Source: a virus
Reading direction: 5' to 3' (one strand)
IMG/VR virus record: IMGVR_UViG_3300033977_000108
Location: 62,001 to 126,000 of that record
DNA length: 64,000 nucleotides
Shown: piece by piece, positions 1 through 64,000 of the stretch
Layout of the letters: each line of letters starts with the position of its first letter
Position numbering within the stretch: position 1 is the stretch's first letter
Translations under genes and position numbers: made by a program
The notes under the pieces: generated by a model
The model's database searches: none
Told to the model about the DNA's origin: nothing
The model's input: the letters and a program-made list of their open reading frames with translations, nothing else

Positions 1-2103
1 GGTCCTTCTGGTTACACCGGCTATATGGGAAATACGGGGTATACTGGTTATACTGGTGGTACAGGGTATACAGGCACAAGCGCTACTGCCCCCCGTAGCG
101 GCAGAAAGGGCGATGGCGCGACGGGCATTGTAGTGTCGCCCTCCATGACCGTCTCGACAGACAATGTCTCCCTGAGCTTCTGGTTCAAGCCGCAAGCGCA
201 GCCTACTACCAGCACCGATGGCTCCATACTCGCTGCGGTTGACAACTGGCAGGCTATCGCAAGCTCTCATGCGATAAGCTTTGCCTGGAACGGCAAATCG
301 GGTGGATACGGTGCGGCGACGCTCTACTTCTCCACCTGGAGCGGCGTCAGCGACACATGGTATTTGGGCGTTGGCGCGCAAATCCCGAGCTCCTATTGGT
401 CTGGGATGGTCGGCATCTGGAACCACATTGCCTGCACCTTGCAATGGACGAATCCAGGATGCGTTGACACCATCTACCTGAACGGTACGCAGGTCGCCCA
501 GGTGACGGACAGCGGCGGCAATTATGAATATGGTCCCACCGGCTCGGGCTTCTATCTGAGCGCACTAAGCGGCTGTTGGGGCACGGCCAATACGGCGACC
601 GAGTATTCCAGCGACAGCGTGGCGGAGGTAGCGTTCTACGAATGCACGCTGACCGCTACAGATGTGACCAATCTCGCCAGTGGCGCTCCTGCCTCAACGG
701 TCGAGGCTTCCTCTCTCCAAGCCTATTGGAAGTTCATGGGCACCAGCCCAGAATCTGATTTGACCGGAAATAATAACAATGGCACAGTAACGGATACCAC
801 TATTGTATCTGGCCCAAGTGGCACAGCAGCGCTGGGCATGCCAGGAATGACGGGTTATACAGGATACACAGGAGCAGGTAATTTCACTGGGTATACGGGT
901 TATACAGGGTATACCGGTTATACGGGACGCACCGGGTATACCGGCTATACTGGTCCCGCAGGTGGCTCTGTATGGGCATGGCTGGGCAGTGCTTCGGGGA
1001 CTGCTATTACCCTGACTACCGCCAGCACTTGGTATGCTTTGGGCTCTTGGGGATTCAGTGGAACTTCTTTAGTAACGGTGAATACCAGCACTGGGATTAT
1101 TACTATTACCCAAGCTGGTACTTATTGTATTGATTTCTCAGGCGAGGTAACTTCATCTGCTACAGGGACCGTTGCCTTATTCCACAATAGCACCGAGCTT
1201 TATTCAGCCCAGGCGCTCGGAGGAACCAGCAATCAAACCATCTCCTTATCGGCAATTATTACCTGCGCCGCTGCTGATACACTAACGGTACAAGCACAGA
1301 GCGGAACCAGTGGGGCGACGGTTACACCAAACAACTCAACCCTTAGCGTCTCTTTAGTGGGCGGAATGGGGAATACAGGGTATACCGGTTCTACGGGATA
1401 TACAGGTCTTACGGGATATACGGGTTATACCAGCTATACCGGCTACACAGGGTATACCAGCTACACGGGCTACACTGGTTATACCAGCTATACAGGCTAC
1501 ACAGGGTATACTGGGGTAGGGAATTTTACTGGTTTTACAGGGTATACAGGATATACTGGTTATACCGGCATACCGGGCAGCGCGACAAGTACTGGGGCAA
1601 CGGGGTATACCGGGCCAAGCGAATGGTCCAGCATATCCCCCACTACTTCATCCACCTCGGTGCTCGGCTGCACCGTCTTCTCCGCCGGGACGTTTACCAT
1701 CTCAGCGGGTCAGACAAAGCGTTGGAAGTTGTCCGCCGCATACGGGACGTCCGGTTCCTACCCCGTCGGCTTCGTAATCTCACAGGGCGGCACCAACGGC
1801 TACGCCACGCAGGTTGCGGCGGGTGGCATAGGCATCTACTATACGACGAACTCTGGCTCTAGTTGGTCGGAGCCCGCCAGCACGTCCTGCACCAATACGG
1901 CGGGAACCTACATCGTCGATTTCGGCATTGCGGTAGACTCTGGCCATACCACATTATGGATAATGGTGAATGGTGCCCCTGCCTGTCAGTACGTGGATGC
2001 GACGCCCGTCCTGAACCTGACCAGCGGCACGAACTCGCTCTATCTCCGTCTAAACTCCAATTCCAGCAGCAATTTCAATGCCCTGTGGACTGCATCGCCA
2101 TAG
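1..2103 (+). CDS. Collagen-like (Gly-Tyr-Thr) tail fibre protein with LamG-like and C1q-like domains, 5' truncated
   Basis: The reading frame is open from base 1, so the true start lies upstream of the window. Visible order: a short GYT triplet block (1-90), a LamG/concanavalin-type beta-sandwich (about 91-830, with the motif LSFWFKP), a second GYT block (835-966), a jelly-roll domain resembling C1q or the BclA C-terminal domain (967-1365), a third GYT/SYT block (1369-1620) and a C-terminal carbohydrate-binding-like domain rich in Ser, Thr and Gly. This fits a trimeric virion fibre with collagen-like stalks and globular heads. The LamG part is clearly related to one in the 38949-42929 protein. 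Three glycosyltransferase genes follow almost directly. An alternative is a host-derived adhesin, but the phage context argues for a fibre. The family assignment is from pattern only. Confidence 0.8.
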   Translation, partial: GPSGYTGYMGNTGYTGYTGGTGYTGTSATAPRSGRKGDGATGIVVSPSMTVSTDNVSLSFWFKPQAQPTTSTDGSILAAVDNWQAIASSHAISFAWNGKSGGYGAATLYFSTWSGVSDTWYLGVGAQIPSSYWSGMVGIWNHIACTLQWTNPGCVDTIYLNGTQVAQVTDSGGNYEYGPTGSGFYLSALSGCWGTANTATEYSSDSVAEVAFYECTLTATDVTNLASGAPASTVEASSLQAYWKFMGTSPESDLTGNNNNGTVTDTTIVSGPSGTAALGMPGMTGYTGYTGAGNFTGYTGYTGYTGYTGRTGYTGYTGPAGGSVWAWLGSASGTAITLTTASTWYALGSWGFSGTSLVTVNTSTGIITITQAGTYCIDFSGEVTSSATGTVALFHNSTELYSAQALGGTSNQTISLSAIITCAAADTLTVQAQSGTSGATVTPNNSTLSVSLVGGMGNTGYTGSTGYTGLTGYTGYTSYTGYTGYTSYTGYTGYTSYTGYTGYTGVGNFTGFTGYTGYTGYTGIPGSATSTGATGYTGPSEWSSISPTTSSTSVLGCTVFSAGTFTISAGQTKRWKLSAAYGTSGSYPVGFVISQGGTNGYATQVAAGGIGIYYTTNSGSSWSEPASTSCTNTAGTYIVDFGIAVDSGHTTLWIMVNGAPACQYVDATPVLNLTSGTNSLYLRLNSNSSSNFNALWTASP
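835..966 (+). repeat. Gly-Tyr-Thr triplet repeat block B
   Basis: In-frame 9-base units encode Gly-Tyr-Thr, with GMT, GRT and a GAGNFTG spacer. Synonymous codons vary (tat/tac, acc/aca/acg, ggt/gga/ggc/ggg), so the repeat is maintained at protein level rather than being a recent perfect DNA expansion. Confidence 0.9.
1369..1620 (+). repeat. Gly-Tyr-Thr / Ser-Tyr-Thr repeat block C
   Basis: This is a longer triplet block in which every third unit in the middle changes from GYT to SYT (9-residue period GYTGYTSYT, three copies). It then continues with GVGNFTGFTG, a near copy of the GAGNFTGYTG spacer in block B. Ser at the obligatory Gly position would kink or break a canonical collagen triple helix. 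Confidence 0.88.
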
Positions 2104-2124
2104 CGGCACGCCCGACCCAGGGCT

Positions 2125-2153
2125 GGTTATATTCTCATAATCTGTGCTATAAT
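2125..2153 (+). promoter_or_regulatory. Probable extended -10 promoter for the GIY-YIG endonuclease gene
   Basis: A perfect TATAAT (2148-2153) is preceded by TGN (TG at 2145-2146), which is an extended -10 element. The -35 region is weak. It lies 22 bases before the ATG at 2175, with a Shine-Dalgarno GAGGAGA between. It sits in one of the few real intergenic gaps and would let the mobile gene be expressed independently of the structural operon. Confidence 0.5.
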
Positions 2154-2174
2154 ACTCAATGAGGAGAACACCGC

Positions 2175-2930
2175 ATGAGTGTCGAATTCAGCGTTTGCCC
2201 TAATAAAGAACCCAACAATAAGTCTATCTCTATCTATCTTATTATCAATAAGCTAAATCACAAAATGTATGTTGGACAAACCTACAGGAGCTTGAAAAAG
2301 CGCTGGTGGGAGCATTGTCGTGGAACTCAATGTAGGGTTCTGGGCAGAGCTATACGCAAATACAAGTCTGAGAACTTTATTATCACACCAATAGTATCCG
2401 TGTTTATGGAAAAAGAGGCCGATGCATTGGAAACGGAATACATAAGCTTTTTTGATACTATGAATCCGTCCAAAGAATACAATCTTACATCTGGAGGCGG
2501 TAGGGGAAGAATGCTATCCAATGAATCCAGAGATAAAATGTCCGAATCAAAAAAGGGCGAAGCAAATCCACATCGTAACTTGATGAATAATAGCCAAAAA
2601 TACAGAATGAACTGGAAAGAGAACATGAAAAAGGCAATACATGGACATCCACATTGGGATTGGACTGGAAAATCCCCAGCGGCAATAAGCAGATACCTGA
2701 GAGTTCATTTTGGCGAGCCTAACAAATGCGAAAACGTTCATTGTATATACCCTCGTAAGATTGGTAAAAAGGGAAAATTACTACAGAAACCTACTGGATA
2801 CAAGTGGATAAATATCACTGATAATAATCTATCAAAGACTAGAGATGCTTGGCGCATATTATGTAATAGTTGCGCTTCATTCTGGAAGTGGAATGGCTTT
2901 GGTAATAAAAGTGAGGTGTGCTTTGCCTGA
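2175..2930 (+). CDS. GIY-YIG homing endonuclease with NUMOD3-like and degenerate HNH-type C-terminus
   Basis: The N-terminal GIY-YIG nuclease domain (about residues 17-100) shows SIYLIINKLN, then YVGQTYRSLKKRWWEH, and a downstream acidic residue region (ALETEYI). A NUMOD3-like DNA-binding segment follows (residues ~110-130, with MLSNESRDKMSESKKGEANP). The C-terminus has a Cys-rich module (NKCENVHC ... LCNSC) like the degenerate HNH halves of phage homing endonucleases. It is AT-rich compared with its neighbours, as expected of a mobile gene. It starts after GAGGAGAACACCGC and overlaps the next gene by 8 bases. Role: a free-standing homing endonuclease that spreads itself into related phages. 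Confidence 0.85.
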   Translation: MSVEFSVCPNKEPNNKSISIYLIINKLNHKMYVGQTYRSLKKRWWEHCRGTQCRVLGRAIRKYKSENFIITPIVSVFMEKEADALETEYISFFDTMNPSKEYNLTSGGGRGRMLSNESRDKMSESKKGEANPHRNLMNNSQKYRMNWKENMKKAIHGHPHWDWTGKSPAAISRYLRVHFGEPNKCENVHCIYPRKIGKKGKLLQKPTGYKWINITDNNLSKTRDAWRILCNSCASFWKWNGFGNKSEVCFA

Positions 2931-5463
2931 AAAACCCTTATGGTCAATAGTAAATATTATGCGAAACGAAGAAGCTCAGCTTCCTGGTCTAGCCGCTTCA
3001 TTAAGAGAATTCTTGGGGCGCGGTGGGGACTGGATTATCCTTGACACAGGGTCGATTGATAATAGCGTAAAAATTGCCAAGTCTCTTGGAGCGCGAGTTT
3101 TCGAAGCAGGGGAAAAGTTTATCTTTGCCATAAACGAGGATACAGCCAATAAAATAAATGAACGATTTATTATTCCTCCTGAAGAGCCTATCATAAAAGC
3201 CGGCGATAAGCTTTTTGATTATTCAAGTGCCAGAAATGAAGCTGCAAGCTATGCGCTGAATGATATGTGTCAGATGCCAGATGTAGATGAGAAATTCACG
3301 AAATGTGATATAGATTATATCAATGATGTAATAAGACAAGGCTATACACAAATAGAGTTCTCCTTTATTTTTGCGCATCTACCAAATGGCAAACCAGCTG
3401 TCCAATTCAGACAATCAAAAAGCTACAATCGCAAAATAATGAAATGGGTAGGCTATGTTCATGAAGTCCTTCAAGGAGATGCTAAACGAATCTACATTCC
3501 TCCAGATAAGCTTCTATTAGAGCACTTCCAGGCGCCACAGGCGCATCGTAGCCGATACATGGCAGGTCTCGCTTTAGATTGCTGGCAACATCCAGATAAC
3601 GATAGGAATTCCCACTACCTCGCCCGCGAACTATTCTGGAGCGGTCGCTATCATTCTGCAATTAAGGAATTTACGCGCCATGTCGCCATGAACCGTTGGA
3701 TACAAGAGCGCGGGGAATCAATGATTTTCATAGGCGATGCCCATTTAGCCCTGGGTGATGAGGAGAAAGCCATAGAGGCCTGGCATAAGGCTATTCAGAT
3801 AGATGATACGAGGCGCGCGGCCTGGATGCACCTGGCAGACCTTTATTGTAAAAAGAATAATCCACAGAGAGTTATTTGCTATTGTACCGCGGCCCTGGAA
3901 ATCCCGCCTAATGACTGCTACATGAATTTGAGTGCTCATTATACCTTTGAGCCTCACGAGCGTCTCTATTGGGCTTATAATGCCTTGGGCAACAAAGAAA
4001 AGGCCAAGGAGCACTGGAAGAAAGCATTTGACTATTGGCCTGATAACCCTAAGTTCCTGGCTGATAAGCAGTACTATGACCCAGCATCAGAGGAAGAGAT
4101 ACTACCGAAACTGGCTATTCTTCTTCCTACTTTGGGCCGGCCGGAAGGGTTAGAACGATGCCTGGAATCCATTCGTAAATCATTCTATCCAAAAGATTTG
4201 ATTACTGTCTATACAGATGACGATGCGGAAGCCTCCGTCCCTGTAAAAGTAAATCGTCTGGCAAAGGCTCATCTAGATGTGGATGCTTATGTCTATGCTG
4301 CCAATGATGTAGTGTTTGAGACCTTTTCTCTTCGTGATGCCGCCCGCGCCTCAAAAGAGCATGGATTGGTAGCCTTCAATTCAGGAGACCTCTACCCAGA
4401 CCAAGGGAACATCTGCGAGCACTTTATCATTACCAAGAATCTGGTGGATAAACTGGGAGAGATTTTCTGTGAGCGGTTCCATCATGTGGGCTGTGATAAT
4501 CTGCTCTGGGCGAAAGCCAGCAAGTTGGGGCAGGCCTATCGTTGTGAGGCGGCTATTATAAAACACCATCACTTTGCCAAGGGTGAGCCAATGGATGCCG
4601 TTTATGAGCGCGGCTGGTCGCAGGTGGAACAGGACCGCGCCATACTGAAAGAAGAACTGGCTAAACTTGAAGATCCCAACCGCGTAGAAGTGATAACCAA
4701 CATCCCCAAGCGTATCTTCACCATCTTCTTGAACGATTATGACGGAATGCCTTCAGTAGCCAAGAGATGCTTCCCTACGCACCAACTGCCTGGCTATGAG
4801 CATCGCTTCATTACAATGAAGAACGCCTACCTGGAGGCGCCCTACATTCAACAGGCCCTGGCCTCGAATAATAAAACCAAGTGGGTAAAGATTGCTGATT
4901 ATCTACGCATCTGGTATCTGCTGACAGAGGGCGGAATCTATGTGGATTCGGACATGGAAATCTTGCCGGGGAAGAACTTTGACCAGTTCTTACATTATAG
5001 GATGTTCGCCGGTAAAGAACACAATGGCTGGATAAGCAATGCCCTCATGGGTGCCGAAAAGGGCTATCCGTTCTTATCTGCTTGGCTGACTTACATGGAA
5101 AAGAACTTCCGCGGCGATGATGGGAAGGTCTATGAAGCCGCTATGGAGCCCATGACTAAGAACTACTGGCCTGGTGGCTCGGTTTTTTCTTATAATAACT
5201 TGGCCGATGTCATGGACCAGAAGCCTGGGGCTGCGAAAACTTTGTATCAGGAACCGCCTAATCCAGGCTGGTATAGGGAAGGCTTCATAGTTTATCCCCC
5301 AGAGTATTTCAATAACTTTGATCCAAGGACTTGGAAGCACGTAGTAAGCCCAGAGACCATAGCGATACATCACTTCACTAATGCATGGTTAGAAAGACGC
5401 CAGCAGCGCCCTTGTTGCGATTGGCAAAGCGATTGGGAAACGTGGCGCGAAAGAGGGAGTTAA
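2923..5463 (+). CDS. Trimodular glycosyltransferase: GT2-like + TPR + GT2-like + GT32-like
   Basis: TTG at 2923 is the best start: GTGAGG lies 6 bases upstream and it begins just ahead of the conserved N-terminal strand; longer frames run inside the endonuclease gene. Of 846 residues, 1-210 form a GT2-type GT-A domain (IVNIMRNEEAQ, ILDTGSIDNS). Residues ~215-370 are TPR-like helical repeats. Residues ~396-590 form a second GT-A domain (AILLPTLGRPEGLERCLESI, YTDDDAEA). Residues ~594-846 form a GT32/Gly_transf_sug (OCH1-like) domain with the GGIYVDSD signature (DSD 675-677). One polypeptide may therefore add several sugars in sequence. It likely modifies a virion glycoprotein or surface polysaccharide; the adjacent GYT fibre is the obvious candidate acceptor (inference). 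It is coupled to the next gene by a 3-base gap. Confidence 0.85.
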   Translation: MPEKPLWSIVNIMRNEEAQLPGLAASLREFLGRGGDWIILDTGSIDNSVKIAKSLGARVFEAGEKFIFAINEDTANKINERFIIPPEEPIIKAGDKLFDYSSARNEAASYALNDMCQMPDVDEKFTKCDIDYINDVIRQGYTQIEFSFIFAHLPNGKPAVQFRQSKSYNRKIMKWVGYVHEVLQGDAKRIYIPPDKLLLEHFQAPQAHRSRYMAGLALDCWQHPDNDRNSHYLARELFWSGRYHSAIKEFTRHVAMNRWIQERGESMIFIGDAHLALGDEEKAIEAWHKAIQIDDTRRAAWMHLADLYCKKNNPQRVICYCTAALEIPPNDCYMNLSAHYTFEPHERLYWAYNALGNKEKAKEHWKKAFDYWPDNPKFLADKQYYDPASEEEILPKLAILLPTLGRPEGLERCLESIRKSFYPKDLITVYTDDDAEASVPVKVNRLAKAHLDVDAYVYAANDVVFETFSLRDAARASKEHGLVAFNSGDLYPDQGNICEHFIITKNLVDKLGEIFCERFHHVGCDNLLWAKASKLGQAYRCEAAIIKHHHFAKGEPMDAVYERGWSQVEQDRAILKEELAKLEDPNRVEVITNIPKRIFTIFLNDYDGMPSVAKRCFPTHQLPGYEHRFITMKNAYLEAPYIQQALASNNKTKWVKIADYLRIWYLLTEGGIYVDSDMEILPGKNFDQFLHYRMFAGKEHNGWISNALMGAEKGYPFLSAWLTYMEKNFRGDDGKVYEAAMEPMTKNYWPGGSVFSYNNLADVMDQKPGAAKTLYQEPPNPGWYREGFIVYPPEYFNNFDPRTWKHVVSPETIAIHHFTNAWLERRQQRPCCDWQSDWETWRERGS

Positions 5464-5466
5464 GGA

Positions 5467-6441
5467 ATGAAAATCGCTATCGTCTATCCAACTCTCTTAC
5501 CACTAGCCTGGGATGTATCTGGCGGCATCGTCCATACTTTGCGGAAGCTCGGGCACCTGGTGATGGAGATGCCTCAGTCCATAGAGTGCCATACTTCGGT
5601 CAACTGGTGGTCACGGCTTGATGAAATAAACGCTGGAGATTTATTCTTACTGATAGCCCCGGAATGGGCTATTGAGGGAGATGGCTATTGTGGGTATCAT
5701 AATGCCGAGCCTAAACCTAAAATAGATAGTATTCTATCAATGATAAAGATAAAGAAGGCGGCACTATTCACCGAAAATCAAGTGGTGGATGATGGGAAGA
5801 AGACCTTTGATTTCAAGCAGATAGCTTCAATGTTTGATTTCAATTTCTTTATTACAGCGCAGGAGGCTGCGCTCACAGGCGGTCTTTGGCTGCCGCCTGC
5901 CGTGGATACGGATATGTTTCATCCCACTGGGCAGCTGCGCACGATAGAAATAGCCGCGCCAGGAACAAGTTGGTCTGAAAGTAAAAGAGATTTCCTTTAT
6001 AGATACAGCCAAATAGCGTCTCCTCAATATATCCCTGTTGTGGGCAAATGCATAGTAGAGAACTTGGATGGAATCAGCCTGTACGAAACCGCCAAGCTAC
6101 TGGCTTATGATTATAACCGGGTAAAAATAGTAGTATCTTTACCCCCATGGAAGAATCATGTACCTACCTTTCTTCCTTTGCGGGCTACCGACGCAATGGC
6201 TTGTGGTTGTTGTGTTCTCACGCCGGTGCTCCGTGGCGCAGCGGCTGAAAATAGCAAGTTTATAAATGGAGTAGACCTTTTCTATTATGAGCCGACGCCC
6301 GCGGGCTTGTTAGAGACATTGCTGCGCGTAATAGACAAGCCAGAGAAACGCGACGCAGTAGCTGCCCGCGCTCCGCTCGCGATACAAGATGGAAATACTT
6401 TGGAGCAGCGAATGGAGACTATGCTGTCAGTTTGCTCATAG
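5467..6441 (+). CDS. Glycosyltransferase, GT-B fold, CgeB / GT4-like
   Basis: A 324-aa protein with an N-terminal Rossmann-like strand (MKIAIVYPTLLPLAWDVSGG) and a C-terminal donor-binding half carrying TDAMACGCCVLTP (about residue 240), then NGVDLFYYEPTPAGLLETL. This is the arrangement of spore-maturation CgeB-type and group 1 glycosyltransferases, where the second half binds the nucleotide sugar. It is shorter than typical GT4 enzymes (about 370 aa). It starts at ATG 5467 after AAGG and belongs to a three-gene glycosyltransferase run (2923-7548). Acceptor and sugar are not visible. Confidence 0.75.
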   Translation: MKIAIVYPTLLPLAWDVSGGIVHTLRKLGHLVMEMPQSIECHTSVNWWSRLDEINAGDLFLLIAPEWAIEGDGYCGYHNAEPKPKIDSILSMIKIKKAALFTENQVVDDGKKTFDFKQIASMFDFNFFITAQEAALTGGLWLPPAVDTDMFHPTGQLRTIEIAAPGTSWSESKRDFLYRYSQIASPQYIPVVGKCIVENLDGISLYETAKLLAYDYNRVKIVVSLPPWKNHVPTFLPLRATDAMACGCCVLTPVLRGAAAENSKFINGVDLFYYEPTPAGLLETLLRVIDKPEKRDAVAARAPLAIQDGNTLEQRMETMLSVCS

Positions 6442-6450
6442 GATATTGCT

Positions 6451-7548
6451 ATGCTTTATCTAAACATGATAGTAAGAGACGAAGCTTCTTGTATCAAGCG
6501 CTGCCTTGATTCCATCAAACCATATATACAGGGCTGGGCTATCCTGGATACTGGTTCCACCGATGGGACGCAGGATATTATAAGGAAGGAATTAGCCAAT
6601 CTGCCCGGTGAATTGAGAGAGGCTGATTTCACAGACTTTGCCACAGCCAGAAATAAGGCTCTGGTACTTGCGAGGGCTTGGACTACGGAAGAGGATTATC
6701 TCCTGCTGATGGATGCTGATGAGGAACTCAAACAAGAAGAAAATACTATATTTCCTACCTTATCAGCAGATGTCTATGATTCCCTGATTCGTCTGGGGGG
6801 CTGTGAGTATTGGCGCACGCTAATCATCAAAGCACATTGGCCTTGGAAGTGGGCGGGCCCCTGCCATGAAAGAATTGCCTGCGATGGCCCTTTCACAAGA
6901 GATAAAATACGAGGTTTCTGGCGGCAGGCGTATCAGCATAAAGAAGAAGATAAAAAGGAGAGATCTCTCTGGTATGCCGCCATGCTGGAAAAAGAGATGG
7001 ATAAAGACCCGAAGGATGCGCGTGCTTGTTTCTATTGGGCGCAAAGCCTGCGGGATGCCGGAGAGTTGGAAAAGGCTGCGTTAGGCTATCGGCGTCGGGC
7101 TACGATGGGCGGCTTCCAAGAAGAAGTTTACATTTCTCTTCTCAATGTCGCCCGTATTTATGAGCGATTGAACAAGCCGGAAGATGTAGTAATAAACGCT
7201 TATCTAATGGCCGCTGCGTCTCGTCCTTCGCGCGCCGAAGCGTTAGGTAGCCTGATGTATTATCTGCGCAGCAGGAAGCGTTTCTATGAAGCTGCTCTTA
7301 TAGCCAGAGAAGCTTGCACGCTAATGCCAACCAATGACCTGCTATTCGTGGAACCAGAATGGGTCAATTGGCGTATCTTGGATGAGGCCTCCATCTCCTA
7401 TACTTGGGCCGGCCGCCTACGCCAAGCAAGAAATGCTATCTTGGCATTAATTACCAGACCTATCCCAGAGGCGCATAAACAGCGCATAGAAGCGAACCGC
7501 GACCTAATCATAAAAGCAGCAACCCCGCCAAATAAGCCTCAATCATAG
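6451..7548 (+). CDS. GT2 glycosyltransferase with C-terminal TPR-like repeats
   Basis: A 365-aa protein. The N-terminal GT-A domain has LNMIVRDEASCIKRCLDSI, ILDTGSTDGT (residues ~31-40) and a DXD metal site, LLMDADEE (DAD 88-90). The C-terminal half is helical with TPR-like repeats (ARACFYWAQSLRDAGELEKAALGY). The same layout is found in SunS-type and other peptide-modifying GT2 enzymes with TPR tails, where the repeats help bind a protein acceptor. This fits protein glycosylation. It is related to the N-terminal module of the 2923-5463 protein. ATG 6451 is preceded by AGGA. Confidence 0.82.
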   Translation: MLYLNMIVRDEASCIKRCLDSIKPYIQGWAILDTGSTDGTQDIIRKELANLPGELREADFTDFATARNKALVLARAWTTEEDYLLLMDADEELKQEENTIFPTLSADVYDSLIRLGGCEYWRTLIIKAHWPWKWAGPCHERIACDGPFTRDKIRGFWRQAYQHKEEDKKERSLWYAAMLEKEMDKDPKDARACFYWAQSLRDAGELEKAALGYRRRATMGGFQEEVYISLLNVARIYERLNKPEDVVINAYLMAAASRPSRAEALGSLMYYLRSRKRFYEAALIAREACTLMPTNDLLFVEPEWVNWRILDEASISYTWAGRLRQARNAILALITRPIPEAHKQRIEANRDLIIKAATPPNKPQS

Positions 7549-7570
7549 AACAACATACGGACTTCTTCTA

Positions 7571-7585
7571 CCTATACTAACCAGG
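7571..7585 (+). promoter_or_regulatory. Conserved intergenic motif CCTATACTAACCAGG, copy 1
   Basis: This 15-base motif recurs exactly at 11025-11039 and with one base missing at 33749-33762. All copies lie in short intergenic gaps just upstream of a gene on the same strand. TATACT inside it resembles a -10 hexamer, but no -35 is seen. In the other two copies the motif runs into the Shine-Dalgarno sequence. It may be a phage-specific promoter element or an mRNA leader element. Confidence 0.45.
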
Positions 7586-7618
7586 TGTGGATAGTAGTAT
7601 CGCCTGCGAGCGTATCCT

Positions 7619-8104
7619 ATGAAGTTTAGACGAGGCCTTATGCCTAACGGACATCACCCAGATTGCACTTCCCTGCACGTCAACTGGGCAGCCTGGCTTA
7701 CTATCATTACTGTTTTATGCGCCCTATTTGCTTTCGGCGGCTATCTCTTGTCTGACCGCACCAGCATTTCATCCAGCATTGTCAATCTCACCGACCGGGT
7801 GAGCACGCTGGAAAAGAAGATGGACAACTTTGAAGTCAGCCACAACACCATCGTGCTGCCTTCCTTGTCGCGCATCGAGCAGTCCCTGGAAGACATTGAC
7901 AAGCGGATAGACGACATTCAGCAGCAAGAGAGGGCTGACCATCCCAGACAAGCAAGGATGAGGCCCGTTAGTTCGCTGCTTTCCGCCGCCCCGCAAAGCC
8001 TGGCACAAGCCTATGACCCGCCAGCAGACAAGCCGAAAGCGGACAAGCCAGTGCCGAAGGCGCGACAGAAGCACATTATAAAAGTGGAGTTGCCGAAGTC
8101 ATAA
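7619..8104 (+). CDS. Single-pass membrane protein with coiled coil (holin- or spanin-like, function unknown)
   Basis: A 161-aa protein with a short polar N-terminus, one membrane segment (about residues 27-46, AWLTIITVLCALFAFGGYL), then a heptad-rich helix (about 55-105, SIVNLTDRVSTLEKKMDNFE ... IEQSLEDIDKRIDDI) and a Pro/Lys-rich tail. A second ATG at 7640 in the same frame has a better ribosome site (GAGG at 7632-7635) and may be the true start. The topology is that of some inner-membrane spanins and phage membrane proteins, but no family signature is seen. It is the first gene after the glycosyltransferase run and follows motif copy 1. Confidence 0.65.
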   Translation: MKFRRGLMPNGHHPDCTSLHVNWAAWLTIITVLCALFAFGGYLLSDRTSISSSIVNLTDRVSTLEKKMDNFEVSHNTIVLPSLSRIEQSLEDIDKRIDDIQQQERADHPRQARMRPVSSLLSAAPQSLAQAYDPPADKPKADKPVPKARQKHIIKVELPKS

Positions 8105-8107
8105 TAT

Positions 8108-8875
8108 ATGATAAACGACAATCTCGTAATCACCATCTCAGTACCCCAAACGCTCAAACTAACCGATGGCAGAATAATGGGGCAAAGCGCCACATTTTCT
8201 GTCGTTGGTGATTTGCATCCTTACTACTGCTCCGTGGATGAAGTGCGCCTGGAAGGCGGCACATACCTGCGGCGTGTAGTGGATTTGACCATCGCCAGCA
8301 TGATTTATCACATCTCCAGGGAAGCTGATGTGCTGAGTTATAGCCATCCTTTCATGCCGCCGGAAGATACTCCCGAGTGGGACCCAGTAATGAAGAGATG
8401 GAGAAACTTTGAATGGGCGCGAGAACACTTTGTCCATTGTGAAGCCGCGAGAAATCTGATCCTGAATGTCTTTGATTTGGCTGGCACGCGTGGGCATCGT
8501 ACCTTGGGAAACTTTGCTATCTCTCGTCAAGAGTTCACGCGCGAAGAAGGGCTCCCTGGTAAGCTCCGCGATCTCGAAAAAGAAGTTAAAGAGATGAAGC
8601 TCATGCTGAAAAGCGGAGCTACCATCGGGCCAGGCGGCCACGTAAGACCGAGAATGGCGGCGAAGTATCTATATGATAGCAATGATATTCCAAGGCCTGG
8701 CCGGCTATGGATAACCAGCGGGCCTGGCGCCAATGCAGTTACTATTGGTTCTCGTAGTTCTACTGGAGGCCATGGCAAGCCCACGAAGTATTACAGCCCA
8801 TTCTACGTTGCTCGTAGACTCGGCAGATATACTGGTCCGGTGATTACCTCTGTAGGCTACTTCGGGGTGATCTAA
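8108..8875 (+). CDS. Conserved-looking phage protein of unknown function
   Basis: A 255-aa protein not recognised as a known family. The first ~90 residues look like mixed beta strands (MINDNLVITISVPQTLKLTD), followed by a Trp-rich helical part, a short charged coiled-coil segment (LRDLEKEVKEMKLMLKS, about residues 157-173) and a Gly/Arg-rich basic tail. No signal peptide or membrane segment is seen. It lies 3 bases after the membrane protein gene and overlaps the next small gene as TAATG, so it belongs to the same transcript. It is likely a minor structural or assembly protein, judging by position only. Confidence 0.6.
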   Translation: MINDNLVITISVPQTLKLTDGRIMGQSATFSVVGDLHPYYCSVDEVRLEGGTYLRRVVDLTIASMIYHISREADVLSYSHPFMPPEDTPEWDPVMKRWRNFEWAREHFVHCEAARNLILNVFDLAGTRGHRTLGNFAISRQEFTREEGLPGKLRDLEKEVKEMKLMLKSGATIGPGGHVRPRMAAKYLYDSNDIPRPGRLWITSGPGANAVTIGSRSSTGGHGKPTKYYSPFYVARRLGRYTGPVITSVGYFGVI

Positions 8876-8976
8876 TGCTGATAAAGATTCTAATAGGATT
8901 CGCGCTTAGCATTGCTGCATTGCTGTATCTCTGTTGGAAGTGGATTGAGAAACATCCTCCGTTCATGGGTGGGTAA
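8875..8976 (+). CDS. 33-aa single-pass membrane peptide
   Basis: This small gene has its ATG overlapping the previous stop (TAATG) and its own stop abutting the next ATG (TAAATG). The product is 33 residues with a hydrophobic helix covering residues ~3-20 (ILIGFALSIAALLYLCW) and a short basic end (KWIEKHPP). The perfect fit between two coupled genes argues that it is real. The size and single helix are similar to small holin or pinholin-type peptides, but this is only a resemblance. Confidence 0.6.
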   Translation: MLIKILIGFALSIAALLYLCWKWIEKHPPFMGG

Positions 8977-9258
8977 ATGCTTGAAGATAAAAGACCTAAG
9001 AAATCTCCTCCAAATAAGCCACCCTATCCACCTGGCGACCATCCTATCTCTGTGCGGCCTACGGTAAATCCGTCTGCCAAATCCGTAGCATCGCCCAAGA
9101 GTAGGAAATCGCATCCAGGTCCCAAGGCTGCTCTTCCTAAGCCAGGCGTGCCCAAACTGGCGAAATCTAGCTGGTCAACTTCGCCTCCGGTGGGTCATTT
9201 TACCAAAAAACGACCACATATCCCTTCCTATTTCCATAGGCGGGCATTTCTTATCTAG
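8977..9258 (+). CDS. Small basic Pro/Lys/Ser-rich protein
   Basis: A 93-aa product, almost without hydrophobic core residues and dominated by Pro, Lys and Ser (KRPKKSPPNKPPYPPGD at the N-terminus). It is probably disordered. It directly follows the 33-aa membrane peptide with no gap. It resembles in composition, though not clearly in sequence, the other small basic proteins at 37978, 52227 and the array after 62600. Possible roles are nucleic-acid binding or a flexible virion linker; none is demonstrated. Confidence 0.6.
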   Translation: MLEDKRPKKSPPNKPPYPPGDHPISVRPTVNPSAKSVASPKSRKSHPGPKAALPKPGVPKLAKSSWSTSPPVGHFTKKRPHIPSYFHRRAFLI

Positions 9259-9266
9259 GAGCATTT

Positions 9267-9425
9267 ATGGCAGGTTCGCTGATAGAACAAGATGAGCCGG
9301 TTATAACACAGGCGCCATCGCCGAGGCCTAATCCATACTTCCCCAATCGCGGCATCCTGCCGAATGAGATTCAGCAGCCTCCACCTTATCCTCTGCCGCA
9401 TACGGAACCAGTGCCAAAATCATAA
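9267..9425 (+). CDS. Small Pro-rich protein, 52 aa
   Basis: ATG 9267 is preceded by AGGAG at 9257-9261 with suitable spacing, and the frame runs 52 codons to TAA. The product is acidic to neutral and rich in Pro and Asn (PNPYFPNRGILPNEIQQPPP), and contains an NPY-F-PN element faintly like the NPYKNPSPG start of the minus-strand array. It is likely disordered. Function unknown. Confidence 0.55.
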   Translation: MAGSLIEQDEPVITQAPSPRPNPYFPNRGILPNEIQQPPPYPLPHTEPVPKS

Positions 9426-9441
9426 GATAGGTAAGTAATTG

Positions 9442-9996
9442 ATGTCACAGAACTTATACTACCCCGAGTCGCGTCAATTCGATGTACGTGAAGAAATGGA
9501 TAATCTTCTCTTCGGCAGCCACGAGAATGCGCCTATAGGTGTGCCGGTAATTGTGCGCCGCATACAAGATAAAGTATGTGCCTGCTGGGATGGGCAGACT
9601 GGCTCACCAGACCCTAATTGTAAGTATTGTGAAGGCGAGGGCTTCCTGTGGACAGAAGACCTGGAGACCGCCTACATTGTGCGTAACTTCGGAAGCGTCC
9701 AGAATCCCAGCGCAGTCATAAGCCAAGAGAATATGGTCACCCAGGTAGGTGTGACAGAGGTTAGCCGCGCGCTGGCGTTTATGACATATAGGGCATTTCC
9801 GAATTGGGAACGCTATGTAAAGCCCGAGCATCCGAGATACGATTCCCTATATGAGTTGAAAGTAGACGAAGATGGCAATATTCAACATCCCCTAATCCGT
9901 GCTGCTAAGTGGCAGATAAGGGATGTGGCGCCGCATCGCGGTGACTATGGACGTGTGGAGTACTTCGAATGTGGTTTGCAGAAAGAAACCAAATAG
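9442..9996 (+). CDS. Zinc-motif phage protein, candidate head-tail joining (neck) protein
   Basis: 184 residues from ATG 9442 (a TTG one codon earlier is possible). Near residue 43 it has a Cys cluster (CACW ... NCKYCEGEGF) of the CxC-x(n)-CxxC type, likely a zinc site. The rest appears mixed alpha/beta. It sits a short distance before the tail-terminator candidate and the sheath, where contractile phages often encode neck or head-completion proteins, so a connector role is a positional inference. Its last codons (QKETK) are repeated at the end of the next, decayed endonuclease gene. Confidence 0.6.
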   Translation: MSQNLYYPESRQFDVREEMDNLLFGSHENAPIGVPVIVRRIQDKVCACWDGQTGSPDPNCKYCEGEGFLWTEDLETAYIVRNFGSVQNPSAVISQENMVTQVGVTEVSRALAFMTYRAFPNWERYVKPEHPRYDSLYELKVDEDGNIQHPLIRAAKWQIRDVAPHRGDYGRVEYFECGLQKETK

Positions 9997-10012
9997 AATC
10001 AATGAGTTAGAG

Positions 10013-10150
10013 ATGATTGTTTATTTAATACGTAATAAATTGAATGGTAAAGGATACGTAGGACAGACAATACGTTCTCTTGAACAGAGATGGCCGGAAC
10101 ACAAAGCAGCTCTTATTGCCGGCCGTTGGGCCCAAAAAGAAACAAAATAA
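10013..10150 (+). pseudogene. Truncated GIY-YIG homing endonuclease
   Basis: A 45-codon frame starting at ATG 10013 encodes only the first half of a GIY-YIG domain (IVYLIRNKLNGKGYVGQT, SLEQRWPEH). It lacks the catalytic Glu region and any DNA-binding tail, so it cannot be an active nuclease. It is closely similar to the start of the intact enzyme at 2175-2930. The frame ends with QKETK, the same five residues as the upstream gene's end, with mostly synonymous base changes. Best read as the remains of a homing gene that had inserted at the 3' end of the upstream gene. Confidence 0.75.
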
Positions 10151-10169
10151 AGGACTTAAGGAGATAGAA

Positions 10170-10979
10170 ATGAGACAAATCACCCTGATGATCTTTGCCG
10201 CCGTGCTCTTCACAGCGACCCTTGTGTTGGGTCAGGGCGTACCCGAAATAGAGAAAGGTTATGTAAATACCAAGCTTTATCCCGCCACTGCTTTACTTTA
10301 TTCGCAGACCGCTGAAGGTAGCATGGACATGCGCTGCACAGCTACCGCCGTAGAAGAGACTGATAGCACTTTTACTTTTGTCACCGCCAGCCATTGCGGT
10401 TGTAGTGAGGATTCTGTCAAGAACATAGTAACAGTGGAGAAGACTTTCTTCTTCATTAGCCCCGACATCCCCGGCAATAAAATCTATCTAAAAGCTACAC
10501 CAATAGGCTGTGGCTTTCGTCATCGTGGAGACGATTTCTTCTTATTGACCACTGATAAAACCATCCATTTCCCTATTATTCCGCTGGGCAAGGACCCAAA
10601 GAGGATGGATAGCATCATCAATGTTGGCGGTCCCTTGGGCCTGGGTAAGCAAATCTTCGTAGGCATGGTCACCAATCCAAGCGTAGACCGGCCTATAGTA
10701 GATGGAGACATAAACTGGACTAATGCCGTTCTTTTACAGCTATTTGGCGTGAATGGCGGGAGTTCTGGTTCTTCCGTGGTTTGTGAAGACCAGCATGCTA
10801 TTTGTTCTTTCGTCGTCGGCAGCGTGGCAGAGACCACCATGGTTGCCATGCCTGTATCACGGCTAATCAAATTCAGGGAGGATTTGGCTGCTGGAAAATA
10901 CAAATGGTATGTGGCCAATCCAGATGAGCCGGCCAAGATTGTAGTGGGTGCGGCCGCCGCCCCGCCAAAGACCGACTAA
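10170..10979 (+). CDS. Secreted trypsin-like serine protease
   Basis: 269 residues from ATG 10170, preceded by AAGGAGA. Residues 1-22 form a signal peptide (Arg, then a hydrophobic run ending GQG). The catalytic triad of the chymotrypsin fold is visible: His75 in TASHC, Asp121 or 122 in RHRGDDFFLL, and Ser199 in GGSSGSS. Cys residues near the His and Ser may form disulfides. An Ala/Pro-rich tail ends the protein. It would act outside the cytoplasm, for example on host envelope proteins or on virion proteins during maturation. It lies between neck-type and tail genes next to a decayed homing gene, so it may be a cargo (moron) gene. Confidence 0.82.
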   Translation: MRQITLMIFAAVLFTATLVLGQGVPEIEKGYVNTKLYPATALLYSQTAEGSMDMRCTATAVEETDSTFTFVTASHCGCSEDSVKNIVTVEKTFFFISPDIPGNKIYLKATPIGCGFRHRGDDFFLLTTDKTIHFPIIPLGKDPKRMDSIINVGGPLGLGKQIFVGMVTNPSVDRPIVDGDINWTNAVLLQLFGVNGGSSGSSVVCEDQHAICSFVVGSVAETTMVAMPVSRLIKFREDLAAGKYKWYVANPDEPAKIVVGAAAAPPKTD

Positions 10980-11024
10980 GAGATTGTAAGTTCATTGGAT
11001 AGCGAGGTTTCCAAGCCGCCGCGA

Positions 11025-11039
11025 CCTATACTAACCAGG
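11025..11039 (+). promoter_or_regulatory. Conserved intergenic motif CCTATACTAACCAGG, copy 2
   Basis: Exact copy of the 15-base motif at 7571. Here it runs directly into AGGAGGGAGA, a very strong Shine-Dalgarno sequence (11037-11046) for the next gene. Confidence 0.45.
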
Positions 11040-11062
11040 AGGGAGAATAGATTGAGGTCTGT

Positions 11063-11791
11063 TTGGAGAGGCCCGTGGAACAATTTGAGGAGCTTCTGAA
11101 TAATACACCTGTATTTCCTGGCACGGATGAGCCCAGGCAGTTGACACGCGCGGCTTTGCCGGCCGTTTATTTGAGGGGGTTTTTTAAGGCTGTCCAAGAA
11201 GCTATGCAGCTTCACCTAAAGACCGCCCCCTTGCCAGGAGATAAAGCTCCGACGCTGGTGGAAGATTTCCCGAAAGACCGACAAGGTAATCCAGATACCT
11301 CCTATGATGTAATACAATGGAGCGTATTGGAGAGCGTTCCGGCCGGAATGGACAGGTCAGGTCATGGCAGAGTGCCTTTCAGACCTTTGCCCAGGGAAGT
11401 AATATCTCATCCTGATAAGGCCGGCTATTTCCTGATTACCTATGGCTGGTGGGAGTGGGCGACGGTTGTATTCACTGTATTCGCCAAGAGTAATGCCAGG
11501 GCAAATGAACTGGCCGAATGGTTCCACTTCTTCATGATGTTGTACGGCCAGCAGTTAGATTTCATGCGGATGCGTGGAGTGAATAAGTTGCAGTTCATGG
11601 GGCGCGGCCGGGATGAAGAGAATGAGCGATTTGGCGGACAGACGCTCTATATGAGACCTTTGAAGTACGCGTTCCGCTTGGAAGTCCTTAACACTGCTGA
11701 AGTTAAGACGCTTGAGACCGTGGAGTTCAATCTGGGCAAAAACCCGATTGAAACTATCACTTTGCCCAAGCCTCAAACATTAGGGAGCTAA
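11063..11791 (+). CDS. Tail terminator / tail completion protein candidate
   Basis: A 242-aa protein directly before the sheath gene (1-base gap), the usual place for a contractile-phage tail terminator. It has mixed alpha/beta character with an aromatic-rich middle (YFLITYGWWEWATVVFTVFA). No diagnostic motif was recognised, so the call is mainly positional. The start is uncertain: TTG 11063 has GAGG 5 bases upstream, but the far stronger AGGAGG at 11037-11042 points to an in-frame ATT at 11051, a very rare initiator that would add four residues. A TTG at 11052 is in another frame and gives only 15 codons. Confidence 0.62.
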   Translation: MERPVEQFEELLNNTPVFPGTDEPRQLTRAALPAVYLRGFFKAVQEAMQLHLKTAPLPGDKAPTLVEDFPKDRQGNPDTSYDVIQWSVLESVPAGMDRSGHGRVPFRPLPREVISHPDKAGYFLITYGWWEWATVVFTVFAKSNARANELAEWFHFFMMLYGQQLDFMRMRGVNKLQFMGRGRDEENERFGGQTLYMRPLKYAFRLEVLNTAEVKTLETVEFNLGKNPIETITLPKPQTLGS

Positions 11792-11792
11792 T

Positions 11793-13631
11793 ATGAGCTA
11801 TGCGAATCTTCCTGGAGTACAAGTTTTCACGGTTGACGGCGGCTTAGCCGGGCTTGCCACTCCGCAAGACAAGTCTACATTGATTCTTGGAAGCGCGGGA
11901 ACTGGTCCGTGCAATGTTCCGTATCAGGTAACAAATAAGGCGACGGCTGAAGCAGTTTTTGGTTATAGCGGCACTTTGGCCCAGGGCTTGGAAGAAGTTG
12001 CTGTTTATTGCGATAATATCTTCTTGTATCGCTATGGAACCGAGCCTGCAACGGTTTCTGGCATCGGAGTCGATAGCGTATACCCTGGCTTTTCGATTAC
12101 GCTGGGCGAAGTGGCTGCGACTACTGGTACCGATTACCAGATCTGGTATTCCGCTGGTATCCTGTATCTGTGGCTAAGTGGTAATCTGGTCTATACAAAT
12201 GACCCAGAGAATCCGGTTGATACATCTGATTCGGTTGTTTCCGGGTCGGCTGTTGGCGGACAGGCCATCAATACCGGCAGCAATCCAAAGACCGTTGCTG
12301 GCGCACTGACTATTTCTGCCGCGGCTGCTGCTAGCGGATCTACGCTGGAGTATGTGCCTTGTGTGACTGGCCTTGGTTTGACTGGCAGAGAGGTCTATAT
12401 CGCGGCTGCTGAAGCATTGGATCTCCTGACCAACTTCCCAATACAGCAAGTCTATTGTCCAGAGATGATTTTGGACCAGCCAAACGTTGCTTTTTATTTG
12501 GGCGGCGAGGGTGGCGAGGCTAATGAAGTTGACAATCCGGCAACCAATCCTGATGCTCTTGATTGGCTGAATACCACGACCGACCAGTACGGAAATGTGA
12601 CCTATCATTGGGCATCCGAGAGCGTGGATAGCAATGGAAATCCAGCTACACCACAAACATTTACCAGTGCTACTCAGCGCTTAGGTGCTAACTATCATGA
12701 AGTAAACTTCGGCTATCAGCTGGCGCGATTTGCCGCTGCTCAATCCGAAGTATTAGGCGGCTGTGTCGCTTTCCTAGGCTGCGCGCCGACACCAAACAAC
12801 AAATACGACTTGCCAAGCATCAGAAAGTGGATCGGCTACTTGCCCACTTATAATCCCGTCACTGGGACTCCAACGGTATCTGGCGGCGGGCTATTGGGCA
12901 TACCATATCTAGTTGGTTGCTCTGCTGACACTTTGAATTTCCTGTGTGCCGACGCGGCCAATGGCTATCGGTTGCCAGGCTTTTTCCAGACCGATTCCGA
13001 TGAATATGATGGTGGAGTTGATTACGATCAGAACAACTATCCTATTGACATCGGCGCCTATTTGCACGTATTCGGTGATACGGCCCTTATCCAGAACGGG
13101 TATGGGCAATATATTGGGAACGCGGCAGCTGTTATCGCCGGTTTGCACTCAACTCTTGACCCGAAGGTAGCATTGACTTACGAGCCTGTGGTCAGTGTGA
13201 CCCAGTTGTACAGAGCCTCGCTCAATCAGCTGGATGCTCTGACACAAGCGAAAGTTGACATGCTGCGTTACAATGGGGCCGGTAATCCTCCAGTCTGCCT
13301 GCATGACCGTACTGCTGCTGGAAGCCAGAGTGACTATATCTTCTTGCTGCGTCAGGACATCAAGTTCCTGGTAGCACAGATACTCTTCACTACCGGCGGC
13401 CAGTTCATCGGCAAATCCAGTATTGATGGTTTGCAGATGCAATCTATGCAGACCGCTCTTGATAAGCAGATGCAACAATTGCAGAAGAACCAGTACATCA
13501 GCTCTTACAGTTTCACGGTCTCTACTACAGTTGCCGATTATAAAATAGGAAGGGCTACAATCAATGTAAGATTTAATCCAGCTAATGAATTGGTTCAGCT
13601 CTTCTGTGTCATCGGCATACAACAGACATAA
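11793..13631 (+). CDS. Contractile tail sheath protein
   Basis: A 612-aa protein with the typical sheath start (SYANLPGVQVFTVDGG ... STLILGSAGTGP) and a conserved C-terminal domain with LRQDIKFLVAQILFTTGG, a helical segment with LDKQMQQLQKNQYI, and final beta strands (FTVSTTVADYKIGRATINV). The length is in the range of SPO1/A511-type sheaths. Subunits polymerise around the tube and contract during infection. ATG 11793 follows AGGGAG. The gene is followed by a strong hairpin, so its message may end or be stabilised there. Confidence 0.88.
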   Translation: MSYANLPGVQVFTVDGGLAGLATPQDKSTLILGSAGTGPCNVPYQVTNKATAEAVFGYSGTLAQGLEEVAVYCDNIFLYRYGTEPATVSGIGVDSVYPGFSITLGEVAATTGTDYQIWYSAGILYLWLSGNLVYTNDPENPVDTSDSVVSGSAVGGQAINTGSNPKTVAGALTISAAAAASGSTLEYVPCVTGLGLTGREVYIAAAEALDLLTNFPIQQVYCPEMILDQPNVAFYLGGEGGEANEVDNPATNPDALDWLNTTTDQYGNVTYHWASESVDSNGNPATPQTFTSATQRLGANYHEVNFGYQLARFAAAQSEVLGGCVAFLGCAPTPNNKYDLPSIRKWIGYLPTYNPVTGTPTVSGGGLLGIPYLVGCSADTLNFLCADAANGYRLPGFFQTDSDEYDGGVDYDQNNYPIDIGAYLHVFGDTALIQNGYGQYIGNAAAVIAGLHSTLDPKVALTYEPVVSVTQLYRASLNQLDALTQAKVDMLRYNGAGNPPVCLHDRTAAGSQSDYIFLLRQDIKFLVAQILFTTGGQFIGKSSIDGLQMQSMQTALDKQMQQLQKNQYISSYSFTVSTTVADYKIGRATINVRFNPANELVQLFCVIGIQQT

Positions 13632-13660
13632 TCTGATCGGGTTGTGTTGAGCATATTCAT

Positions 13661-13695
13661 CGCCGGTCGGAGTCGCCAAGCGTCTCCGGCCGGTG
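13661..13695 (+). terminator. Strong hairpin between sheath and tube genes
   Basis: Inverted arms 13661-13672 and 13684-13695 pair over 12 bases with two G-U pairs and an 11-base loop. No clear U-run follows, so it may be an attenuator or mRNA-protecting hairpin rather than a full terminator. It lies 30 bases after the sheath stop, in a 130-base gap that otherwise holds only the leader of the tube gene (AGGAGATGTT before ATG 13762). Confidence 0.55.
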
Positions 13696-13761
13696 AGCTA
13701 ACCTTTGCTTAGCGCCATGAACTGTAGATGTACATTTGAAGCTTAATAATTAGGAGATGTT

Positions 13762-14475
13762 ATGTCAAACTCACCTTTGCCAACTGTTACAGGCAATCCA
13801 TCAACCGAAAGTGATATAGCTCGTAGTTACAACTCATTTTCCGGTAGCGATATACGAGCCATGATTGGCCCCTATACCTTCGCTGAAATCCAAGCTATTA
13901 GTTACAGCGTCACACGCGAGAAGGCGCCTATCTATACGATGGGTTCTCCTGATGTGCGCTCTTTCAGCCGTAACAAGCGCGGTGTGGCTGGCTCGTTGAT
14001 CTGGATCAACTTTGACCGTCATTCTCTGTTGAACTTGATCCGAGCGTCACAGGGTACTTTTGTCGCTAATGTTGACGATCTACGGCCTGAATTCAGAACG
14101 GCCCAAACCGCTTATATTCAGGATGGGTCATTGGTCTCTGCGCCAGAGGTTCGTGATACCGGCGTGCCGGCGTCTGCTTATATTGACCAGTCAACTCTTG
14201 GAGCCAACATTGCTACAACTGGTGCTTTGAGCGGATATAAAGAACTGGCAATCCCTTGGTATTCTGACCAGATTCTGCCTTTTGATGTGACTGCTTCCGG
14301 CGCGAATGAGTATGGTGCGGCTACAGGTATGAAGCTGTATGGTGTGGAAGTCTTGAATGAAGGTAGCGGCATTTCAATTGATGACCCAGTTACTGAAATG
14401 CAGGCTACTTTCGTTGCCCGCCTGGCTATGCCTTGGATGGCCATCAGGACGCCTTGGACCAATTCTGGCGCCTAA
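13762..14475 (+). CDS. Tail tube protein
   Basis: A 237-aa protein immediately after the sheath, as expected. It carries the tube-fold pattern: SGSDIRAMIGPYTFAEIQAI, then YSVTREKAPIYTMGSPDVRS, RNKRGVAGSLIWINFD and a helix (LLNLI), and ends with a strand region (ATFVARLAMPW). It forms the inner tube through which DNA and proteins pass. It is the first of three related proteins (also 14538 and 16293) and the one most likely to be the bulk tube subunit, because it is flanked by a hairpin on both sides and has a strong ribosome site. Confidence 0.82.
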   Translation: MSNSPLPTVTGNPSTESDIARSYNSFSGSDIRAMIGPYTFAEIQAISYSVTREKAPIYTMGSPDVRSFSRNKRGVAGSLIWINFDRHSLLNLIRASQGTFVANVDDLRPEFRTAQTAYIQDGSLVSAPEVRDTGVPASAYIDQSTLGANIATTGALSGYKELAIPWYSDQILPFDVTASGANEYGAATGMKLYGVEVLNEGSGISIDDPVTEMQATFVARLAMPWMAIRTPWTNSGA

Positions 14476-14505
14476 TCCCTGACCCGCCATAGCAAAACCT
14501 CCCTT

Positions 14506-14537
14506 GGCCGCGGCGCTTGGTCGCGGCCTTCTTTCTT
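14506..14537 (+). terminator. Rho-independent terminator after the tail tube gene
   Basis: A perfect 7-bp GC stem (GGCCGCG at 14506-14512 with CGCGGCC at 14522-14528), a 9-base loop and a U-rich run TTCTTTCTT (14529-14537). It lies 30 bases after the tube stop and directly touches the ATG of the next gene, leaving no room for a ribosome site. Confidence 0.7.
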
Positions 14538-15533
14538 ATGTCAATACCCAACTTTGACCCACTTAGTGCTTTGGATGGCGGCTTATCTACGCCTAACCCA
14601 CAAATACAGCAAAGCAGCACTCTGCCTGTTTCAGGCATGACAGTGCTGCCACCTGACATGACTGGGGTACCTTTGACCCAGCCTCCCAATCAGATAAGCG
14701 ACCAGCAGGCAGCCGGTATACAACAAGCCGCCAATACTTGGCCCAGCTATGCACCTTTACCGCAAATAATGGACCTGAATGGCGTTCCATTGAGTCTGAA
14801 CCCTAATCCCTCTGATGTTGGCTCGGACCTTATTATCAATCCGACAGCTATGAATACACTGGCCACCCCAGGTATTACAAATGATTACGACAACAACATT
14901 ACAAGCTATACCGGGTCAGATTTGCGGCTTATTGTGGATGTAGTAGATGCTTTTCGTCCCTGGCCGACCAGCACAAAGCTGACGAAGCAGCTCATAGAAT
15001 GCACTACTATTACCGTCTCCGTTCATAGGGAAAAGGATGCTGTACGGGCTTGTAGTTTTATCAATCCAAAAGGCTTCGCGCGTGGCAAGAGAACAATAGC
15101 TGGTACGCTTATTTTGACCCAGTTCACGGTAGATGTATTGCTTCGGTTCCTGGGCGCCACACTTTGGAATGATACCAGCAAAGACAGCGGCTATGTAAAA
15201 GTAGACCAGCTGCCGCCTATGGATTTTACTATGGTGTTTGGTAATGAACAGGGACAATGCTCCTATCGCCGCCTGCTTGGGGTTGATTTTCTCACCGATG
15301 GCACCATCTATTCAATGAATGACGCTATGACAGAACAGACCATCAGTTTTGTGGCGGCTGATTTTACGCCCCTATTGCCATTCAATCTGAAATGTTTATC
15401 CAACAACATACGGCCAAGCGCATCGGCGCAGCTGACCCCCGGCGACCTAATAAGAGCCAACACCCAGAATTCCAGCAATACGATACAGAATAACACCAAT
15501 GTGAAGCCAATAGAAAGTGTGATAGGCCAATGA
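14538..15533 (+). CDS. Tail tube-like paralogue with long N-terminal extension
   Basis: 331 residues from ATG 14538 (a TTG at 14517 lies inside the terminator stem). The first ~125 residues are low-complexity, rich in Pro, Asn, Gln and Ser. The rest repeats the tube pattern: SYTGSDLRLIVD, VSVHREKDAVRA, FARGKRTIAGTLILTQF, VLLRFL and a final strand region. It is probably a specialised tube segment such as a tube initiator or tail-tip protein, or a decorated tube subunit. No Shine-Dalgarno is visible, and the start codon touches a terminator, so its translation is probably low. It overlaps the next gene as ATGA. Confidence 0.65.
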   Translation: MSIPNFDPLSALDGGLSTPNPQIQQSSTLPVSGMTVLPPDMTGVPLTQPPNQISDQQAAGIQQAANTWPSYAPLPQIMDLNGVPLSLNPNPSDVGSDLIINPTAMNTLATPGITNDYDNNITSYTGSDLRLIVDVVDAFRPWPTSTKLTKQLIECTTITVSVHREKDAVRACSFINPKGFARGKRTIAGTLILTQFTVDVLLRFLGATLWNDTSKDSGYVKVDQLPPMDFTMVFGNEQGQCSYRRLLGVDFLTDGTIYSMNDAMTEQTISFVAADFTPLLPFNLKCLSNNIRPSASAQLTPGDLIRANTQNSSNTIQNNTNVKPIESVIGQ

Positions 15534-16291
15534 ACTTGCAGCTAACCATTACAGATAATAATGGCAATGCTCTTGGCGGCGTGTCGGTTACGCTGGCGGA
15601 TATGGCTGGAAGCATTTATCAACGGGAGGCTACCGGTATTTCCGGCAGTGTGCTGTTTATAGTAGACCCAAATACCTCTTGGCAAGTCGCCCTATCCAAA
15701 ACAGGCTATTCTACTTACAATACTATCGTCAGCGTTGGGACGTCGGATGTTCAGGAAACACTGGAACTTTTCCCTGTCAGTTCCTTTAGAGCGGTGGCTA
15801 TAACCTGCGTGAATTCAATAACTTATCTGCCACTGGCGGGAGCAATCTGCACACTCGTAGGCACCGATTCAGCCATCACGAAAGCCTGGACGGACCAGAA
15901 CAATAACTGCAAGGCTAATACAAGCTCTATAGGTCTGTATTCAGCCAGCGTCATTTCCGGCGTTTATACATTGACTGTTACGCTGCCTGGCTATGAGCCT
16001 TTTGTCATCTCGGTGGATACTACCGCCGGCCCAGTGACCGAGACTTTGTTGATTATCCAGGCGACCAATACTTATCCCATAGCCATACAAGCGGTAGATG
16101 AGACGGGCACCCCAATACAAGGGGCTACGGTTTATATCTACGACCAGGGCGAATATAATGGACCATTTATTCTTGTGACTGATGTCAATGGCAGCGTGAA
16201 CCTGTTGGTTTTCGCTGGAACTTATAGCATTTACATCAATGCCCCGAACTATCAAGTAAGTAATCAGATTATAACTATCCCAGAGGAATAA
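15530..16291 (+). CDS. Virion beta-sandwich protein with three carboxypeptidase-regulatory-like repeats
   Basis: 253 residues made of three similar ~80-aa Ig-like/CarboxypepD_reg units: NLQLTITDNNGNALGGVSVT, AITCVNSITYLPLAGAICT, and IAIQAVDETGTPIQGATVYI, each followed by a G-x-Y-x(n)-GY or similar strand. Such domains decorate capsids and tails and bind surfaces or carbohydrates. Its place between two tube-like genes suggests a tail decoration or tip accessory protein. It overlaps the preceding stop by 4 bases, so translation is coupled. Confidence 0.7.
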   Translation: MNLQLTITDNNGNALGGVSVTLADMAGSIYQREATGISGSVLFIVDPNTSWQVALSKTGYSTYNTIVSVGTSDVQETLELFPVSSFRAVAITCVNSITYLPLAGAICTLVGTDSAITKAWTDQNNNCKANTSSIGLYSASVISGVYTLTVTLPGYEPFVISVDTTAGPVTETLLIIQATNTYPIAIQAVDETGTPIQGATVYIYDQGEYNGPFILVTDVNGSVNLLVFAGTYSIYINAPNYQVSNQIITIPEE

Positions 16292-16292
16292 C

Positions 16293-17345
16293 GTGGGTAC
16301 TTTTCCATTTGGACTTACTTCTCTGTCAAGTGAGTCGCAGACCGTTGGTTTTCAATTCAATACGGCTCAAACCAATCAGTTATCTTGGGCTGTAATGGGA
16401 AGCGACGGTCTGCCGGTAACCAATGGTTCTATAGATAATCCAATCGTTGGCGTTAATACAGCCCGTATCCCTCTGAATCCCGGCTCTTATACTTTGATAG
16501 CCCACCAGGCAGGCGCAGAGACAAACACGCAAGATTTTACTGTCGGGAATAGCCCAGTAACAGTAGCGACGGATATGATTGGTAGTGATACTGGAACCAG
16601 TTTATCCCCGCCAGCTACGCCTATCCCAGCGCAAACATTGACGGTTTTGAGCAATGCTATACCGCCGCCGACTCCAGAAGAAGAGTTCATCTACCCAGAT
16701 ACGGCTTATAATAAATACTATACCGCCACGCAAGCGCGTATCTATGTGGGTAATCTGTTCATAGATGAGATAGATACTCTACAGTTTGTCCTGCAAGACA
16801 ATACCGTGCCCATTTTTGGCTATTCCAGCCGCTACTTGGATGCTTATGGACAAGGTCGGTCATTGGTTCAGGGCCAGCTCGCGCTGAACTTCGTGACCGA
16901 GGGGTATTTATACACCGTACTACAGAATGTTACCGACATGGCGTTGCCGGAGACCACCCAGGCGAACACCTCGCAGCAATCCCAGCTGGACGGCTATTTG
17001 GCCAGCAGAAGTTATTTGTCAGCCCAGCCGCAGACAGCAGCCAATACTGCTATGTTGAACTATGTCAATCAGCAGATACAACAGCTTATTGCGAATATAG
17101 GTCCTCCTGGTGTACAATATATGAGGAGCTACATTGAATCAAGAACACAGGCGCCAGATGGGTATAAGATAAATCCTGTCTATCAGCCTGTGCTGTTTGA
17201 TTTAGAGATGGATTTAGGCGAGGGTCCTACGCTACGAATTCGCCGCTTGGAAAAGATCAAGTTAGTTAGCAATGAGATGATTGTAGATCAGAGCGGCAAG
17301 CATTTGCTGGACTGTTACGCATTTCTCGCACGACGTTTACGATAA
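16293..17345 (+). CDS. Third tube-like protein with N-terminal Ig-like domain
   Basis: GTG 16293 is the start, with AGAGGA upstream. Residues ~1-85 form an Ig/PEGA-like beta domain, followed by a Pro-rich linker. Residues ~145-350 carry a tube-like pattern (ARIYVGNLFIDEIDTLQFVL, VPIFGYSSR, GRSVLQG-like GRSLVQGQLALNF, and a final LEKIKLVSNEMIV), interrupted by a long Gln/Ala-rich helix. This is the last of three tube-type proteins. It may cap the tube or join it to the baseplate (inference). Confidence 0.62.
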   Translation: MGTFPFGLTSLSSESQTVGFQFNTAQTNQLSWAVMGSDGLPVTNGSIDNPIVGVNTARIPLNPGSYTLIAHQAGAETNTQDFTVGNSPVTVATDMIGSDTGTSLSPPATPIPAQTLTVLSNAIPPPTPEEEFIYPDTAYNKYYTATQARIYVGNLFIDEIDTLQFVLQDNTVPIFGYSSRYLDAYGQGRSLVQGQLALNFVTEGYLYTVLQNVTDMALPETTQANTSQQSQLDGYLASRSYLSAQPQTAANTAMLNYVNQQIQQLIANIGPPGVQYMRSYIESRTQAPDGYKINPVYQPVLFDLEMDLGEGPTLRIRRLEKIKLVSNEMIVDQSGKHLLDCYAFLARRLR

Positions 17346-17373
17346 GGAAAATCACTGCTAATAGGAGAAAAAC

Positions 17374-17814
17374 ATGACCGAGAGTCTGACCCCCACAGAG
17401 GAACAGAAAACCAAAGAAACGCTACTTACCCCTGCCGAATTCCTGGCTACCGTTCCAGGCGCGCCGACGCCACAGCAACTGGATGGTTGGAAAGCCAATG
17501 TGCCAAATCACAGGCTCAAGCTATTCGCCCCTGAAAAGGGTCGGGTATTCATTATCCGTGGTATTACCGGCTTGGAAATGACTGCCATACGGCGAGCCGT
17601 TCCTGATAATGCCCGAGATCCAGATGATGAAGTCCAGTGCGCTGCTGTTGAAAAGGCTGTGCTATGGACTAATACTACTGCCAGCAATAGGATTACCAGG
17701 GCTGAGTTGGTATCTGGTTCGGCTGGTTTGCCGTTCGCTATCTTCACTGTGATAGCAGAACTGAGCGATTATTACGCGCCCGACTTTATCGCCAGTGTAT
17801 CTGGAGATCTATAG
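17374..17814 (+). CDS. Tail assembly chaperone, first part
   Basis: A 146-aa acidic protein (TEEQKTKETLLTPAEFLATV ...) with a compact domain around residues 40-110 and a helical end. It lies between the tube genes and the giant tape-measure-type genes, the standard place for tail chaperones. A strong site TAGGAG precedes ATG 17374. It ends in TAG, and the next chaperone-like frame continues in the same reading frame. Confidence 0.68.
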   Translation: MTESLTPTEEQKTKETLLTPAEFLATVPGAPTPQQLDGWKANVPNHRLKLFAPEKGRVFIIRGITGLEMTAIRRAVPDNARDPDDEVQCAAVEKAVLWTNTTASNRITRAELVSGSAGLPFAIFTVIAELSDYYAPDFIASVSGDL

Positions 17815-17826
17815 GAAGAGGCTACA

Positions 17827-18339
17827 ATGCGCAAATGGGAAGCCATCTGGCGTGATGGCGTTCGCATTGTCTGGCGCAGCCTCCGTTGGGAAGAATACAA
17901 AGCTTTCAGTTCCCGCACCCATCACCCAGCTGACCTATATCTGGAAATCTATAAAACTTGTATCCTTGAGGGGCCTTCTGCCGAGGAGGTCCCATTCGGG
18001 GTTGTTGATTGGCTGGGCCTGCGGGAGTTTGAGCAGAATCCCTTTTCCGGCCGGCTTAGCCAAGTCAATATTGCCATCAATGAAAAACGTGTTTGGTTAG
18101 CAAGCAACTATTTCGCAGCTTGTTCGGCTATCCTAGCCTCGGTATTGCACATACCCTTGGAGACTATTGAAAAGATGGATGCGGATGAGTTCTTCTTTCG
18201 TGTGGCGCAGGCCGAGTTCCTAATAGGCAAGCCTCTTGACCCAAGAACCAAGTCTACCAAAGGTAGGCACAAGAAGCCACACGAGCCCGGCGCCAGGGAT
18301 ATGCAGTTTGAAAAGTCCGACTTTACCTTCACCAAATAG
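17827..18339 (+). CDS. Tail assembly chaperone, second part
   Basis: A 170-aa protein starting 12 bases after the TAG of the previous gene and in the same frame, with its own GAGG 5 bases before the ATG. Composition: Trp-rich N-terminus (RKWEAIWRDGVRIVWRSLRW), helical middle and a basic, probably disordered C-terminus. Classical chaperone pairs (lambda G/GT) are made by a -1 frameshift. Here only a stop codon separates the two, so the long form could arise by stop readthrough or re-initiation. Confidence 0.65.
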   Translation: MRKWEAIWRDGVRIVWRSLRWEEYKAFSSRTHHPADLYLEIYKTCILEGPSAEEVPFGVVDWLGLREFEQNPFSGRLSQVNIAINEKRVWLASNYFAACSAILASVLHIPLETIEKMDADEFFFRVAQAEFLIGKPLDPRTKSTKGRHKKPHEPGARDMQFEKSDFTFTK

Positions 18340-18341
18340 CC

Positions 18342-21300
18342 ATGTCATTGCCTTATGACCAATCATTCTTTGTTCTTGACATTGAGACGGGCGGCGAGCT
18401 TCTCGAACGCGGCGGGGAAAGTGTAGCCGGGTTTTTTGAGGCAAGTGAACGAGGCCGCTTTGTTGGCAGTGCCTACCATACTCTTCACTCCAATCATCCA
18501 CTCTTACAAGTAGACGTCTATAGAGGCGGAGCATTTGCTCCTATTGGCGGCCCAGGCGGCGGTTATGTGCGCCCGCCTGTGGGCGCTATTGCCAGCACTT
18601 TCTCCCTGAAAAAAGGCACTTGGGAGCGCGCGATGGCTTCTTCCATGACGGAGGAGGAGGCCGCCCATAGAGTATTTGAAGAGCTGGCAGCCCACATAGG
18701 GCAACATAAGCCTGCTATAGTCAGTGGCTATCACCCACTATACGATTTATCCTTTATTGAGACTCTTACCTGGCGCTATCCGAGCTTGTCTGCTTATAGG
18801 GGCAAACTTGCCGAATGGCGTCGGTTAGGACAGCTGAAAATTCAGGAGCTTGAGGAACCTTTCCTACGCCTGGCCCTGGCTTTTGGACAGCAGCATAAGG
18901 AATTCGCAGAGAAGTTCTTCCGTATGGGGCCGAACACCCCAATCACCCCAGCCTACTGGCCTGGCAAGCTGGCAGAGACCTTTGAGGAGATGAAGTTCGT
19001 TCCTGGATGGGGCCAGGAAAATATAGTAAGAGCATTGGGTGGTCAGAGGTTTTTAAAGTCATTACAACTGCTCTATCCATATGTCAATCTTACCGGTTTG
19101 CATGAAGCCCGTACTGACATCATCGCTTCTATTCACTCTTACGAGTTATTCCAGAGGGCATTACAAAAAGTAGAGGCTGGAGTAGATATTGAGACAGCCC
19201 TACAAGGTGCCCTACCAGACATAGGCCTTACGGCTGAAAGCTTCTTTAGATCGGTTTATCGTCCTTTTGAAACGGCGGCGGGCGCTATAACAACAAAATC
19301 AGTCGCCCGAGCCGGCTCCCGCATAAAAGGCAAATACTGGGCCATAGCAGCTGGCGCTACTCTATTATCTGCTCTATTGGCCAGCTCACGGGTCGGCAAG
19401 CCTGCTCATCACATAACCGGCTTACAAGATATAGGCCTGGCTCCTGAAGGCAGACACGCGCGCACCGACTTTGGATCCGGTTATCAGGGGCTGGATAAAA
19501 GTCCTACCCTTACCACTGCAGAATATATGCTGGCAGCCGGGGTATTATATGGGACTCATCGCTATCTCCTGCGCGCGGTGCCAGAATATGGTAAGACCCT
19601 ATTCAGTTTCTTCCGGACATTAGAAGAACGCTCGCCAGCGGGTATATTGAAGACTTTTAGTCTAGGGGATATATTTTCTGCTTATATACCCAGTACGCTC
19701 CATTATGAGCCAGGACAGCTAATCTCCAAGGGCACTGGTCTTTATACAGAACTGGGCGCCCATTTCCAAAGACTGACAGGCCTCGGTAAGGAACAAATGC
19801 GTGCTGGCTTGACCTTTGAAAGGGTCAGCACGGCCGAGCCATACATGCGATTGAAGGAAGCGCCTGGTGTTTCAGTAAGATTTGCCAGGCAAGGGCGATT
19901 GGTTACTTCTTCCGCTCGCTATGGCGCCCCCTTACGCCCAGCGCCTCCTATGCCAAAGACCTATATGTCTTTGGATCAGATGTTCAATCTAAAAGCTTGG
20001 AGTCGCGCATTTGAGGCCTTAAAGGAAACACAGCGCGGGCGGCGCCTACAAGGGATTGCTTGGAGCACTTTTGAAGGCGAGAAGATAGGATTTCAGCCTT
20101 TGTATGTCCGCCGCGGCCCTGGGGCGGCAAAACAGGTTGCCAGCCGCTTAGATACTTTACGACGCGTATTATTTGAACTGGCAGAACGCCCACAGCGATT
20201 AATGACTGAGGCGGGAGTAGGCCTAAAGGCAGGCTCCTATAACAAAGTCTTCAACTTTCCGTTTGTAGGGAAAGGCGGGCTGATAAATCAGCTCCTTCTA
20301 AAGCGAGTTTTACCAGCTTATCTTGCTTATACCGGCCTGCGTTGGCTGGATTACAAGACGGGCCATAGAGCGAGCGATGCCATAGCTGGCCTGCCTTTGC
20401 ATGCTAATATCTTGCGGGCAGAGCTCACAGACTTTATACCTGGCCTGCGCAAGGTAACGGATTTCTATGCCAGGAATGTGCCTGGGCCCCAATATGGGCC
20501 TTTGGCCTTACCTGCAGGCGGTGCTTTTCTTGGTGCGGCCTTGCACTATGCTCATGTTTTACAGGGTCGATTCCAAACAGAGGCCGTTAGAAAAGCCGCG
20601 CTTTCAAAATATGGCAAAGTGGGAGCCTTGATTGGCGCCGCCCTTATGCTGCCATTGCTGCCGGGTATGATAGGCAGCCGAAAGACAGCGGATGAACTGC
20701 GCCGTATCTATTCCGGCGAAGAGGAAATACCGGTCAGGGCCGGGCGCTGGTGGGAGGTGGGCTCCACCCCATTCTGGGGCGGACGCATCAAGTATTTTAG
20801 ACCGCATTGGTATGCCAGAATGAAGGCGCGCTCCGAAGCGGTTTCATTGTGGGGCTCCGAGGAAGAGTATTGGAGACATCACCCTCTACTGCACCCTATA
20901 CGGGCATTCACACATCCTTATGAACTGGAAGAGAGGAACTATTGGCAACGGCCTTATCCGGTAACCTCGCCTGCCTTTTCTAATGTTCCATTGATTGGGC
21001 CTATTCTCGCCGCGACAATAGGCAAAATAGTAAAGCCGCCACGCTACATGCATCAGGGCGAATGGTCCCCGGAAGAATACACCCTTTATAGTCCGAGGCT
21101 GGAGCCGAAGGAGGGCGGCCTGCCTCCAGCGCGCGCTAGAGATGAGTATGGCCTGATGGATGTACTCAAGCGCGAGGCGTATAATGTCACCGAATTCATA
21201 GGATTGCCTGGGTTTATAGCCCAAAGCTTATGGCAACGTATTCATCCGCCGCAGCCCGGCGGGCCTCCTATGCTACAGGGTAGCAGGCAAATGACCAACA

Positions 21301-23264
21301 TTTCCAGGCGCTATTATGAGAAAGAGTTAGGCGCTTTGATAGGAATAACGCCTAGCGCTGATATATATGGATTTTCAGAGCCTCTTCGTCGCTTCATTCA
21401 GCCCGAACGGCTCGGCGCCCAAGTCAATGAAATACCAAATCAGATGCCTTCTTGGCTGCCTGGCGAGGATTACTATACCAACTTCCGCGTAGGTGATATT
21501 TATGCCCGCATACCAGAAGGTTATATGCGATTGCCGGGGGCTGGCTATGAGGCGCTACACCCGGAATTGCAAGGTCTAAAGCCCGAGGAATATCCTGATT
21601 TGACAAAGCTCAGAATTCTGGCTGATGTCGCACCTTATTCAAGGCAATATGAATCAATGCGTGTCCGAATGCAGGCTGAAGCCCGGCGCGATACAAACTT
21701 GGCTATTGAAGTTGATAGAGTAACGCAACAAGTAGAACGATTGAAGAAATCTACTATTCAACTTAGTCATCGTCGCTTTACCGAAGAGGTGCAGAAGATA
21801 CGCGGTACTATAAAAGCCGCTGGTCCGACAGGCGTGCTACTGGAAGAATATCCTGGCCGCACTTTCCAATTTAGCGCCCTCGGTATGTCAATGTCGGACA
21901 TGTCAGCCGTTGTATTGGGAGAACAGAATGCCCTGACTCGGACGCAAATGGTACAGGAGGTAGAGCGCAGACAACAGCGGAGAGATGAGTTTATTGCGAA
22001 CTATTTACAGCCCGGGACCCAAGTATTCGCGACTGTGCCGGTAGGCGCCGTAGAACATGCCCCCGAAATACAAGCGGTACTTGAAACACGCGATATAAAC
22101 ATCAACAGGGCCCTCATCAACCAAGGATTAGCCAGATTGCGACCAGAGGAGGCCGGAGCTGAATATCAGGCCATGGAAGGACCTGCTGGAAGGGTATTAG
22201 GCACTCTGGCCGAATCTTTAGCCTTTGCCGGCGATCAGAGTATGTTCAATCCGATGCGCTACATACCGACGCCATTCGGCACCAAACTTTGGCAGATGCA
22301 AACGCCCCTCGCACGCTATCAAGAAGAAGAGATTTACGGCAATCGTATGCGCAGATGGGACAGACCTTTACATGATTTCTTGATGCCTTATCTGCGTGGT
22401 ATGACCCATAGACTGACCGGTCAGAATTTGATGCCGGCCGAGGTACAACACAAGAGAAACTTGAATGAGTTGGCTGATGTTATGAAATACTTGCGCGGCA
22501 TACAATCCGGCAGTGCCATGCAAGCAGCCCGCACAGCAATGGGAGCTAATTTGTTTGCCGAGCCTTCATATGTAATGTCCACTTTACCACGACGTGAACA
22601 GCTTTATTTCGCCGACTTTCTGAATGAAACGAACCCTGATAAGCGCAGAGAGATTCTTGATTCTGTGGCGCCGGAGACCGCCCGTGCCTTGCAGGCTCAA
22701 TGGGTAACCAGAGATGCCAGTATACTTCGTGCAGAAGGGAAGCGAGTCCCACCTATAGGCGAAGGCGGCCGGCTATACACACCAGAGGATGTTGAAGATT
22801 ATGAGCGCGCCCAGACTGATTTGACCTATGGTCAGTATGTCCGAAGCAGGGAGATAGCCGAGTTCTTTGCTCGCACTGGCTGGGCTATGCCAGAAGCGGG
22901 GGCCGATGCCTACAATCCTGCCATTGACTACGAAGATTTGAAAGTCAAGATGCTAATGCAGGAAGGCTATAATCTGCACGATTTCAATCTTTATGACGAC
23001 CGCGCCAATACCGTCTGGCGTAAGCCCTATCTGGATGGAGCTATACGGGAGCTCACCAGTGGCGGAAATCGGTCGGTAGAGAACATCAGGCGCACGGTAG
23101 AAAGACTTATGCTGGACTCACAAGGCGGCAATCCGAAAGTGATTGCTACGGGGCATCCGTCTAATCAACCGATAAATCGTGTAAATGTTACCTTTGATGA
23201 ACATCCGGAGAACGACATGCTCCGTGACATACAGCGTAATAGAGAAGAGTATGCGGTAGGCTAA
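18342..23264 (+). CDS. Giant virion protein with N-terminal DEDDh exonuclease and SNase-like region
   Basis: A 1,640-aa protein at the tape-measure position. Residues 9-270 form a DnaQ-type DEDDh 3'-5' exonuclease with all five metal/catalytic residues: Asp13 and Glu15 (LDIETGG), Asp135 (HPLYDLSF), and His254-x4-Asp259 (HEARTD). Hydrophobic segments occur near residues 328-347 and 760-775. Residues ~1030-1110 hold QMPSWLPGEDYY ... GDIYARIPEGYMRLPG. Residues ~1150-1275 resemble a degenerate staphylococcal nuclease fold (INRALINQGLARL), without its catalytic set. Its start follows the chaperone pair and its stop overlaps the next start (TAATG). It is likely an internal tail or ejected protein. 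Confidence 0.75.
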   Translation: MSLPYDQSFFVLDIETGGELLERGGESVAGFFEASERGRFVGSAYHTLHSNHPLLQVDVYRGGAFAPIGGPGGGYVRPPVGAIASTFSLKKGTWERAMASSMTEEEAAHRVFEELAAHIGQHKPAIVSGYHPLYDLSFIETLTWRYPSLSAYRGKLAEWRRLGQLKIQELEEPFLRLALAFGQQHKEFAEKFFRMGPNTPITPAYWPGKLAETFEEMKFVPGWGQENIVRALGGQRFLKSLQLLYPYVNLTGLHEARTDIIASIHSYELFQRALQKVEAGVDIETALQGALPDIGLTAESFFRSVYRPFETAAGAITTKSVARAGSRIKGKYWAIAAGATLLSALLASSRVGKPAHHITGLQDIGLAPEGRHARTDFGSGYQGLDKSPTLTTAEYMLAAGVLYGTHRYLLRAVPEYGKTLFSFFRTLEERSPAGILKTFSLGDIFSAYIPSTLHYEPGQLISKGTGLYTELGAHFQRLTGLGKEQMRAGLTFERVSTAEPYMRLKEAPGVSVRFARQGRLVTSSARYGAPLRPAPPMPKTYMSLDQMFNLKAWSRAFEALKETQRGRRLQGIAWSTFEGEKIGFQPLYVRRGPGAAKQVASRLDTLRRVLFELAERPQRLMTEAGVGLKAGSYNKVFNFPFVGKGGLINQLLLKRVLPAYLAYTGLRWLDYKTGHRASDAIAGLPLHANILRAELTDFIPGLRKVTDFYARNVPGPQYGPLALPAGGAFLGAALHYAHVLQGRFQTEAVRKAALSKYGKVGALIGAALMLPLLPGMIGSRKTADELRRIYSGEEEIPVRAGRWWEVGSTPFWGGRIKYFRPHWYARMKARSEAVSLWGSEEEYWRHHPLLHPIRAFTHPYELEERNYWQRPYPVTSPAFSNVPLIGPILAATIGKIVKPPRYMHQGEWSPEEYTLYSPRLEPKEGGLPPARARDEYGLMDVLKREAYNVTEFIGLPGFIAQSLWQRIHPPQPGGPPMLQGSRQMTNISRRYYEKELGALIGITPSADIYGFSEPLRRFIQPERLGAQVNEIPNQMPSWLPGEDYYTNFRVGDIYARIPEGYMRLPGAGYEALHPELQGLKPEEYPDLTKLRILADVAPYSRQYESMRVRMQAEARRDTNLAIEVDRVTQQVERLKKSTIQLSHRRFTEEVQKIRGTIKAAGPTGVLLEEYPGRTFQFSALGMSMSDMSAVVLGEQNALTRTQMVQEVERRQQRRDEFIANYLQPGTQVFATVPVGAVEHAPEIQAVLETRDININRALINQGLARLRPEEAGAEYQAMEGPAGRVLGTLAESLAFAGDQSMFNPMRYIPTPFGTKLWQMQTPLARYQEEEIYGNRMRRWDRPLHDFLMPYLRGMTHRLTGQNLMPAEVQHKRNLNELADVMKYLRGIQSGSAMQAARTAMGANLFAEPSYVMSTLPRREQLYFADFLNETNPDKRREILDSVAPETARALQAQWVTRDASILRAEGKRVPPIGEGGRLYTPEDVEDYERAQTDLTYGQYVRSREIAEFFARTGWAMPEAGADAYNPAIDYEDLKVKMLMQEGYNLHDFNLYDDRANTVWRKPYLDGAIRELTSGGNRSVENIRRTVERLMLDSQGGNPKVIATGHPSNQPINRVNVTFDEHPENDMLRDIQRNREEYAVG

Positions 23265-26200
23265 TGGCGTTGAATCCTTTTCTAAAGTTCGCCAGTAATC
23301 CGGTTCTCACCGGGCTGACCGGCTTGGCAGCCGTGACAGCGCCGTTTGCTATGCGAACGGAGAATCGCGGCTATTTTAAGACGGCAGCCATTACTACTCC
23401 TTTGATACTGGCAGCAGGCATTGCTGCACCATCCTTTATTTCCTCGGCGGCATCCGCCATTTCAGAACATGTACGCTTTACTGGTAGGGCTTTTAGCAAA
23501 TTGGCCCAAGCCGGTTCTATGGATTATAAGACACTCCGGCAATTCTTGGAAACGGGCAACATAGGGAGTTCTGCTTATGACGCGGCCAGCGAATTTCTAC
23601 CGGCTGCCGCAATAGATTGGCTTGGCCAGTTTGGCCGGCCAGCCGCCAAAACGCTTACGCAAAGATTGACAGACATTACCACTTTGTTGAATAATATGGC
23701 TACCAATGAGTTATGGGAGGAGAACAAATGGCTGCTCACTCATGCCTTTGAGCGCAGCCGCCTAAGGACAACTCCTCCAGCGGCTTTGGCAGGTGCCGAT
23801 TTGACCATAGCTGGTACTCCTTTGGGCAGGGAAGAGCTTTTCCAACGCCTGCGCCAAGCCGAACTAAATAAGAATGAATACTTCTTGGAGGTGCTGGAAG
23901 GTCAGCTGCGCTATGGAGGCATGCTACGGGACCTCGGACCAATGACTGATATAGCAGCACAAGCGATACAAGCCATGCCGCCGGAAACATTTGGAGTAAA
24001 AGACCTGATTGGCGGTGTATCGCCTTTAGATTTGTTGAGAAGTCAGAAAAGAGAGAAGGTTTATGAAGCCCTAATGGCGAGGCAAAATCTATTGGACACC
24101 GCTACCTTTGTGGCAACCGATGTAGCGACAACGCCAAAACTTATCCGCATCAATCTTCGCCTTCCAGGAGGGGATTTAGCAATACCTATTTTGGATCCGA
24201 CTACAGGAGTTGTCCATGTCGGTGCTGATTATCGTATTGCTTCTGGTCGGGGTGTCTGGGAGCCGGTCGGGGATACAAAGACCGTGCGTATGGCTTTGGA
24301 TGAGTGGATAGCCTCTCATTTGGACCGGCCATTTGCGGATTTACAAAGTGCCTTGGATATAGCTCCTGTCGGCAGTATAGATAAACTGAATGCCTACAAA
24401 TATGAGAGCATGGCTGCTGATAGGGCCGCTGTTCTTACCCCGGGCGCTACGAAGCGTTATAGCATGGAATACATACCGGCCCCAGGTAAAGTATTCCCAG
24501 GAAATAGAACATACGAAGATTTGACGCAGGCCGAGAGGATGACTTATGCCCGCAGTGCCTTGGCCGATTGGGCATCTCCAATAACCGCAGAACATCCCTT
24601 CCTTGGTGGCACTTTTGGCGCCAGGGAGTTGGAGTTCTATACGGCTGGCCGCATGGCCCCGTGGAGTAGGCAATCGGAAGCCATGCGAGCATTCAACAAG
24701 CCCTTGCATTATGGTTATGTGCCGCTGGAACTTCGGCCCAGATTTACGACTGCTGCTATGGCAGGCGAAGCCTCGGTTAGACATACATTTGCTATGATAA
24801 GCCCACAGGAGGCCGAGTTGTTTGGCGGCTTACCCCTATCAACCGGCGGGCTGGCCGGCGGAAAAGGCGCGGCCATTGGAAGATTGAGATTTGAACACCC
24901 CAATCTAACAGAGGCACAAGCCTCGCAACTGTGGGATACCTTGGTTAGAGAGCAATTGAGTAATCCTGATGTATTACAGGCTGCCCGTTTGGCAGGAGGT
25001 CTGGGTGAAACAGAAGCCATCCTGAGACCTGGCCAGGCCACCCGGATACCAACTATCAAGAACCGCTGGATACCATTGAATACAGTCAACATACCTTTCA
25101 ATACGCCCTATGGACCCAATCAAGTAATAGGCTGGGGCGATATAGAGCGTGTTGTCTCCGAAGCCGATGAAACCCGCCTATTGAAATTGGAACGGAGCAT
25201 TTCAGGACAATTACAGGCTTTGGTAGAAGAGACTTACTTCTCCAGGACTGGGGATAAGCTGAATGTCGGTGGGGTAAAAGCCACCACTATTCAGCCTACT
25301 GCGGAGGATTTTGAGGCGTTGCGACAGGTTGTAAATCTGAAGCGCAGGATGCTTGGAGAAACTGAAATCCCAGAGGATGCCACCGCTCTAATCAATGAGA
25401 TGTTCTTCCATGAGAAAATACATGAGCCTGCTGGTCTATTAGCCGAGCAGGCTGCCAGCTTATACGAGGAAGCCAAGGCTTTGCAGACGGAGTTTCCTTT
25501 TGATCCCGCCCTCACCGAAGCTATGACAGCCTTTAGAGAGGGCATGGCGGCACAGAAAATCTCCTACACCGGCGCCGGATTTGAAGAAGATACAGCGGCA
25601 CTGGCTGGTTGGCTGCGGGAGGATTTGAATACACGACAGGCACGGATACTTGACCTCGCCGAAGGTTTAGCCAAGAACCTGGAAATCTACGCCGGCGCGC
25701 ATCGTGGAAGAATAATGAAGCATGGCGGCGTCCTAAAGGGTTTCCTGAATGCCAAGAATGAACAAAGCCTTCTGCGTTATACATTATTCCATCATTTGGA
25801 GGCCGGCACTGCCAAATGGAACGCCCAAGGCTTATATATGCCGAAGCGTACTGGGGTGACTTGGGAATTCTATAGCCGTCTCTACGAAAGTGGCTTGATT
25901 GAGTCAATGCGTACTGTTTTTGGCAGGGTCAATTTCTTACATGGCGAGATACGGCCGATGGCTGATTTGGCCCGCTATTTCGGCGCGGGAGATTATACGA
26001 AAGTCTTTGGCGAGCGAGTATTCAGCATGGCCGAAGCTGTGCCTTCCGGGTTCTCCATGAAGGGGCTTACTGGGCGAGTAGGCTTGTTTGATTATACTGA
26101 CCCAAGGTTTAGGAATCCCTTCTCTATTCGTCTTGACCGCCCGATTGATGTAGAGATGGGCAGGCAAATGGTAAAACATGAATACATCCCTGTATTGGGC

Positions 26201-28072
26201 TGGGGTACTTATGGCGGCGGCCCGAATATAGAAGGCCCAGGACAATTCTATGCCACCGCTTACGAGAAAGCCCTCAATAGACTTATCGCCGCTTCCAAGG
26301 GAACTGGGGTGGGCTATGGGGAAGCTTGGCGAGCTTATCAGGACGCCATCGCCAAAGCGGCATTTGGGAAAGAGGGAGCTGTTTGGAGGGCTACGACATT
26401 TGATCCGATGGCTATAAGTGCGACATCAGAGCAGATAGCCAAACTTGAAGGCAGGAGTCCATTTGAGATTTTTGTATCGGAAGAAATAGCCGAAGGCTTT
26501 GGACCAGAGGTGCGTGCTGCTATGAGGAAGGAGGGTGTTTATGGCATCATAACTCGGCACCCGGAACAGGCGACATTGCCTATTTTGGTCAGAGTTCCAG
26601 CTAGGAATTCAGCCGAGATAGCGCTCCTGGGGAAGCGTGGCATTGGCATTTCTAAACAATTGGCAGGTGCTTTGGAGGCGGATTTTGATGCTGACACTTT
26701 GAACTTATTTTTGATGTCGCCGCGCGATAGACCAGCGATTGCCGAATTGAGGGCGGCTATAGAAGAACCGACAAGCTTTGCTAATCAATATCTCAACACC
26801 ATCAATCTTATGTATGCCAATGCCGAAGCGTCGGCTACCCATAGGATGAGTACAATACGCGGCGAGGGCTCTCCTTGGGAATACTTGCTTGGTAAGGTAG
26901 GTAAAGAGGCCGGCAATGTGGAAACAGCCGCCTCTCGATTGAGCGGTCGATTCATAGGACATTTTGCGAATCTGGTGTATGCGTCCCAGACTATGTTGAG
27001 AAGCCATCCAGCTTTTATGATTGACCCCAAAGAGCGGGCATTTTTGAGCAATGTGTTGTGGCTCCCGAAACAGGCAGCCATCGGCGCAGTGAAAAGCACA
27101 CAAGCCGTTGGGACACAAACCGCGGTAGAGACTATCTTTGAACGGATGCGCGCCGGCCTGGGTATGGGGACCAAAGTAGGTGCCGAGCAATATATTTCTG
27201 GCTTGCAGGAGATTGCCAAAGGCTGGAAGTGGGAGGCAGCCCTAACACCTGAAACAGCAGCCCAATTGTTTGGCGTATCCGAACAAGAGCTGGCCGAAAG
27301 CATCGGTATGGGAACGGTTGGCAATTTACGGCAAGCCATGCGCGATCAGAGACACTTCAATATTGTGCAGCAGGTAGTGGGGTCTGAACGCGTCCGGCGG
27401 GATTTGGAAACCTTGATTCAACATCCTTATGGGCAACAAGCAAGGAATGTCACCCATTTGTTGATGACACCTTCTGAAAGAATAACCACAGAGGCCTTTC
27501 AGGAGTTTCGCCGTATTGGCAATGTGGCTCCTGAATTACAGGCATTGGCTGGCGAGCAGCGTGGAATACGCGATGTCGTGGCTGGTATTCTTGGCGCTTG
27601 GAATCGGGAAACCGCTGCTGCCCGAGGCGCTGTTGGCAAAGCCTTCAAAAGTACTCTACCTATACTGGGCTTGGGACTTGGCGCCGCTGCTTTGGCCGGC
27701 GTATTTGTCGGTGGCGGAATGGGAGAAAAAAGTGCCTCTGCTTATCGGCCAGAAATGGCTTTGGGAACGACCGATAATGTCCCAGGTGAGCCTATTGCTG
27801 GCCTTATGGCGCCTGTCCGACCGCCCAGAAGGATTATACCCGGGCCGCCAATGACAAGGACAGCAGTAATTGCACCTATGCGTCAGTCTGTGGATTTAGA
27901 GGTCAGATCTCCTTCTGGGGACCGAGAACGAGCAGCTGAGCTTAGCCGAGTGGTTTCACAGGTAGCTGGTGGAGGCATCACGTTCTCAAATATCAACTAT
28001 GTGAATGGTCATAAGCGATTGAGCACGCTGCGCATGAGACAAAAGGTACATGAAATGTTAGGTGAAGAATAA
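23264..28072 (+). CDS. Giant virion protein with RNA polymerase beta'-type catalytic motif (candidate virion RNAP)
   Basis: A 1,602-aa protein. Residues ~1030-1175 follow the order of the RNAP beta' double-psi beta-barrel: Gly-Lys ... Trp-Arg-x-Thr (Arg1042) in place of the SGRSVI strand, then FEIF in place of ELF, then LPILVRVPA (Arg1110, Pro1112) in place of PVLLNRAP, and finally EADFDADTLNLFL, matching NADFDGDQMAVH with all three Asp kept (1140, 1142, 1144) and Gly replaced by Ala. The ~100-residue spacing between the first Arg and the Asp triad also matches beta'. Hydrophobic segments lie at the N-terminus (residues ~12-60) and near 1465. I could not pinpoint the beta-type barrel with its two Lys. 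Its position among tail genes recalls the virion RNAPs of crAss-like phages. Confidence 0.65.
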   Translation: MALNPFLKFASNPVLTGLTGLAAVTAPFAMRTENRGYFKTAAITTPLILAAGIAAPSFISSAASAISEHVRFTGRAFSKLAQAGSMDYKTLRQFLETGNIGSSAYDAASEFLPAAAIDWLGQFGRPAAKTLTQRLTDITTLLNNMATNELWEENKWLLTHAFERSRLRTTPPAALAGADLTIAGTPLGREELFQRLRQAELNKNEYFLEVLEGQLRYGGMLRDLGPMTDIAAQAIQAMPPETFGVKDLIGGVSPLDLLRSQKREKVYEALMARQNLLDTATFVATDVATTPKLIRINLRLPGGDLAIPILDPTTGVVHVGADYRIASGRGVWEPVGDTKTVRMALDEWIASHLDRPFADLQSALDIAPVGSIDKLNAYKYESMAADRAAVLTPGATKRYSMEYIPAPGKVFPGNRTYEDLTQAERMTYARSALADWASPITAEHPFLGGTFGARELEFYTAGRMAPWSRQSEAMRAFNKPLHYGYVPLELRPRFTTAAMAGEASVRHTFAMISPQEAELFGGLPLSTGGLAGGKGAAIGRLRFEHPNLTEAQASQLWDTLVREQLSNPDVLQAARLAGGLGETEAILRPGQATRIPTIKNRWIPLNTVNIPFNTPYGPNQVIGWGDIERVVSEADETRLLKLERSISGQLQALVEETYFSRTGDKLNVGGVKATTIQPTAEDFEALRQVVNLKRRMLGETEIPEDATALINEMFFHEKIHEPAGLLAEQAASLYEEAKALQTEFPFDPALTEAMTAFREGMAAQKISYTGAGFEEDTAALAGWLREDLNTRQARILDLAEGLAKNLEIYAGAHRGRIMKHGGVLKGFLNAKNEQSLLRYTLFHHLEAGTAKWNAQGLYMPKRTGVTWEFYSRLYESGLIESMRTVFGRVNFLHGEIRPMADLARYFGAGDYTKVFGERVFSMAEAVPSGFSMKGLTGRVGLFDYTDPRFRNPFSIRLDRPIDVEMGRQMVKHEYIPVLGWGTYGGGPNIEGPGQFYATAYEKALNRLIAASKGTGVGYGEAWRAYQDAIAKAAFGKEGAVWRATTFDPMAISATSEQIAKLEGRSPFEIFVSEEIAEGFGPEVRAAMRKEGVYGIITRHPEQATLPILVRVPARNSAEIALLGKRGIGISKQLAGALEADFDADTLNLFLMSPRDRPAIAELRAAIEEPTSFANQYLNTINLMYANAEASATHRMSTIRGEGSPWEYLLGKVGKEAGNVETAASRLSGRFIGHFANLVYASQTMLRSHPAFMIDPKERAFLSNVLWLPKQAAIGAVKSTQAVGTQTAVETIFERMRAGLGMGTKVGAEQYISGLQEIAKGWKWEAALTPETAAQLFGVSEQELAESIGMGTVGNLRQAMRDQRHFNIVQQVVGSERVRRDLETLIQHPYGQQARNVTHLLMTPSERITTEAFQEFRRIGNVAPELQALAGEQRGIRDVVAGILGAWNRETAAARGAVGKAFKSTLPILGLGLGAAALAGVFVGGGMGEKSASAYRPEMALGTTDNVPGEPIAGLMAPVRPPRRIIPGPPMTRTAVIAPMRQSVDLEVRSPSGDRERAAELSRVVSQVAGGGITFSNINYVNGHKRLSTLRMRQKVHEMLGEE

Positions 28073-31000
28073 TGAGTTTGATGGCAACAGAGGAACGGAC
28101 AGCAGGAACCTCGGGGTACTTCCGCATTGGTGACGTGGTTTTGGATATTCCTCCGGAAGAGATAATCACGAGCAAGATAACCAATAACGAAGAAATGACC
28201 CCTATTCGTGCGCCTTATCCTTTCTTGGAGAAAACCGGGCACGCCAGATGGGATGTGACCATCCATTGGAAAGCCCTCGTGGATAATACAGGAGGTGCTT
28301 CCGATTACTCTCAATGGATAAAGGTGCGGCGCATTCTGGCGATGTTGAAGGCCGCTCCTTTTGTTGAAGTGGAGAATAGGCACCTACGGCATCTATTTAT
28401 AAAAGACGATACGATAAACGCCCTATATTCAAGGATGGCTTTTGCCTTGAAGCAGCTGCGCGTGGATGTAAATCCAGACTTGGTTGATTGCTTGGATTGT
28501 ACCCTGACCATGTGCCTGTTCAACTATCGGCCATTTAGTAAAGACTTTGCCTACTTGGGAAAAGACGGGCGGCAGGTCAGCGCACACGAGTCGCCGTTCT
28601 TCGCGAAATACCTTGATGATTGGATTTCCAATAACTTGGACGCGCCTTATGCCGGCGAAGATATAGACTTTACATCAGCTTGGGATATACAAAAAGATGG
28701 CACGCTATGGTTCAAATGGCGGGAGATTATAGCTTTGCCCTTGACCCCCGTTTTAGGAAAGGACATGGGCGTTGTTCCATCCTTGGGCACTTGGAAACGC
28801 CCGCCTAATAGCCAGCAAGATACCGAGGCGGATTTGGCCAATCGCAGATACTGGCCGTGGACGCTGGATAAAAATAATGAAAGCCAGGTAACAGCCCTGC
28901 GTAATGCTATCATAAAATACGAATCCGTATCTGCGGCTTATCCCCATGGAGGCAACCCCAACGCTATATCCCCGACAGGCGCCACCGGTTTGATGCAATG
29001 GACCTCGACCAGTGCTATACAGACATTGAGCACGTTGGGAGGTCATTATTTTCAGGCTGCCATACAGAGCGGATTGTTGCAGCGTATGGGCAACGGCAGC
29101 CTGCAATGGGCCGGGCCAGACCACATGCAGAGCTATCATACTTGGATGACCGGCACCCAAGCACAGACCGGGCTAACGAGTGAGCAGCAACTGGACATGC
29201 AAAATCAGATGGCTGATACATGGATGACCATGAAGCTGCAGGAATCCAATTATGATGTTGACCAGACCTTGATGCATCATCTTGGTGTGTATGAGTACTA
29301 TTCAAGTCTCAATACTGTAAAAATACATGGTAGGGACAACTATTATGCTTCCAAGCCTCATGCAGAAGAGGCAAGTGTATGGTGGGACAATGTAGTCGGC
29401 GACTTCCGTACAGCCATCAACGACCCGACGGCCTTGCAGGGCTCATCGCCGCCCCAAAATGTGAACACAGCGGCGCAGGCATCTGTTCAACCAGTGCCAG
29501 CTACTCCTACTCCGAATCCGCCCAATCAGCCAGCTACGTCAACCCAGAATGTAACCAGTGAATCAGCGCCAACTGCGGCAGAAATGAAAGCTATAAATGA
29601 TAAAATCACTGAAGGCTGGATGCCAGACCATTATACCGATCTCTGGGCTTTTTTATACTGGGTCCACTCCATGAAGCTGGTGGATGAAGAGCATGGTGAT
29701 AGCGGGCCTCTATTAGAAATGTCTCCGGTTGATTGCGGCCTGTGGCCGACTAATCTGTCAGTTGTATTCTCCAATAACCTGGCCCAGCTGCCGCTACAAG
29801 ACGAGGTGTATCCTACTTATCAGCACATGGGGCCGGCTACAACCTTGGTCAGCGTTAGTTTTACTTCAGTCGGCAAGTCAAAGTATGAAGAAGAGGAGCC
29901 CTATCACGTAGGTCTGTCTTGGCTGACTGCTACCTTCTCTACATTGGACAATCAATATCACAACTATCACTCTTTGTGGCGGATGGCCTCCACTAACCAC
30001 AAGATACAAGGCATTGTCTTGCAGAATAAAGTCTTGAATATGTTAGGGATACGAGGGATATTACTAGACAGTTTCACCACCCAGACCGTAAAGGAAAGCC
30101 CGAATGTTGTCCAGGCCGAGTTTTCAGCCTATCAGTTTGAGAACGTTTATGAGGACCAGGTAGCTTATAGGGTAGCGGGAATAGGCACGCTGGAGGCAGC
30201 TCTGTGGTGGGATATGCTGGCAGGTACGGCTAATGGGCAGCCTACACCTAATCATAAGCTATTCAATGATTTTAGGGCGGGGCTGACGCCGGAACAGGCT
30301 GCTCCTTATGTAACGCTATTCGGATTACAAGATACTCTGAATAATCCGACATCTGCCGCTGCGCAGAGTAATTTGCAGTCTTATCTCACCGAGAATCGCG
30401 GCTATCTTGATGACCCGGGCTGCCGAGTAATACCAATGCCTGCTGATGTAGAAAACAATCCCCTATGGACGCAGCATATGAATGTTACTGATCCGGGGAC
30501 TGTATTGCAGCAGTTTCCAAACCTACAGAACGAATATCCAGCCATCCCGGCGGCGATGGAAGCCCATGTCGGATTGACCTATACCGATTGGTTCGTATTG
30601 TCAAGAAGCATAGGCGTCCCGACCACCCAGGCTAAACCTTATCTTTCCTGGCTAATCGGAGAAACTCCGAATCTGGCCGGAGTGCCTCCTACTTCATCGT
30701 ATACCAATTATTTGGCTGTGGCGGGCCAGATAGACACCTTGATTGCCAATCAGGCGACGAGCCAAGGTATAGTACAACCAATTACCCAGCTCTGTCAGTT
30801 TTATTTCAACTTCAAACGCAAAACGGATAACTCCCTTTTATCAGCAATGCTGACCATTGAAAGAATGAATAATCCGCTTGGGCAAATATTCAAAAATTCT
30901 ATCAATTCAGGCGGACCAGGGCGTGACCCTTGCAATGCAGAGCACGGAGCATATAGAGATATTGGACTGATGCCCGTATCTAATGCTGGTATAGATAATA

Positions 31001-33738
31001 ACCCTGCCTATTACTTCTATGATTACAGCAATGAAATGAAGGCCAGCCTGGGTGATAAGGTAACATCAGCGGTGACTTCTGCCTTACAGGCAGAAGACAT
31101 GATAAATCAAGTCGCGGGCTATCCGCCTACGCTGGATGTGAAATCTATTTCAATCGCCGACCAGAACAAATCAAAGACGCAACGGATACAGGTAGCTACA
31201 TCAGAATCAGCTCCTCTCTTGGGCTCCATGAGCCGGGCATTCCCAGCTTTCAAGTTATTCTTTGTGGAAGAGAACCTTGATAAACCATTCTACATGTTGG
31301 ACAACTTCTATAGCTATGCCAATGTCCTGGATATGGAGATTATCAAATACCGAGACCAGCCGGATACAGCTGTGCTGACCATTACTAATAAGTCGCATCT
31401 GTTATCACACCGGCTCTTTGATAACACTGTCGCTGGTAGGCAAGAAAGAAAAGATAACATACAGCTCGTAAATCTACCGAATGCCGGTCCTGGGATGGCA
31501 TCGCCAGGCTACCAAGGCGGAGCGGTTATCAATAAAACGCCGAATGGCTTTCTTGAGATGAAGAATCTTACTGATTCTTTGCCTGGCAGCACTGCTGATA
31601 ATGTTCAACGAGCCTCGCCTAACTGGTTCGCTTTGCAGACCGGCTCAAAGATACAGGTAAGACTGGGTTTCACCAATAATCCTGATGACCTATTGCCTGT
31701 CTTCAGTGGCTTCGTCACCGACATACAAGGAGATGAGGTATTGACCATTACGGCGCAAGGATTTATGCTTGAGCTTATGTCTCCGGCGCCGGATTTGATG
31801 AAGCGTGTCGGCAATGTGGCTAACTATATCGCTTGGAATGCGGATGCCATTGGGGTTATGGATACCTGCCTGCAATCGCCCTATGCCAAGCATTTTGGGC
31901 ATTGGCAGATAGGTAATACCCCCAATCAATTTATAAAAGGATTCCAATGGGGCCCAGTTATCTATTCAACTTTCAATGCTTTGACGACCGGCCGGGTCAG
32001 AGATGTCAGCGTCTTGCTGAAACAATCCTATAATAGGCGAAACGAGAATCTGCGTATCAATAGATTCGTCAGCTTTGATGGTAGCAGTACACCACAAACA
32101 GCCAGGCCTTGGAACTATGAAGGTACGGCATGGGGTGCTTTCCCGCCCTGTTATTGGATACCAGATGACACATCTGTTACTCCATGGCAGATAATGCAGG
32201 ACATAGCTAGGCGTTATCCTGAATACATCCTGGCTGTCAAGGATTATGGTTTCCCTTATGATGTGGCTGCTACTCTCGTGTACCTTGACCCTAACGAGTG
32301 GTATTTTTCAAGGTATCAACTGCCGGGGGATTTGGAAAAGATACGCGGAGCAAACATTAGCACTGATAAGTTTGATAGGTGGTGGGCAAGTCAAGGCCGG
32401 TCTCAAGTTGAAGGTCTCCTAGGACTTGGTAAATCCAGCACTCCACAAGCTACTACTGTCCTTGTCGGGGCTGTGGCTGCTGTAATGTTTGGAAATGTGA
32501 ATGGGGGCTGGGTTCAGAACCTATTATCCAATACGTTAGCTCGGAACGCTTTGGTGGCAGGCTCGGTTGCTACCACACCCGGAATGGCTGCTCTGCGTTA
32601 TGGGCTCTCGGTTACGCCGCTCAAAAGTCCCCTGTGGTCAACGCCGGCACAGTTGATTGTAGATTGGATAACCCAAGGCCATGGTCCCGCCTTTGATCAA
32701 TTTGTGAATGCCAGCGAGATAGTCTGTTCCTCAGCTATCATACCATTGATAACTTTGCCCCTGCCCGGGATGAATTTAGCCCATGATTTTATGTCTACGG
32801 TGACCGGCATACAAACAGATCTCTATGCTTATTTGCACAGTACGTACGGTGACCTAAAGACAACACTGGGCGATTGGATGAAACCAGTGCGAAACTGGTG
32901 GTTTGCTGATAGGTCGGTTATCCTGGAGAATGCTATAACAAAGAATGATGATGTATTCAACGCCGTACAGATAAATGGAACCACCACGGCTATAAATGAC
33001 ACTATACCTGAACAATACCGCCACATCCTGGTAGCCGATAAGATGTGCGTAAATCCTAAAAAGAATATAGGGTATCAAGACCCAAATCTCAAGTTTGCCT
33101 ATCAGGCGTCTTTCCTGAAAGAGGAAATAGGCAAGATGTATAGGGGTGAATTAGTTCTGCTGGGTTCGCCGGAGATTAGCCCGTATGACATCATTATAAT
33201 CTCTGATGAGTGGATGGGAATGCGGGGACCCGTGGAAGTGGACTCCGTTATCCATTCCTTTTCACAAGAAACCGGCTACATTACCATTGTGAAGCCGCGC
33301 GCGCTAGTCTCGGTCAATGAGCGAGTAACGGCGCCTGTGTACATTGTCTTGAGCGATTTGTGGAGGAGCATTGCAAAGGATGTCGGACTTGGCGCCAGGT
33401 TCTCAAGCATCAAGGCAGCAGCGAGTATACAGAATGATACCATCACTACTGGGGCAGTGGCATTAGCGGCTGGCGCCACATTGGCAACCGTAGGAATAAG
33501 TGAGTTAGCCACAGTGGGCTGGTTATTTGGCGTCAATGTGACGAATCTGAACCCTATTATAATCTGCCCGATAGAACGCTTTGGCAGACCTTGGGTCGCC
33601 GGGCTTCAGGGTTTCAAGATTTCCAGCCTATTAGGCGTAGTAAAAGACCGCTATTATAGATTCTGTCAGTCAGAGTTTTATCCTTTCATTGAGTCCTGGC
33701 GGGACGCTGAAAGGCAGTATTTGACCATAACTAACTGA
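28072..33738 (+). CDS. Giant baseplate hub protein with lytic transglycosylase domain
   Basis: An 1,888-aa protein. The N-terminus has a phage baseplate-type domain (YFRIGDVVLDIPPEEI). Residues ~275-440 form an SLT/lysozyme-like domain: catalytic Glu284 in KYES, then NAISPTGATGLMQW. A Pro/Thr/Gln-rich linker follows (~450-500). Residues ~1190-1240 carry a gp27-like hub signature (VFSGFVTDIQGDEVLTITAQ). The C-terminus has a hydrophobic stretch (ALAAGATLATVGISELATVG). It likely forms the central hub and locally opens the peptidoglycan during injection. Start ATG overlaps the previous stop (TAATG). The length is exceptional for a hub, suggesting fusion of hub, lysozyme and further baseplate domains. 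Confidence 0.78.
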   Translation: MSLMATEERTAGTSGYFRIGDVVLDIPPEEIITSKITNNEEMTPIRAPYPFLEKTGHARWDVTIHWKALVDNTGGASDYSQWIKVRRILAMLKAAPFVEVENRHLRHLFIKDDTINALYSRMAFALKQLRVDVNPDLVDCLDCTLTMCLFNYRPFSKDFAYLGKDGRQVSAHESPFFAKYLDDWISNNLDAPYAGEDIDFTSAWDIQKDGTLWFKWREIIALPLTPVLGKDMGVVPSLGTWKRPPNSQQDTEADLANRRYWPWTLDKNNESQVTALRNAIIKYESVSAAYPHGGNPNAISPTGATGLMQWTSTSAIQTLSTLGGHYFQAAIQSGLLQRMGNGSLQWAGPDHMQSYHTWMTGTQAQTGLTSEQQLDMQNQMADTWMTMKLQESNYDVDQTLMHHLGVYEYYSSLNTVKIHGRDNYYASKPHAEEASVWWDNVVGDFRTAINDPTALQGSSPPQNVNTAAQASVQPVPATPTPNPPNQPATSTQNVTSESAPTAAEMKAINDKITEGWMPDHYTDLWAFLYWVHSMKLVDEEHGDSGPLLEMSPVDCGLWPTNLSVVFSNNLAQLPLQDEVYPTYQHMGPATTLVSVSFTSVGKSKYEEEEPYHVGLSWLTATFSTLDNQYHNYHSLWRMASTNHKIQGIVLQNKVLNMLGIRGILLDSFTTQTVKESPNVVQAEFSAYQFENVYEDQVAYRVAGIGTLEAALWWDMLAGTANGQPTPNHKLFNDFRAGLTPEQAAPYVTLFGLQDTLNNPTSAAAQSNLQSYLTENRGYLDDPGCRVIPMPADVENNPLWTQHMNVTDPGTVLQQFPNLQNEYPAIPAAMEAHVGLTYTDWFVLSRSIGVPTTQAKPYLSWLIGETPNLAGVPPTSSYTNYLAVAGQIDTLIANQATSQGIVQPITQLCQFYFNFKRKTDNSLLSAMLTIERMNNPLGQIFKNSINSGGPGRDPCNAEHGAYRDIGLMPVSNAGIDNNPAYYFYDYSNEMKASLGDKVTSAVTSALQAEDMINQVAGYPPTLDVKSISIADQNKSKTQRIQVATSESAPLLGSMSRAFPAFKLFFVEENLDKPFYMLDNFYSYANVLDMEIIKYRDQPDTAVLTITNKSHLLSHRLFDNTVAGRQERKDNIQLVNLPNAGPGMASPGYQGGAVINKTPNGFLEMKNLTDSLPGSTADNVQRASPNWFALQTGSKIQVRLGFTNNPDDLLPVFSGFVTDIQGDEVLTITAQGFMLELMSPAPDLMKRVGNVANYIAWNADAIGVMDTCLQSPYAKHFGHWQIGNTPNQFIKGFQWGPVIYSTFNALTTGRVRDVSVLLKQSYNRRNENLRINRFVSFDGSSTPQTARPWNYEGTAWGAFPPCYWIPDDTSVTPWQIMQDIARRYPEYILAVKDYGFPYDVAATLVYLDPNEWYFSRYQLPGDLEKIRGANISTDKFDRWWASQGRSQVEGLLGLGKSSTPQATTVLVGAVAAVMFGNVNGGWVQNLLSNTLARNALVAGSVATTPGMAALRYGLSVTPLKSPLWSTPAQLIVDWITQGHGPAFDQFVNASEIVCSSAIIPLITLPLPGMNLAHDFMSTVTGIQTDLYAYLHSTYGDLKTTLGDWMKPVRNWWFADRSVILENAITKNDDVFNAVQINGTTTAINDTIPEQYRHILVADKMCVNPKKNIGYQDPNLKFAYQASFLKEEIGKMYRGELVLLGSPEISPYDIIIISDEWMGMRGPVEVDSVIHSFSQETGYITIVKPRALVSVNERVTAPVYIVLSDLWRSIAKDVGLGARFSSIKAAASIQNDTITTGAVALAAGATLATVGISELATVGWLFGVNVTNLNPIIICPIERFGRPWVAGLQGFKISSLLGVVKDRYYRFCQSEFYPFIESWRDAERQYLTITN

Positions 33739-33748
33739 TAGCAAAGGA

Positions 33749-33762
33749 CCATACTAACCAGG
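33749..33762 (+). promoter_or_regulatory. Conserved intergenic motif, copy 3 (CCATACTAACCAGG)
   Basis: Same motif as at 7571 and 11025 with one T missing; ATACTAACCAGG is identical in all three. Here it ends in the ribosome site AGGAGAGG only 9 bases before ATG 33771, so if it were a promoter the leader would be almost absent. This favours an mRNA-level role or a coupled promoter/leader. Confidence 0.45.
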
Positions 33763-33770
33763 AGAGGAAG

Positions 33771-34421
33771 ATGAATCCAATAAAACCGATACGCGAAGGA
33801 AGAGAGACACTCAAAATCTTGGGCTCTGCTGAAGTAGTAACGCAGGCCCCTACCAAGCGTCTCGGTATCGTAAGCCCCTGCTCCAGCTGCAATAATCATT
33901 ATGATAGTGTTTCAGAAGGAGATGTGGTGCATGTTCCATGCCCGCGATTGCAATGGATAGCCAGGTTGAAACAACAGGACCCTGATTTACCGCCAGCCTA
34001 TCCCTCTTATTTGAGCTTGACCGGCACAAGCGGGAACTCATTGGCGAATCCCGTCTATTCCACGGACGATAGTACCGTTTTTACTTGGGTTGCAGTAGAA
34101 GACCATAATCAGGGAGTCCTGGACGAAAACGGCAATCAAGTAGCCCCTGACCTGCTTGACCCGAGCTTCAATGTTAGCCAGCATAGTGAGTATTTACGCT
34201 GCGAGTTGCTGCCCTTTGTGCTTGACAAAACCCAGGCCGAGCTGTATAATAATGGGGTACTGCATGAAAGCGACCGCATTTACGCCGAGGAGTTCTCCCA
34301 ACAACAGATGGACATGTCGGGGATGCAGAGCTTTGTAGCCGGCACCATAACCAAAGCGACTCTGCCATTCAGCTTCAGTTTGAAAACGCCGCTTCGGGAC
34401 AACTGTCCTAGCGGCTGCTAG
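33771..34421 (+). CDS. Baseplate-region protein with CxxC motif, unknown function
   Basis: A 216-aa protein, not recognised. It has SPCSSCNNH near residue 36 and ends in NCPSGC, a possible metal- or disulfide-stabilised unit. The N-terminal half looks like a small beta-barrel (GDVVHVPCPRLQW). It lies between the hub and the gp25-like wedge gene, where contractile phages encode spike or hub accessory proteins. Strong ribosome site AGGAGAGG. Confidence 0.55.
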   Translation: MNPIKPIREGRETLKILGSAEVVTQAPTKRLGIVSPCSSCNNHYDSVSEGDVVHVPCPRLQWIARLKQQDPDLPPAYPSYLSLTGTSGNSLANPVYSTDDSTVFTWVAVEDHNQGVLDENGNQVAPDLLDPSFNVSQHSEYLRCELLPFVLDKTQAELYNNGVLHESDRIYAEEFSQQQMDMSGMQSFVAGTITKATLPFSFSLKTPLRDNCPSGC

Positions 34422-34428
34422 AGGAACC

Positions 34429-34821
34429 ATGTTTTCTTCAATCGTTTCAGATCAAGAAATAGATGTAGTAAGCCCACAAATGCAGCCCAAGGTATTTACC
34501 GCCGGGGACGATAATGTCGGGCAGCCTTACATTGTAGTCATGGATACAGCTATTGGTATCATAGGCGATCCAAACACCGGCATCATTGTAGATCCAAACT
34601 ACGGCGTATCTTTGGTGGGTAATGTATTCGTTACCCAGAGCCCGGGCGGTATAAGCTTTGGAGGAGGCTATTGGCGCATGAACCCGCAGCAGATGAGCTG
34701 TATTGGCTCCAGCGCGGCGGCGCCGGTCCCCTTTATGGTACCCAGTACACCCAGTATTTTGCAGGCATCCAACGGGATTACTACCTGTATGAATATGTTG
34801 GAAGGTTTTGCGGGGTTCTAA
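34429..34821 (+). CDS. Small beta-rich protein, possible tail spike or tip
   Basis: A 130-aa protein, Gly-, Pro- and Ile-rich with short strands (IGIIGDPNTGIIVDPNYGVS, SPGGISFGGGYWRM). Start ATG 34429 after AGAGGA. It is placed just before the gp25-like gene, where central spike or PAAR-type tip proteins often lie. No PAAR repeat or His metal triad is evident, so the spike call is positional only. Confidence 0.45.
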   Translation: MFSSIVSDQEIDVVSPQMQPKVFTAGDDNVGQPYIVVMDTAIGIIGDPNTGIIVDPNYGVSLVGNVFVTQSPGGISFGGGYWRMNPQQMSCIGSSAAAPVPFMVPSTPSILQASNGITTCMNMLEGFAGF

Positions 34822-35226
34822 ATGTCGATTGACTATCGTTGGCAAAGTTTCGGTGGAATACTACTGGATGGCACAGGCGACATCGCTTTGACCGAGCCGA
34901 CCGGCTTGGAAAGCTTGCAGGACATGGTGCGCAGCAGGCTGAAAGCCGCCCTGAACGGATGGAAACTCTATTCAATCGGTGCGGATTTGCAAAGTACTCT
35001 TGGACAAGCCGCTATACAGGAGTTGGAAACAACTATCAATAGAATGGTCCAGCAATCTCTTACCAAGCAGTTTTTGCAGCCAGGGGTCTTCCAAGTAGAA
35101 ACCCTGATAGAACCAACTGTGGGGAATGCCGGGGCCACAGCATCGGTTTATGTATTCCTAAATCAATCCCTAATAGCCACAGCCGTTGTTACGCAGCAGC
35201 TACCTGTGGATGTTACCCTAACATAA
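34822..35226 (+). CDS. Baseplate wedge protein, gp25-like
   Basis: 134 residues. The pattern matches the gp25/W family: acidic turn DGTGDIALTE, then GLESLQDMVRSRLKAALNGW, YSIGADLQSTLG, and a helix with INRMVQQSLTKQ, followed by strands. These small proteins are the core of the wedge-to-sheath contact and are related to lysozyme-like gp25 of T4. It starts at the base after the previous stop. It is followed by a gpJ-type gene, the usual order. Confidence 0.75.
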   Translation: MSIDYRWQSFGGILLDGTGDIALTEPTGLESLQDMVRSRLKAALNGWKLYSIGADLQSTLGQAAIQELETTINRMVQQSLTKQFLQPGVFQVETLIEPTVGNAGATASVYVFLNQSLIATAVVTQQLPVDVTLT

Positions 35227-35235
35227 GGTGAGCCA

Positions 35236-36435
35236 ATGGCTATACAAACACCAACATCAGCATCTACTTATCAGACAAACATACTGGCAGCGATTTCCCA
35301 GACGGCTATTACTCAGCTTTCGCCTGGGGGCAAGGCACGGGCTTTTTCTGACATAGTGGGAGACCAGCTGGGACAACTGGAGAGCAATGAATTTCAGAAC
35401 TTGAGTCAGACTCTGCTGCCTTATGCCACAAGTGATTCTCTTGATTTTATAGGACAAATCTATGGCGTATCTCGACTCCCGCAACAAGATGCTGCTGTAG
35501 CAACGACAGACAATAACATTACCTTTTATGTCAGAACAGGAACATTTGGCAGCATCAATAACGGACAGGACATTGACATACCAAACGGCGTACAGATAAC
35601 TACTTTGGCGCCTGGCGGTCCTATCTATGTGACAGATGCTGTTGTATTGCCAGCCGCTGATTCAAGCCTGGCCATTAGTGCCACCAGTTATTATCCAGGA
35701 GCCGGGGGCAATACCGCCCAAAACACCCTGAACTCTCACAACTTCACTGGATACGCAGATTCAACCTATGGCTCACTTTTGGTGACCAATAACTTTGGTA
35801 TTGTGAGCGGTCGTGAGGAAGAATCGGATGATGATTACAGATACCGCATCAATCTGAAAATCACCGGAATGGCTGGTGCCAATCAGGCGGCTCTGACATT
35901 TCAAATATTACAGATACCCGGAGTACAGAATGTAGTTTTCGTACCATTGGCTGGTACTTATCAGGTCTATGTTTACGGCATCACCCCAGATACATCGGAT
36001 GGCCTTTTACAGCTGGTTCAGACGGTATTGGATACCTACTCAGCTTACCCCTTGATTGGCGTGGCGATAGCCCCGGATTTGGTGGGTATTAGTCTTTCTA
36101 CCACGGTCGATTTTGTATCTGGTGCGTCGCTGGATGACCAAAATACCGCTTTGGCAAATGCCACTTCGGCAGCCGAGGGCTACATTGATAACTTGAACAT
36201 CGGGCAGGAGCTGGTCATCAACGCATTAGCCGATGCAATAATGTCTTCTGATGCCAACATCTTGGATATAGGCTCGCCTGATGAGCCTATCAATGAAATC
36301 TTTATCTGGCGCGCGCGGACAGATGGGTCCAGATACTCTCAATATCTGGTCAATAACTATATGCCCCAGCAAGGAGAGAGGATTGTTGTAGAACCCTCTA
36401 TCCCTATTCCTATCAACATTGTAGCAGCAACATAA
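35236..36435 (+). CDS. Baseplate J-like protein (wedge, gp6 family)
   Basis: 399 residues with the Baseplate_J pattern: N-terminal helix region with LDFIGQIYGVSRLP, beta domain (IPNGVQITTLAPGGPIYVT), EESDDDYRYRINLKI with ANQAALTFQILQIPGVQNV, and a C-terminal helical part ending NEIFIWRA. It forms the wedge ring that triggers sheath contraction. The gene follows the gp25-like gene by 9 bases with AAGGTGAG as ribosome site. Confidence 0.85.
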   Translation: MAIQTPTSASTYQTNILAAISQTAITQLSPGGKARAFSDIVGDQLGQLESNEFQNLSQTLLPYATSDSLDFIGQIYGVSRLPQQDAAVATTDNNITFYVRTGTFGSINNGQDIDIPNGVQITTLAPGGPIYVTDAVVLPAADSSLAISATSYYPGAGGNTAQNTLNSHNFTGYADSTYGSLLVTNNFGIVSGREEESDDDYRYRINLKITGMAGANQAALTFQILQIPGVQNVVFVPLAGTYQVYVYGITPDTSDGLLQLVQTVLDTYSAYPLIGVAIAPDLVGISLSTTVDFVSGASLDDQNTALANATSAAEGYIDNLNIGQELVINALADAIMSSDANILDIGSPDEPINEIFIWRARTDGSRYSQYLVNNYMPQQGERIVVEPSIPIPINIVAAT

Positions 36436-36439
36436 GCTT

Positions 36440-37978
36440 ATGTCATCTACTCCAAACTTCCGATCTTATTTGCTCCAAGTGCTTCTAAACTATTTCGACG
36501 ACACCGATGTGCGTGTGCGCGAAATGCCTTGGACCATAGATGCCCAGCTACTGAACGCCATGGCACAATCCATGGAAATGTCTTCTATGCGCACCAACAG
36601 GGAAATAAAGGGCAGGTTCCTGACGCAGTGCCCGCTGCTATTAGATAATAGAGGGGTCTATTATGCTGTAAGGATACCATCCAGCGTGGTTCTACCCACT
36701 GATTCCTCCGGCAATCTATTGCCGTTGAGTAGCGTAGTCGGGATAGACAGTGTTGGTGGCCGGCATCCCCTGACCCTCTATGATGATACATTGCCCGTAC
36801 CTTCCGGAATAGAACTGGATACAACTACTATGCCGGTGCCAATGAATAGCCCGCTGCTATTCAGCACGGTAGGCACAGGGGCTACGCAGACTTTTTCTGT
36901 TAATATGCCGTTACCTAATAGGTTGACCTTTTGGATTGAGGGCTTTGGAGCACAGGTGGCTACTGCCGCGACTGCCAAGATTAGCGGCACGATGTTTCCA
37001 GCCTCGCCTTGGGCTGGCTCTGACATAGAAGATGCCGAAACAGTTGTATTGCCAGATATCGGGTCGGTGGAATCTACTTACATCTGGCAGGAAGTAGATA
37101 CCATTGTTGTTTATGGCTTGCCGATTGGGGCGACGCTGCAATGCTATAGTCTGGCATTCAATATGCCTGGGGTAATAGACACCGACCGCCCCTATACGGA
37201 CTCCGGCTATAGGGATTTTCTATTCCCAAGATACTGGTTAATGAATGGCAATTTGATAGAAGAGACTTGCCTGCATAATCGCTTTGACGGCTTTGATTAC
37301 ATTCAATCGTATCAGGCGCCGTGGATACCGATAGATGTAGCCGTAGAGCCGAATACTTATGGCTTATGGCTAACGGATGGAACGAGTTTATATTATGCGG
37401 ATCGGAGAGAGCCGGTCCCCAGCAATCTGATACAGACCTCAATGATGATAGAACCATTCTATGGTTTGGACGCTCATTACGATGTGGATTATCCAGGGGC
37501 TGTGCGCTTCGTTGAACTGACCCCAGTAGCCTATGCCAATTCTGACAACCTGGTGCAATACAGATATATAATGGAAGACCCGTCTGGGGATTCGTATGTG
37601 CTACAACCGGAAACAGGAACATTGGCTGCTTTTGCCAGTTCGGCGGGCTGGCGACGCGGCGTACCAAAAGAGTTCTCTATTCCATTGAACCAATGTGGAA
37701 CCTATTATTTCACATTACAGCAGATGGATGATACCAACCAGATTGTGAGTGATGTAGTGCCCTATTCCAATCTTGCCTTAGCGCCGCTGGCTACTATAAG
37801 TGCGGCCGGGGCTGCGCCAATAATCAAAGGATTGGCATTTGACGCACACCAGAGATTATGGCTATGGACAGGCGACTTTGCAGTGCCCGTAACGCCGCAT
37901 TATGACGGCTATGTATTTGATCCAAGTACAACGACTGTGTATTTGACAGATCAATTTGCGCAGGTGCAGGTAAACTAA
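36440..37978 (+). CDS. Baseplate wedge-associated protein, unknown family
   Basis: 512 residues. The N-terminus is helical (SYLLQVLLNYFDDTDVRVRE ... LLNAMAQSMEMSSMRTNREI), similar in style to gpI/gp53-like adaptor proteins, and the rest is beta-rich. It lies 4 bases after the J-like gene, without a clear ribosome site, so it probably depends on coupling. By position it likely completes the wedge and carries fibre attachment domains. Confidence 0.6.
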   Translation: MSSTPNFRSYLLQVLLNYFDDTDVRVREMPWTIDAQLLNAMAQSMEMSSMRTNREIKGRFLTQCPLLLDNRGVYYAVRIPSSVVLPTDSSGNLLPLSSVVGIDSVGGRHPLTLYDDTLPVPSGIELDTTTMPVPMNSPLLFSTVGTGATQTFSVNMPLPNRLTFWIEGFGAQVATAATAKISGTMFPASPWAGSDIEDAETVVLPDIGSVESTYIWQEVDTIVVYGLPIGATLQCYSLAFNMPGVIDTDRPYTDSGYRDFLFPRYWLMNGNLIEETCLHNRFDGFDYIQSYQAPWIPIDVAVEPNTYGLWLTDGTSLYYADRREPVPSNLIQTSMMIEPFYGLDAHYDVDYPGAVRFVELTPVAYANSDNLVQYRYIMEDPSGDSYVLQPETGTLAAFASSAGWRRGVPKEFSIPLNQCGTYYFTLQQMDDTNQIVSDVVPYSNLALAPLATISAAGAAPIIKGLAFDAHQRLWLWTGDFAVPVTPHYDGYVFDPSTTTVYLTDQFAQVQVN

Positions 37979-38163
37979 TGAGAGACTGGAAGAAAGGCAA
38001 AACACCAAAGGGACTCGTACTCGGCTGGGGGCGCAATTGCCCACCTCTAAATGGAAATGTCCCAAACCGCCATCATGGCTCCCGCCTGCCAAGTCCCTAT
38101 CCACAACCGCCCAATCGTATAGGCAAAGGCGTGCATGGAGAACCAAAAAGAACCGGTGCGTAG
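37978..38163 (+). CDS. Small basic Gly/Pro-rich protein, 61 aa
   Basis: The ATG overlaps the previous stop (TAATG) and the TAG stop is directly followed by the ATG of the next gene, so the gene is locked into the operon. The product is basic and lacks hydrophobic segments (MRDWKKGKTPKGLVLGWGRN; later SPYPQPPNRIGKG). It is probably disordered. It resembles in composition the other tiny Lys/Pro/Gly proteins of this genome; role unknown. Confidence 0.62.
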   Translation: MRDWKKGKTPKGLVLGWGRNCPPLNGNVPNRHHGSRLPSPYPQPPNRIGKGVHGEPKRTGA

Positions 38164-38949
38164 ATGAGTATAGTTATCACAGAACTACAACAGAAGAACA
38201 GCACTACTTACGTGGATTTATTGGGCGTTCTTCTTGGTTTGTCTCGGCTGCCTGGGGAGACTTCCCAGCAGTTCTATGACCGGTTGATGCGCGCATCTAA
38301 ATCAAATAGGACACATCAGTATGTAGGCTTGATAAATGAGTTGACTTTGCAGCTGGGTTTGAGCTTGTATGCGGCTGTTAGTCTTTCCGGCCCAGTGGAA
38401 ACAAATGTGAGCGTCTCTATTGCTGGTATACAGCTTTCCAACGCCAGTTTGGCAGCTACTACTATCCCTTTGTTTACTACGGACATAGATGATTTGTGGT
38501 CTTGGCGGATGCTATCCGCGGTAGTAGCCGACATAAATGCTGCCGGTTATACAGCCACTATGCTTATTGAGGACACGCCAGCCATCGTCCTATTGAAACA
38601 ACAAAATACCCTCTTGGTATTGGCGCAGAGTATCTCGGGTCAGGACATAAATCTGGGCTATACAGGTGTCGAAGTTGGCACCGAGCTATTCAATATAGCG
38701 GTGCCTTCTTATACTTTGACGGCCGATGGCCAGCTGCATTTTAGCAGCCCTGTAGCCGATGGGACGCAGATTACATTCCAATGGCAAGCATGGCCCTATA
38801 ACATAGTCGCCTCGGATGTGAATGTATTGAGCCTTACAGACCCTGATTTAGCCACTGTAGCTGTGGCGCCTGACGGCAACCTGGTCTATCAAATCAGGGA
38901 ATATATACAGAACATCGTAGGCAGAGATCTTTCTTACTGGGGTACATAA
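38164..38949 (+). CDS. Tail/baseplate protein, unknown family
   Basis: 261 residues. The helical N-terminus includes LLGVLLGLSRLPGETSQQFY and a region of repeated helices; the rest is beta-rich. The motif LPGETSQQFYDRL is like the N-terminal adaptor in some baseplate proteins that anchor fibres. It is between the wedge genes and a very large LamG protein gene that it overlaps (TAATG), so it may be an adaptor for that protein. Confidence 0.55.
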   Translation: MSIVITELQQKNSTTYVDLLGVLLGLSRLPGETSQQFYDRLMRASKSNRTHQYVGLINELTLQLGLSLYAAVSLSGPVETNVSVSIAGIQLSNASLAATTIPLFTTDIDDLWSWRMLSAVVADINAAGYTATMLIEDTPAIVLLKQQNTLLVLAQSISGQDINLGYTGVEVGTELFNIAVPSYTLTADGQLHFSSPVADGTQITFQWQAWPYNIVASDVNVLSLTDPDLATVAVAPDGNLVYQIREYIQNIVGRDLSYWGT

Positions 38950-41900
38950 TGTCTCTCTCTTTTTATATGGATGCCGAGTTGACGTTGCCTTTGAGCTATG
39001 CAACGGCAAAGCAGTTCTTGTTTCCGCTGGAGGGCGGGACCAGAACTACGTCTCTTTGGCTTGGCGATGAGAACCCAGGGACTTATTACACCTCCGTTAT
39101 ATCCGGTTCTAACATTAGAGTATCTGTTTGGGGCGGGCTATCTAATCCGCCAGACCCAATCGTTCAGGTAAGTTTCAAGCTGCCTACTTCTGATACCTTT
39201 GGTCTGCCCAGCGTTCCTCTCATACTGCCTGCCGACGCTATCTATGGCGGCATGGGCGGCGCCATAGAAGTGAATGTTCAAGTCGTGTTGCCAGCCGGTA
39301 CTCAACAAGAGATCACTGGCATACAGATAAGCTCCAGTCAAATGAAGGACCAGGTTGGGGACACTATTTCAGCTGCGGCTGCCTTGGACATCCTGCAAAT
39401 ACAAGATGGATTGACGCAGCGCTTACATCTACTGCCGGCAACAAGACAAGTATCCGCCGAACTTCCAGGATTTATCTATGGGCAGTATAGGTGGAGAGAT
39501 CAGACCACGATAAACGCTATCCCTCTTATCCCCCAGCATTGGGACCCTGATGTCGCAGCCATCGGCAGCCAGTCTTTTGCTTATGGCATAGGTGTAAATG
39601 ATGACCTGGAGCTGATAGATGTGGAAGAGCCGACTGACAGCAACTCTATCTATCCAAGAATACAGCATGGCGCCTTTTGGAATAACTACCTCAGATATTG
39701 GTTTCCGGCCGGTGGCTATGAGTTGGAGTTCTTACCAGTTGGCATTGGCGACCAGAGCATAGCCTCGCAGCCGTCTTTTACCTTACAACAGACGCCGAGA
39801 GAACTGTCTCCTGTCTTTGTTGGTACCTGGGCGTCAGATGACGCTGGCTTTTTTGATACCAATATTCAATACCGCTACATGTGCCAGGGCTTTGATACCA
39901 GCAACCGCCCGCCCTATAATCCTTATCAGTTCACCCTGGATAGAAAGACGAAGACGCTAACCTTGAATCAGGGACTGCCTAATGGGCAATTGCTGATAGG
40001 ATTGACTTCTGGTGAGGCCACTGACTATTTTGATTTGCCGCTACACCCCGTTGCTAGTATACTCAATGCTTGGGCAGCTGACCCACTGACTGCCAGTCAG
40101 ATAAGCATAAACTATACCTTCAATCAACAGAATGGGACAATAAGCACCAGTGCCGTATTGGATATCAACGGCAAGCCAAGACAAGGCCTTCCAATCTGGG
40201 TGGCTTATCAGCCCGCTGTAGCCGTTCTCTATGAGACTGGGGCATCTGATAACATACTGGTAAATGATGGCTCAATAGAACTCAACCCAGCATTCTCCGG
40301 CGTTGCCAATGGCTACTTGTATCTGCAAACTCGCAAGCAAAAGGCTGGGAGCATTATGCTGGCGGCGGATAAACCGCTTGTCGCGGAGCCGGCTGATAGC
40401 CTGATACCAAGCGGGATGGAAGTTTATGGGCCGGTCTATTATCAGAATGATTATGCTTTGCTAACAGCTACGGCCTATGCTTTTAGCCCTTGGGCCATCG
40501 CGCCTATACCGGCTGTTAATCCTTATGGCTTGACGGGCGGGCCAGTGATACAAACCAATGAAACTGTGCCAGCAGTTGAGATGCTGGTTATCCCGGGCCC
40601 TGATTGGTTCGGCGTCATCAACTATCAGGACCCTTCCCAAGAGGATGTCTATGTAACCACCGGCAGCGACGGCAAAGCAAACATGATCTATTTGCCAACT
40701 ATGGATTTTGGGCAATATTTACCATTATCCGATGCGAGTGGGGCCACATTGACGCTTGCCACCCCATTGGAGTATAGCGAAATCTATGATGCCGGAACGC
40801 AAACCTGGGTATTGAGCACTTATCTGGTGTACAATAACAACCCATACTATGGCCAAGTTCCAACGACAGCCTTGCGTGGGAGACAAGGCAATGGAGCCAC
40901 TGGCTACATAGAGAGTTTATCAGAACTATCAAATGCCTATGGTAATCCAGCTTCTTATGAAGGACCAATGAGTTTGCACTTTTGGTTCAAGCCGGCGGCG
41001 GCTCCACAAGTATCCCAAGCACAGGACTCCTATGAGTTTGGTGCAATGGGAACCGATGGCACCCCCAAAATGATGTTCCGTTGGAATACGACGGATACTT
41101 CAAATCCTGTCGCGGCAGTAGTAGGCCAGAGTGTCTCTGGAGGTAATATAGTCCAATCAAAAACAGTGGGCTATACTGATGGAGCCAAATGGTCTACGTT
41201 TACTTTTAATAGTGAGCCAACCGCAGGGAATACTATTGTATTTATTTTGAGCGGTACTTGGAGTGAGTGGCTGCTTGAATCTGTGTGGCCTTCGGGTTAT
41301 ACATGTATAACCGTTCTTGGTGGCCATGTAAACGCTGCCCCTATTATCGCGGTATTTACGCGGGTGGTACAATCAGGCGATAGCGCAACTACTAATTGGT
41401 ATATGGACTTGGACGGAGTTATCACGGGTTATGAGCTGCAGGGTACCCCAACTATAACGGCTCAAGTCAACTATACGGCTAATAATACAAATCTGTCAAC
41501 TGCGGTACTGGATTATCCGAATGCTTCATTTGTGTTTGCCGGCTTCGCTTGGGAATATTGGGGTGCTGCGAACTTCCTCACCCTAAATGATATTGCTCCG
41601 TCGGCTTATACATTACAGGAAAACTACGAAGTGCAGAATCAGTTTGGACAATATCCTGGGACGCAACAGTTTATGGCCACTCATCCAGTGCCTAATGCAG
41701 CCCTCACTGGTACTTTATCGGCGGCGGCAGATTTACAAGTGGCTTGGTATTCAGTTGCCGTAACCTATACTGGTTCGGCTGGCTCCCCGACAGTGATAAT
41801 CCCAGTGCCGGAAGCCTCGTGGCCAGCGACAGGAGCTTGGTGTGACGTAGCTATCGTGACCGCTAATGGCTCAAATTTTGATGTTTACATCAACAACAAT

Positions 41901-42929
41901 CTTGTTGCTTCCGGCTCGCTAACGGGCTCTCCTTATGCTCAGTTCTTGAACTTCATTGGTTTGTCAATGAATGGAACGGTAGGCTTCTCAGCAAATACTA
42001 TAGCAGACCCTGCATTTTGGACCTGCGCGCTGACTGGCGGAGATTTGGCTTCCTTGGTAGCTGGGGCAAATGCCGCGGGAATAGAACCTGATAGTCTTGT
42101 TTCTTACTGGCTATTCCAAGGCATCTCTCCGGAGATAGACTATAGCTACAGCGAGAATGACGGCACAGTAGTCGGAGCTATCCCTGTTCCTGGGCCGGCA
42201 AGCCTGACCACTATACCTGCCCCACTGACCCCTACGCAGCCTTCTAATCCAGGCGGCGGCGCTTTGTATGCGACGATAAGCTCAAATCCAGAGTCCATAC
42301 AAGAATCAGAGAGCTCCACACTTACTTGGACATCTGATAATGCGACGACGCTTTTATTGGGGCCGATGGCTTCCGGATCTTCGGACGCTACACCGGTTGA
42401 GGCTTCTGGCGCTTTGACCGTATCCCCAACGCAGTCTATGACTTATGGTTTATGGGCGTCTGGGGCGACATCCGAACTGATGAAAGCCAGGGTTATGGTA
42501 CCTTTTGTTTCTTCTACTACGCCCGGGGCTCCTGTATACACGCTGGGGACTGGTTATCGTATCTTATGGAAGGTTCAAGGGCAGCCGGTCTCACCAATTT
42601 ATGCCATTGATGACAAGGGGAACCACAGCAACTCTCCTCATTTTGATGGTACGGTTGTGGCTCTGGTTTATCCTTATGCCCTGCCCAACGATGCCTACGT
42701 CGCAGCGTTCTATGTGGATTACATAAGGACTGTATCACTGATGCTACAAGCGGTGGATAATCCCAACGTATTGAGTAACGTCATCTACATTCAAATGGGC
42801 CCGCCGCCAGAGATAGATGAAAACCCGTTCCTGATTATTCAGGATAAAATACAAGGCCGCATCAACTTGTATCGTGTCGGCGGAGCTTGGCCGACTGGTC
42901 TTGTAATCCCAGGGGGTATGATTGACTAA
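38949..42929 (+). CDS. Large fibre/baseplate protein with a split LamG-like domain
   Basis: 1,326 residues. A beta-rich N-terminal half of unknown family is followed by a LamG/concanavalin domain in two parts: about residues 642-715 (RQGNGATGYIESL, MSLHFWFKP) and about 960-1078 (DVYINNNLVASG, ALTGGDLASLVAGANAAG, SLVSYWLFQGISPE). Both parts align with the LamG of the 1-2103 fibre, but here ~240 residues lie between them and include a second beta-sandwich. The C-terminal ~150 residues resemble an Ig-like unit (SSNPESIQESESSTLTWTSD). Probably a receptor-binding or adhesion protein at the baseplate edge. Confidence 0.7.
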   Translation: MSLSFYMDAELTLPLSYATAKQFLFPLEGGTRTTSLWLGDENPGTYYTSVISGSNIRVSVWGGLSNPPDPIVQVSFKLPTSDTFGLPSVPLILPADAIYGGMGGAIEVNVQVVLPAGTQQEITGIQISSSQMKDQVGDTISAAAALDILQIQDGLTQRLHLLPATRQVSAELPGFIYGQYRWRDQTTINAIPLIPQHWDPDVAAIGSQSFAYGIGVNDDLELIDVEEPTDSNSIYPRIQHGAFWNNYLRYWFPAGGYELEFLPVGIGDQSIASQPSFTLQQTPRELSPVFVGTWASDDAGFFDTNIQYRYMCQGFDTSNRPPYNPYQFTLDRKTKTLTLNQGLPNGQLLIGLTSGEATDYFDLPLHPVASILNAWAADPLTASQISINYTFNQQNGTISTSAVLDINGKPRQGLPIWVAYQPAVAVLYETGASDNILVNDGSIELNPAFSGVANGYLYLQTRKQKAGSIMLAADKPLVAEPADSLIPSGMEVYGPVYYQNDYALLTATAYAFSPWAIAPIPAVNPYGLTGGPVIQTNETVPAVEMLVIPGPDWFGVINYQDPSQEDVYVTTGSDGKANMIYLPTMDFGQYLPLSDASGATLTLATPLEYSEIYDAGTQTWVLSTYLVYNNNPYYGQVPTTALRGRQGNGATGYIESLSELSNAYGNPASYEGPMSLHFWFKPAAAPQVSQAQDSYEFGAMGTDGTPKMMFRWNTTDTSNPVAAVVGQSVSGGNIVQSKTVGYTDGAKWSTFTFNSEPTAGNTIVFILSGTWSEWLLESVWPSGYTCITVLGGHVNAAPIIAVFTRVVQSGDSATTNWYMDLDGVITGYELQGTPTITAQVNYTANNTNLSTAVLDYPNASFVFAGFAWEYWGAANFLTLNDIAPSAYTLQENYEVQNQFGQYPGTQQFMATHPVPNAALTGTLSAAADLQVAWYSVAVTYTGSAGSPTVIIPVPEASWPATGAWCDVAIVTANGSNFDVYINNNLVASGSLTGSPYAQFLNFIGLSMNGTVGFSANTIADPAFWTCALTGGDLASLVAGANAAGIEPDSLVSYWLFQGISPEIDYSYSENDGTVVGAIPVPGPASLTTIPAPLTPTQPSNPGGGALYATISSNPESIQESESSTLTWTSDNATTLLLGPMASGSSDATPVEASGALTVSPTQSMTYGLWASGATSELMKARVMVPFVSSTTPGAPVYTLGTGYRILWKVQGQPVSPIYAIDDKGNHSNSPHFDGTVVALVYPYALPNDAYVAAFYVDYIRTVSLMLQAVDNPNVLSNVIYIQMGPPPEIDENPFLIIQDKIQGRINLYRVGGAWPTGLVIPGGMID

Positions 42930-42940
42930 GAGGTAAATGT

Positions 42941-44698
42941 ATGGCAAATCCTAATGCTTATAGAACGGTTGATTATCTCGGCGGCCGATATTTGGAAGCG
43001 CGAGAACTGCTGAAACAGCAGGCAATAGATACGCAGACTGAAGAGCAGGGTCTTGGTGCTCTCTATAGGACCGGCGCCGTATTCAACATTACGCCGACCG
43101 TCTCTGGTCAATCTGTTGTCTTGGTGCCTACTAATTCATCGCTGCCTATGCAGGTGATGCTCAATGGCAACTTTGAACCATTGGTTGATGCTACTGGTGC
43201 GCCATTGGCTTCCATTGCCCTGGATTACTCGGCTGGAACGAGCGTTGGTGTGTATCTGAATTATGAAATTCACATCGTTTCTTGGGGGACATCCTGGACG
43301 CTAAATACAGACCCTACGCTTCTGGATCCTATTACCGGCGAACCGACGGCAAACATGGGTGAGCTACGGATGACGGTTACAAATAACCCCACCTTGCCTA
43401 TTTTGGATCCCACCACCCAACTGGAAGTCAATACCTCGGTGATTACGCTATTTGGCGTTACTTATAGCGGCGGAGTGCCACAAGTTCAATGGCTGAACAA
43501 TGCTAACTATCAGGCTTTAGCTACAGGATTGACTGCTGGATTAGTTAGCCTGACGGATAATACGGGTGACCCCGGCATTGCGGTTGCAGACGATGATTAT
43601 CGGCTCTATAATGAGCGCGTGCCTGTGGATGGCTCGGTAACCGACATCAAAGTAGCTGCTATCACTACTACAGACGGGCATACTGTATCTCCCAGCAACA
43701 CGGGTGGAATAACTTCTGATAAAATAATCTATACCACCTGGAATGATGTCTTGACGTGGGTGTTGGACACATTCAACAGCTGGATAACTGCGCTACAGAA
43801 TGCCTTTTATAATCAACACCAGGGACAAGTATTAGGAGAGCCGGGTACCACACAAGCAAGCTTGGTACATCCTATACCAGCCTCTTATTTGACTGGCAAT
43901 TTCGCTCCTCTTTCTCACGTTGGCTTGCCGATGGATTTATCCACCTCCCACCAGCCGCTGATAAATAGTGATACCGATGGCTTTGTTGTGGTAGATACCG
44001 GAGCCAACCCAGATGATTGGTCATTCTTGACACATAATGGGTCTGTCGCACCGCCTTCTTCTTCTATCACTGGAAGCAATGGGGTAGCTGGTATTACCCA
44101 CGGAGGCGATGGTTTCTATAGCGCAGCCAATGCCTATTCTGTGACCCCTGGCGGCAATTCGCCGGATGGCACCGCCATGTATACAGGGACAATCGGCTGG
44201 ATAAGCAACTTGGCACATACGCTGGAACAGCATGTCAACCAGAACTCGCACGCCAATCCACACGGCTTGACTTGTGCCGATATTGGCGCCGCCACGGTAA
44301 CTTATGTGGATTCTCTCCATTACCCGATGACCGAGGAATTGTTCCTCGGCTATTATGGCTCGGGACAAAGTGTCGCAGTAGCAGACATCCCGGACAAGTT
44401 TATAAGTCCTTTGACTGGCTATCAATACAGCCAGACCGATGTGGTGAAATACAAGTATGTTATGACCAGCACCAGGCCTGCAGCCGGCGGTAGCGAAGGA
44501 CAAATGACAGACCCAGGCGCTTCTGGCACGAATCCGGCTGGAACGAACTATGTGCTTTATTCTGTAACGTTCCAGGTCAATGCGAGCACCCTTGTTACTT
44601 ATAACCAGGTGGCTTATTGGGGAGTAAATGGGGCAGATGCCGAAGAAAAGGATTATCAGGGCTATGGCGAAGTCTATGCCCTTTGTCAGAGGTCCTAA
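42941..44698 (+). CDS. Tail fibre / baseplate protein with DUF4815-like start
   Basis: 585 residues. The N-terminus (NAYRTVDYLGGRYLEARELL) resembles DUF4815-type phage tail proteins. Near residue 445 it has HANPHGLTCADIGA, the classical short motif of tail fibre proteins. Beta-rich elsewhere. A ribosome site AGAGG precedes ATG 42941. The next start overlaps its stop (TAATG). Confidence 0.68.
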   Translation: MANPNAYRTVDYLGGRYLEARELLKQQAIDTQTEEQGLGALYRTGAVFNITPTVSGQSVVLVPTNSSLPMQVMLNGNFEPLVDATGAPLASIALDYSAGTSVGVYLNYEIHIVSWGTSWTLNTDPTLLDPITGEPTANMGELRMTVTNNPTLPILDPTTQLEVNTSVITLFGVTYSGGVPQVQWLNNANYQALATGLTAGLVSLTDNTGDPGIAVADDDYRLYNERVPVDGSVTDIKVAAITTTDGHTVSPSNTGGITSDKIIYTTWNDVLTWVLDTFNSWITALQNAFYNQHQGQVLGEPGTTQASLVHPIPASYLTGNFAPLSHVGLPMDLSTSHQPLINSDTDGFVVVDTGANPDDWSFLTHNGSVAPPSSSITGSNGVAGITHGGDGFYSAANAYSVTPGGNSPDGTAMYTGTIGWISNLAHTLEQHVNQNSHANPHGLTCADIGAATVTYVDSLHYPMTEELFLGYYGSGQSVAVADIPDKFISPLTGYQYSQTDVVKYKYVMTSTRPAAGGSEGQMTDPGASGTNPAGTNYVLYSVTFQVNASTLVTYNQVAYWGVNGADAEEKDYQGYGEVYALCQRS

Positions 44699-46233
44699 TG
44701 GCTAATCAGGACATTTTCCATCTCTATTACGCGCAGAATCTGCCGCCTCGTTCGGTGGCTATTGCTCAGTTGAGCACGCCGATAATGACGCCGGCTGACT
44801 TGATAGATGTAAGCAATAACCCTATTCTACAAGGCGCCCTGACGGTGGAGACTTATCCGCCTGCCAACTTCTTTACCGCCCCGGACTTGAATGTTCCCAT
44901 GCAGATTTCTGGGGAGACCAGTTATGTAGTAGGCAGCCAGTTCTTTCTACTATCGGACCAAGTGGCGGATGATGGGATTACCCCTTATTGGTATTGCCAT
45001 GATTTGCCGGTTACTTCTGCAGCGATTTATGATTTGAATGGCAATGGAATAAATCTGTCCGAATATACCATTCGGCAGGTATACAGAGATGGTGTGCTGC
45101 ACAATTACCTCCTGCATTCCTTGGATGGGGCGCCTTACTTTGTAAAATACATAGACCCCAATGGCTTCCCTACGACCCAATTGTTGCAGTACATGCCGGT
45201 GATACAGCGTTCGCTTTATGCCAGCACAGCCACTACGTATACTCTAACCGGTTCCATTCTCGAAGTAGAGGATAGCAGCGCTTACTGGATAATGTTTACC
45301 GACTATGGCGGCTTTGAGGTGTTGCCTCCGTATGGCGATTTACCTAATGATCCGTGGTATGTCCGCATCAATTATCCATTGAATCCATTGCCATTGGAGT
45401 ATGGTATGCAGCTTTTTGATCCTAAGCTACCGTACATGTTTGCTTCTTGGGTGCCCGGCGTTGTGTATAAGAACAACGTCATCCAGTTTGAAAGAAAAGA
45501 TATCTCTTTTGATGGCATTCATTTTCCGGATGTTCTAGTGTATAGTTCTGATTACCAGCTGAAATATGCCCTGGCGGGAAGTCCGTACAGAGGCTATGAG
45601 TATCCCTGGCGCCAGAATCAGATAATACCAGCAGGTATTGAGCCTTATTCAGCCACGGTCCAGACCCTTGTAGCTTTGGATACTACGGATATTGTATTCG
45701 GGTTTTATAATTACGCTGAATACAAGATACTCTATACCGACCTGGATGTGAATCCGTTCACCAATCCAAGCGTGCGGAACATGGAGATAAGTTTCATCTA
45801 TAATCCAAATGGGCCGGTAGCAAATAAAGTCATCTACCATCAAGTAGTAGACCCCCTAACTGGGGAACAGGTTGCTCCTGCTTATGACCCATTGTCTACG
45901 ACTGGACCAGAAAGTCCGCAGGTTTTCGGCTATGTGGTTCCCGGAGCCGAAGTAAGCGTTGGTAGTTATACCATTCAAGACGCGCGCGTTAGAGGCGGCG
46001 GGCTCATACCAACATCCCAAGACATACCCCAAGCAGCAAACTTCTGGGATTTGGGTTATTGGGATGGCAAGCCCTATCCCATAGGAGGTGGCTTGGTCAT
46101 CTATTTGCCAACTTCCATAGAGCAACGCTTTACGCCGGGCCAGCTATTAGCCAAGGCACAAGCTATAGTGCCTATGGGCGTTTTGCCGGTGGTGCGCTTT
46201 TATAATTCCGAAGGCGAGGAATCTAATGCTTAA
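44698..46233 (+). CDS. Virion structural protein, unknown family
   Basis: 511 residues from ATG 44698, which overlaps the preceding stop. A longer in-frame start would lie inside the previous gene and is not supported. The protein is Tyr-, Pro- and Asn-rich and beta-rich, with no membrane segment or catalytic motif seen. It sits within a run of fibre and baseplate genes and so is probably part of the fibre network. Confidence 0.58.
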   Translation: MANQDIFHLYYAQNLPPRSVAIAQLSTPIMTPADLIDVSNNPILQGALTVETYPPANFFTAPDLNVPMQISGETSYVVGSQFFLLSDQVADDGITPYWYCHDLPVTSAAIYDLNGNGINLSEYTIRQVYRDGVLHNYLLHSLDGAPYFVKYIDPNGFPTTQLLQYMPVIQRSLYASTATTYTLTGSILEVEDSSAYWIMFTDYGGFEVLPPYGDLPNDPWYVRINYPLNPLPLEYGMQLFDPKLPYMFASWVPGVVYKNNVIQFERKDISFDGIHFPDVLVYSSDYQLKYALAGSPYRGYEYPWRQNQIIPAGIEPYSATVQTLVALDTTDIVFGFYNYAEYKILYTDLDVNPFTNPSVRNMEISFIYNPNGPVANKVIYHQVVDPLTGEQVAPAYDPLSTTGPESPQVFGYVVPGAEVSVGSYTIQDARVRGGGLIPTSQDIPQAANFWDLGYWDGKPYPIGGGLVIYLPTSIEQRFTPGQLLAKAQAIVPMGVLPVVRFYNSEGEESNA

Positions 46234-46720
46234 TCTTCAATGGTCACAGAATGGGGTCCTGATTAGCGGGTATAATTATCAGACCAATGTCTGGGTAAAT
46301 GAACAAATAAACTATGGTATCCTATTCCCAGATATGACTACCCCTGCCCAGAAGATTACTTTGGCTTCCTCGGCGGCGCAGGAAGCCGGACAGACACTGA
46401 CCAATGTAAGCTTATACTTGGATGGGGCTGCTGACGAAATCGAAGAGATACAATTGAACTGGCCTGCCAAAGGTGGCGGGCTACAGGTAAGCTTTGATGG
46501 CGGGGTGACCTATAATACCTTTTCCTTGGTCTATGGATACAAAGGTGATAGCACTACTTGGCCCATCCTTCCGGCCGGCTCAATGAGCCTGGATGCTTCG
46601 GATGGAATAATACGGCCGATAGATACAGCAACTTTATTGATACGCTGCGTCGTGCCAGCCAGCGCAGAGTTGTATGAGATTTTCTCTCTGCATATTGAAA
46701 TCAGCTGTGATGTGGTATAA
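46226..46720 (+). CDS. Small beta-rich virion protein, unknown
   Basis: 164 residues; the start overlaps the preceding gene by 8 bases, with GAGG just upstream. Predominantly beta strands (ISGYNYQTNVWVNEQINYG; GGGLQVSFDGGVTYNTFSLV). The phrase SFDGGVTYNTF recurs in style in 48684 (ISYDDVHFQAITPGS) and 50189 (YLSFDGQIWQGVTPG), suggesting a shared small beta module in this gene group. Confidence 0.58.
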   Translation: MLNLQWSQNGVLISGYNYQTNVWVNEQINYGILFPDMTTPAQKITLASSAAQEAGQTLTNVSLYLDGAADEIEEIQLNWPAKGGGLQVSFDGGVTYNTFSLVYGYKGDSTTWPILPAGSMSLDASDGIIRPIDTATLLIRCVVPASAELYEIFSLHIEISCDVV

Positions 46721-46722
46721 TT

Positions 46723-48684
46723 ATGAATCTCTTGGGACCTTACAGCAGCAATTTGGCGGCGTTTTCCTATCAGGAATTAGTCTCTCTGCTTCAGCAGGCG
46801 ATTGCTGCTGGTGAATACGCTGGTGGTACTTTATTTGATAGTGAGAGCGCAGCAGCTTTGCAATCGCTGGCTACCTCTTTTGCCAGCCTGCCGCTCCCGA
46901 GCGCAGAAGAGAGAGCAATAGCTGACCAAGTAAATACACCGCTCAATCTTCTGATAGCTCGATACAACGCCATAACAAGCGAGGTCTCTGACTTCCAGAC
47001 ACAGCTAAACAATCTGCTGTCAATCCTATACAAAGATTCCTATTTGATAGTACAGACTTTGAATGCTTCTATAGGGAATAATTGGGCTGCCCAGCAGCCT
47101 ATAATCGCTGGAGCAATACAGTTCAGCTGGGATTTCTCGGCAGGTTATGGGAATGTGACATTTGATATCCCAAGAACGGACCCTTCCAATGGCGTAGAAT
47201 ACGATACCATTCTGCCATTGAAAACCTTATTCAATGGTACAGACATTGTTGGCGGCTTGGCGGCGCCTTCCAATGATACTCAATTCGCGGTAAAGAATCT
47301 GAATTGGGTATACTCTTTTAATGCGCAGACAGAGACAGCCAGCGGAGATGACTGGACGGAGTTTAGCCTATTGGCTAATGCCCCGCTAATGACTTATAGC
47401 AGCACGCCGCAAATGTCCACTGTTATACCTATTGGCGGCGATGCGACGCAATTCTTTATCGCGGGCGGGCAGTCAACCGTTGGCAATTTGCCTATCTATG
47501 TTCAGATTAGCTTTATTGAACGGGCTCGTGTTGTCTCTGTGAATGCCGTGGCCAATCAATCGGTGCAGTTATCGTCTTATACTATTTCTGTGACCGATTC
47601 GGCTGTCTATAGCCCTGGCGTAGAATACGTGCTGAATACAGACTATACCCTGACTAATAGCGGGCAATTTACGCCGCTAGCTTCTTTGAACGGGCTCACC
47701 GTAAATGTATTAGTATCAGAATTCTATCCAGCTTATCAGTGCTCTATCAATCAGAATGATTGGAGCCTGCCTGTTATGTTGGATACCGCGCGGCTGTATC
47801 CCGACAATACCACGGAGTTTGTGCCCGTTGATTTGATTACTACTTCTAATGGGAGCCTGGCGTTTCCTGTGACAGATGAGGATGGTGTGTCGTTGGGACT
47901 ATGGATACAAATGATAGCTCCACCTGATTCAGAAATGGTGTTCTCGATAGCTTCGCCAGCAGCCCCCAGCTATGGCGCCCAGGCTGAACTGGATGTGGAG
48001 TTTGAAAAGCCTGGCTACATGACGGGTTTCAATCTCGGCTCATTCACTAACTTCCCGCCAACTCTGACCGGCGTGGTTTTAGAGGGCTTGGTGCCGGCGA
48101 ACAATGTAGCTTTACCGATGACGCCCGTCGTGCTAAACCAAGAAACAACGCTCACTTTTCCTACCCAACTGGTGCGTAGGGTGCGATTGCTGCTGACACA
48201 GACAAACTATTCCTTAAAAGAATACCAAGCAACGGCTCCCGACGCCCTTCGTAGGGATACCTTGGCTAATCTTCAAGCGGTTCTGCCTTTCGCCATTCGT
48301 AATACGCAGCCTGCCTTGCCAGTATTTTATGAAGGTGCCGAATATGATTTCGGCATTGAGAACTTGTATGGGCTGCTATCTGAACCAAGATTGCCAGGCG
48401 TATTTATAGTGGGGCCTTTCAATATAACTGGCGTGCCGGAAATCCTTCGGCTGGATACCCAGACGACAGGCGATGTGGATACTTATCTGACTTACCAGAG
48501 CTTTGATGCTAATGGAAATCAATTAGCAGATGCTTCAGCAGAGATACCTTTCTTGCCGGCTACTTCTATGGTATTCCCGCCGACTGACTCGGCTATATAT
48601 AGTGTCACGCTCTATTTGAAGTTTGTGCTTAGGGACCAGACCAGTATGGTAAGCCGGTATCTTTTGCAAGCGACGGTGGCTTAA
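46723..48684 (+). CDS. Large beta-rich virion protein, paralogous to the next two genes
   Basis: 653 residues. Helical N-terminus with a probable coiled coil (NLLIARYNAITSEVSDFQTQ), then multiple beta-sandwich segments, among them QAELDVEFEKPGYMTGFNLG, which resembles the edge of F5/8-type (discoidin) domains. Together with 48684 and 50189 it forms a cluster of three proteins with the same layout (helical head, discoidin-like sandwich, small beta module). Probably fibre or baseplate decoration able to bind carbohydrate. Confidence 0.6.
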   Translation: MNLLGPYSSNLAAFSYQELVSLLQQAIAAGEYAGGTLFDSESAAALQSLATSFASLPLPSAEERAIADQVNTPLNLLIARYNAITSEVSDFQTQLNNLLSILYKDSYLIVQTLNASIGNNWAAQQPIIAGAIQFSWDFSAGYGNVTFDIPRTDPSNGVEYDTILPLKTLFNGTDIVGGLAAPSNDTQFAVKNLNWVYSFNAQTETASGDDWTEFSLLANAPLMTYSSTPQMSTVIPIGGDATQFFIAGGQSTVGNLPIYVQISFIERARVVSVNAVANQSVQLSSYTISVTDSAVYSPGVEYVLNTDYTLTNSGQFTPLASLNGLTVNVLVSEFYPAYQCSINQNDWSLPVMLDTARLYPDNTTEFVPVDLITTSNGSLAFPVTDEDGVSLGLWIQMIAPPDSEMVFSIASPAAPSYGAQAELDVEFEKPGYMTGFNLGSFTNFPPTLTGVVLEGLVPANNVALPMTPVVLNQETTLTFPTQLVRRVRLLLTQTNYSLKEYQATAPDALRRDTLANLQAVLPFAIRNTQPALPVFYEGAEYDFGIENLYGLLSEPRLPGVFIVGPFNITGVPEILRLDTQTTGDVDTYLTYQSFDANGNQLADASAEIPFLPATSMVFPPTDSAIYSVTLYLKFVLRDQTSMVSRYLLQATVA

Positions 48685-50192
48685 TGTTTAACGACCCAAA
48701 TGATTTATTTCAGGACAATTCGGAGACGGTAAATGCTTTGCTACAGGCTAGGCTGACGGCGCTACAGCAAACACTGCGCAGTATTGTCTATTACACGCGT
48801 GAGGATTATCAGGCGGCTGTCTATAGTGCATTGAACGCCGTATTGAATTTGGGTAATAACATGACGCCTTTGCAGCTAATACACGCGGGCACGCCAGCCA
48901 TCGTAGGCAACCTGGAGAATAATTTGAGCATCCTAAATAACGATGCCCAATCCATCGTTGCGCAGATAACCGACTTGGAAAGCCAGGCTTCGGAGCTGTA
49001 TAATCTGTCTGCTCTGACTCAGAACTCCCTCCGACAACAAATACGCGAAAGATTGCTGTTCCCAACCTCGCAGTTTTATGTTGGGCCATTCTTGAATCAG
49101 AATAACTTGGATTCAACCAAGACCACAGCCGCTCTTGATTACTCTATAGGACTGGCGACTTTACCTCTTATCTCCGAGACGGCGCTTACCCCAGATGCTA
49201 TTGAGGTGGGTCCGTCCAGCTTAGGCTCCATGGCTTCAGGGAGTTCGGCTAGCCAGATGATTAGCCCAACGCTGGGCACCGTAATGACTTGGAATGGCGC
49301 CCAATTGGAATTGAGAATAGAATTTGATACTCCACAAATAGTGAACCGATTGGAACTTGTACAAGATAACTATCAAGGCTTGTATTTACAAGAATTTACA
49401 TGCTCTGATACTGGATCCAACCAGGACAACATTATTAGCAACTTGACCGAATCGCAGCTTTTGCTGAATGCTTCCAGCGGGAAGTTTACAGGCAACTTTA
49501 TTCTTGATTTCCCGCCGCGCACAATAACAGAGCTTCGGTTAGTACTTCAGGACATAACAGGCCAGAACCTGATAGCTCTGCGTGGGATAAATGTATCACA
49601 GAGATTATACGATACCCAGGCGACTGTTCAATCAAACTCTATAAGCCAACCAAGTGGCGAGGTCTACTTCAATGTGAGCCAAAACGTGGCAACGCCATTG
49701 GTGAACATCACCCATTTGATTTCCTACGATGATGTTCATTTTCAGGCGATTACCCCTGGCAGTAAGATTACACTCACCAGTTCTCCTTTCTGGTATCAGG
49801 CCGCCCTTAGTCGGATGACTAACATTTCCGAGCTGACTGGGCCCTTATTGACAACCACAGACCCAGGGCTCAATCCGAATTATAATCTGGTGTCGTCTAC
49901 TACTATCAATCTGGGCGCAAACATCGTACAGCGTTCGCTGGTGTTTTCTTCTATAAATGGGCCCCTCACTTTTATAGATGACCCGTTGTCTGGCACTTTT
50001 GCCGTGTATCAAGGGGCCAATCTAATGAGTTCATCCAGCTATACTTTCAATGATAATGTCTTGCTCTTTCCTAATGTGATGCAGAACATTACCGTGACTT
50101 ATCAGGCTTCTACTACGGGGACGGCAGGTTTACAGTCAAGATTGCAGTACTTTTCACCTTACCTTTATCAAGTGAGTTTTGAACAATTATGA
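48684..50192 (+). CDS. Virion protein with coiled-coil head and discoidin-like domain
   Basis: 502 residues. The first ~150 are helical (NNLSILNNDAQSIVAQITDL). The middle has the edge pattern of an F5/8 type C fold (LRIEFDTPQIVNRLELVQDN ... LQEFTCSD). The C-terminus has the small module ISYDDVHFQAITPGS and a beta-rich end. It overlaps the previous stop by one base and the next start by 4 bases (ATGA), so the three genes are translated together. Confidence 0.6.
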   Translation: MFNDPNDLFQDNSETVNALLQARLTALQQTLRSIVYYTREDYQAAVYSALNAVLNLGNNMTPLQLIHAGTPAIVGNLENNLSILNNDAQSIVAQITDLESQASELYNLSALTQNSLRQQIRERLLFPTSQFYVGPFLNQNNLDSTKTTAALDYSIGLATLPLISETALTPDAIEVGPSSLGSMASGSSASQMISPTLGTVMTWNGAQLELRIEFDTPQIVNRLELVQDNYQGLYLQEFTCSDTGSNQDNIISNLTESQLLLNASSGKFTGNFILDFPPRTITELRLVLQDITGQNLIALRGINVSQRLYDTQATVQSNSISQPSGEVYFNVSQNVATPLVNITHLISYDDVHFQAITPGSKITLTSSPFWYQAALSRMTNISELTGPLLTTTDPGLNPNYNLVSSTTINLGANIVQRSLVFSSINGPLTFIDDPLSGTFAVYQGANLMSSSSYTFNDNVLLFPNVMQNITVTYQASTTGTAGLQSRLQYFSPYLYQVSFEQL

Positions 50193-51448
50193 ATGACATC
50201 GCTATAGATGGAACTTCATCCAGTGCAGGGCTATTGAATACCCAGTTTATAGCCCTGCAATCGCAGGGACAAACTGCTCTCAATAATCTCAACAGCACCA
50301 ACTTGGAGGCGCTGCTGGAGATACAGAGGGGTCTGGCTAGGCTCAACGGCTATCGTTGTCGGGCTAATAGGGTTCTGGCGCCAGGCTTGTCGGCAGCATT
50401 CTATGTATCTGATCTATTGGATACCAACCAGGCTGCTACTACGGCGACCATGCGCGCGGATGCCCAATCTGCCACATTGGCTGAACGCAAGGCGCCAGGT
50501 CAAGTGTCGGTAGCAAGCACTACTTTTTCTACCAATGTTGGCTCAGTGGAGCAGTTCGGAGATTTATACAGGGTAAGCACAACTGACGGCTCTGCTCCTG
50601 TAGGCACCTTTACTATTACTTTGAATGAGCCTTATAGCATCTCTCTCTTGGTTATTGACATCGCACCGACGCCTTCGCTACCGAATATCGCGGTCTCGGT
50701 ATCAGCGGATAACTTGGTATACAATCAAGCTATTAGTTCATCCTTTAGCGGCTATCGGGTGAATGTTCACATCGTGCCACAAGAAGTGAGATACATACAG
50801 ATTGTATTCTCGCCGACGCATCCTGATACCTTGGGAGGTTCAAGCTATACTTTTGGGATTACCGATTTTAGCGCCTTGGCTGTTCAATATCAGCTGGAAT
50901 CGGAATGGTATAGTGTGCCTATTACATTCAATCCAACCTCTGCTAATGTAATGTTCTTGGCGACTGGAGGCGCTAATATTGAATACTACCTGTCTTTTGA
51001 TGGACAGATATGGCAAGGAGTAACTCCTGGACAAGTAATCCCAGTGCCTGGTGCCACAACGAATAGTACTACTATGCCCCTGCTTCTGACCTTGGGCGGG
51101 GAAGCAAATACAAATGGCCAGTTGGATGGTATTTTACCAAGTGATATCTATTTTCCGTCTTTGCAGGTATCATTGAACGGAACAGAACTACCTATTGTGC
51201 TTGGCTTGCCATTGGGCACCAGGGCAACGAATAATGAATACATTATCGTACAGGAATTATCTGTTGCCGGAACAATCGGGTATGCTTTATACTTATTGCC
51301 GTGTACAACTTATAATTTTGGGCAAGTATTCAATGTCTCCTATGATGCCGGACCGGCTGAAATGACAGCCTATTTACGGGTTCAAATGAATACGGAGGAC
51401 AAAGCTATCACGCCGAGTTTTTCTGGAGCATCTTTGGAGAGCGTATAG
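50189..51448 (+). CDS. Virion protein with discoidin-like domain, third of cluster
   Basis: 419 residues with the same order as its neighbours: short helical N-terminus (LLNTQFIALQSQGQTALNNL), a discoidin-like sandwich (FTITLNEPYSISLLVIDIAP ... EVRYIQIVFSPTHPD) and the module YLSFDGQIWQGVTPG. Likely arose by duplication within this cluster. ATGA overlap with the gene before. Confidence 0.6.
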   Translation: MNDIAIDGTSSSAGLLNTQFIALQSQGQTALNNLNSTNLEALLEIQRGLARLNGYRCRANRVLAPGLSAAFYVSDLLDTNQAATTATMRADAQSATLAERKAPGQVSVASTTFSTNVGSVEQFGDLYRVSTTDGSAPVGTFTITLNEPYSISLLVIDIAPTPSLPNIAVSVSADNLVYNQAISSSFSGYRVNVHIVPQEVRYIQIVFSPTHPDTLGGSSYTFGITDFSALAVQYQLESEWYSVPITFNPTSANVMFLATGGANIEYYLSFDGQIWQGVTPGQVIPVPGATTNSTTMPLLLTLGGEANTNGQLDGILPSDIYFPSLQVSLNGTELPIVLGLPLGTRATNNEYIIVQELSVAGTIGYALYLLPCTTYNFGQVFNVSYDAGPAEMTAYLRVQMNTEDKAITPSFSGASLESV

Positions 51449-51457
51449 GAGTGATTT

Positions 51458-52225
51458 ATGGGTGGTCTAGCAACTTTAAATCTAAATACATTGACATTGA
51501 CGAGTACGTTGATGGAAGCACCTTATAATGGTGCGCCATCATCCCAGGATTATAATGATGCCTGGCAAGAAGCCCTTGTAGATTTGTCTACGATTACCGG
51601 GTTCATAAACGATACGCTGATACCCATTTTGAATGCGCTGCCGGCTACCGCGGCTAACGGGCTGACCGGCGCTACAACTATCAGCGACCCAAGCGACCAG
51701 AGTGCCTTGTTTTTCAATGCCCAGTCTAATCAGTCATTGGTGGTATCGGATTCTATGCGTGTCTTATTGGGGCAGCTCAATACACTGAATACCCAGCTCA
51801 CCGACTTGGGTGTACAGGTAACCGCCCTACAAACACAGGTAGGAACTACTAATCAGAACGGGGTTATACAGACTTTACAAGGATTATCACAGACTGTGAG
51901 CACTATTAGTACTACTCTGGCTCAGCTCGGACTTACTGTGACAGCCCAGGGCGTAACCCTAAGTAAGTTCCAGGTCATGCGTGTAAATACTGGTCCTATA
52001 TCACCAGGGCATTCTGCAACGATAAGCTTGGTTTGGAATTCGCCATATCCGACCAACAGCTATACTCCTATCGTAACACTATTAGATTCGACCGGCGAGT
52101 TATATATAACAAGTGTGAGTTATAGTAGTTCAGTTGGAGTAGGACTCACAATAATAGTTACAAATGGGAGTGATGTCCCTGGCGCCGTTACTGGCACTTT
52201 ATGTGCTCTCGCTAAAGGTGATTAA
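51458..52225 (+). CDS. Short tail fibre with central coiled coil
   Basis: 255 residues. The N-terminal ~90 residues may be the attachment part. A long heptad helix follows (about residues 95-165: LLGQLNTLNTQLTDLGVQVT ... QTLQGLSQTVSTISTTLAQL), then a small C-terminal beta domain of ~85 residues. This is the typical form of a trimeric fibre with a head domain. Good ribosome site AGGAG before ATG 51458. Confidence 0.65.
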   Translation: MGGLATLNLNTLTLTSTLMEAPYNGAPSSQDYNDAWQEALVDLSTITGFINDTLIPILNALPATAANGLTGATTISDPSDQSALFFNAQSNQSLVVSDSMRVLLGQLNTLNTQLTDLGVQVTALQTQVGTTNQNGVIQTLQGLSQTVSTISTTLAQLGLTVTAQGVTLSKFQVMRVNTGPISPGHSATISLVWNSPYPTNSYTPIVTLLDSTGELYITSVSYSSSVGVGLTIIVTNGSDVPGAVTGTLCALAKGD

Positions 52226-52226
52226 G

Positions 52227-52394
52227 ATGGCTAAGAAGCTGATAACAGGCAAGATCTCAGCAGCTGCCAAGCAGCGAGGCTATAATAAGGCTCAGCCGTT
52301 GTGGTTTACAATGCCGCCTTATATCAAGGTAATCGGGCCCTTATCAGCTCACTTTGAGCCCAAGAGCCAACCACGGACAAAGTTCCATAAATAG
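52227..52394 (+). CDS. Small basic protein, 55 aa
   Basis: ATG 52227 lies one base after the stop of the fibre gene. The 55 residues are basic (MAKKLITGKISAAAKQRGYN) with Pro- and Phe-containing middle and a Lys-rich end. No recognised family. It is last in the fibre group before the sugar-modifying genes. Confidence 0.55.
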   Translation: MAKKLITGKISAAAKQRGYNKAQPLWFTMPPYIKVIGPLSAHFEPKSQPRTKFHK

Positions 52395-52413
52395 CAAGAA
52401 CCAGAACATAAAA

Positions 52414-52950
52414 ATGACTAACCATGGCTCTATACTTCCTCCGGAGGCCAAGTGGCCGCTTCTTGTGGATTATGCCCACAAGATAGGCGCTAAAGTACTT
52501 ATAGAAACAGGTACTCACAGGGGATATACGGTAGAACACGCACTTCCTTTCTTTAGGGACATTTATTCTATTGAACTGGGCGAGCATCTTTACGAATATT
52601 GTGTCCAGATGTTCGCGGGGCAGGATAACGTACATCTTTTCCAAGGAGATAGCGCTGTTCTTCTTCCTATTGTGCTGGAGCATGTAAATGAGTCAGCAAT
52701 CTTTTGGCTGGATGCCCATTATTCGGGAGGAGATACTGTGCTCGGGCCCAAAGGTAGCGCTATTGGCGGAGAGATAGATGCCATTCTGAAGTGGGGCAGG
52801 GGAGATGCTGCAATACTCATAGATGATATACGAGACTTTGGAGGTGGAGATTATCCTCCTATTGAAGAGATTGGAAAGAAGTTGCTTCTCGCTCATCCTG
52901 ACTGGGTTTTCTATGTAGAGAATGACATAGCCAGAGCGCACAGGTCATAG
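52414..52950 (+). CDS. Class I SAM-dependent methyltransferase-like protein (TylF/FkbM-type)
   Basis: 178 residues from ATG 52414. A Rossmann-type SAM motif is seen as VLIETGTHRGYTVEHAL, followed by the acidic strand end SIELGEH and by IFWLDAHYSGGDT, the pattern of O-methyltransferases such as TylF-like enzymes that act on sugars. The neighbouring genes encode fucosyl- and galactosyltransferases, so a likely role is methylating a sugar of the glycan they make (inference). No strong ribosome site is visible. Confidence 0.7.
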   Translation: MTNHGSILPPEAKWPLLVDYAHKIGAKVLIETGTHRGYTVEHALPFFRDIYSIELGEHLYEYCVQMFAGQDNVHLFQGDSAVLLPIVLEHVNESAIFWLDAHYSGGDTVLGPKGSAIGGEIDAILKWGRGDAAILIDDIRDFGGGDYPPIEEIGKKLLLAHPDWVFYVENDIARAHRS

Positions 52951-52967
52951 CCAAGTTGTGGAGGAAA

Positions 52968-53750
52968 ATGAAGCCCGTCATATATTCCGATTTCAATTGG
53001 CAGCCAAAATTGACGGATAGGGACGTTCAAATTGCCATTATGGTGGATTATCGCCCAGAACAAGATGCTTTTTGGGAGGCGCCCATTAGAATATTCGTCC
53101 AAGCCGAACCTCCATGTGTGCGTCCTGATGTACTTGCCCGTTTATCCAAAGAACAGAGTAGATTTACAGCCATTTTAGGTTGGCATTCTTCGCTTCGTGA
53201 CTGCCCGAATGCCAGCTATTTCAATCTCTGTACTGAGACACGTCTCGGAGAGAATTATCAGCCGCTTGCCGATAAAAAGTTTGGTGCTTCTTATTTAATT
53301 AGCACCAAAGCATGGTGCCCAGGCCACATATTCAGGCAAGCTGTCTTTGATGCTGTGGGAAGCTTTGATGGGTTTGAAATTGCCAAATTAAAGAATCTGC
53401 CTTCGCAATACATAGAAAAGGCAGATTTCATCGGCCATTACCAATTTGATATCTCTATTGAAAACGAATTCATCGAGAATTGGTTTACGGATAAGATAAT
53501 TGATGCCTGGGTGGCGAAGGTTGTGCCGATCTATTGTGGGTGCCCGAATCTCGCCGATTTTGGATTTGATACGAGCGGGGTCTTATATTTTTCCAGTATT
53601 GATGATCTAAAAGGGCTTTTGCAACGGATCACTCCGAATACCTATGCTAGCATGTCGGTTGCCATAGAGACCAATTATAACCTGGCGAAGAAATGGATTG
53701 ACCCTTGGCTGCTGGATAAAGAAATAACCAGGATACTGGAGGGAAATTGA
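52968..53750 (+). CDS. GT10 family alpha-1,3/4-fucosyltransferase-like enzyme
   Basis: 260 residues from ATG 52968 (GGAGGA upstream; a TTG at 52956 is less likely). The GT10 signature is present: FDISIENEFIENWFTDKI, then DAWVAKVVPIYCGCPN, equivalent to the SFENS...TEK...PVYWG set of bacterial and eukaryotic alpha-1,3-fucosyltransferases that use GDP-fucose. Shorter than many GT10 enzymes (about 300-400 aa). It overlaps the next gene by 4 bases (TTGA). The sugar donor would have to come from the host. Confidence 0.82.
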   Translation: MKPVIYSDFNWQPKLTDRDVQIAIMVDYRPEQDAFWEAPIRIFVQAEPPCVRPDVLARLSKEQSRFTAILGWHSSLRDCPNASYFNLCTETRLGENYQPLADKKFGASYLISTKAWCPGHIFRQAVFDAVGSFDGFEIAKLKNLPSQYIEKADFIGHYQFDISIENEFIENWFTDKIIDAWVAKVVPIYCGCPNLADFGFDTSGVLYFSSIDDLKGLLQRITPNTYASMSVAIETNYNLAKKWIDPWLLDKEITRILEGN

Positions 53751-54448
53751 ATACATCTCCAGCGAAACCGACTAGGGTGCTCATAGCGATTACCAGCTGC
53801 GACAAAGAACCTTATCTATTTAGGCAGAAGCTTCAGCAAGAGACATGGATACCTATAGCCCAGCAGGCTGGTTATGCCGTTGAGTTCTTTACTGGCAAGC
53901 GTTTAGGTGTCTCGGATGACTATTTGAAACTGCCCCTCAAATTAAGGGCTATGTGCCGTTGGGCAACAGAGCAGAATTATGATTACATGCTCAAAGTAGA
54001 CGATGATACTTATGTGAATGTCGGGGGCTTGAGAATTATAAGGGCAGATTATGCTGGAGTTCCTATACCACCAAATGATTGTGGGGATTATAAGAATTCA
54101 GCTCCGGAACTTAAACCTGGGACTACGAAATATCCCTATTGTCCTGGAGGGGCGATCTGGTTATCAGCGAGAGCGATGAGGTTTATTGCGAATGCGCTGG
54201 TTGAGACGGATTGGGCTGATGATAGATGGGCAGGACAAGTGCTGGGGAAATATAACATAATTATCTGTTCTATGGCAGATAAGATGATTCTGGGTCCTGT
54301 TAATCATGGTATGTTCAACCCAGCAACTTTGCGGCCTCTATTGAAGAAAGAGATTGTAGCTGTTATGCAAGCCGGTGCAGGTGACAGAGGCAAAGACAAT
54401 TTTGTTCTATGCCAGAAATTCTTTGCTGGTGCTTATATATTGAGATGA
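53747..54448 (+). CDS. GT31-like (galactosyltransferase/fringe-type) glycosyltransferase
   Basis: 233 residues from TTG 53747, which overlaps the previous stop and has GGAGGGA 3 bases upstream. Features: LIAITSCDK start, QQETW, the metal-binding DDD motif in YMLKVDDDTYV (residues 85-87), and CPGGAIWLSARAM; these are hallmarks of beta-1,3-galactosyltransferase/fringe-type GT31 enzymes. The usual C-terminal E-D-V step is partly kept (WADDRWAG). It is related to the C-terminal half of the 58440-59840 fusion protein. Confidence 0.8.
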   Translation: MNTSPAKPTRVLIAITSCDKEPYLFRQKLQQETWIPIAQQAGYAVEFFTGKRLGVSDDYLKLPLKLRAMCRWATEQNYDYMLKVDDDTYVNVGGLRIIRADYAGVPIPPNDCGDYKNSAPELKPGTTKYPYCPGGAIWLSARAMRFIANALVETDWADDRWAGQVLGKYNIIICSMADKMILGPVNHGMFNPATLRPLLKKEIVAVMQAGAGDRGKDNFVLCQKFFAGAYILR

Positions 54449-54825
54449 AACAAATTCCCAAAGCTTGGCGGCGGCACAACAGAAAGAGAAAGAAATCCAG
54501 TTATGAAGTCATTGTAGAATGCTGGCTAAAGGAACTGGGTGCTCATTATAAGCGGGAAGCGGCAATCGGCCATTGCCACGCTGACTTCCTGATTTATCCC
54601 AGGACACTCGTAGAAGTCAATGGATGCTACTGGCACAAGTGCCTAAAGTGCTTTCCAAAGCCGACTAAGAAGCAGGAAGCGCAGAGAATCAGAGATTTCT
54701 ACCGCTATCAGTTCTTCCAAAAGAAAGGCTATAGAGTAGTGGTTATACGAGGGCACGAGATAGATGAAGACCCATTGGGAGTAAAAGAACACATTAAGAA
54801 ATTGTGCTCGTCTTTGGATGAGTGA
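54445..54825 (+). CDS. Vsr/DUF559-type PD-(D/E)xK endonuclease
   Basis: 126 residues from ATG 54445 (ATGA overlap with the preceding gene). The nuclease core is visible: Glu21 in SSYEVIVECWL, Asp47 in HADFLIYP, Glu57 in LVEVNGCYWHKC, and the later strand GYRVVVIRGHEI. This is the fold of Vsr and small homing-type nucleases. A Lys/Arg-rich N-terminus may bind DNA. In phages such genes are often free-standing mobile endonucleases, consistent with its position amid a glycan gene group. Confidence 0.8.
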   Translation: MKQIPKAWRRHNRKRKKSSYEVIVECWLKELGAHYKREAAIGHCHADFLIYPRTLVEVNGCYWHKCLKCFPKPTKKQEAQRIRDFYRYQFFQKKGYRVVVIRGHEIDEDPLGVKEHIKKLCSSLDE

Positions 54826-54827
54826 TT

Positions 54828-55730
54828 ATGGCTTTCGCATCAGGAAATGTAGGACCTAACATTGGGGGCGGATTGCTTGCCGGGCAGAACGATGCTACAG
54901 GCGGGCAGAATTCAGCCCTTTGGGGCGTCCCAATTGCCGCCGCCGCTGGTGGACTGGGTTATTGGGCGTGGAAGCGCTACCCAAGAGAAACCGCACAAAT
55001 GCCTTTATTCCCAAGAGGCGAGCTGCCGGAACGCAGTATGTTAGGCGCCATGGGAAGAGATATAGACCGGGCCTGGGCGTATGTCGGCAGTCGTATGTCC
55101 AGGACTATCGGCGACTTACGCTATAATATGGGCCGGCACCCACAGCAACTGGAACTGCCTTTTGGTGCTGCTGCGGCACGCAATGCGCGCGGTGTAGGAA
55201 GTTGGATAGGAAGAGCCAAGGCATGGGGAGGGAATCTTCGCACAGGCGCGATATGGGGCGTACCCGATATTATGAGGGGACGGCCTATTCGCGGGCTCAG
55301 CCGTGTAGGCCGAGGTATAGGGTCTGGTTGGAAGATGGGTTTTGGTTCCGGCTGGGCGGGCTGGGGATTTGGATTAGTGGCTGGCGGGGTAGGTGCTGGT
55401 TTAGCACCTCGGGGTCATAGAGTAAGCACCTTTGCCGGCGCAACAATGGGCTGGATGCTAGGAGCGCTTATAGGCGGCGCCATTGCCGGTCCTGTGGGTG
55501 CCACTGTTGGTATGTTTGTTGGAACCACGGCGTTAGAAGGTGTAATAGCCAAGCCTATACAATTCCTGCACGATTATGCTACGATGACCAGACATTTGGG
55601 CATGGGTGGTTGGTATGAGGATACCTATCCGGCTTATACTATGCGACAGCGGGCAGTAAGAGAGATGTCGGCTAGCCTACTCAATGCCCGACAATATTTG
55701 GGCCGCGAAGCTCTCCTTTTACATCAATGA
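54828..55730 (+). CDS. Gly/Ala-rich membrane-active-like virion protein
   Basis: 300 residues from ATG 54828 (a GTG two codons earlier is possible). Hydrophobic Gly-rich segments at about residues 32-46 (WGVPIAAAAGGLGYW) and ~165-245 (WAGWGFGLVAGGVGAGL; GALIGGAIAGPVGATVGMFV) resemble glycine-zipper membrane inserting helices; the middle is basic with GRGIGSGWK-type motifs. It could be an ejected membrane-pore or internal virion protein. It ends in REALLLHQ, whose last residues are nearly repeated at the end of the downstream HNH-type endonuclease. Confidence 0.6.
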   Translation: MAFASGNVGPNIGGGLLAGQNDATGGQNSALWGVPIAAAAGGLGYWAWKRYPRETAQMPLFPRGELPERSMLGAMGRDIDRAWAYVGSRMSRTIGDLRYNMGRHPQQLELPFGAAAARNARGVGSWIGRAKAWGGNLRTGAIWGVPDIMRGRPIRGLSRVGRGIGSGWKMGFGSGWAGWGFGLVAGGVGAGLAPRGHRVSTFAGATMGWMLGALIGGAIAGPVGATVGMFVGTTALEGVIAKPIQFLHDYATMTRHLGMGGWYEDTYPAYTMRQRAVREMSASLLNARQYLGREALLLHQ

Positions 55731-55738
55731 GTTAGCAC

Positions 55739-55763
55739 TTGACAGCTTTGCGTAGTTTATAAT
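55739..55763 (+). promoter_or_regulatory. Promoter-like sequence before the HNH-type endonuclease
   Basis: A perfect -35 hexamer TTGACA (55739-55744) and a perfect -10 hexamer TATAAT (55758-55763) occur in the 54-base gap upstream of the gene, but only 13 bases separate them rather than the usual 16-18. The -10 reads TATAATAC, as in the promoter before the GIY-YIG gene at 2148. A GGGAGGA ribosome site follows. Confidence 0.45.
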
Positions 55764-55784
55764 ACACTAACATCGGGAGGAACT

Positions 55785-56519
55785 ATGGCAAAGCTAATAA
55801 ATTTGCTTGGGCAGCGTTTTGGCAGACTTGTTGTAGTAGAGCGGATGAGACAAAATAAGAGAGATAGGCCGGCATGGCGATGCTTGTGTGATTGTGGGGT
55901 TGAAACAATCATTGAAGGCGAAAATCTTAGATATGGCCATACAAAAAGCTGCGGTTGTTTAATACCAAATTTCATAGATCTGACTGGACAACGTTTTGGT
56001 AAATTGGTTGTTTTAGAGATGGCTGATAGGAACAAATTTCATCATATTCTATGGAAATGTAAATGTGATTGTGGAATGCTAAAATCTGTTTCTACGACCG
56101 TGCTAAGGAATGGAAAAACTATCAGTTGTGGCTGCGCTCATAAAGAAGCCATGGTTGCTCTTAGTAAGCAGTATCGTGAAGCTCATGGCTGTATTAGTGA
56201 AACCTATGAATATAAGATATGGCAATCGGCAAAACATAGGGCAAAGCGTGATAATCTACCGTTTAATATCTTGCCATCCGATATCATAATCCCTAAATTA
56301 TGCCCGGTTCTCGGTATTGAGTTGAAAAGGAATGGGCGAGAAGCAAAAGGTGATAGTCCATCTATGGATAAGATAATCCCACAACGAGGCTATGTTAAAG
56401 GAAATATCAGGATTATCAGCTTTAGAGCCAATTCTATAAAGAGGGACGCTACGGCTGAAGAGCTTAGAAAAGTGGCCGACGATGCAGCAAAACAGGAAGC
56501 TATGCTATTTCATCAATAG
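55785..56519 (+). CDS. HNH-type homing endonuclease with two tandem zinc-finger repeats
   Basis: 244 residues. The first half has two copies of a Cys-finger repeat: GQRFGRLVVVE ... WRCLCDCG ... SCGC, and GQRFGKLVVLE ... WKCKCDCG ... SCGC. The second half has the catalytic-type block: YKIWQSAKHRAKRDNLPFNI, CPVLGIEL, SPSMDKI and RGYVKGNIRIISFRANSIKRDA, which is typical of phage homing endonucleases of the HNH/His-Me class. The last residues EAMLFHQ copy the end of the upstream gene. It has its own promoter-like sequence. More AT-rich than its neighbours. Confidence 0.82.
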   Translation: MAKLINLLGQRFGRLVVVERMRQNKRDRPAWRCLCDCGVETIIEGENLRYGHTKSCGCLIPNFIDLTGQRFGKLVVLEMADRNKFHHILWKCKCDCGMLKSVSTTVLRNGKTISCGCAHKEAMVALSKQYREAHGCISETYEYKIWQSAKHRAKRDNLPFNILPSDIIIPKLCPVLGIELKRNGREAKGDSPSMDKIIPQRGYVKGNIRIISFRANSIKRDATAEELRKVADDAAKQEAMLFHQ

Positions 56520-56528
56520 GGAGTATCT

Positions 56529-56774
56529 ATGGCTGATATTACATATGGAGGGCTGGATTTAACGCTTTTAGAAGGACGTGTGAATCAATTAGATGGGGCG
56601 GGCCTGCCCGCTGGACAAACATCGGACATCGCCGCCTTACAAAAGCAAATCAATGGCCTGAAGACTACAATGAATAATCTTACCCTAACCTTTGAGCAGC
56701 AATTACAGGCTCTCACCAAACAGGTAGCCAATCTAACCATCCTAGTCAATACGATAACAGGAACCAACTCCTAG
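56529..56774 (+). CDS. Small coiled-coil protein, 81 aa
   Basis: ATG 56529 follows AGGGAG. The C-terminal two thirds are a heptad helix (about residues 33-75: IAALQKQINGLKTTMNNLTL ... ALTKQVANLTILVNTI). Probably a trimeric or dimeric helper such as a fibre chaperone or foot. It is the last plus-strand gene, and its TAG stop overlaps the TAG of the facing gene within CTAG. Confidence 0.65.
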   Translation: MADITYGGLDLTLLEGRVNQLDGAGLPAGQTSDIAALQKQINGLKTTMNNLTLTFEQQLQALTKQVANLTILVNTITGTNS

Positions 56775-56956
56775 GGAATATACCGGTCCGTGGAAACAAA
56801 TAGGTGTATCTCCCAATCGTATGACTCATGCAAATGCGTAATGACTTTAGGCGGGTGCAGCCAATAAAGCAGCATGGTGCTCCAGGCAATCTTATCCCTC
56901 CTGTAGTTCTGTCCATAATCAAATAATCTGGGCTTATTGTCCGTGTTTTTAGGCAT
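56771..56956 (-). CDS. Small protein of unknown function, 61 aa
   Basis: The ATG overlaps the stop of the upstream glycosyltransferase gene (TAATG), a firm sign of translational coupling. 61 residues, Trp-, His- and Tyr-rich (IAWSTMLLYWLHPP), no family recognised. It is the last gene of the minus-strand glycan group and converges on the gene at 56529-56774 with overlapping stop codons. Confidence 0.6.
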   Translation of the reverse strand: MPKNTDNKPRLFDYGQNYRRDKIAWSTMLLYWLHPPKVITHLHESYDWEIHLFVSTDRYIP

Positions 56957-58440
56957 TATTGTCTCTTCAAGATACCATTTTCAAAGTGTCGGGAGCGTCC
57001 TGGGATTAGAGGCGCTGCCGCTGCTGACTTCTGTACCGTTCGGCGCTGAATAGGCCTCTGGATAGGCCTCTGGTGCGGCAGAATTGGCTTCCTGACGGGG
57101 TTCGGGATACTGGTTAGGGTCTGAGGTATAGGCTTTTTATAGCTTTTACTCCTGGGTTTCTGCGTTTCGGTCCTATCTGTCCTGAAATCATAGATATACA
57201 GAGGTTCTTCTATCGTATAGCCGGTCTTCAAAACGCCGTCCTTTGTCATTAGATGCCAGCGTTCGGAGTCTTCACTCATGCTTTTGGCAGGAAATCTGTA
57301 CTGGCGGGCGATTGTGGCACGCGTAGGGCATAAATGATTGGGCTCGCGGATTTGAAATACATCGCTCAAGTCTGTATCTTGTTTGTATTCAATGGCAAAG
57401 CGGGAAATCCTGGGATGCTTCAAGTCCAACATAGTAAGTTGAAGGAAGCAGATGACGTCTACATCTTTCTCTGCGGCGGCCACCAGCTTGGCTACATAGT
57501 CGGCCGTAATCTTATCATCGTCATCAATGTAGCATAGATATTTCCCTCTGGCTATGTCCATCAATTCATTGCGTTTAGTACCTACATCCTTTTCCAGATT
57601 ATCAATGTTATACAGTATTTCAACATCGTCTGGGTTGGGCAAGTCAAACACCTGGGCGTATAACCCAGCCAATAAATCCACCAATAGCTGATGCCGGCTT
57701 TCAATCGAACAGATTAGAATGCTCAAAATAGGGTCTTTGATATCGAAGTTCTTAGCCCGCCGTTTGTTAAAAAGCTCTCCATCTACACCATAATAGGTCT
57801 CATTCCTTTGCATCAGCTCATCCCATTGGGCGCCGGTGAAAATCGGATGCAAATGCTTGACCAAGCACTTCCCTGAAGCCCTGCTCCATTCGGGTACCTC
57901 GGTGAATTTATGCAGCATTTTATGTACTTCACCATTCTCTGTGTCGCCGTATAAAGAAACATAGGCAGGAGAAAAGAAGTAGTTGAAACGACGATACAGA
58001 TTATAGCCGATAATGCAAAGGGTCGGCATGCTATCCGGCCGGAAGCCATCCCAATAGTATAAACTACCATCCAGCCCTGGATAATACTTATCCATGTCTG
58101 TCGCTATGATGTCGTCATAATCTTTTACCTGCGGCCACATATCGTCGGCGGCTACGATGGCAATGTCAAACCTGCGGCCGTGCATCCCTATATTGCAGGC
58201 CTCATGCTTGCAGCGGGCATGGACTATCATAAACTCTACATTGGCGCCATTGCTGGTGTATTTATGGCTGGTGCCCGCGCTAAAAAGATCCAAAGCGGTC
58301 TGTAAGGTTGGGTCATCATCATCAAGATTGACAAGGAAGTTCACATTATGCTTGCCAGAGAGCAGGGAAATCCAAGTGTCCAAACATTCCTTGAATTGTG
58401 TCGGGCGGGAGCGGGTTGGGAATTTGATTAGTATTTCCAT
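56956..58440 (-). CDS. Double GT-A glycosyltransferase with conserved C-terminal tail
   Basis: 494 residues. The N-terminal GT-A-like domain (1-235; FPTRSRPTQFKECLDTWI, VNLDDDDPT, AADDMWPQ) is followed by a second GT2 domain (~237-420; ILSILICSIESRHQLL, KRNELMDIARGKYLCYIDDD). A Pro/Arg-rich linker (~425-480) leads to the terminal motif SRHFENGILKR. The second domain and the tail are related to the 59837-60571 protein. The start overlaps the previous stop (TGATG). Likely adds two sugars in the same pathway as its neighbours. Confidence 0.8.
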   Translation of the reverse strand: MEILIKFPTRSRPTQFKECLDTWISLLSGKHNVNFLVNLDDDDPTLQTALDLFSAGTSHKYTSNGANVEFMIVHARCKHEACNIGMHGRRFDIAIVAADDMWPQVKDYDDIIATDMDKYYPGLDGSLYYWDGFRPDSMPTLCIIGYNLYRRFNYFFSPAYVSLYGDTENGEVHKMLHKFTEVPEWSRASGKCLVKHLHPIFTGAQWDELMQRNETYYGVDGELFNKRRAKNFDIKDPILSILICSIESRHQLLVDLLAGLYAQVFDLPNPDDVEILYNIDNLEKDVGTKRNELMDIARGKYLCYIDDDDKITADYVAKLVAAAEKDVDVICFLQLTMLDLKHPRISRFAIEYKQDTDLSDVFQIREPNHLCPTRATIARQYRFPAKSMSEDSERWHLMTKDGVLKTGYTIEEPLYIYDFRTDRTETQKPRSKSYKKPIPQTLTSIPNPVRKPILPHQRPIQRPIQRRTVQKSAAAAPLIPGRSRHFENGILKRQ

Positions 58441-59840
58441 CAGATTGATGTATAGAACTCGTGCATCTTCTCGGGCGTCACATAATGCGTGCTGATGATG
58501 TCATTATCCTTCGTGGGGTAGGCATCAGAAATAGAAGACTGATAGCGCGTATCCCAGTGTAAGAAAATCTTGTGCTGTGCCAATAGGCGGCTGACTGCTG
58601 TGTCTTCTGGTTGCAGACCGCCTTCAAAGATTGTAAACTCTTCCAAGGAATGGGATAGAATGGCTTTCATTGCTGCCCGGCTTAGCCAATAACCAGCGCC
58701 GCCGGAAGCAAATGGCACATCGCCGGACCTGTGCTCCGCATTTAGTTCCCGCCCTACATAGTCATAACAAACATAATCCGAATACAAAAGCCTATCGGGC
58801 ACTGCATAGGTGTCGGTGTCGCATTTGAAAAGATAGGTATAGCCTTGTTTATAGGCCCAATCAATCAGAGCATAAACCTTGTGGCATAGATGGTCATAAT
58901 CGCCAGGCACATCCAGGTATACTTCATTCGGCTTTGTTGTTGGCTGGTCGCCGGCCCCAAAGAAGAAGCGTACATCTACATTGGGAAGATTGCCTAACCA
59001 GGTTTCCTGTTGGGCCTTCTGAGATTCCCTGTTCTTATCACAGGCTGGGACAGCGACTAATATCTTTTCATCAGGCACTGCCAGTTTATACCAGCGGTCG
59101 GGTATAATGTCTTTGGCGTCGATGTCTTTGATTGCAAACCATTTATCTGGGGCTATGCGCAACCCAGTGTATTGGGATAGCCACGAGCCCCACCAAGAAT
59201 AGCTACTATTTGTGATAATCGCATGGCGGCATAAAGTCATCAATCGCAGATGCACGTATTTATCCCCGGGGACTACTACCCCGTCAAACTGGGACAATCC
59301 ATTCCAACCTGGTTCATCGGTGAAGATGTAGAACTTGGGATTCTGCACTTTCTGCTGAATCAGACTACACGCCGCGCGATACCAAGACAAAGGCATCAAT
59401 CCATGGATTTTCATCACATCGCTTCGTAGATAATCACCCCGGCGGATAGATACAGCTACGGATTCGCTATTGCTTATCTCTTTGGCCAGGTCAGGTGGCC
59501 TTATCTGATAACGAAAAGCAAGGTGCCGCCTGATAACGGGTTCTATCGCCGCAAAATACTTCTCGGATTGCCAATAACCATCAAAGCAATTATTGTCCCC
59601 TGCTTCAAGAAATGAGGGATTGAATGTAAAAGCATCCTCTGTTTTCGTGATGGGGATAGCATGGCTTATAGTGGAAGCCTTGATCATGAAATGCTGGAGA
59701 TCGTATGTTCTGCCAGAACTATCAGGATAGGTAGAAGTATCTAATAGCAAAGATGTTTTATACCGCTGGGCAAGAGCGGTGCCAAAGGCGTACTGGAACA
59801 TCTGATTCCCGAGACCACCTCTGAGTTTTATAGTAATCAT
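58440..59840 (-). CDS. Fusion of GT11 alpha-1,2-fucosyltransferase-like and GT31-like domains
   Basis: 466 residues. Residues 1-260 are GT11-like: RGGLGNQMFQYAFG (7-20), SIRRGDYLR (131-139; the usual His before RRGD is Ser here) and TNSSYSWWGSWL (210-221). Residues ~262-466 are GT31-like: VAVPACDKN, QQETW, the metal site CDTDTY (DTD 341-343), SGGAGYWLSRAAM and PEDTAVSRLL. One chain may thus carry out a galactosyl-type and a fucosyl-type transfer in sequence. It overlaps its upstream neighbour (ATGA) and downstream neighbour (TGATG). Confidence 0.85.
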   Translation of the reverse strand: MITIKLRGGLGNQMFQYAFGTALAQRYKTSLLLDTSTYPDSSGRTYDLQHFMIKASTISHAIPITKTEDAFTFNPSFLEAGDNNCFDGYWQSEKYFAAIEPVIRRHLAFRYQIRPPDLAKEISNSESVAVSIRRGDYLRSDVMKIHGLMPLSWYRAACSLIQQKVQNPKFYIFTDEPGWNGLSQFDGVVVPGDKYVHLRLMTLCRHAIITNSSYSWWGSWLSQYTGLRIAPDKWFAIKDIDAKDIIPDRWYKLAVPDEKILVAVPACDKNRESQKAQQETWLGNLPNVDVRFFFGAGDQPTTKPNEVYLDVPGDYDHLCHKVYALIDWAYKQGYTYLFKCDTDTYAVPDRLLYSDYVCYDYVGRELNAEHRSGDVPFASGGAGYWLSRAAMKAILSHSLEEFTIFEGGLQPEDTAVSRLLAQHKIFLHWDTRYQSSISDAYPTKDNDIISTHYVTPEKMHEFYTSI

Positions 59841-60571
59841 GTCCTTTTTAGCACGCCATTCTCAAAATGCCTGGAGCCGTGAGAAGTGGGGACTATGTTC
59901 TTTGGCGTGGGCGTTGGCTTACGAATAACCTGGCGTCTAGGCAGGATTGGTTTTGTGGCGGGGGCTGTGATTGGGTTCTTGGCATGAGTTTCCGTACCCT
60001 TGAAGCGGAAATCATAAAGGTAGATGGGCACAGGAATGGTAGTGCAGGTTCTTATGTGCTGGAATACTTCCATAGCCCATGCGCTATCTTCCCCATAGGA
60101 AATCTCTGGGAACTTGTGGGCTTTGGCGTGGGCGGCTAAAATAGGACAGACATGGTAGGGAGGTTTATTATACACACCTTCAATGGTAGGGCTCTCCTTG
60201 CCATAATCCATTGAATGCCTAAACATCTTAGGGTTTCTTAAGTCCCAAGTAATAATGCCGGTAATGCCTACAGCGTCAGGGGATGTTTTTACGGCGTCCA
60301 GGATGCGGGCTACATAATCGCCGGCAACTCGGTCATCGTCATCAACAAAGACCACATACTTGCCGCGGGCCATCTCAAGGAGTTTATTGCGCTTGGCGCC
60401 TACGGTAATCTCTTTATTATCAACCAGATAGATGATTTCTACTGATTCAGGATTGGGCAGGTATTTAATCTGGGCGTATAAGGATGCAAGCAATCCCTGG
60501 AGCAATTCTTTCCTGGCTTCCAGCGAACAAATGAGAATACTTAAAATAAGAGATTGTTCGGTCTCCGGCAT
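59837..60571 (-). CDS. GT2 glycosyltransferase with conserved C-terminal tail
   Basis: 244 residues: a single GT2 domain (SLILSILICSLEARKELLQG, VGAKRNKLLEMARGKYVVFV, then Asp77-80 DDDD) and a later acidic site (SYGEDSAW). A Pro/Thr-rich linker leads to SRHFENGVLKRT, the same tail as in the 56956-58440 protein. It is paralogous to the second domain of that protein. Starts by TAATG overlap with the gene before. Confidence 0.82.
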   Translation of the reverse strand: MPETEQSLILSILICSLEARKELLQGLLASLYAQIKYLPNPESVEIIYLVDNKEITVGAKRNKLLEMARGKYVVFVDDDDRVAGDYVARILDAVKTSPDAVGITGIITWDLRNPKMFRHSMDYGKESPTIEGVYNKPPYHVCPILAAHAKAHKFPEISYGEDSAWAMEVFQHIRTCTTIPVPIYLYDFRFKGTETHAKNPITAPATKPILPRRQVIRKPTPTPKNIVPTSHGSRHFENGVLKRT

Positions 60572-61677
60572 TAAGTTGCATCCTCATCGCGGGCCCTCAT
60601 GATAGCTCGTATTCCATCTCTCAATTCAATGGTGCGTTGGTCTGTGGCGCCAATCAGTTGCCATAATCCCTGATGGTCGCGTTTCAAATCGTGGGCCGGG
60701 TCAAAGCGAATTCTGTCAAGGAAAGACCAGCGAGTAGCATAGCCTCTCTTGTTCTTTGATCCGTGATAGAAGTGGAACACATGGCCGGGCATAAAGCCTA
60801 CATTCTTCTTTATGTGGTCGGCGCATAGCTTGGCCCAATTTCGCACCATGCTATTATAGATAGTCAGGTGGTCTGTATGCTCGGCTATTGAGGATTCAAC
60901 ATGGCCTATAAGAGCCGTAGCCATATGCCAATCGGCAGATCCCATTATAGCCCAGTCAATCAGCATACCAACTTTGGCTAAGGAACTCCTACGCCAAGCC
61001 CAAGCCAACCCAGGCTGCCCCCAGAAGCCTTTTGCATAACCACCAGGGCCATAGGCAGCCTTGAATGGGATGGGGTCATGCCCGCCAGGCCTATGAGGCT
61101 CATTCTGCTTTGCAAACCATTCGGCTATAAAGCCTGGAAACATCAGCGTATCACGCGCGAACAGGTTCTTATCCCTTTGTCTCACGCCCATGGGCTCATA
61201 GTTGGCATTCAAGTCTTGTACTGTGCTGAACATCTGTATGACATCATAATGTTGCAGCAGATGTAGTGTTTCTTGTGCCCAGTCCTGGCGCGCGAACATA
61301 GCGTCGGCGTCAATAAAGGCTATGTATTGAGCCTCCGCCGGCAATCGCTGAACCATTAGATTCTGGGCGTTTTCTTTATACCAGAGCTCATCATGGGAGC
61401 GCAGCTGCAAATGGTGCGGATTGTCAGGCTGCGTTACTTCAAACTGGCGGCCACCAAAAGCTACCTCGGCGGTATATAAAACGGCACCGCCTGCCTCGAT
61501 TTGGCGTTCAAAATTATGATAGTTCTGATAACGAGAACGCCAACGGAGAGGATTGCTCACCATGGTGACAACATAAAGTTTGTCTGGGAAAGGGTGTATA
61601 CCGGGTTTGGCATGTGCAGGATGCTCAATATATGCCCCGGAACCCTCTGGAAAGTGTTTCAGGGGATGGGCATTCAT
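60571..61677 (-). CDS. GT-A type glycosyltransferase, unclassified
   Basis: 368 residues. It has a GT-A-like start (PDKLYVVTMVSNPLRWRSRY), a DXD motif in YIAFIDADAMF (DAD 123-125) and a C-terminal region GFWGQPGLAWAWRRSSL ... SADWHMATALIGH, the type of acceptor-side block seen in phage glycosyltransferases. First of four co-directional glycosyltransferase genes. Ribosome site TTAGGA upstream. Confidence 0.72.
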   Translation of the reverse strand: MNAHPLKHFPEGSGAYIEHPAHAKPGIHPFPDKLYVVTMVSNPLRWRSRYQNYHNFERQIEAGGAVLYTAEVAFGGRQFEVTQPDNPHHLQLRSHDELWYKENAQNLMVQRLPAEAQYIAFIDADAMFARQDWAQETLHLLQHYDVIQMFSTVQDLNANYEPMGVRQRDKNLFARDTLMFPGFIAEWFAKQNEPHRPGGHDPIPFKAAYGPGGYAKGFWGQPGLAWAWRRSSLAKVGMLIDWAIMGSADWHMATALIGHVESSIAEHTDHLTIYNSMVRNWAKLCADHIKKNVGFMPGHVFHFYHGSKNKRGYATRWSFLDRIRFDPAHDLKRDHQGLWQLIGATDQRTIELRDGIRAIMRARDEDAT

Positions 61678-61697
61678 GTTTAAATCCTAATAATCTT

Positions 61698-62501
61698 CTA
61701 TGCTGTAACTAAACTGACATCTGCTTCCAATTGCGCCAGGTCCAGTCCTGTAGGAGTTACTCCGCTCTTGGTGAACCAATCGGGAGTAATCAGAACATAA
61801 GCTTCGTCAAAATAATGATGGAGGAATGGCCAAGTCAACCCAAGCGTCTCGCCCCAAGTAACGCAGGTAAGACCTTGTACGCCGACACCATTGTTCTTTA
61901 GTAACGCGCGGATGGTATATTGTCCGATTGGTATGCAATGTCCGCCCCAACTGCCAGGAGCTGCGTTTGGATCGCTTCCAACCGGCGTATCAGCGTCCCA
62001 CCAGAGAGGAGGCGTGGCATCTGTCTGATTCTGCGCGGTTATTGGAAGATTGACGCCACAATAAATTCCACCGAACAAATCAGTGGCGATTTCTACTTCC
62101 TTTTCACTCTTTAGATTGACCGCGGCATAAGCTTCTAGTTTTATGCCGGCGATAGGATTATTTCTCCACCAGTTCAGCAGGTCTAAAATGACCAAGCCAT
62201 CGTCATTTGGGCTCAATTCCTTGTAAATACTGACTATCTGATCTTCGGTCGGGGTCACAGGACTGCCACAGGCCGTTGTCCAAAGCTGAATCATGTGGCC
62301 AATAGCCGCCAAAGTACAATCACCCAGCGTATCGTTGCCGTACATGGGCCAGCTGCTTACTTTGGTTAGCCAATCTATTGAAGACGCTGGCAAGGTCACC
62401 TGTGCTTTGGCAGGCTTTATCAGTTTGGTGATATACTTGCTCAATTGCAGAGTGCGAGGGTCTATCTTCGCGGGTTTCTTACCGAGCTTACGATTAGGCA
62501 T
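61698..62501 (-). CDS. Papain-like cysteine peptidase-type protein
   Basis: 267 residues. The basic N-terminus is followed by YGNDTLGDCTLAAIGH (Cys62) and SWGGHCIPIGQY (His188), then VTWGETLGLTWPFLHHYFDE, the order expected for a papain/C39-like fold. Possible roles are processing of virion proteins or cleavage of host cell-wall peptides; the substrate is not evident. No signal peptide. It lies between the tRNA gene and the glycosyltransferases on the same strand. Confidence 0.72.
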   Translation of the reverse strand: MPNRKLGKKPAKIDPRTLQLSKYITKLIKPAKAQVTLPASSIDWLTKVSSWPMYGNDTLGDCTLAAIGHMIQLWTTACGSPVTPTEDQIVSIYKELSPNDDGLVILDLLNWWRNNPIAGIKLEAYAAVNLKSEKEVEIATDLFGGIYCGVNLPITAQNQTDATPPLWWDADTPVGSDPNAAPGSWGGHCIPIGQYTIRALLKNNGVGVQGLTCVTWGETLGLTWPFLHHYFDEAYVLITPDWFTKSGVTPTGLDLAQLEADVSLVTA

Positions 62502-62520
62502 ACGAACTCCTTCAAAGAAT

Positions 62521-62597
62521 TGGTGGCGGGGACTGGATTTGAACCAGTGATTTCTTGATTATGAGCCAAGCGAGATACCAGACTTCTCTACCCCGCT
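62521..62597 (-). tRNA. tRNA with CAT anticodon (Met or Ile2 type)
   Basis: On the minus strand a full cloverleaf folds, with encoded CCA: acceptor stem pairs 2-7 as G-C pairs, D-stem GAGA/TCTC, anticodon loop CTCATAA with CAT, and T-arm ACTGG-TTCAAAT-CCAGT. Position 1 is A facing C72 (mismatch) and pair 11-24 is A-U, both initiator-like; the anticodon stem lacks the three G-C pairs of an initiator. It could be elongator Met, Ile2 (needs lysidine) or a hybrid. It lies 19 bases after the start codon side of the peptidase gene. Confidence 0.88.
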
Positions 62598-62602
62598 AAA
62601 AC

Positions 62603-62755
62603 TTATTTACCTTGAAACGGAGACTGGGTGGTTCTATACGGCTTCTTGCCGCCGGCTTTGAATACACCAATCTTACCTGGGCCATCACTCTTGCCTGGGG
62701 ATGGATTCTTTACAGGATTAGGGCCTTTGGCTGCCCCGGATGCTCTTGCGCCCAT
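62603..62755 (-). CDS. Small Lys/Gly/Pro-rich array protein 5 (50 aa)
   Basis: ATG at 62755 is preceded by AAAGG. 50 residues; core NPVKNPSPGKSDGPGKIGVF, then KAGGKKPYRTTQSPFQGK. A longer frame exists upstream but overlaps its paralogue fully. It is the last of five related tiny proteins and is almost a copy of its neighbour at 62757-62885. Confidence 0.68.
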   Translation of the reverse strand: MGARASGAAKGPNPVKNPSPGKSDGPGKIGVFKAGGKKPYRTTQSPFQGK

Positions 62756-62756
62756 G

Positions 62757-62885
62757 TTATTTACCTTTCTTTTGATAAGGTGGCTGTGTGGTACAGTAGG
62801 GCTTTTTGCCCCCGCCCTTGAACACACCTACCTTGCCAGGCCCGTCGGACTTACCTGGGCTGGGATTTTTATAGGGATTGGCCAT
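62757..62885 (-). CDS. Small Lys/Gly/Pro-rich array protein 4 (42 aa)
   Basis: ATG 62885 follows TAAGGAGG (an ideal ribosome site that begins in the stop of the gene before). 42 residues: start MANPYKNPSPGKSDGPGKVG, then VFKGGGKKPYCTTQPPY and a basic end. It stops one base before the next paralogue's ATG. Confidence 0.7.
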   Translation of the reverse strand: MANPYKNPSPGKSDGPGKVGVFKGGGKKPYCTTQPPYQKKGK

Positions 62886-62896
62886 TGGAGGCCTCC

Positions 62897-63052
62897 TTAC
62901 TTGGATTTCTTCTGGAAAGGCGGAGCAGCGCCTTTGAACGCAGGCTTCTTCTCGCCTTTGCCGCCGGCCTTGAACTTGCCCACCTTGCCAGAGCCTGTGG
63001 TTTTCTTCACGGGCTTTTTCTTATCGAACTCGGATGGATTGAACATATCCAT
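62897..63052 (-). CDS. Small Lys/Gly/Pro-rich array protein 3 (51 aa)
   Basis: ATG 63052 with AAGGAGA upstream. 51 residues: MDMFNPSEFDKKKPVKKTTG, then SGKVGKFKAGGKGEKKP and a basic end (PPFQKKSK). It is more divergent than the other members but keeps the order F-NP, GSGKVG-F-K and PPFQKK. Confidence 0.68.
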   Translation of the reverse strand: MDMFNPSEFDKKKPVKKTTGSGKVGKFKAGGKGEKKPAFKGAAPPFQKKSK

Positions 63053-63072
63053 TTAGGTTCTCCTTGTTGCGT

Positions 63073-63276
63073 TTATTTGCCCTTGCCGGACTTCGTGAAG
63101 GCGCCGCGAGGCTTGAATGCCTTGGCGGGAGCCTGATTAACCGGAGGTGGCAGAGCATGCGGATCCGTGCCATGGTGTCTTCTTCCTGGCCCTGTAGCAG
63201 TTGGGTTCATGAAACTACCGACTTTCCCTGGACCATCACTTTTACCCGGGCTTGGATTCTTATAAGGATTAGACAT
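63073..63276 (-). CDS. Small Lys/Gly/Pro-rich array protein 2 (67 aa)
   Basis: ATG 63276 lies inside the end of the endonuclease gene, with AAGGAGA upstream. 67 residues: start MSNPYKNPSPGKSDGPGKVG, then SFMNPTATGPGRRHHGTDPH, and a Pro/Ala/Lys tail. The SDPHA-type segment (TDPHALPP) is also in protein 1 (GDPHAMPQ). Confidence 0.7.
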   Translation of the reverse strand: MSNPYKNPSPGKSDGPGKVGSFMNPTATGPGRRHHGTDPHALPPPVNQAPAKAFKPRGAFTKSGKGK

Positions 63277-63769
63277 GTTCGTCTCCTTTATTTTCGTATT
63301 GTTTTAGGTATTCAATCATACCTGATAATTTTCGTATGCTACTGCTGAATAGACCTTCTCCGCAGTTGCAACTAAAGCAAAGAATACCACGTATTCTGCC
63401 TGTTGCATGATCATGATCTGTTTGCCAGCCTTTTGGCCCTGGATCTGTAGTTAGACAGCCTGGATTGGCACAGCGTCTGCCTTGTCTTTCAAACAAGGCC
63501 TCCCACATTTCCTCAGATATACCATATTTCTTCTTTAACATATATCTTCGTTGTATGGAAGCATAGCCTGGCTTTCCTTTCTTTCTTTGCGCATGTATCC
63601 TATCATACGCTTTTGCTTTGTCTGGATTTTTCTTCTCCCATGACTTCTTTTGTTCGTTGCTGCATTTCTTACACCAGCATTTCAGCCCATCTGGTTTCCT
63701 TTTGTCCTTATAAAACGGACCAGGACCGCCACATTTAGGACAAATCTTCGTCTTGATGGGTTCTATCAC
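63269..63769 (-). CDS. Recombination endonuclease VII-type HNH nuclease
   Basis: 166 residues from GTG 63769 (TAGTG overlap with the stop of the upstream gene). N-terminal zinc site CPKCGGPGPF ... CWCKKC, a basic middle, then YGISEEMWEALFERQGRRCA, CLTTD, and the catalytic HNH block QTDHDHATGRIRGILCFSC with a final helix. This is the T4 gp49-like (endonuclease VII, His-Me finger) family. It can act as a resolvase or as a mobile nuclease; here it splits an array of tiny paralogous genes, which favours mobility. It overlaps the next gene by 8 bases. Confidence 0.85.
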   Translation of the reverse strand: MIEPIKTKICPKCGGPGPFYKDKRKPDGLKCWCKKCSNEQKKSWEKKNPDKAKAYDRIHAQRKKGKPGYASIQRRYMLKKKYGISEEMWEALFERQGRRCANPGCLTTDPGPKGWQTDHDHATGRIRGILCFSCNCGEGLFSSSIRKLSGMIEYLKQYENKGDEHV

Positions 63770-63951
63770 TAGTTTATCTTTTTCCCAGTTCTTTGTGGCA
63801 TTGCATGAGGATCTCCAGACGGATAAGAATGTCTCAAACCAGGACCTTCTTTCCTTACCTTGCCAGGATTAGGGCCTTTCATGAACGTACCGATGTGCCC
63901 AGAGCCCTCGCCCTTGCCAGATGGCTGGGGATTCTTGTATGGATTCGGCAT
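63769..63951 (-). CDS. Small Lys/Gly/Pro-rich array protein 1 (60 aa)
   Basis: ATG 63951 is preceded by GAGAGGAC. 60 residues: MPNPYKNPQPSGKGEGSGHI, then GTFMKGPNPGKVRKEGPG, HSYPSGDPHAMPQ and a Lys-rich end. It is first of five paralogues on the minus strand. A longer frame from 63990 is possible but not supported by a ribosome site. Confidence 0.68.
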   Translation of the reverse strand: MPNPYKNPQPSGKGEGSGHIGTFMKGPNPGKVRKEGPGLRHSYPSGDPHAMPQRTGKKIN

Positions 63952-64000
63952 TTTAGTCCTCTCTATTATGCAGTCACTGACAGCTCGCAAACTGCGTCAA

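Follow-up and report, generated by a model that had tools for sequence, protein, structure and literature searches.

A tail protein at the tape-measure position of a jumbo-phage genome contains a module homologous to two-barrel RNA polymerases

The tail locus and its giant protein

We analysed a 64,000-nucleotide stretch of viral DNA (the window), which corresponds to bases 62001-126000 of a 204,633-base virus record. A contractile-tail gene set was identified, in the order sheath, tube-like ORFs (at 13762 and 14517), two chaperone-like ORFs, a homologue of orf145, the giant protein studied here (the window protein) and a gp27-like hub. The features of this locus, all on the plus strand, are:

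11793..13631, plus strand: tail sheath position, 612 aa, assigned by synteny with ME3 and KLEB27-3, with no profile test
17374..18339, plus strand: two small chaperone-like ORFs (17374 and 17827) at the tail-chaperonin position, orf143/144, placed as in ME3 and in PMC2147016
18342..23264, plus strand: upstream partner, orf145 homologue, 1,640 aa, kept in all relatives
23264..28072, plus strand: giant tail protein at the orf146 position, 1,602 aa with an ATG start, carrying a single-chain two-barrel RNA-polymerase module
23384..23443, plus strand: hydrophobic segment by hydropathy, residues 41-60, matched by one at the same place in the relative L007
27650..27721, plus strand: C-terminal hydrophobic segment by hydropathy, residues 1463-1486, ahead of a Pro-rich linker and a C-terminal domain
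28072..33738, plus strand: baseplate hub, orf147-type, 1,888 aa, downstream, assigned by synteny with PMC2147016

The same gene order is found in the 0305phi8-36 lineage, Acinetobacter phage ME3 and Bacillus phage KLEB27-3 (PMC2147016). Lying between the tail chaperones and orf145 on one side and the hub on the other, the gene for the window protein corresponds in place to orf146 ("tape measure") of the 0305phi8-36/ME3 jumbo-phage lineage. A reading of this DNA made earlier from the sequence alone (the sequence-only reading) had named a sheath and a hub with lysozyme as the neighbours, and both stand, with the sheath at 11793 and the T4-gp27-like hub at 28072 containing an SLT-type stretch. 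The tape-measure role of orf146 rests on its length (PMC2147016). Since the polymerase module of the window protein spans residues ~400-1300 and fills ~900 of its 1,602 residues, the orf145 homologue encoded at 18342 may be the real length ruler; it is a tape-measure candidate, and our assignment of the ruler role to it is a guess.

The 18342 protein has further features, read by eye. DnaQ-like motifs (DIETGG, YDTEILG, FDIETL) lie at its N terminus in the window phage (18342-19200, residues ~10-260 of P0002), and an SNase-like stretch (ALINQGLARLRPEEAG, residues ~1225-1275) in its C-terminal part is conserved with MTATph1 and KLEB27-3. In the KLEB27-3 group (gp034, L019, L020, L024, L042 and L084), DnaQ-like motifs are found instead at the N terminus of the polymerase protein. 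Pfam RNase_T matched MTATph1 CDS27 only (P0005 962-1065, E=5e-5), with nothing in the window copy. The DnaQ-like domain may represent a nuclease that is injected and has shifted from one of these tail proteins to the other. Elsewhere in the window, small GIY-YIG-like (MYVGQTYRSLKKRWWEH) and HNH-like ORFs, likewise read by eye at 2175-2930 and 63269-63769, are probably homing endonucleases.

Catalytic motifs and homology to RNA polymerases

Both barrel motifs were found in one ORF of the window phage. The motifs of the window protein are:

25250..25291, plus strand: barrel 1 (beta-type) catalytic motif GDKLNVGGVKATTI, residues 663-676, with Lys665 and Lys672
26363..26401, plus strand: FGKEGAVWRATTF, residues 1034-1046, with Lys1036 and Arg1042, aligned near beta' LLGKRVDYSGRSVI
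26549..26563, plus strand: ITRHP, residues 1096-1100, with Arg1098 and Pro1100, counterpart of beta' NRAP, invariant in the 20-sequence alignment and aligned to beta' NRAPT
26675..26713, plus strand: barrel 2 (beta'-type) catalytic loop EADFDADTLNLFL, residues 1138-1150, with Asp1140, Asp1142 and Asp1144
26936..26980, plus strand: RLSGRFIGHFANLVY, residues 1225-1239, with conserved Gly1232, a possible bridge-helix equivalent
27065..27097, plus strand: PKQAAIGAVKS, residues 1268-1278, with a Q..I motif as in FSQDLISSKKF and LEQKLISSKHG of relatives, a possible trigger-loop helix equivalent

Translation of the ORF bears out the DxDxD at Asp1140, Asp1142 and Asp1144 described in the sequence-only reading, with the Gly of DxDGD replaced by Ala. 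It is the single DxDxD of the protein, against 0.058 expected from composition alone. Arg1042 on the WRATTF strand, proposed in the same reading, also holds, being invariant together with Lys1036 within the close subgroup of the window protein (FGKEGAVWR). Two further assignments had to be revised. LPILVRVPA (residues 1105-1113) had been taken as the NRAP counterpart, and the family alignment has instead the invariant Arg1098 and Pro1100, which precede Asp1140 by 40-42 residues. No specific resemblance to beta' was confirmed for the downstream helix ELRAAIEEPTSFANQYLN; the conserved downstream residues are Gly1232, Gln1270 and Ile1273. Across 20 aligned sequences the three Asp, Arg1098, Pro1100 and Gly1232 are invariant, Ile1273 is conserved in 95% and Gln1270 in 89%, and conservation of at least 90% is reached in just 16 of 692 well-filled columns.

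For the first barrel, an unsupervised alignment placed GDK665LNVGGVK672ATT onto the motif of the relatives, a Lys followed by a second Lys or Arg. Lys665 is present in 95% of 20 homologues, and position 672 is Lys in 75% and Arg in several others. The KLEB27-3-like group has an invariant Lys and then Lys or Arg 7-8 residues on (FKFMIEGEKTT, FKISFAGEKGT), and the corresponding motif of L058 is FKIGAKHGQKVT. This Lys motif resembles KFASRHGQKGT of RPB2 and GDKLAGRHGNKG of Escherichia coli beta. In the AlphaFold2 model of the window protein the barrel-1 stretch is predicted to form eight strands, most blocks having a pLDDT of 74-90, and in many shorter relatives the barrel-1 HMM found no match. 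The sequence-only reading had proposed a search for a second barrel with two conserved Lys in this protein or the 18342 protein; it is located in the former, at Lys665 and Lys672, and not in the latter.

The window protein by itself gave no matches in single-sequence searches of Pfam, PHROGs, PDB (phmmer), phages (tblastn) and viral contigs, because it is too diverged on its own. A profile of 20 sequences (A5), consisting of the window protein first and 19 relatives, matched the beta' and RPB1 subunits of RNA polymerases in all of its best 40 distinct PDB sequence matches. The top match was Bacillus subtilis beta' (E=1.4e-4), over ~185 profile positions covering LLGKRVDYSGRSVI, NRAPT and NADFDGD. 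A profile of relatives only (A6) had phiKZ055 as its top PDB match (E=0.0096), with Pfam RNA_pol_Rpb1_2 matching 4 of 14 members (best E=3.8e-4); the profile of the window's five-member subgroup, which is too small, had no PDB sequence match. An HMM built without this close subgroup matched the window protein in the module region with E=1.5e-11, compared with E>4 for 300 shuffles. The beta'-type catalytic site of the sequence-only reading is thus supported by both the A5 profile and the HMM of the relatives. A core profile placed P23-45 gp96, phi14:2 gp66 and YonO all above 12 controls, with gp96 best (P=0.008).

The sequence-only reading was to be refuted by a structural model lacking a double-psi barrel around residues 1040-1145. 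A good model was obtained for a homologue: the AlphaFold2 model of L037 (mean pLDDT 78, pTM 0.76) had RNA polymerase beta'/RPB1 in all of its 50 best Foldseek matches in PDB (E from 4.4e-5, probability 1.00), and its viral fold matches in BFVD included viral RNA polymerases, proteins of ME3 and a "minor tail protein". For the window protein, AlphaFold2 gave a model of low confidence (mean pLDDT 56.6); none of its Foldseek matches reached significance, although RNA polymerase chains were among those ranked highest. Taken together, the profile comparisons show the window protein and its relatives to be homologues of two-barrel RNA polymerases at the level of sequence profiles, and the predicted structure of L037 shows homology at the level of the fold for that relative.

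These results bear on two other explanations. The first, that a DxDxD arose by chance in an ordinary tape-measure protein, could draw on the empty searches with the window protein alone. It is contradicted at the family level by the A5 profile, the subgroup-free HMM and the L037 fold, as well as by the composition estimate, and we rejected it as having a negligible probability. The second, that the module has a polymerase fold but a different chemistry, for example that of a primase-like or PolD-like DNA-synthesising enzyme acting on the incoming genome, is suggested by the two barrels of PolD (PMC10770324) and by the exonuclease-like domain in the same or neighbouring proteins. The profile and fold matches are, however, to RNA polymerase beta'/RPB1, with the RxP motif and the helices after the catalytic motif, and PolD is absent from the best 60 PDB sequence matches of A5 and the top 50 fold matches of L037; we consider such an enzyme very improbable.

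Distribution across related phages

Relatives were collected via the upstream orf145: a first scan gave 13 loci, and later ones 80 viral and 13 genome loci. An earlier scan of genome contigs with a KLEB-type alignment had confirmed none, and the scan keyed on orf145 succeeded. The ORF that joins the polymerase module to the tail protein of the tape-measure position lies between orf145 and the hub in the window phage, ME3, KLEB27-3 and tens of contigs. Excluding 22 cut-off loci, we sorted 70 assessable loci by DxDxD and HMM, and identified the module at the same position in 55 of them; 14 are without it and 1 is unclear. The three Asp residues are therefore kept in homologues, one of the two points on which the sequence-only reading had staked its claim.

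Among 51 members selected by DxDxD, in which conservation of the triad is partly by construction, 43 have an RxP motif 31-65 residues upstream, which is found in 5.6% of random windows. Some of the remaining eight may be wrongly included. Bacillus phage KLEB27-3, to which a search with the hub led, encodes gp034, annotated "structural protein"; this contains VNRYP...ADYDGD and aligns with the DxDxD region of the window protein (BLASTP E=2e-4, in a single comparison). The ME3 protein gp036 contains SREP...GDHDQD. In relatives of 2,300-2,500 aa the module lies in the C-terminal half.

The fourth position of DxDxD in the 51 members is Gly in 26, Ala in 11 and other residues in 14, and in the close relatives of the window protein it is Lys, Leu or Asp. 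These replacements raise the possibility that, within the window's subgroup, a descendant of a two-barrel polymerase has lost its catalytic activity and been kept in the tail for a structural or DNA-binding role. The poor conservation of the barrel-1 region in many short members points the same way, as do the 14 relatives that manage without the module, which is thus dispensable for tail function. Against this, the three Asp, Arg1098, Pro1100 and Lys665 have been retained amid divergence elsewhere, and crAss-like gp66, an active virion RNA polymerase, reads DFDID for DFDGD, so that Ala in place of Gly is no argument against activity. We regard a dead module as unlikely.

Several loci have other arrangements. 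In L018 (13312-21104), the polymerase module, with ADYDGD, is a separate ORF directly after a module-less orf146 protein, which is a natural unfused arrangement. In L061-L068, L046 and L051 the orf146 protein is ~1,360-1,580 aa (split in L066), with no trace of the module. A transposase/IstB-like ATPase pair interrupts the orf146 counterpart of the Moorella phage MTATph1 (L002 7932-15288); the sequences on either side of it retain the exonuclease and the C-terminal part, with no DxDxD. ME3 (G018) additionally has, on the minus strand at 222117-226876 (L154:5117-9876), an 807-aa ORF, a gap and then a 375-aa ORF with SDVDGD; this pair has no Pfam match. The 807-aa ORF is probably the 798-aa ME3 protein that matches the polymerase model in BFVD, and the two ORFs are possibly a split second RNA polymerase that is not virion-borne. 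Of the 13 cellular-genome loci with orf145 relatives, 12 (L110-L121) are contigs of Acidobacteria metagenome-assembled genomes, which suggests Acidobacteria as hosts for part of the lineage, and perhaps for the window phage.

Proposed role and comparison with known systems

We consider it likely that the window protein, encoded at the tape-measure position, is a component of the tail with a built-in single-chain two-barrel RNA polymerase, which is ejected and transcribes the first genes. In this protein a beta-like barrel 1 (Lys665/Lys672) would come first and a beta'-like barrel 2 (Arg1098, Asp1140/1142/1144) second. The protein would sit in the tail, and contraction of the sheath would eject it by way of the tube or hub, its hydrophobic segments lodging in the envelope. 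The polymerase part may then act ahead of, or independently of, the host RNA polymerase to transcribe the first genes of the entering DNA, possibly while entry is under way. The shared position of the module in most of the related giant phages suggests that they inject a ready-made transcription enzyme along with their DNA. Within the 204-kb window genome we found no second RNA polymerase by DxDxD in ORFs of at least 300 aa, by the core and A6 HMMs or by PF05183, a search that a split or DxDxD-less copy could escape.

The module might alternatively be an active two-barrel polymerase that is made late and used in the cell, having been fused to a structural gene by an accident of position. YonO and P23-45 gp64 show that two-barrel polymerases can be non-virion (PMC10770324). 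The module is, however, fused to N- and C-terminal tail parts, and distant phages have it in the same location, with the chaperones/orf145 on one side and the hub on the other; the annotation of KLEB27-3 gp034 as structural is also at odds with a purely intracellular enzyme, and a late gene would be expressed too late for early transcription. We therefore judge this alternative quite improbable, and favour the injected tail polymerase.

More broadly, and with moderate confidence, we propose that tail-embedded two-barrel RNA polymerases form a very diverse clade, not described before, that is present in most jumbo phages of the 0305phi8-36/ME3 lineage. The tape-measure protein itself would be the injected polymerase, and transcription would start during contraction-driven delivery. 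The Gly of the catalytic loop would have given way repeatedly to other residues (A, K, F, L, D, N, Q, S), and some relatives would combine the polymerase and an injected exonuclease in one protein. If true, this would turn the tape-measure polymerase of P23-45 from a single curiosity into a common strategy of a widespread lineage of contractile-tailed jumbo phages, assign a role to giant tail proteins annotated as "hypothetical" or "structural", and explain a possible host-independent start of transcription in such phages. Tens of divergent two-barrel polymerases would also join a superfamily that is of central importance for how transcription originated. Bacillus phage KLEB27-3 and Acinetobacter phage ME3 are cultured test cases.

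The type phage of the lineage, 0305phi8-36, has no tail-fused module and instead encodes a free RdRP/YonO-like polymerase. Its orf146 "tape measure protein" occupies the same position between orf145 and the gp27-like hub (PMC2147016), and both DxDxD and a core-HMM match are absent from the 2,558-aa frame. The free enzyme, orf99, matches PF05183 (E=4e-18; PMC2147016, PMC7824862), a family without a match in the window genome or ME3. Like the window protein, orf99, YonO and QDE-1 (PF05183) have two barrels in one chain, whereas their genes are free and non-tail.

Among jumbo contractile phages, phiKZ and AR9 share the concept of a virion RNA polymerase, and the best sequence and fold matches include phiKZ055 and AR9 beta'. 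Their enzymes are multisubunit with the barrels on separate polypeptides, whereas the window family has one chain fused to a tail protein. The sequence-only reading had looked to crAss-like podoviruses for the nearest precedent. The virion RNA polymerase gp66 of crAss-like phi14:2 is likewise a single-chain two-barrel enzyme, but it belongs to a podovirus, is not at the tape-measure position, and has weak core-profile similarity (P=0.03).

A nearer precedent is the Thermus siphophage P23-45, whose tape measure protein gp96 carries an active virion RNA polymerase (Chaban et al. 2024, PMC10770324). Single-chain polymerases have the beta-type barrel first and the beta'-type second (PMC10770324), and the window protein has the same order as YonO, QDE-1, crAss gp66 and P23-45 gp96. 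With gp96 it further shares a two-barrel polymerase in one giant chain, the tape-measure position and a DxDxD in a tail protein. In contrast, P23-45 has a long non-contractile tail, while the window family belongs to contractile jumbo phages; gp96 is 5,002 aa long and carries its DFDGD close to the N terminus, at 779, and the module of the window family is in the middle or C-terminal. The window family also differs from gp96 in the frequent replacement of Gly, in the nearby exonuclease-like domain, and in having no detectable full-length sequence similarity to it. We found no description of this tail-fused family in the open-access literature searched, a scope that did not extend to the supplementary survey of PMC10770324. 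The tail-fused RNA polymerase of contractile jumbo phages is thus new and widespread, and the fusion itself has a precedent in P23-45 gp96.

Follow-up and report, generated by a model that had tools for sequence, protein, structure and literature searches.

A phage gene set encoding GT10-, GT11- and GT31-like glycosyltransferases, with a collagen-like fibre as candidate acceptor

The 64,000-nucleotide window analysed here runs from base 62001 to base 126000 of a virus record of 204,633 bp (IMGVR_UViG_3300033977_000108), which its gene content identifies as a jumbo myovirus, a tailed phage. The phage encodes a portal protein matching phrog_9232, a tail sheath protein (phrog_16991), a major head protein, a baseplate wedge protein and baseplate J (G000:97434), as well as ribonucleotide reductase and primase-helicase. 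The portal is distant from those of named phages (about 31% for Moorella phage MTATph1, Acinetobacter ME3 and Bacillus KLEB27-3), and contig G050 was found to be a true sister phage (portal 51%, several further virion-region genes 35-66%). Also present was a PurA-like gene, considered as a possible PurZ, for which the closest solved structures are ordinary adenylosuccinate synthetases. A promoter and terminator scan returned terminators at chance level.

Glycosyltransferase (GT) genes occur on both strands. On the plus strand the last tail-region genes are followed by a methyltransferase-like gene (52414-52950; 178 aa), a GT10 fucosyltransferase-like gene (52956-53750; 264 aa), a beta-1,3-glycosyltransferase-like gene that we call GT31a (53747-54448; 233 aa) and a DUF559 endonuclease, separated in that order by 188, 5, -4 and -40 nt. 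The 4-nt overlap between GT10 and GT31a bears out the original prediction that these two families are adjacent. A minus-strand operon starts with p368, a GT2-like protein with a weak PF00535 match (60571-61677; 368 aa; E 0.04), and continues with a GT2 gene (59837-60571; 244 aa; PF00535, 6e-9), a GT11-GT31 fusion of 466 aa (58440-59840) and a 494-aa protein with two GT2-type domains (56956-58440; PF00535, phrog_8858, phrog_14945), the C-terminal one being a paralogue of the 244-aa GT2 (40% identity). Successive genes overlap by 1-4 nt (p368 and GT2 share 1 nt), which is what a translationally coupled operon would show. The three GT2-type genes of this operon go beyond those that the original prediction mentioned. 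A second GT island on the plus strand (island 1; 2845-7548) encodes an 872-aa GT2-TPR-DXD sugar-binding GT, a 324-aa GT-B-like protein and a 365-aa GT2, assigned with Pfam and PHROGs. Hydropathy analysis found no transmembrane-like segment in any GT of this phage.

The N-terminal half of the fusion (GT11, residues ~1-253) matches PF01531 over residues 2-241 with 72.5 bits against a cut-off of 23.9 (E 4.5e-20), and the RRxD and SSxSWWG motifs are present as RRGDY and SSYSWWG, making its GT11 membership certain at the level of sequence. The family covers more than the alpha-1,2 linkage, as the alpha-1,3 enzyme HhFT2 also belongs to GT11 (PMC4202792). The GT10 protein alone falls under the PF00852 cut-off (20.7 vs 23.9 bits). 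Profile A2, built from this protein and ten phage relatives, matches Helicobacter pylori FucT (9e-17), plant FUT11 (1e-14) and human FUT9 (1.5e-7); since the relatives dominate the profile, weight falls on the protein's own intact FucT motif, EN...FTDK...VPIY, and on the fold search. The best PDB matches of its AlphaFold model are fucosyltransferases (2nzy top; E 1e-7, TM ~0.5), which rank first at a modest TM that unrelated GT-B enzymes also reach. The relatives' profile, the intact motif and the model's best matches together secure the call, and we file the predicted protein as GT10-like.

GT31a scores above the PF01762 cut-off (25.9 vs 23 bits) and carries the motifs KVDDD and DDRW. The C-terminal half of the fusion, GT31b (residues ~259-466), has no Pfam match and was recognised through profile and fold. 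It was modelled alone because the fusion-wide alignment A3 misplaced rows consisting only of GT31; the model (pLDDT 92) matches B3GNT2, B3GALT6 (TM 0.79), B3GALT5, C1GALT1 and Manic Fringe. The GT31 profile A1 matches C1GALT1 (1.4e-13), and a DxD motif is found in both proteins. Homology to Galactosyl_T and Fringe, the DxD motif and the predicted GT-A fold thus place both within GT31, a family that spans several donors and acceptors. The predicted joining of GT11 and GT31-like domains in one protein was likewise confirmed. A recent GT31a/GT31b duplication was considered and ruled out, as the two share 32% identity and fall in separate clades. The methyltransferase-like gene does lie where the original prediction put a sugar methyltransferase, and its relatives adjoin GT11 and GT31 in other phages; its identity as a methyltransferase is plausible but weak, with no Pfam, PHROG or NCBIfam match for the protein and a weak match of profile A6, built from its relatives, to PDB O-methyltransferases (E 7e-4).

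The combination of families recurs in other phages, with the same pairings and fusions on many unrelated contigs. A scan of IMG/VR with GT11, from which 80 loci were kept, placed GT10 within 6 kb of GT11 in 51 loci and GT31 in 12. When the GT31a subfamily was used without selection for GT11, 29 viral loci were recovered; collapsed by near-identity, these gave 22 GT31 lineages, 11 of which had GT11 (one via another locus on the same contig). GT6, to which the ABO transferases belong, is absent from this phage's genes and was found in 9 of 16 GT31 contigs vs none of 20 controls, which were GT10/GT11 contigs whose examined stretch showed no GT31 (Fisher p 1e-4). Sampling was by pattern search, and the contigs are non-random and in some cases related, so p-values throughout are only guides. 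Single-protein scans of viral contigs with the phage's own GT10, GT31a and portal gave nothing usable and alignments were needed, of which GT31 alignment A1 was too divergent to serve as a scan query.

Elaborate cassettes were among those recovered. In L102 and L103 the gene order is GT6-GT31-GT11-GMD-SDR-RmlC-DegT-methyltransferase-GT31-GT31-GT10-GT2-GT31-GT2; the L125 cassette resembles these, on a contig where GT6 was not found; L023 carries GT31, GT11, GMD and GT10. Pfam also identified fusions of GT31-GT6 (L014, L192), GT6-GT31 (L020) and GT2-GT11-GT10 (L174), as well as a GT11-GT31 fusion in L194 with the same domain order as the one described here. In L023 and L025, tblastn matches across residues 2-463 at first resembled such fusions and proved to be adjacent genes in the opposite order. 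The repeated fusion of different partners, like the recurrent linkage, suggests that GT31, GT11 and GT10 may act on one glycan. The set is more than a chance assembly, and a toolkit of the families behind animal ABH/Lewis glycans is real and recurs among phages. In G001, G008, G017 and G018 a long distance separates the cassettes from the baseplate gene, which means that proximity to tail genes is no general rule.

A check for GDP-fucose synthesis, called for by the original prediction, came out negative: the genome has no match to PF01370 (SDR epimerase) or PF16363 (GMD family), and the donor, and with it any fucosylated product, would therefore depend on the host. In the same search, 15 of 16 GT-bearing relatives matched the GMD family, with L178 and L023 passing the NCBIfam GMD equivalog cut-off. 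Fcl-like proteins, all under the equivalog cut-off, were found in L176 (5e-126), L202 (3e-98) and L199 (1.5e-86). The close sister cassettes L103 and L125 encode instead a GMD followed by an SDR that is weakly Fcl-like (E ~1e-8), accompanied in L103 by RmlC-like and DegT enzymes, and the partner SDR of L023 is likewise unlike the Fcl-like partners of L176, L199 and L202. The enzymes of L103 and L125 could make another GDP-6-deoxysugar. With an Fcl-like partner in some cassettes and a different SDR in others, the predicted donor is likely to be fucose in the former and uncertain in the latter.

A candidate acceptor lies just upstream of island 1, which it adjoins, and about 50 kb from the GT31 genes. 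This is a collagen-like fibre with GYT repeats, whose gene begins upstream of the window and of whose 1,879 aa the C-terminal part is encoded at 1-2103 on the plus strand. It matches Pfam Collagen (1.2e-22), and its Gly-X-Y repeats, with threonine frequent at Y, include 112 GxTG triplets (69 of them GYT), compared with a mean of 9.6 and a maximum of 19 in shuffled sequences; a BclA_C match was below cut-off (22.8 vs 38 bits) and the fibre was not filed as BclA. Similar pairings were seen elsewhere. In L196, 31 bp separate the gene of a GT2-methyltransferase-GT31-DXD protein from that of a GYTG-repeat protein downstream. The sister phage G050 encodes two GYTG proteins among its virion genes: a GT31 protein lies within a few kb of the first, and the second matches the fibre described here and occupies a similar position. 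GYTG repeats occurred in 5 of 28 contigs with GT31 vs 0 of 29 without (p 0.023), falling to 2 of 25 vs 0 of 29 (p 0.21) once the contigs that had prompted the idea were removed, so that the association is statistically marginal. A general association of collagen with GT31 was rejected, as the Collagen model exceeded its cut-off in 6 of 28 vs 2 of 29 contigs and did not separate the groups. Among possible glycosylation targets the fibre is the foremost candidate.

The best explanation for these genes, to which we give roughly an even chance of being right, is that the phage encodes a cytoplasmic pathway which glycosylates its virion proteins at a late stage of infection. A short oligosaccharide would be begun and lengthened by GT2-type enzymes, possibly with the TPR-linked GTs of island 1; its carriers would be fibres rich in threonine, most probably the collagen-like one with GYT repeats. 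GT31 enzymes would attach beta-1,3-linked galactose or HexNAc, after which GT11 and GT10 would finish the chain with fucose, or with a similar GDP-6-deoxyhexose, supplied by the GDP-sugar pools of the host. Two consecutive steps would be coupled in the GT11-GT31 fusion. Whether the enzymes are active, which donor, linkage and acceptor they use, in what order they act and what the phage gains are points that we infer. In favour of this reading are the GT families and folds, the overlapping or abutting genes, the position of the plus-strand set after the tail genes, the recurrent pairings and fusions in other phages, the GMD and Fcl-like genes within sister cassettes, the neighbourhoods of the collagen-like fibres, and the lack of membrane anchors, which a lipid-linked surface pathway would usually require. 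Against it count the cassettes remote from baseplate genes in other contigs, the marginal statistics of the fibre association, the distance of about 50 kb between GT31 and the fibre, and the lack of donor synthesis in this phage. A wider version of this reading, which we regard as unlikely, is that large phages, for the most part uncultivated, form a guild that displays animal-type ABH/Lewis-like O-glycans, made by fused GTs, on collagen-like virion fibres, in which GT31 would extend the chain, GT11 and GT10 would fucosylate it and GT6 would cap it in some members.

Other roles have to be weighed against virion glycosylation. It is possible, if somewhat doubtful, that the enzymes act during infection on host surface glycans such as O-antigen or capsule, altering the receptor and shutting out rival phages. 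Authors working on cyanophages and pelagimyophages have interpreted GT islands near tail-fibre genes in this way (PMC9602691, PMC7029224), and GT6, GT11, GMD and DegT-type genes are of a sort typically seen in O-antigen clusters; the phage described here has, however, no GT with a transmembrane segment and no SDR or GMD gene in its genome, though a host flippase or polymerase could serve. It is quite unlikely that the chain is instead capped from a GDP donor other than fucose, for example colitose, perosamine or 6-deoxytalose, so that family membership would mislead as to the sugar. Certain GT11 enzymes do use GDP-colitose, and the weakly Fcl-like SDRs following GMD in L103 and L125, with the RmlC-like and DegT enzymes of L103, fit such a donor, but the Fcl-like proteins of L176, L202 and L199 argue against it. 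Glycosylation of hypermodified phage DNA as a block to restriction seems highly improbable: DNA glycosylation is an established role of phage GTs (reviewed in PMC12619734) and genes of DNA and nucleotide metabolism are present in this phage, but no hydroxymethylation or base-modification enzyme was found among the proteins scanned, which were part of the ORFs, and GT10, GT11 and GT31 are glycan-elongating families, with the GT10/GT31a set placed after tail genes. Virion glycosylation stays the explanation we prefer, with an acceptor candidate, the collagen-like fibre, that is now more specific.

The GT31 subfamily appears largely viral: a pattern search that detects mainly close relatives gave 29 viral loci, and 84,980 genomes of prokaryote species yielded a single close relative. 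That single match (43%) is to an Ignavibacteriae MAG contig, L180, which also encodes a collagen-like protein and TPR-linked GTs and may itself be viral. Neither GT31a nor the L102 GT31 had a match among 50,697 phage records. In the open-licence PMC literature we found no report of phage GT31 or of fucosylated phage fibres, nor of the GT31/GT11/GT6/GT10 combination; GT6 is on record for two cyanophages (PMC3961637). The observation behind the original prediction was upheld, and its interpretation gained support in part, from the families, their intact motifs and their association, while no evidence emerged for its suggestions that virions might bind mucosal lectins or evade antibodies. GT31 is a family known above all from the making of glycans in animals. 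If active, these would be compact soluble enzymes for blood-group-type glycans. They make testable the idea that phages use 6-deoxysugars from the host to coat their own fibres, and they single out collagen-like phage fibres as a possible class of glycoproteins.

The families are those of animal and bacterial ABH/Lewis enzymes: C1GALT1 and B3GALT5 in GT31, FUT1/2 and FutC in GT11, and FUT3-9 and HpFucT in GT10. The original prediction had ascribed all three families to Helicobacter as well as animals, and this holds for GT10 and GT11; the review that cites C1GALT and B3GALT5 as GT31 places the Helicobacter fucosyltransferases in GT10 and GT11 (PMC4202792), and no support was found for a Helicobacter GT31. 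The phage enzymes are remote from these (13-20% identity), soluble and fused. Glycans have been located on capsid and tail-tube subunits of mycobacteriophages (Freeman et al. 2023, as cited in PMC12619734). T4-like cyanophages have GT islands (S-SCSM1, S-SRM01, about 100 records) that match at 32-35% identity, in the GT11 half only, with no record spanning the fusion and no phage record matching the GT31; S-SCSM1 encodes several fucosyltransferases and other GTs that were discussed under cell-wall synthesis (PMC9602691). For the fibre, the parallels are BclA, a glycoprotein of Bacillus spores that resembles collagen (PMC8968730), and the mimivirus collagen glycosylated by L230, both sugar-bearing collagen-like surface proteins as the phage fibre is a candidate to be; the phage fibre has GYT in place of GPT repeats. 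The closest functional analogue, likened by description, is A111/114R of chlorovirus PBCV-1, a galactosyl-xylosyl-fucosyltransferase protein at work in capsid glycan synthesis (PMC7826918, PMC9614988) and a viral multidomain GT that joins galactosyltransferase-like and fucosyltransferase-like steps; A111/114R belongs to an algal virus and has three domains, whereas the tailed phage combines a GT11-GT31 fusion with separate GT10 and GT31 proteins.

Between the two GT sets of the window lie a DUF559/homing-endonuclease-like gene (54409-54825) and an HNH gene (55785-56519), both on the plus strand, and it is possible that these could account for mobility of the GT cassette. The GT2 proteins encoded on the minus strand at 56956-58440 and 59837-60571 have in common a proline-rich C-terminal tail with the end SRHFENG(I/V)LKR, which may serve in docking.

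Elsewhere in the phage genome (G000:C1), one protein (137643-140027, minus strand) has a type I specificity domain joined to an N6 DNA methylase. Genes at 5746-6780, 167887-168987 and 190720-191946 code for a polynucleotide kinase/phosphatase, an RlaP-like protein and a T4-type RNA ligase, a set that is suggestive of RNA repair. An adenylosuccinate-synthetase-like gene (196531-197811, equivalent to L010:1534-2811, minus strand; PF00709, 1.2e-65) is a possible candidate for a PurZ-type base-modification enzyme, but its closest solved structures are ordinary PurA.

The window's own phage is without GT6, the ABO-transferase family, whereas a GT6 gene was found with GT31 and GT11 in a related phage contig (L103:20-724), and likewise alongside GT31 and GT11 in contigs of L023, L013, L014, L017, L020, L191, L192 and L199; in several of these GT6 phage contigs GT31 is joined to GT6 in one protein. 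Other phages encode further multi-domain GT proteins, with the arrangements GT11-GT31 (828 aa; L194:6918-9404), GT2-GT11-GT10 (788 aa; L174:6096-8462) and GT2-methyltransferase-GT31-DXD (1,228 aa; L196:1269-4955).
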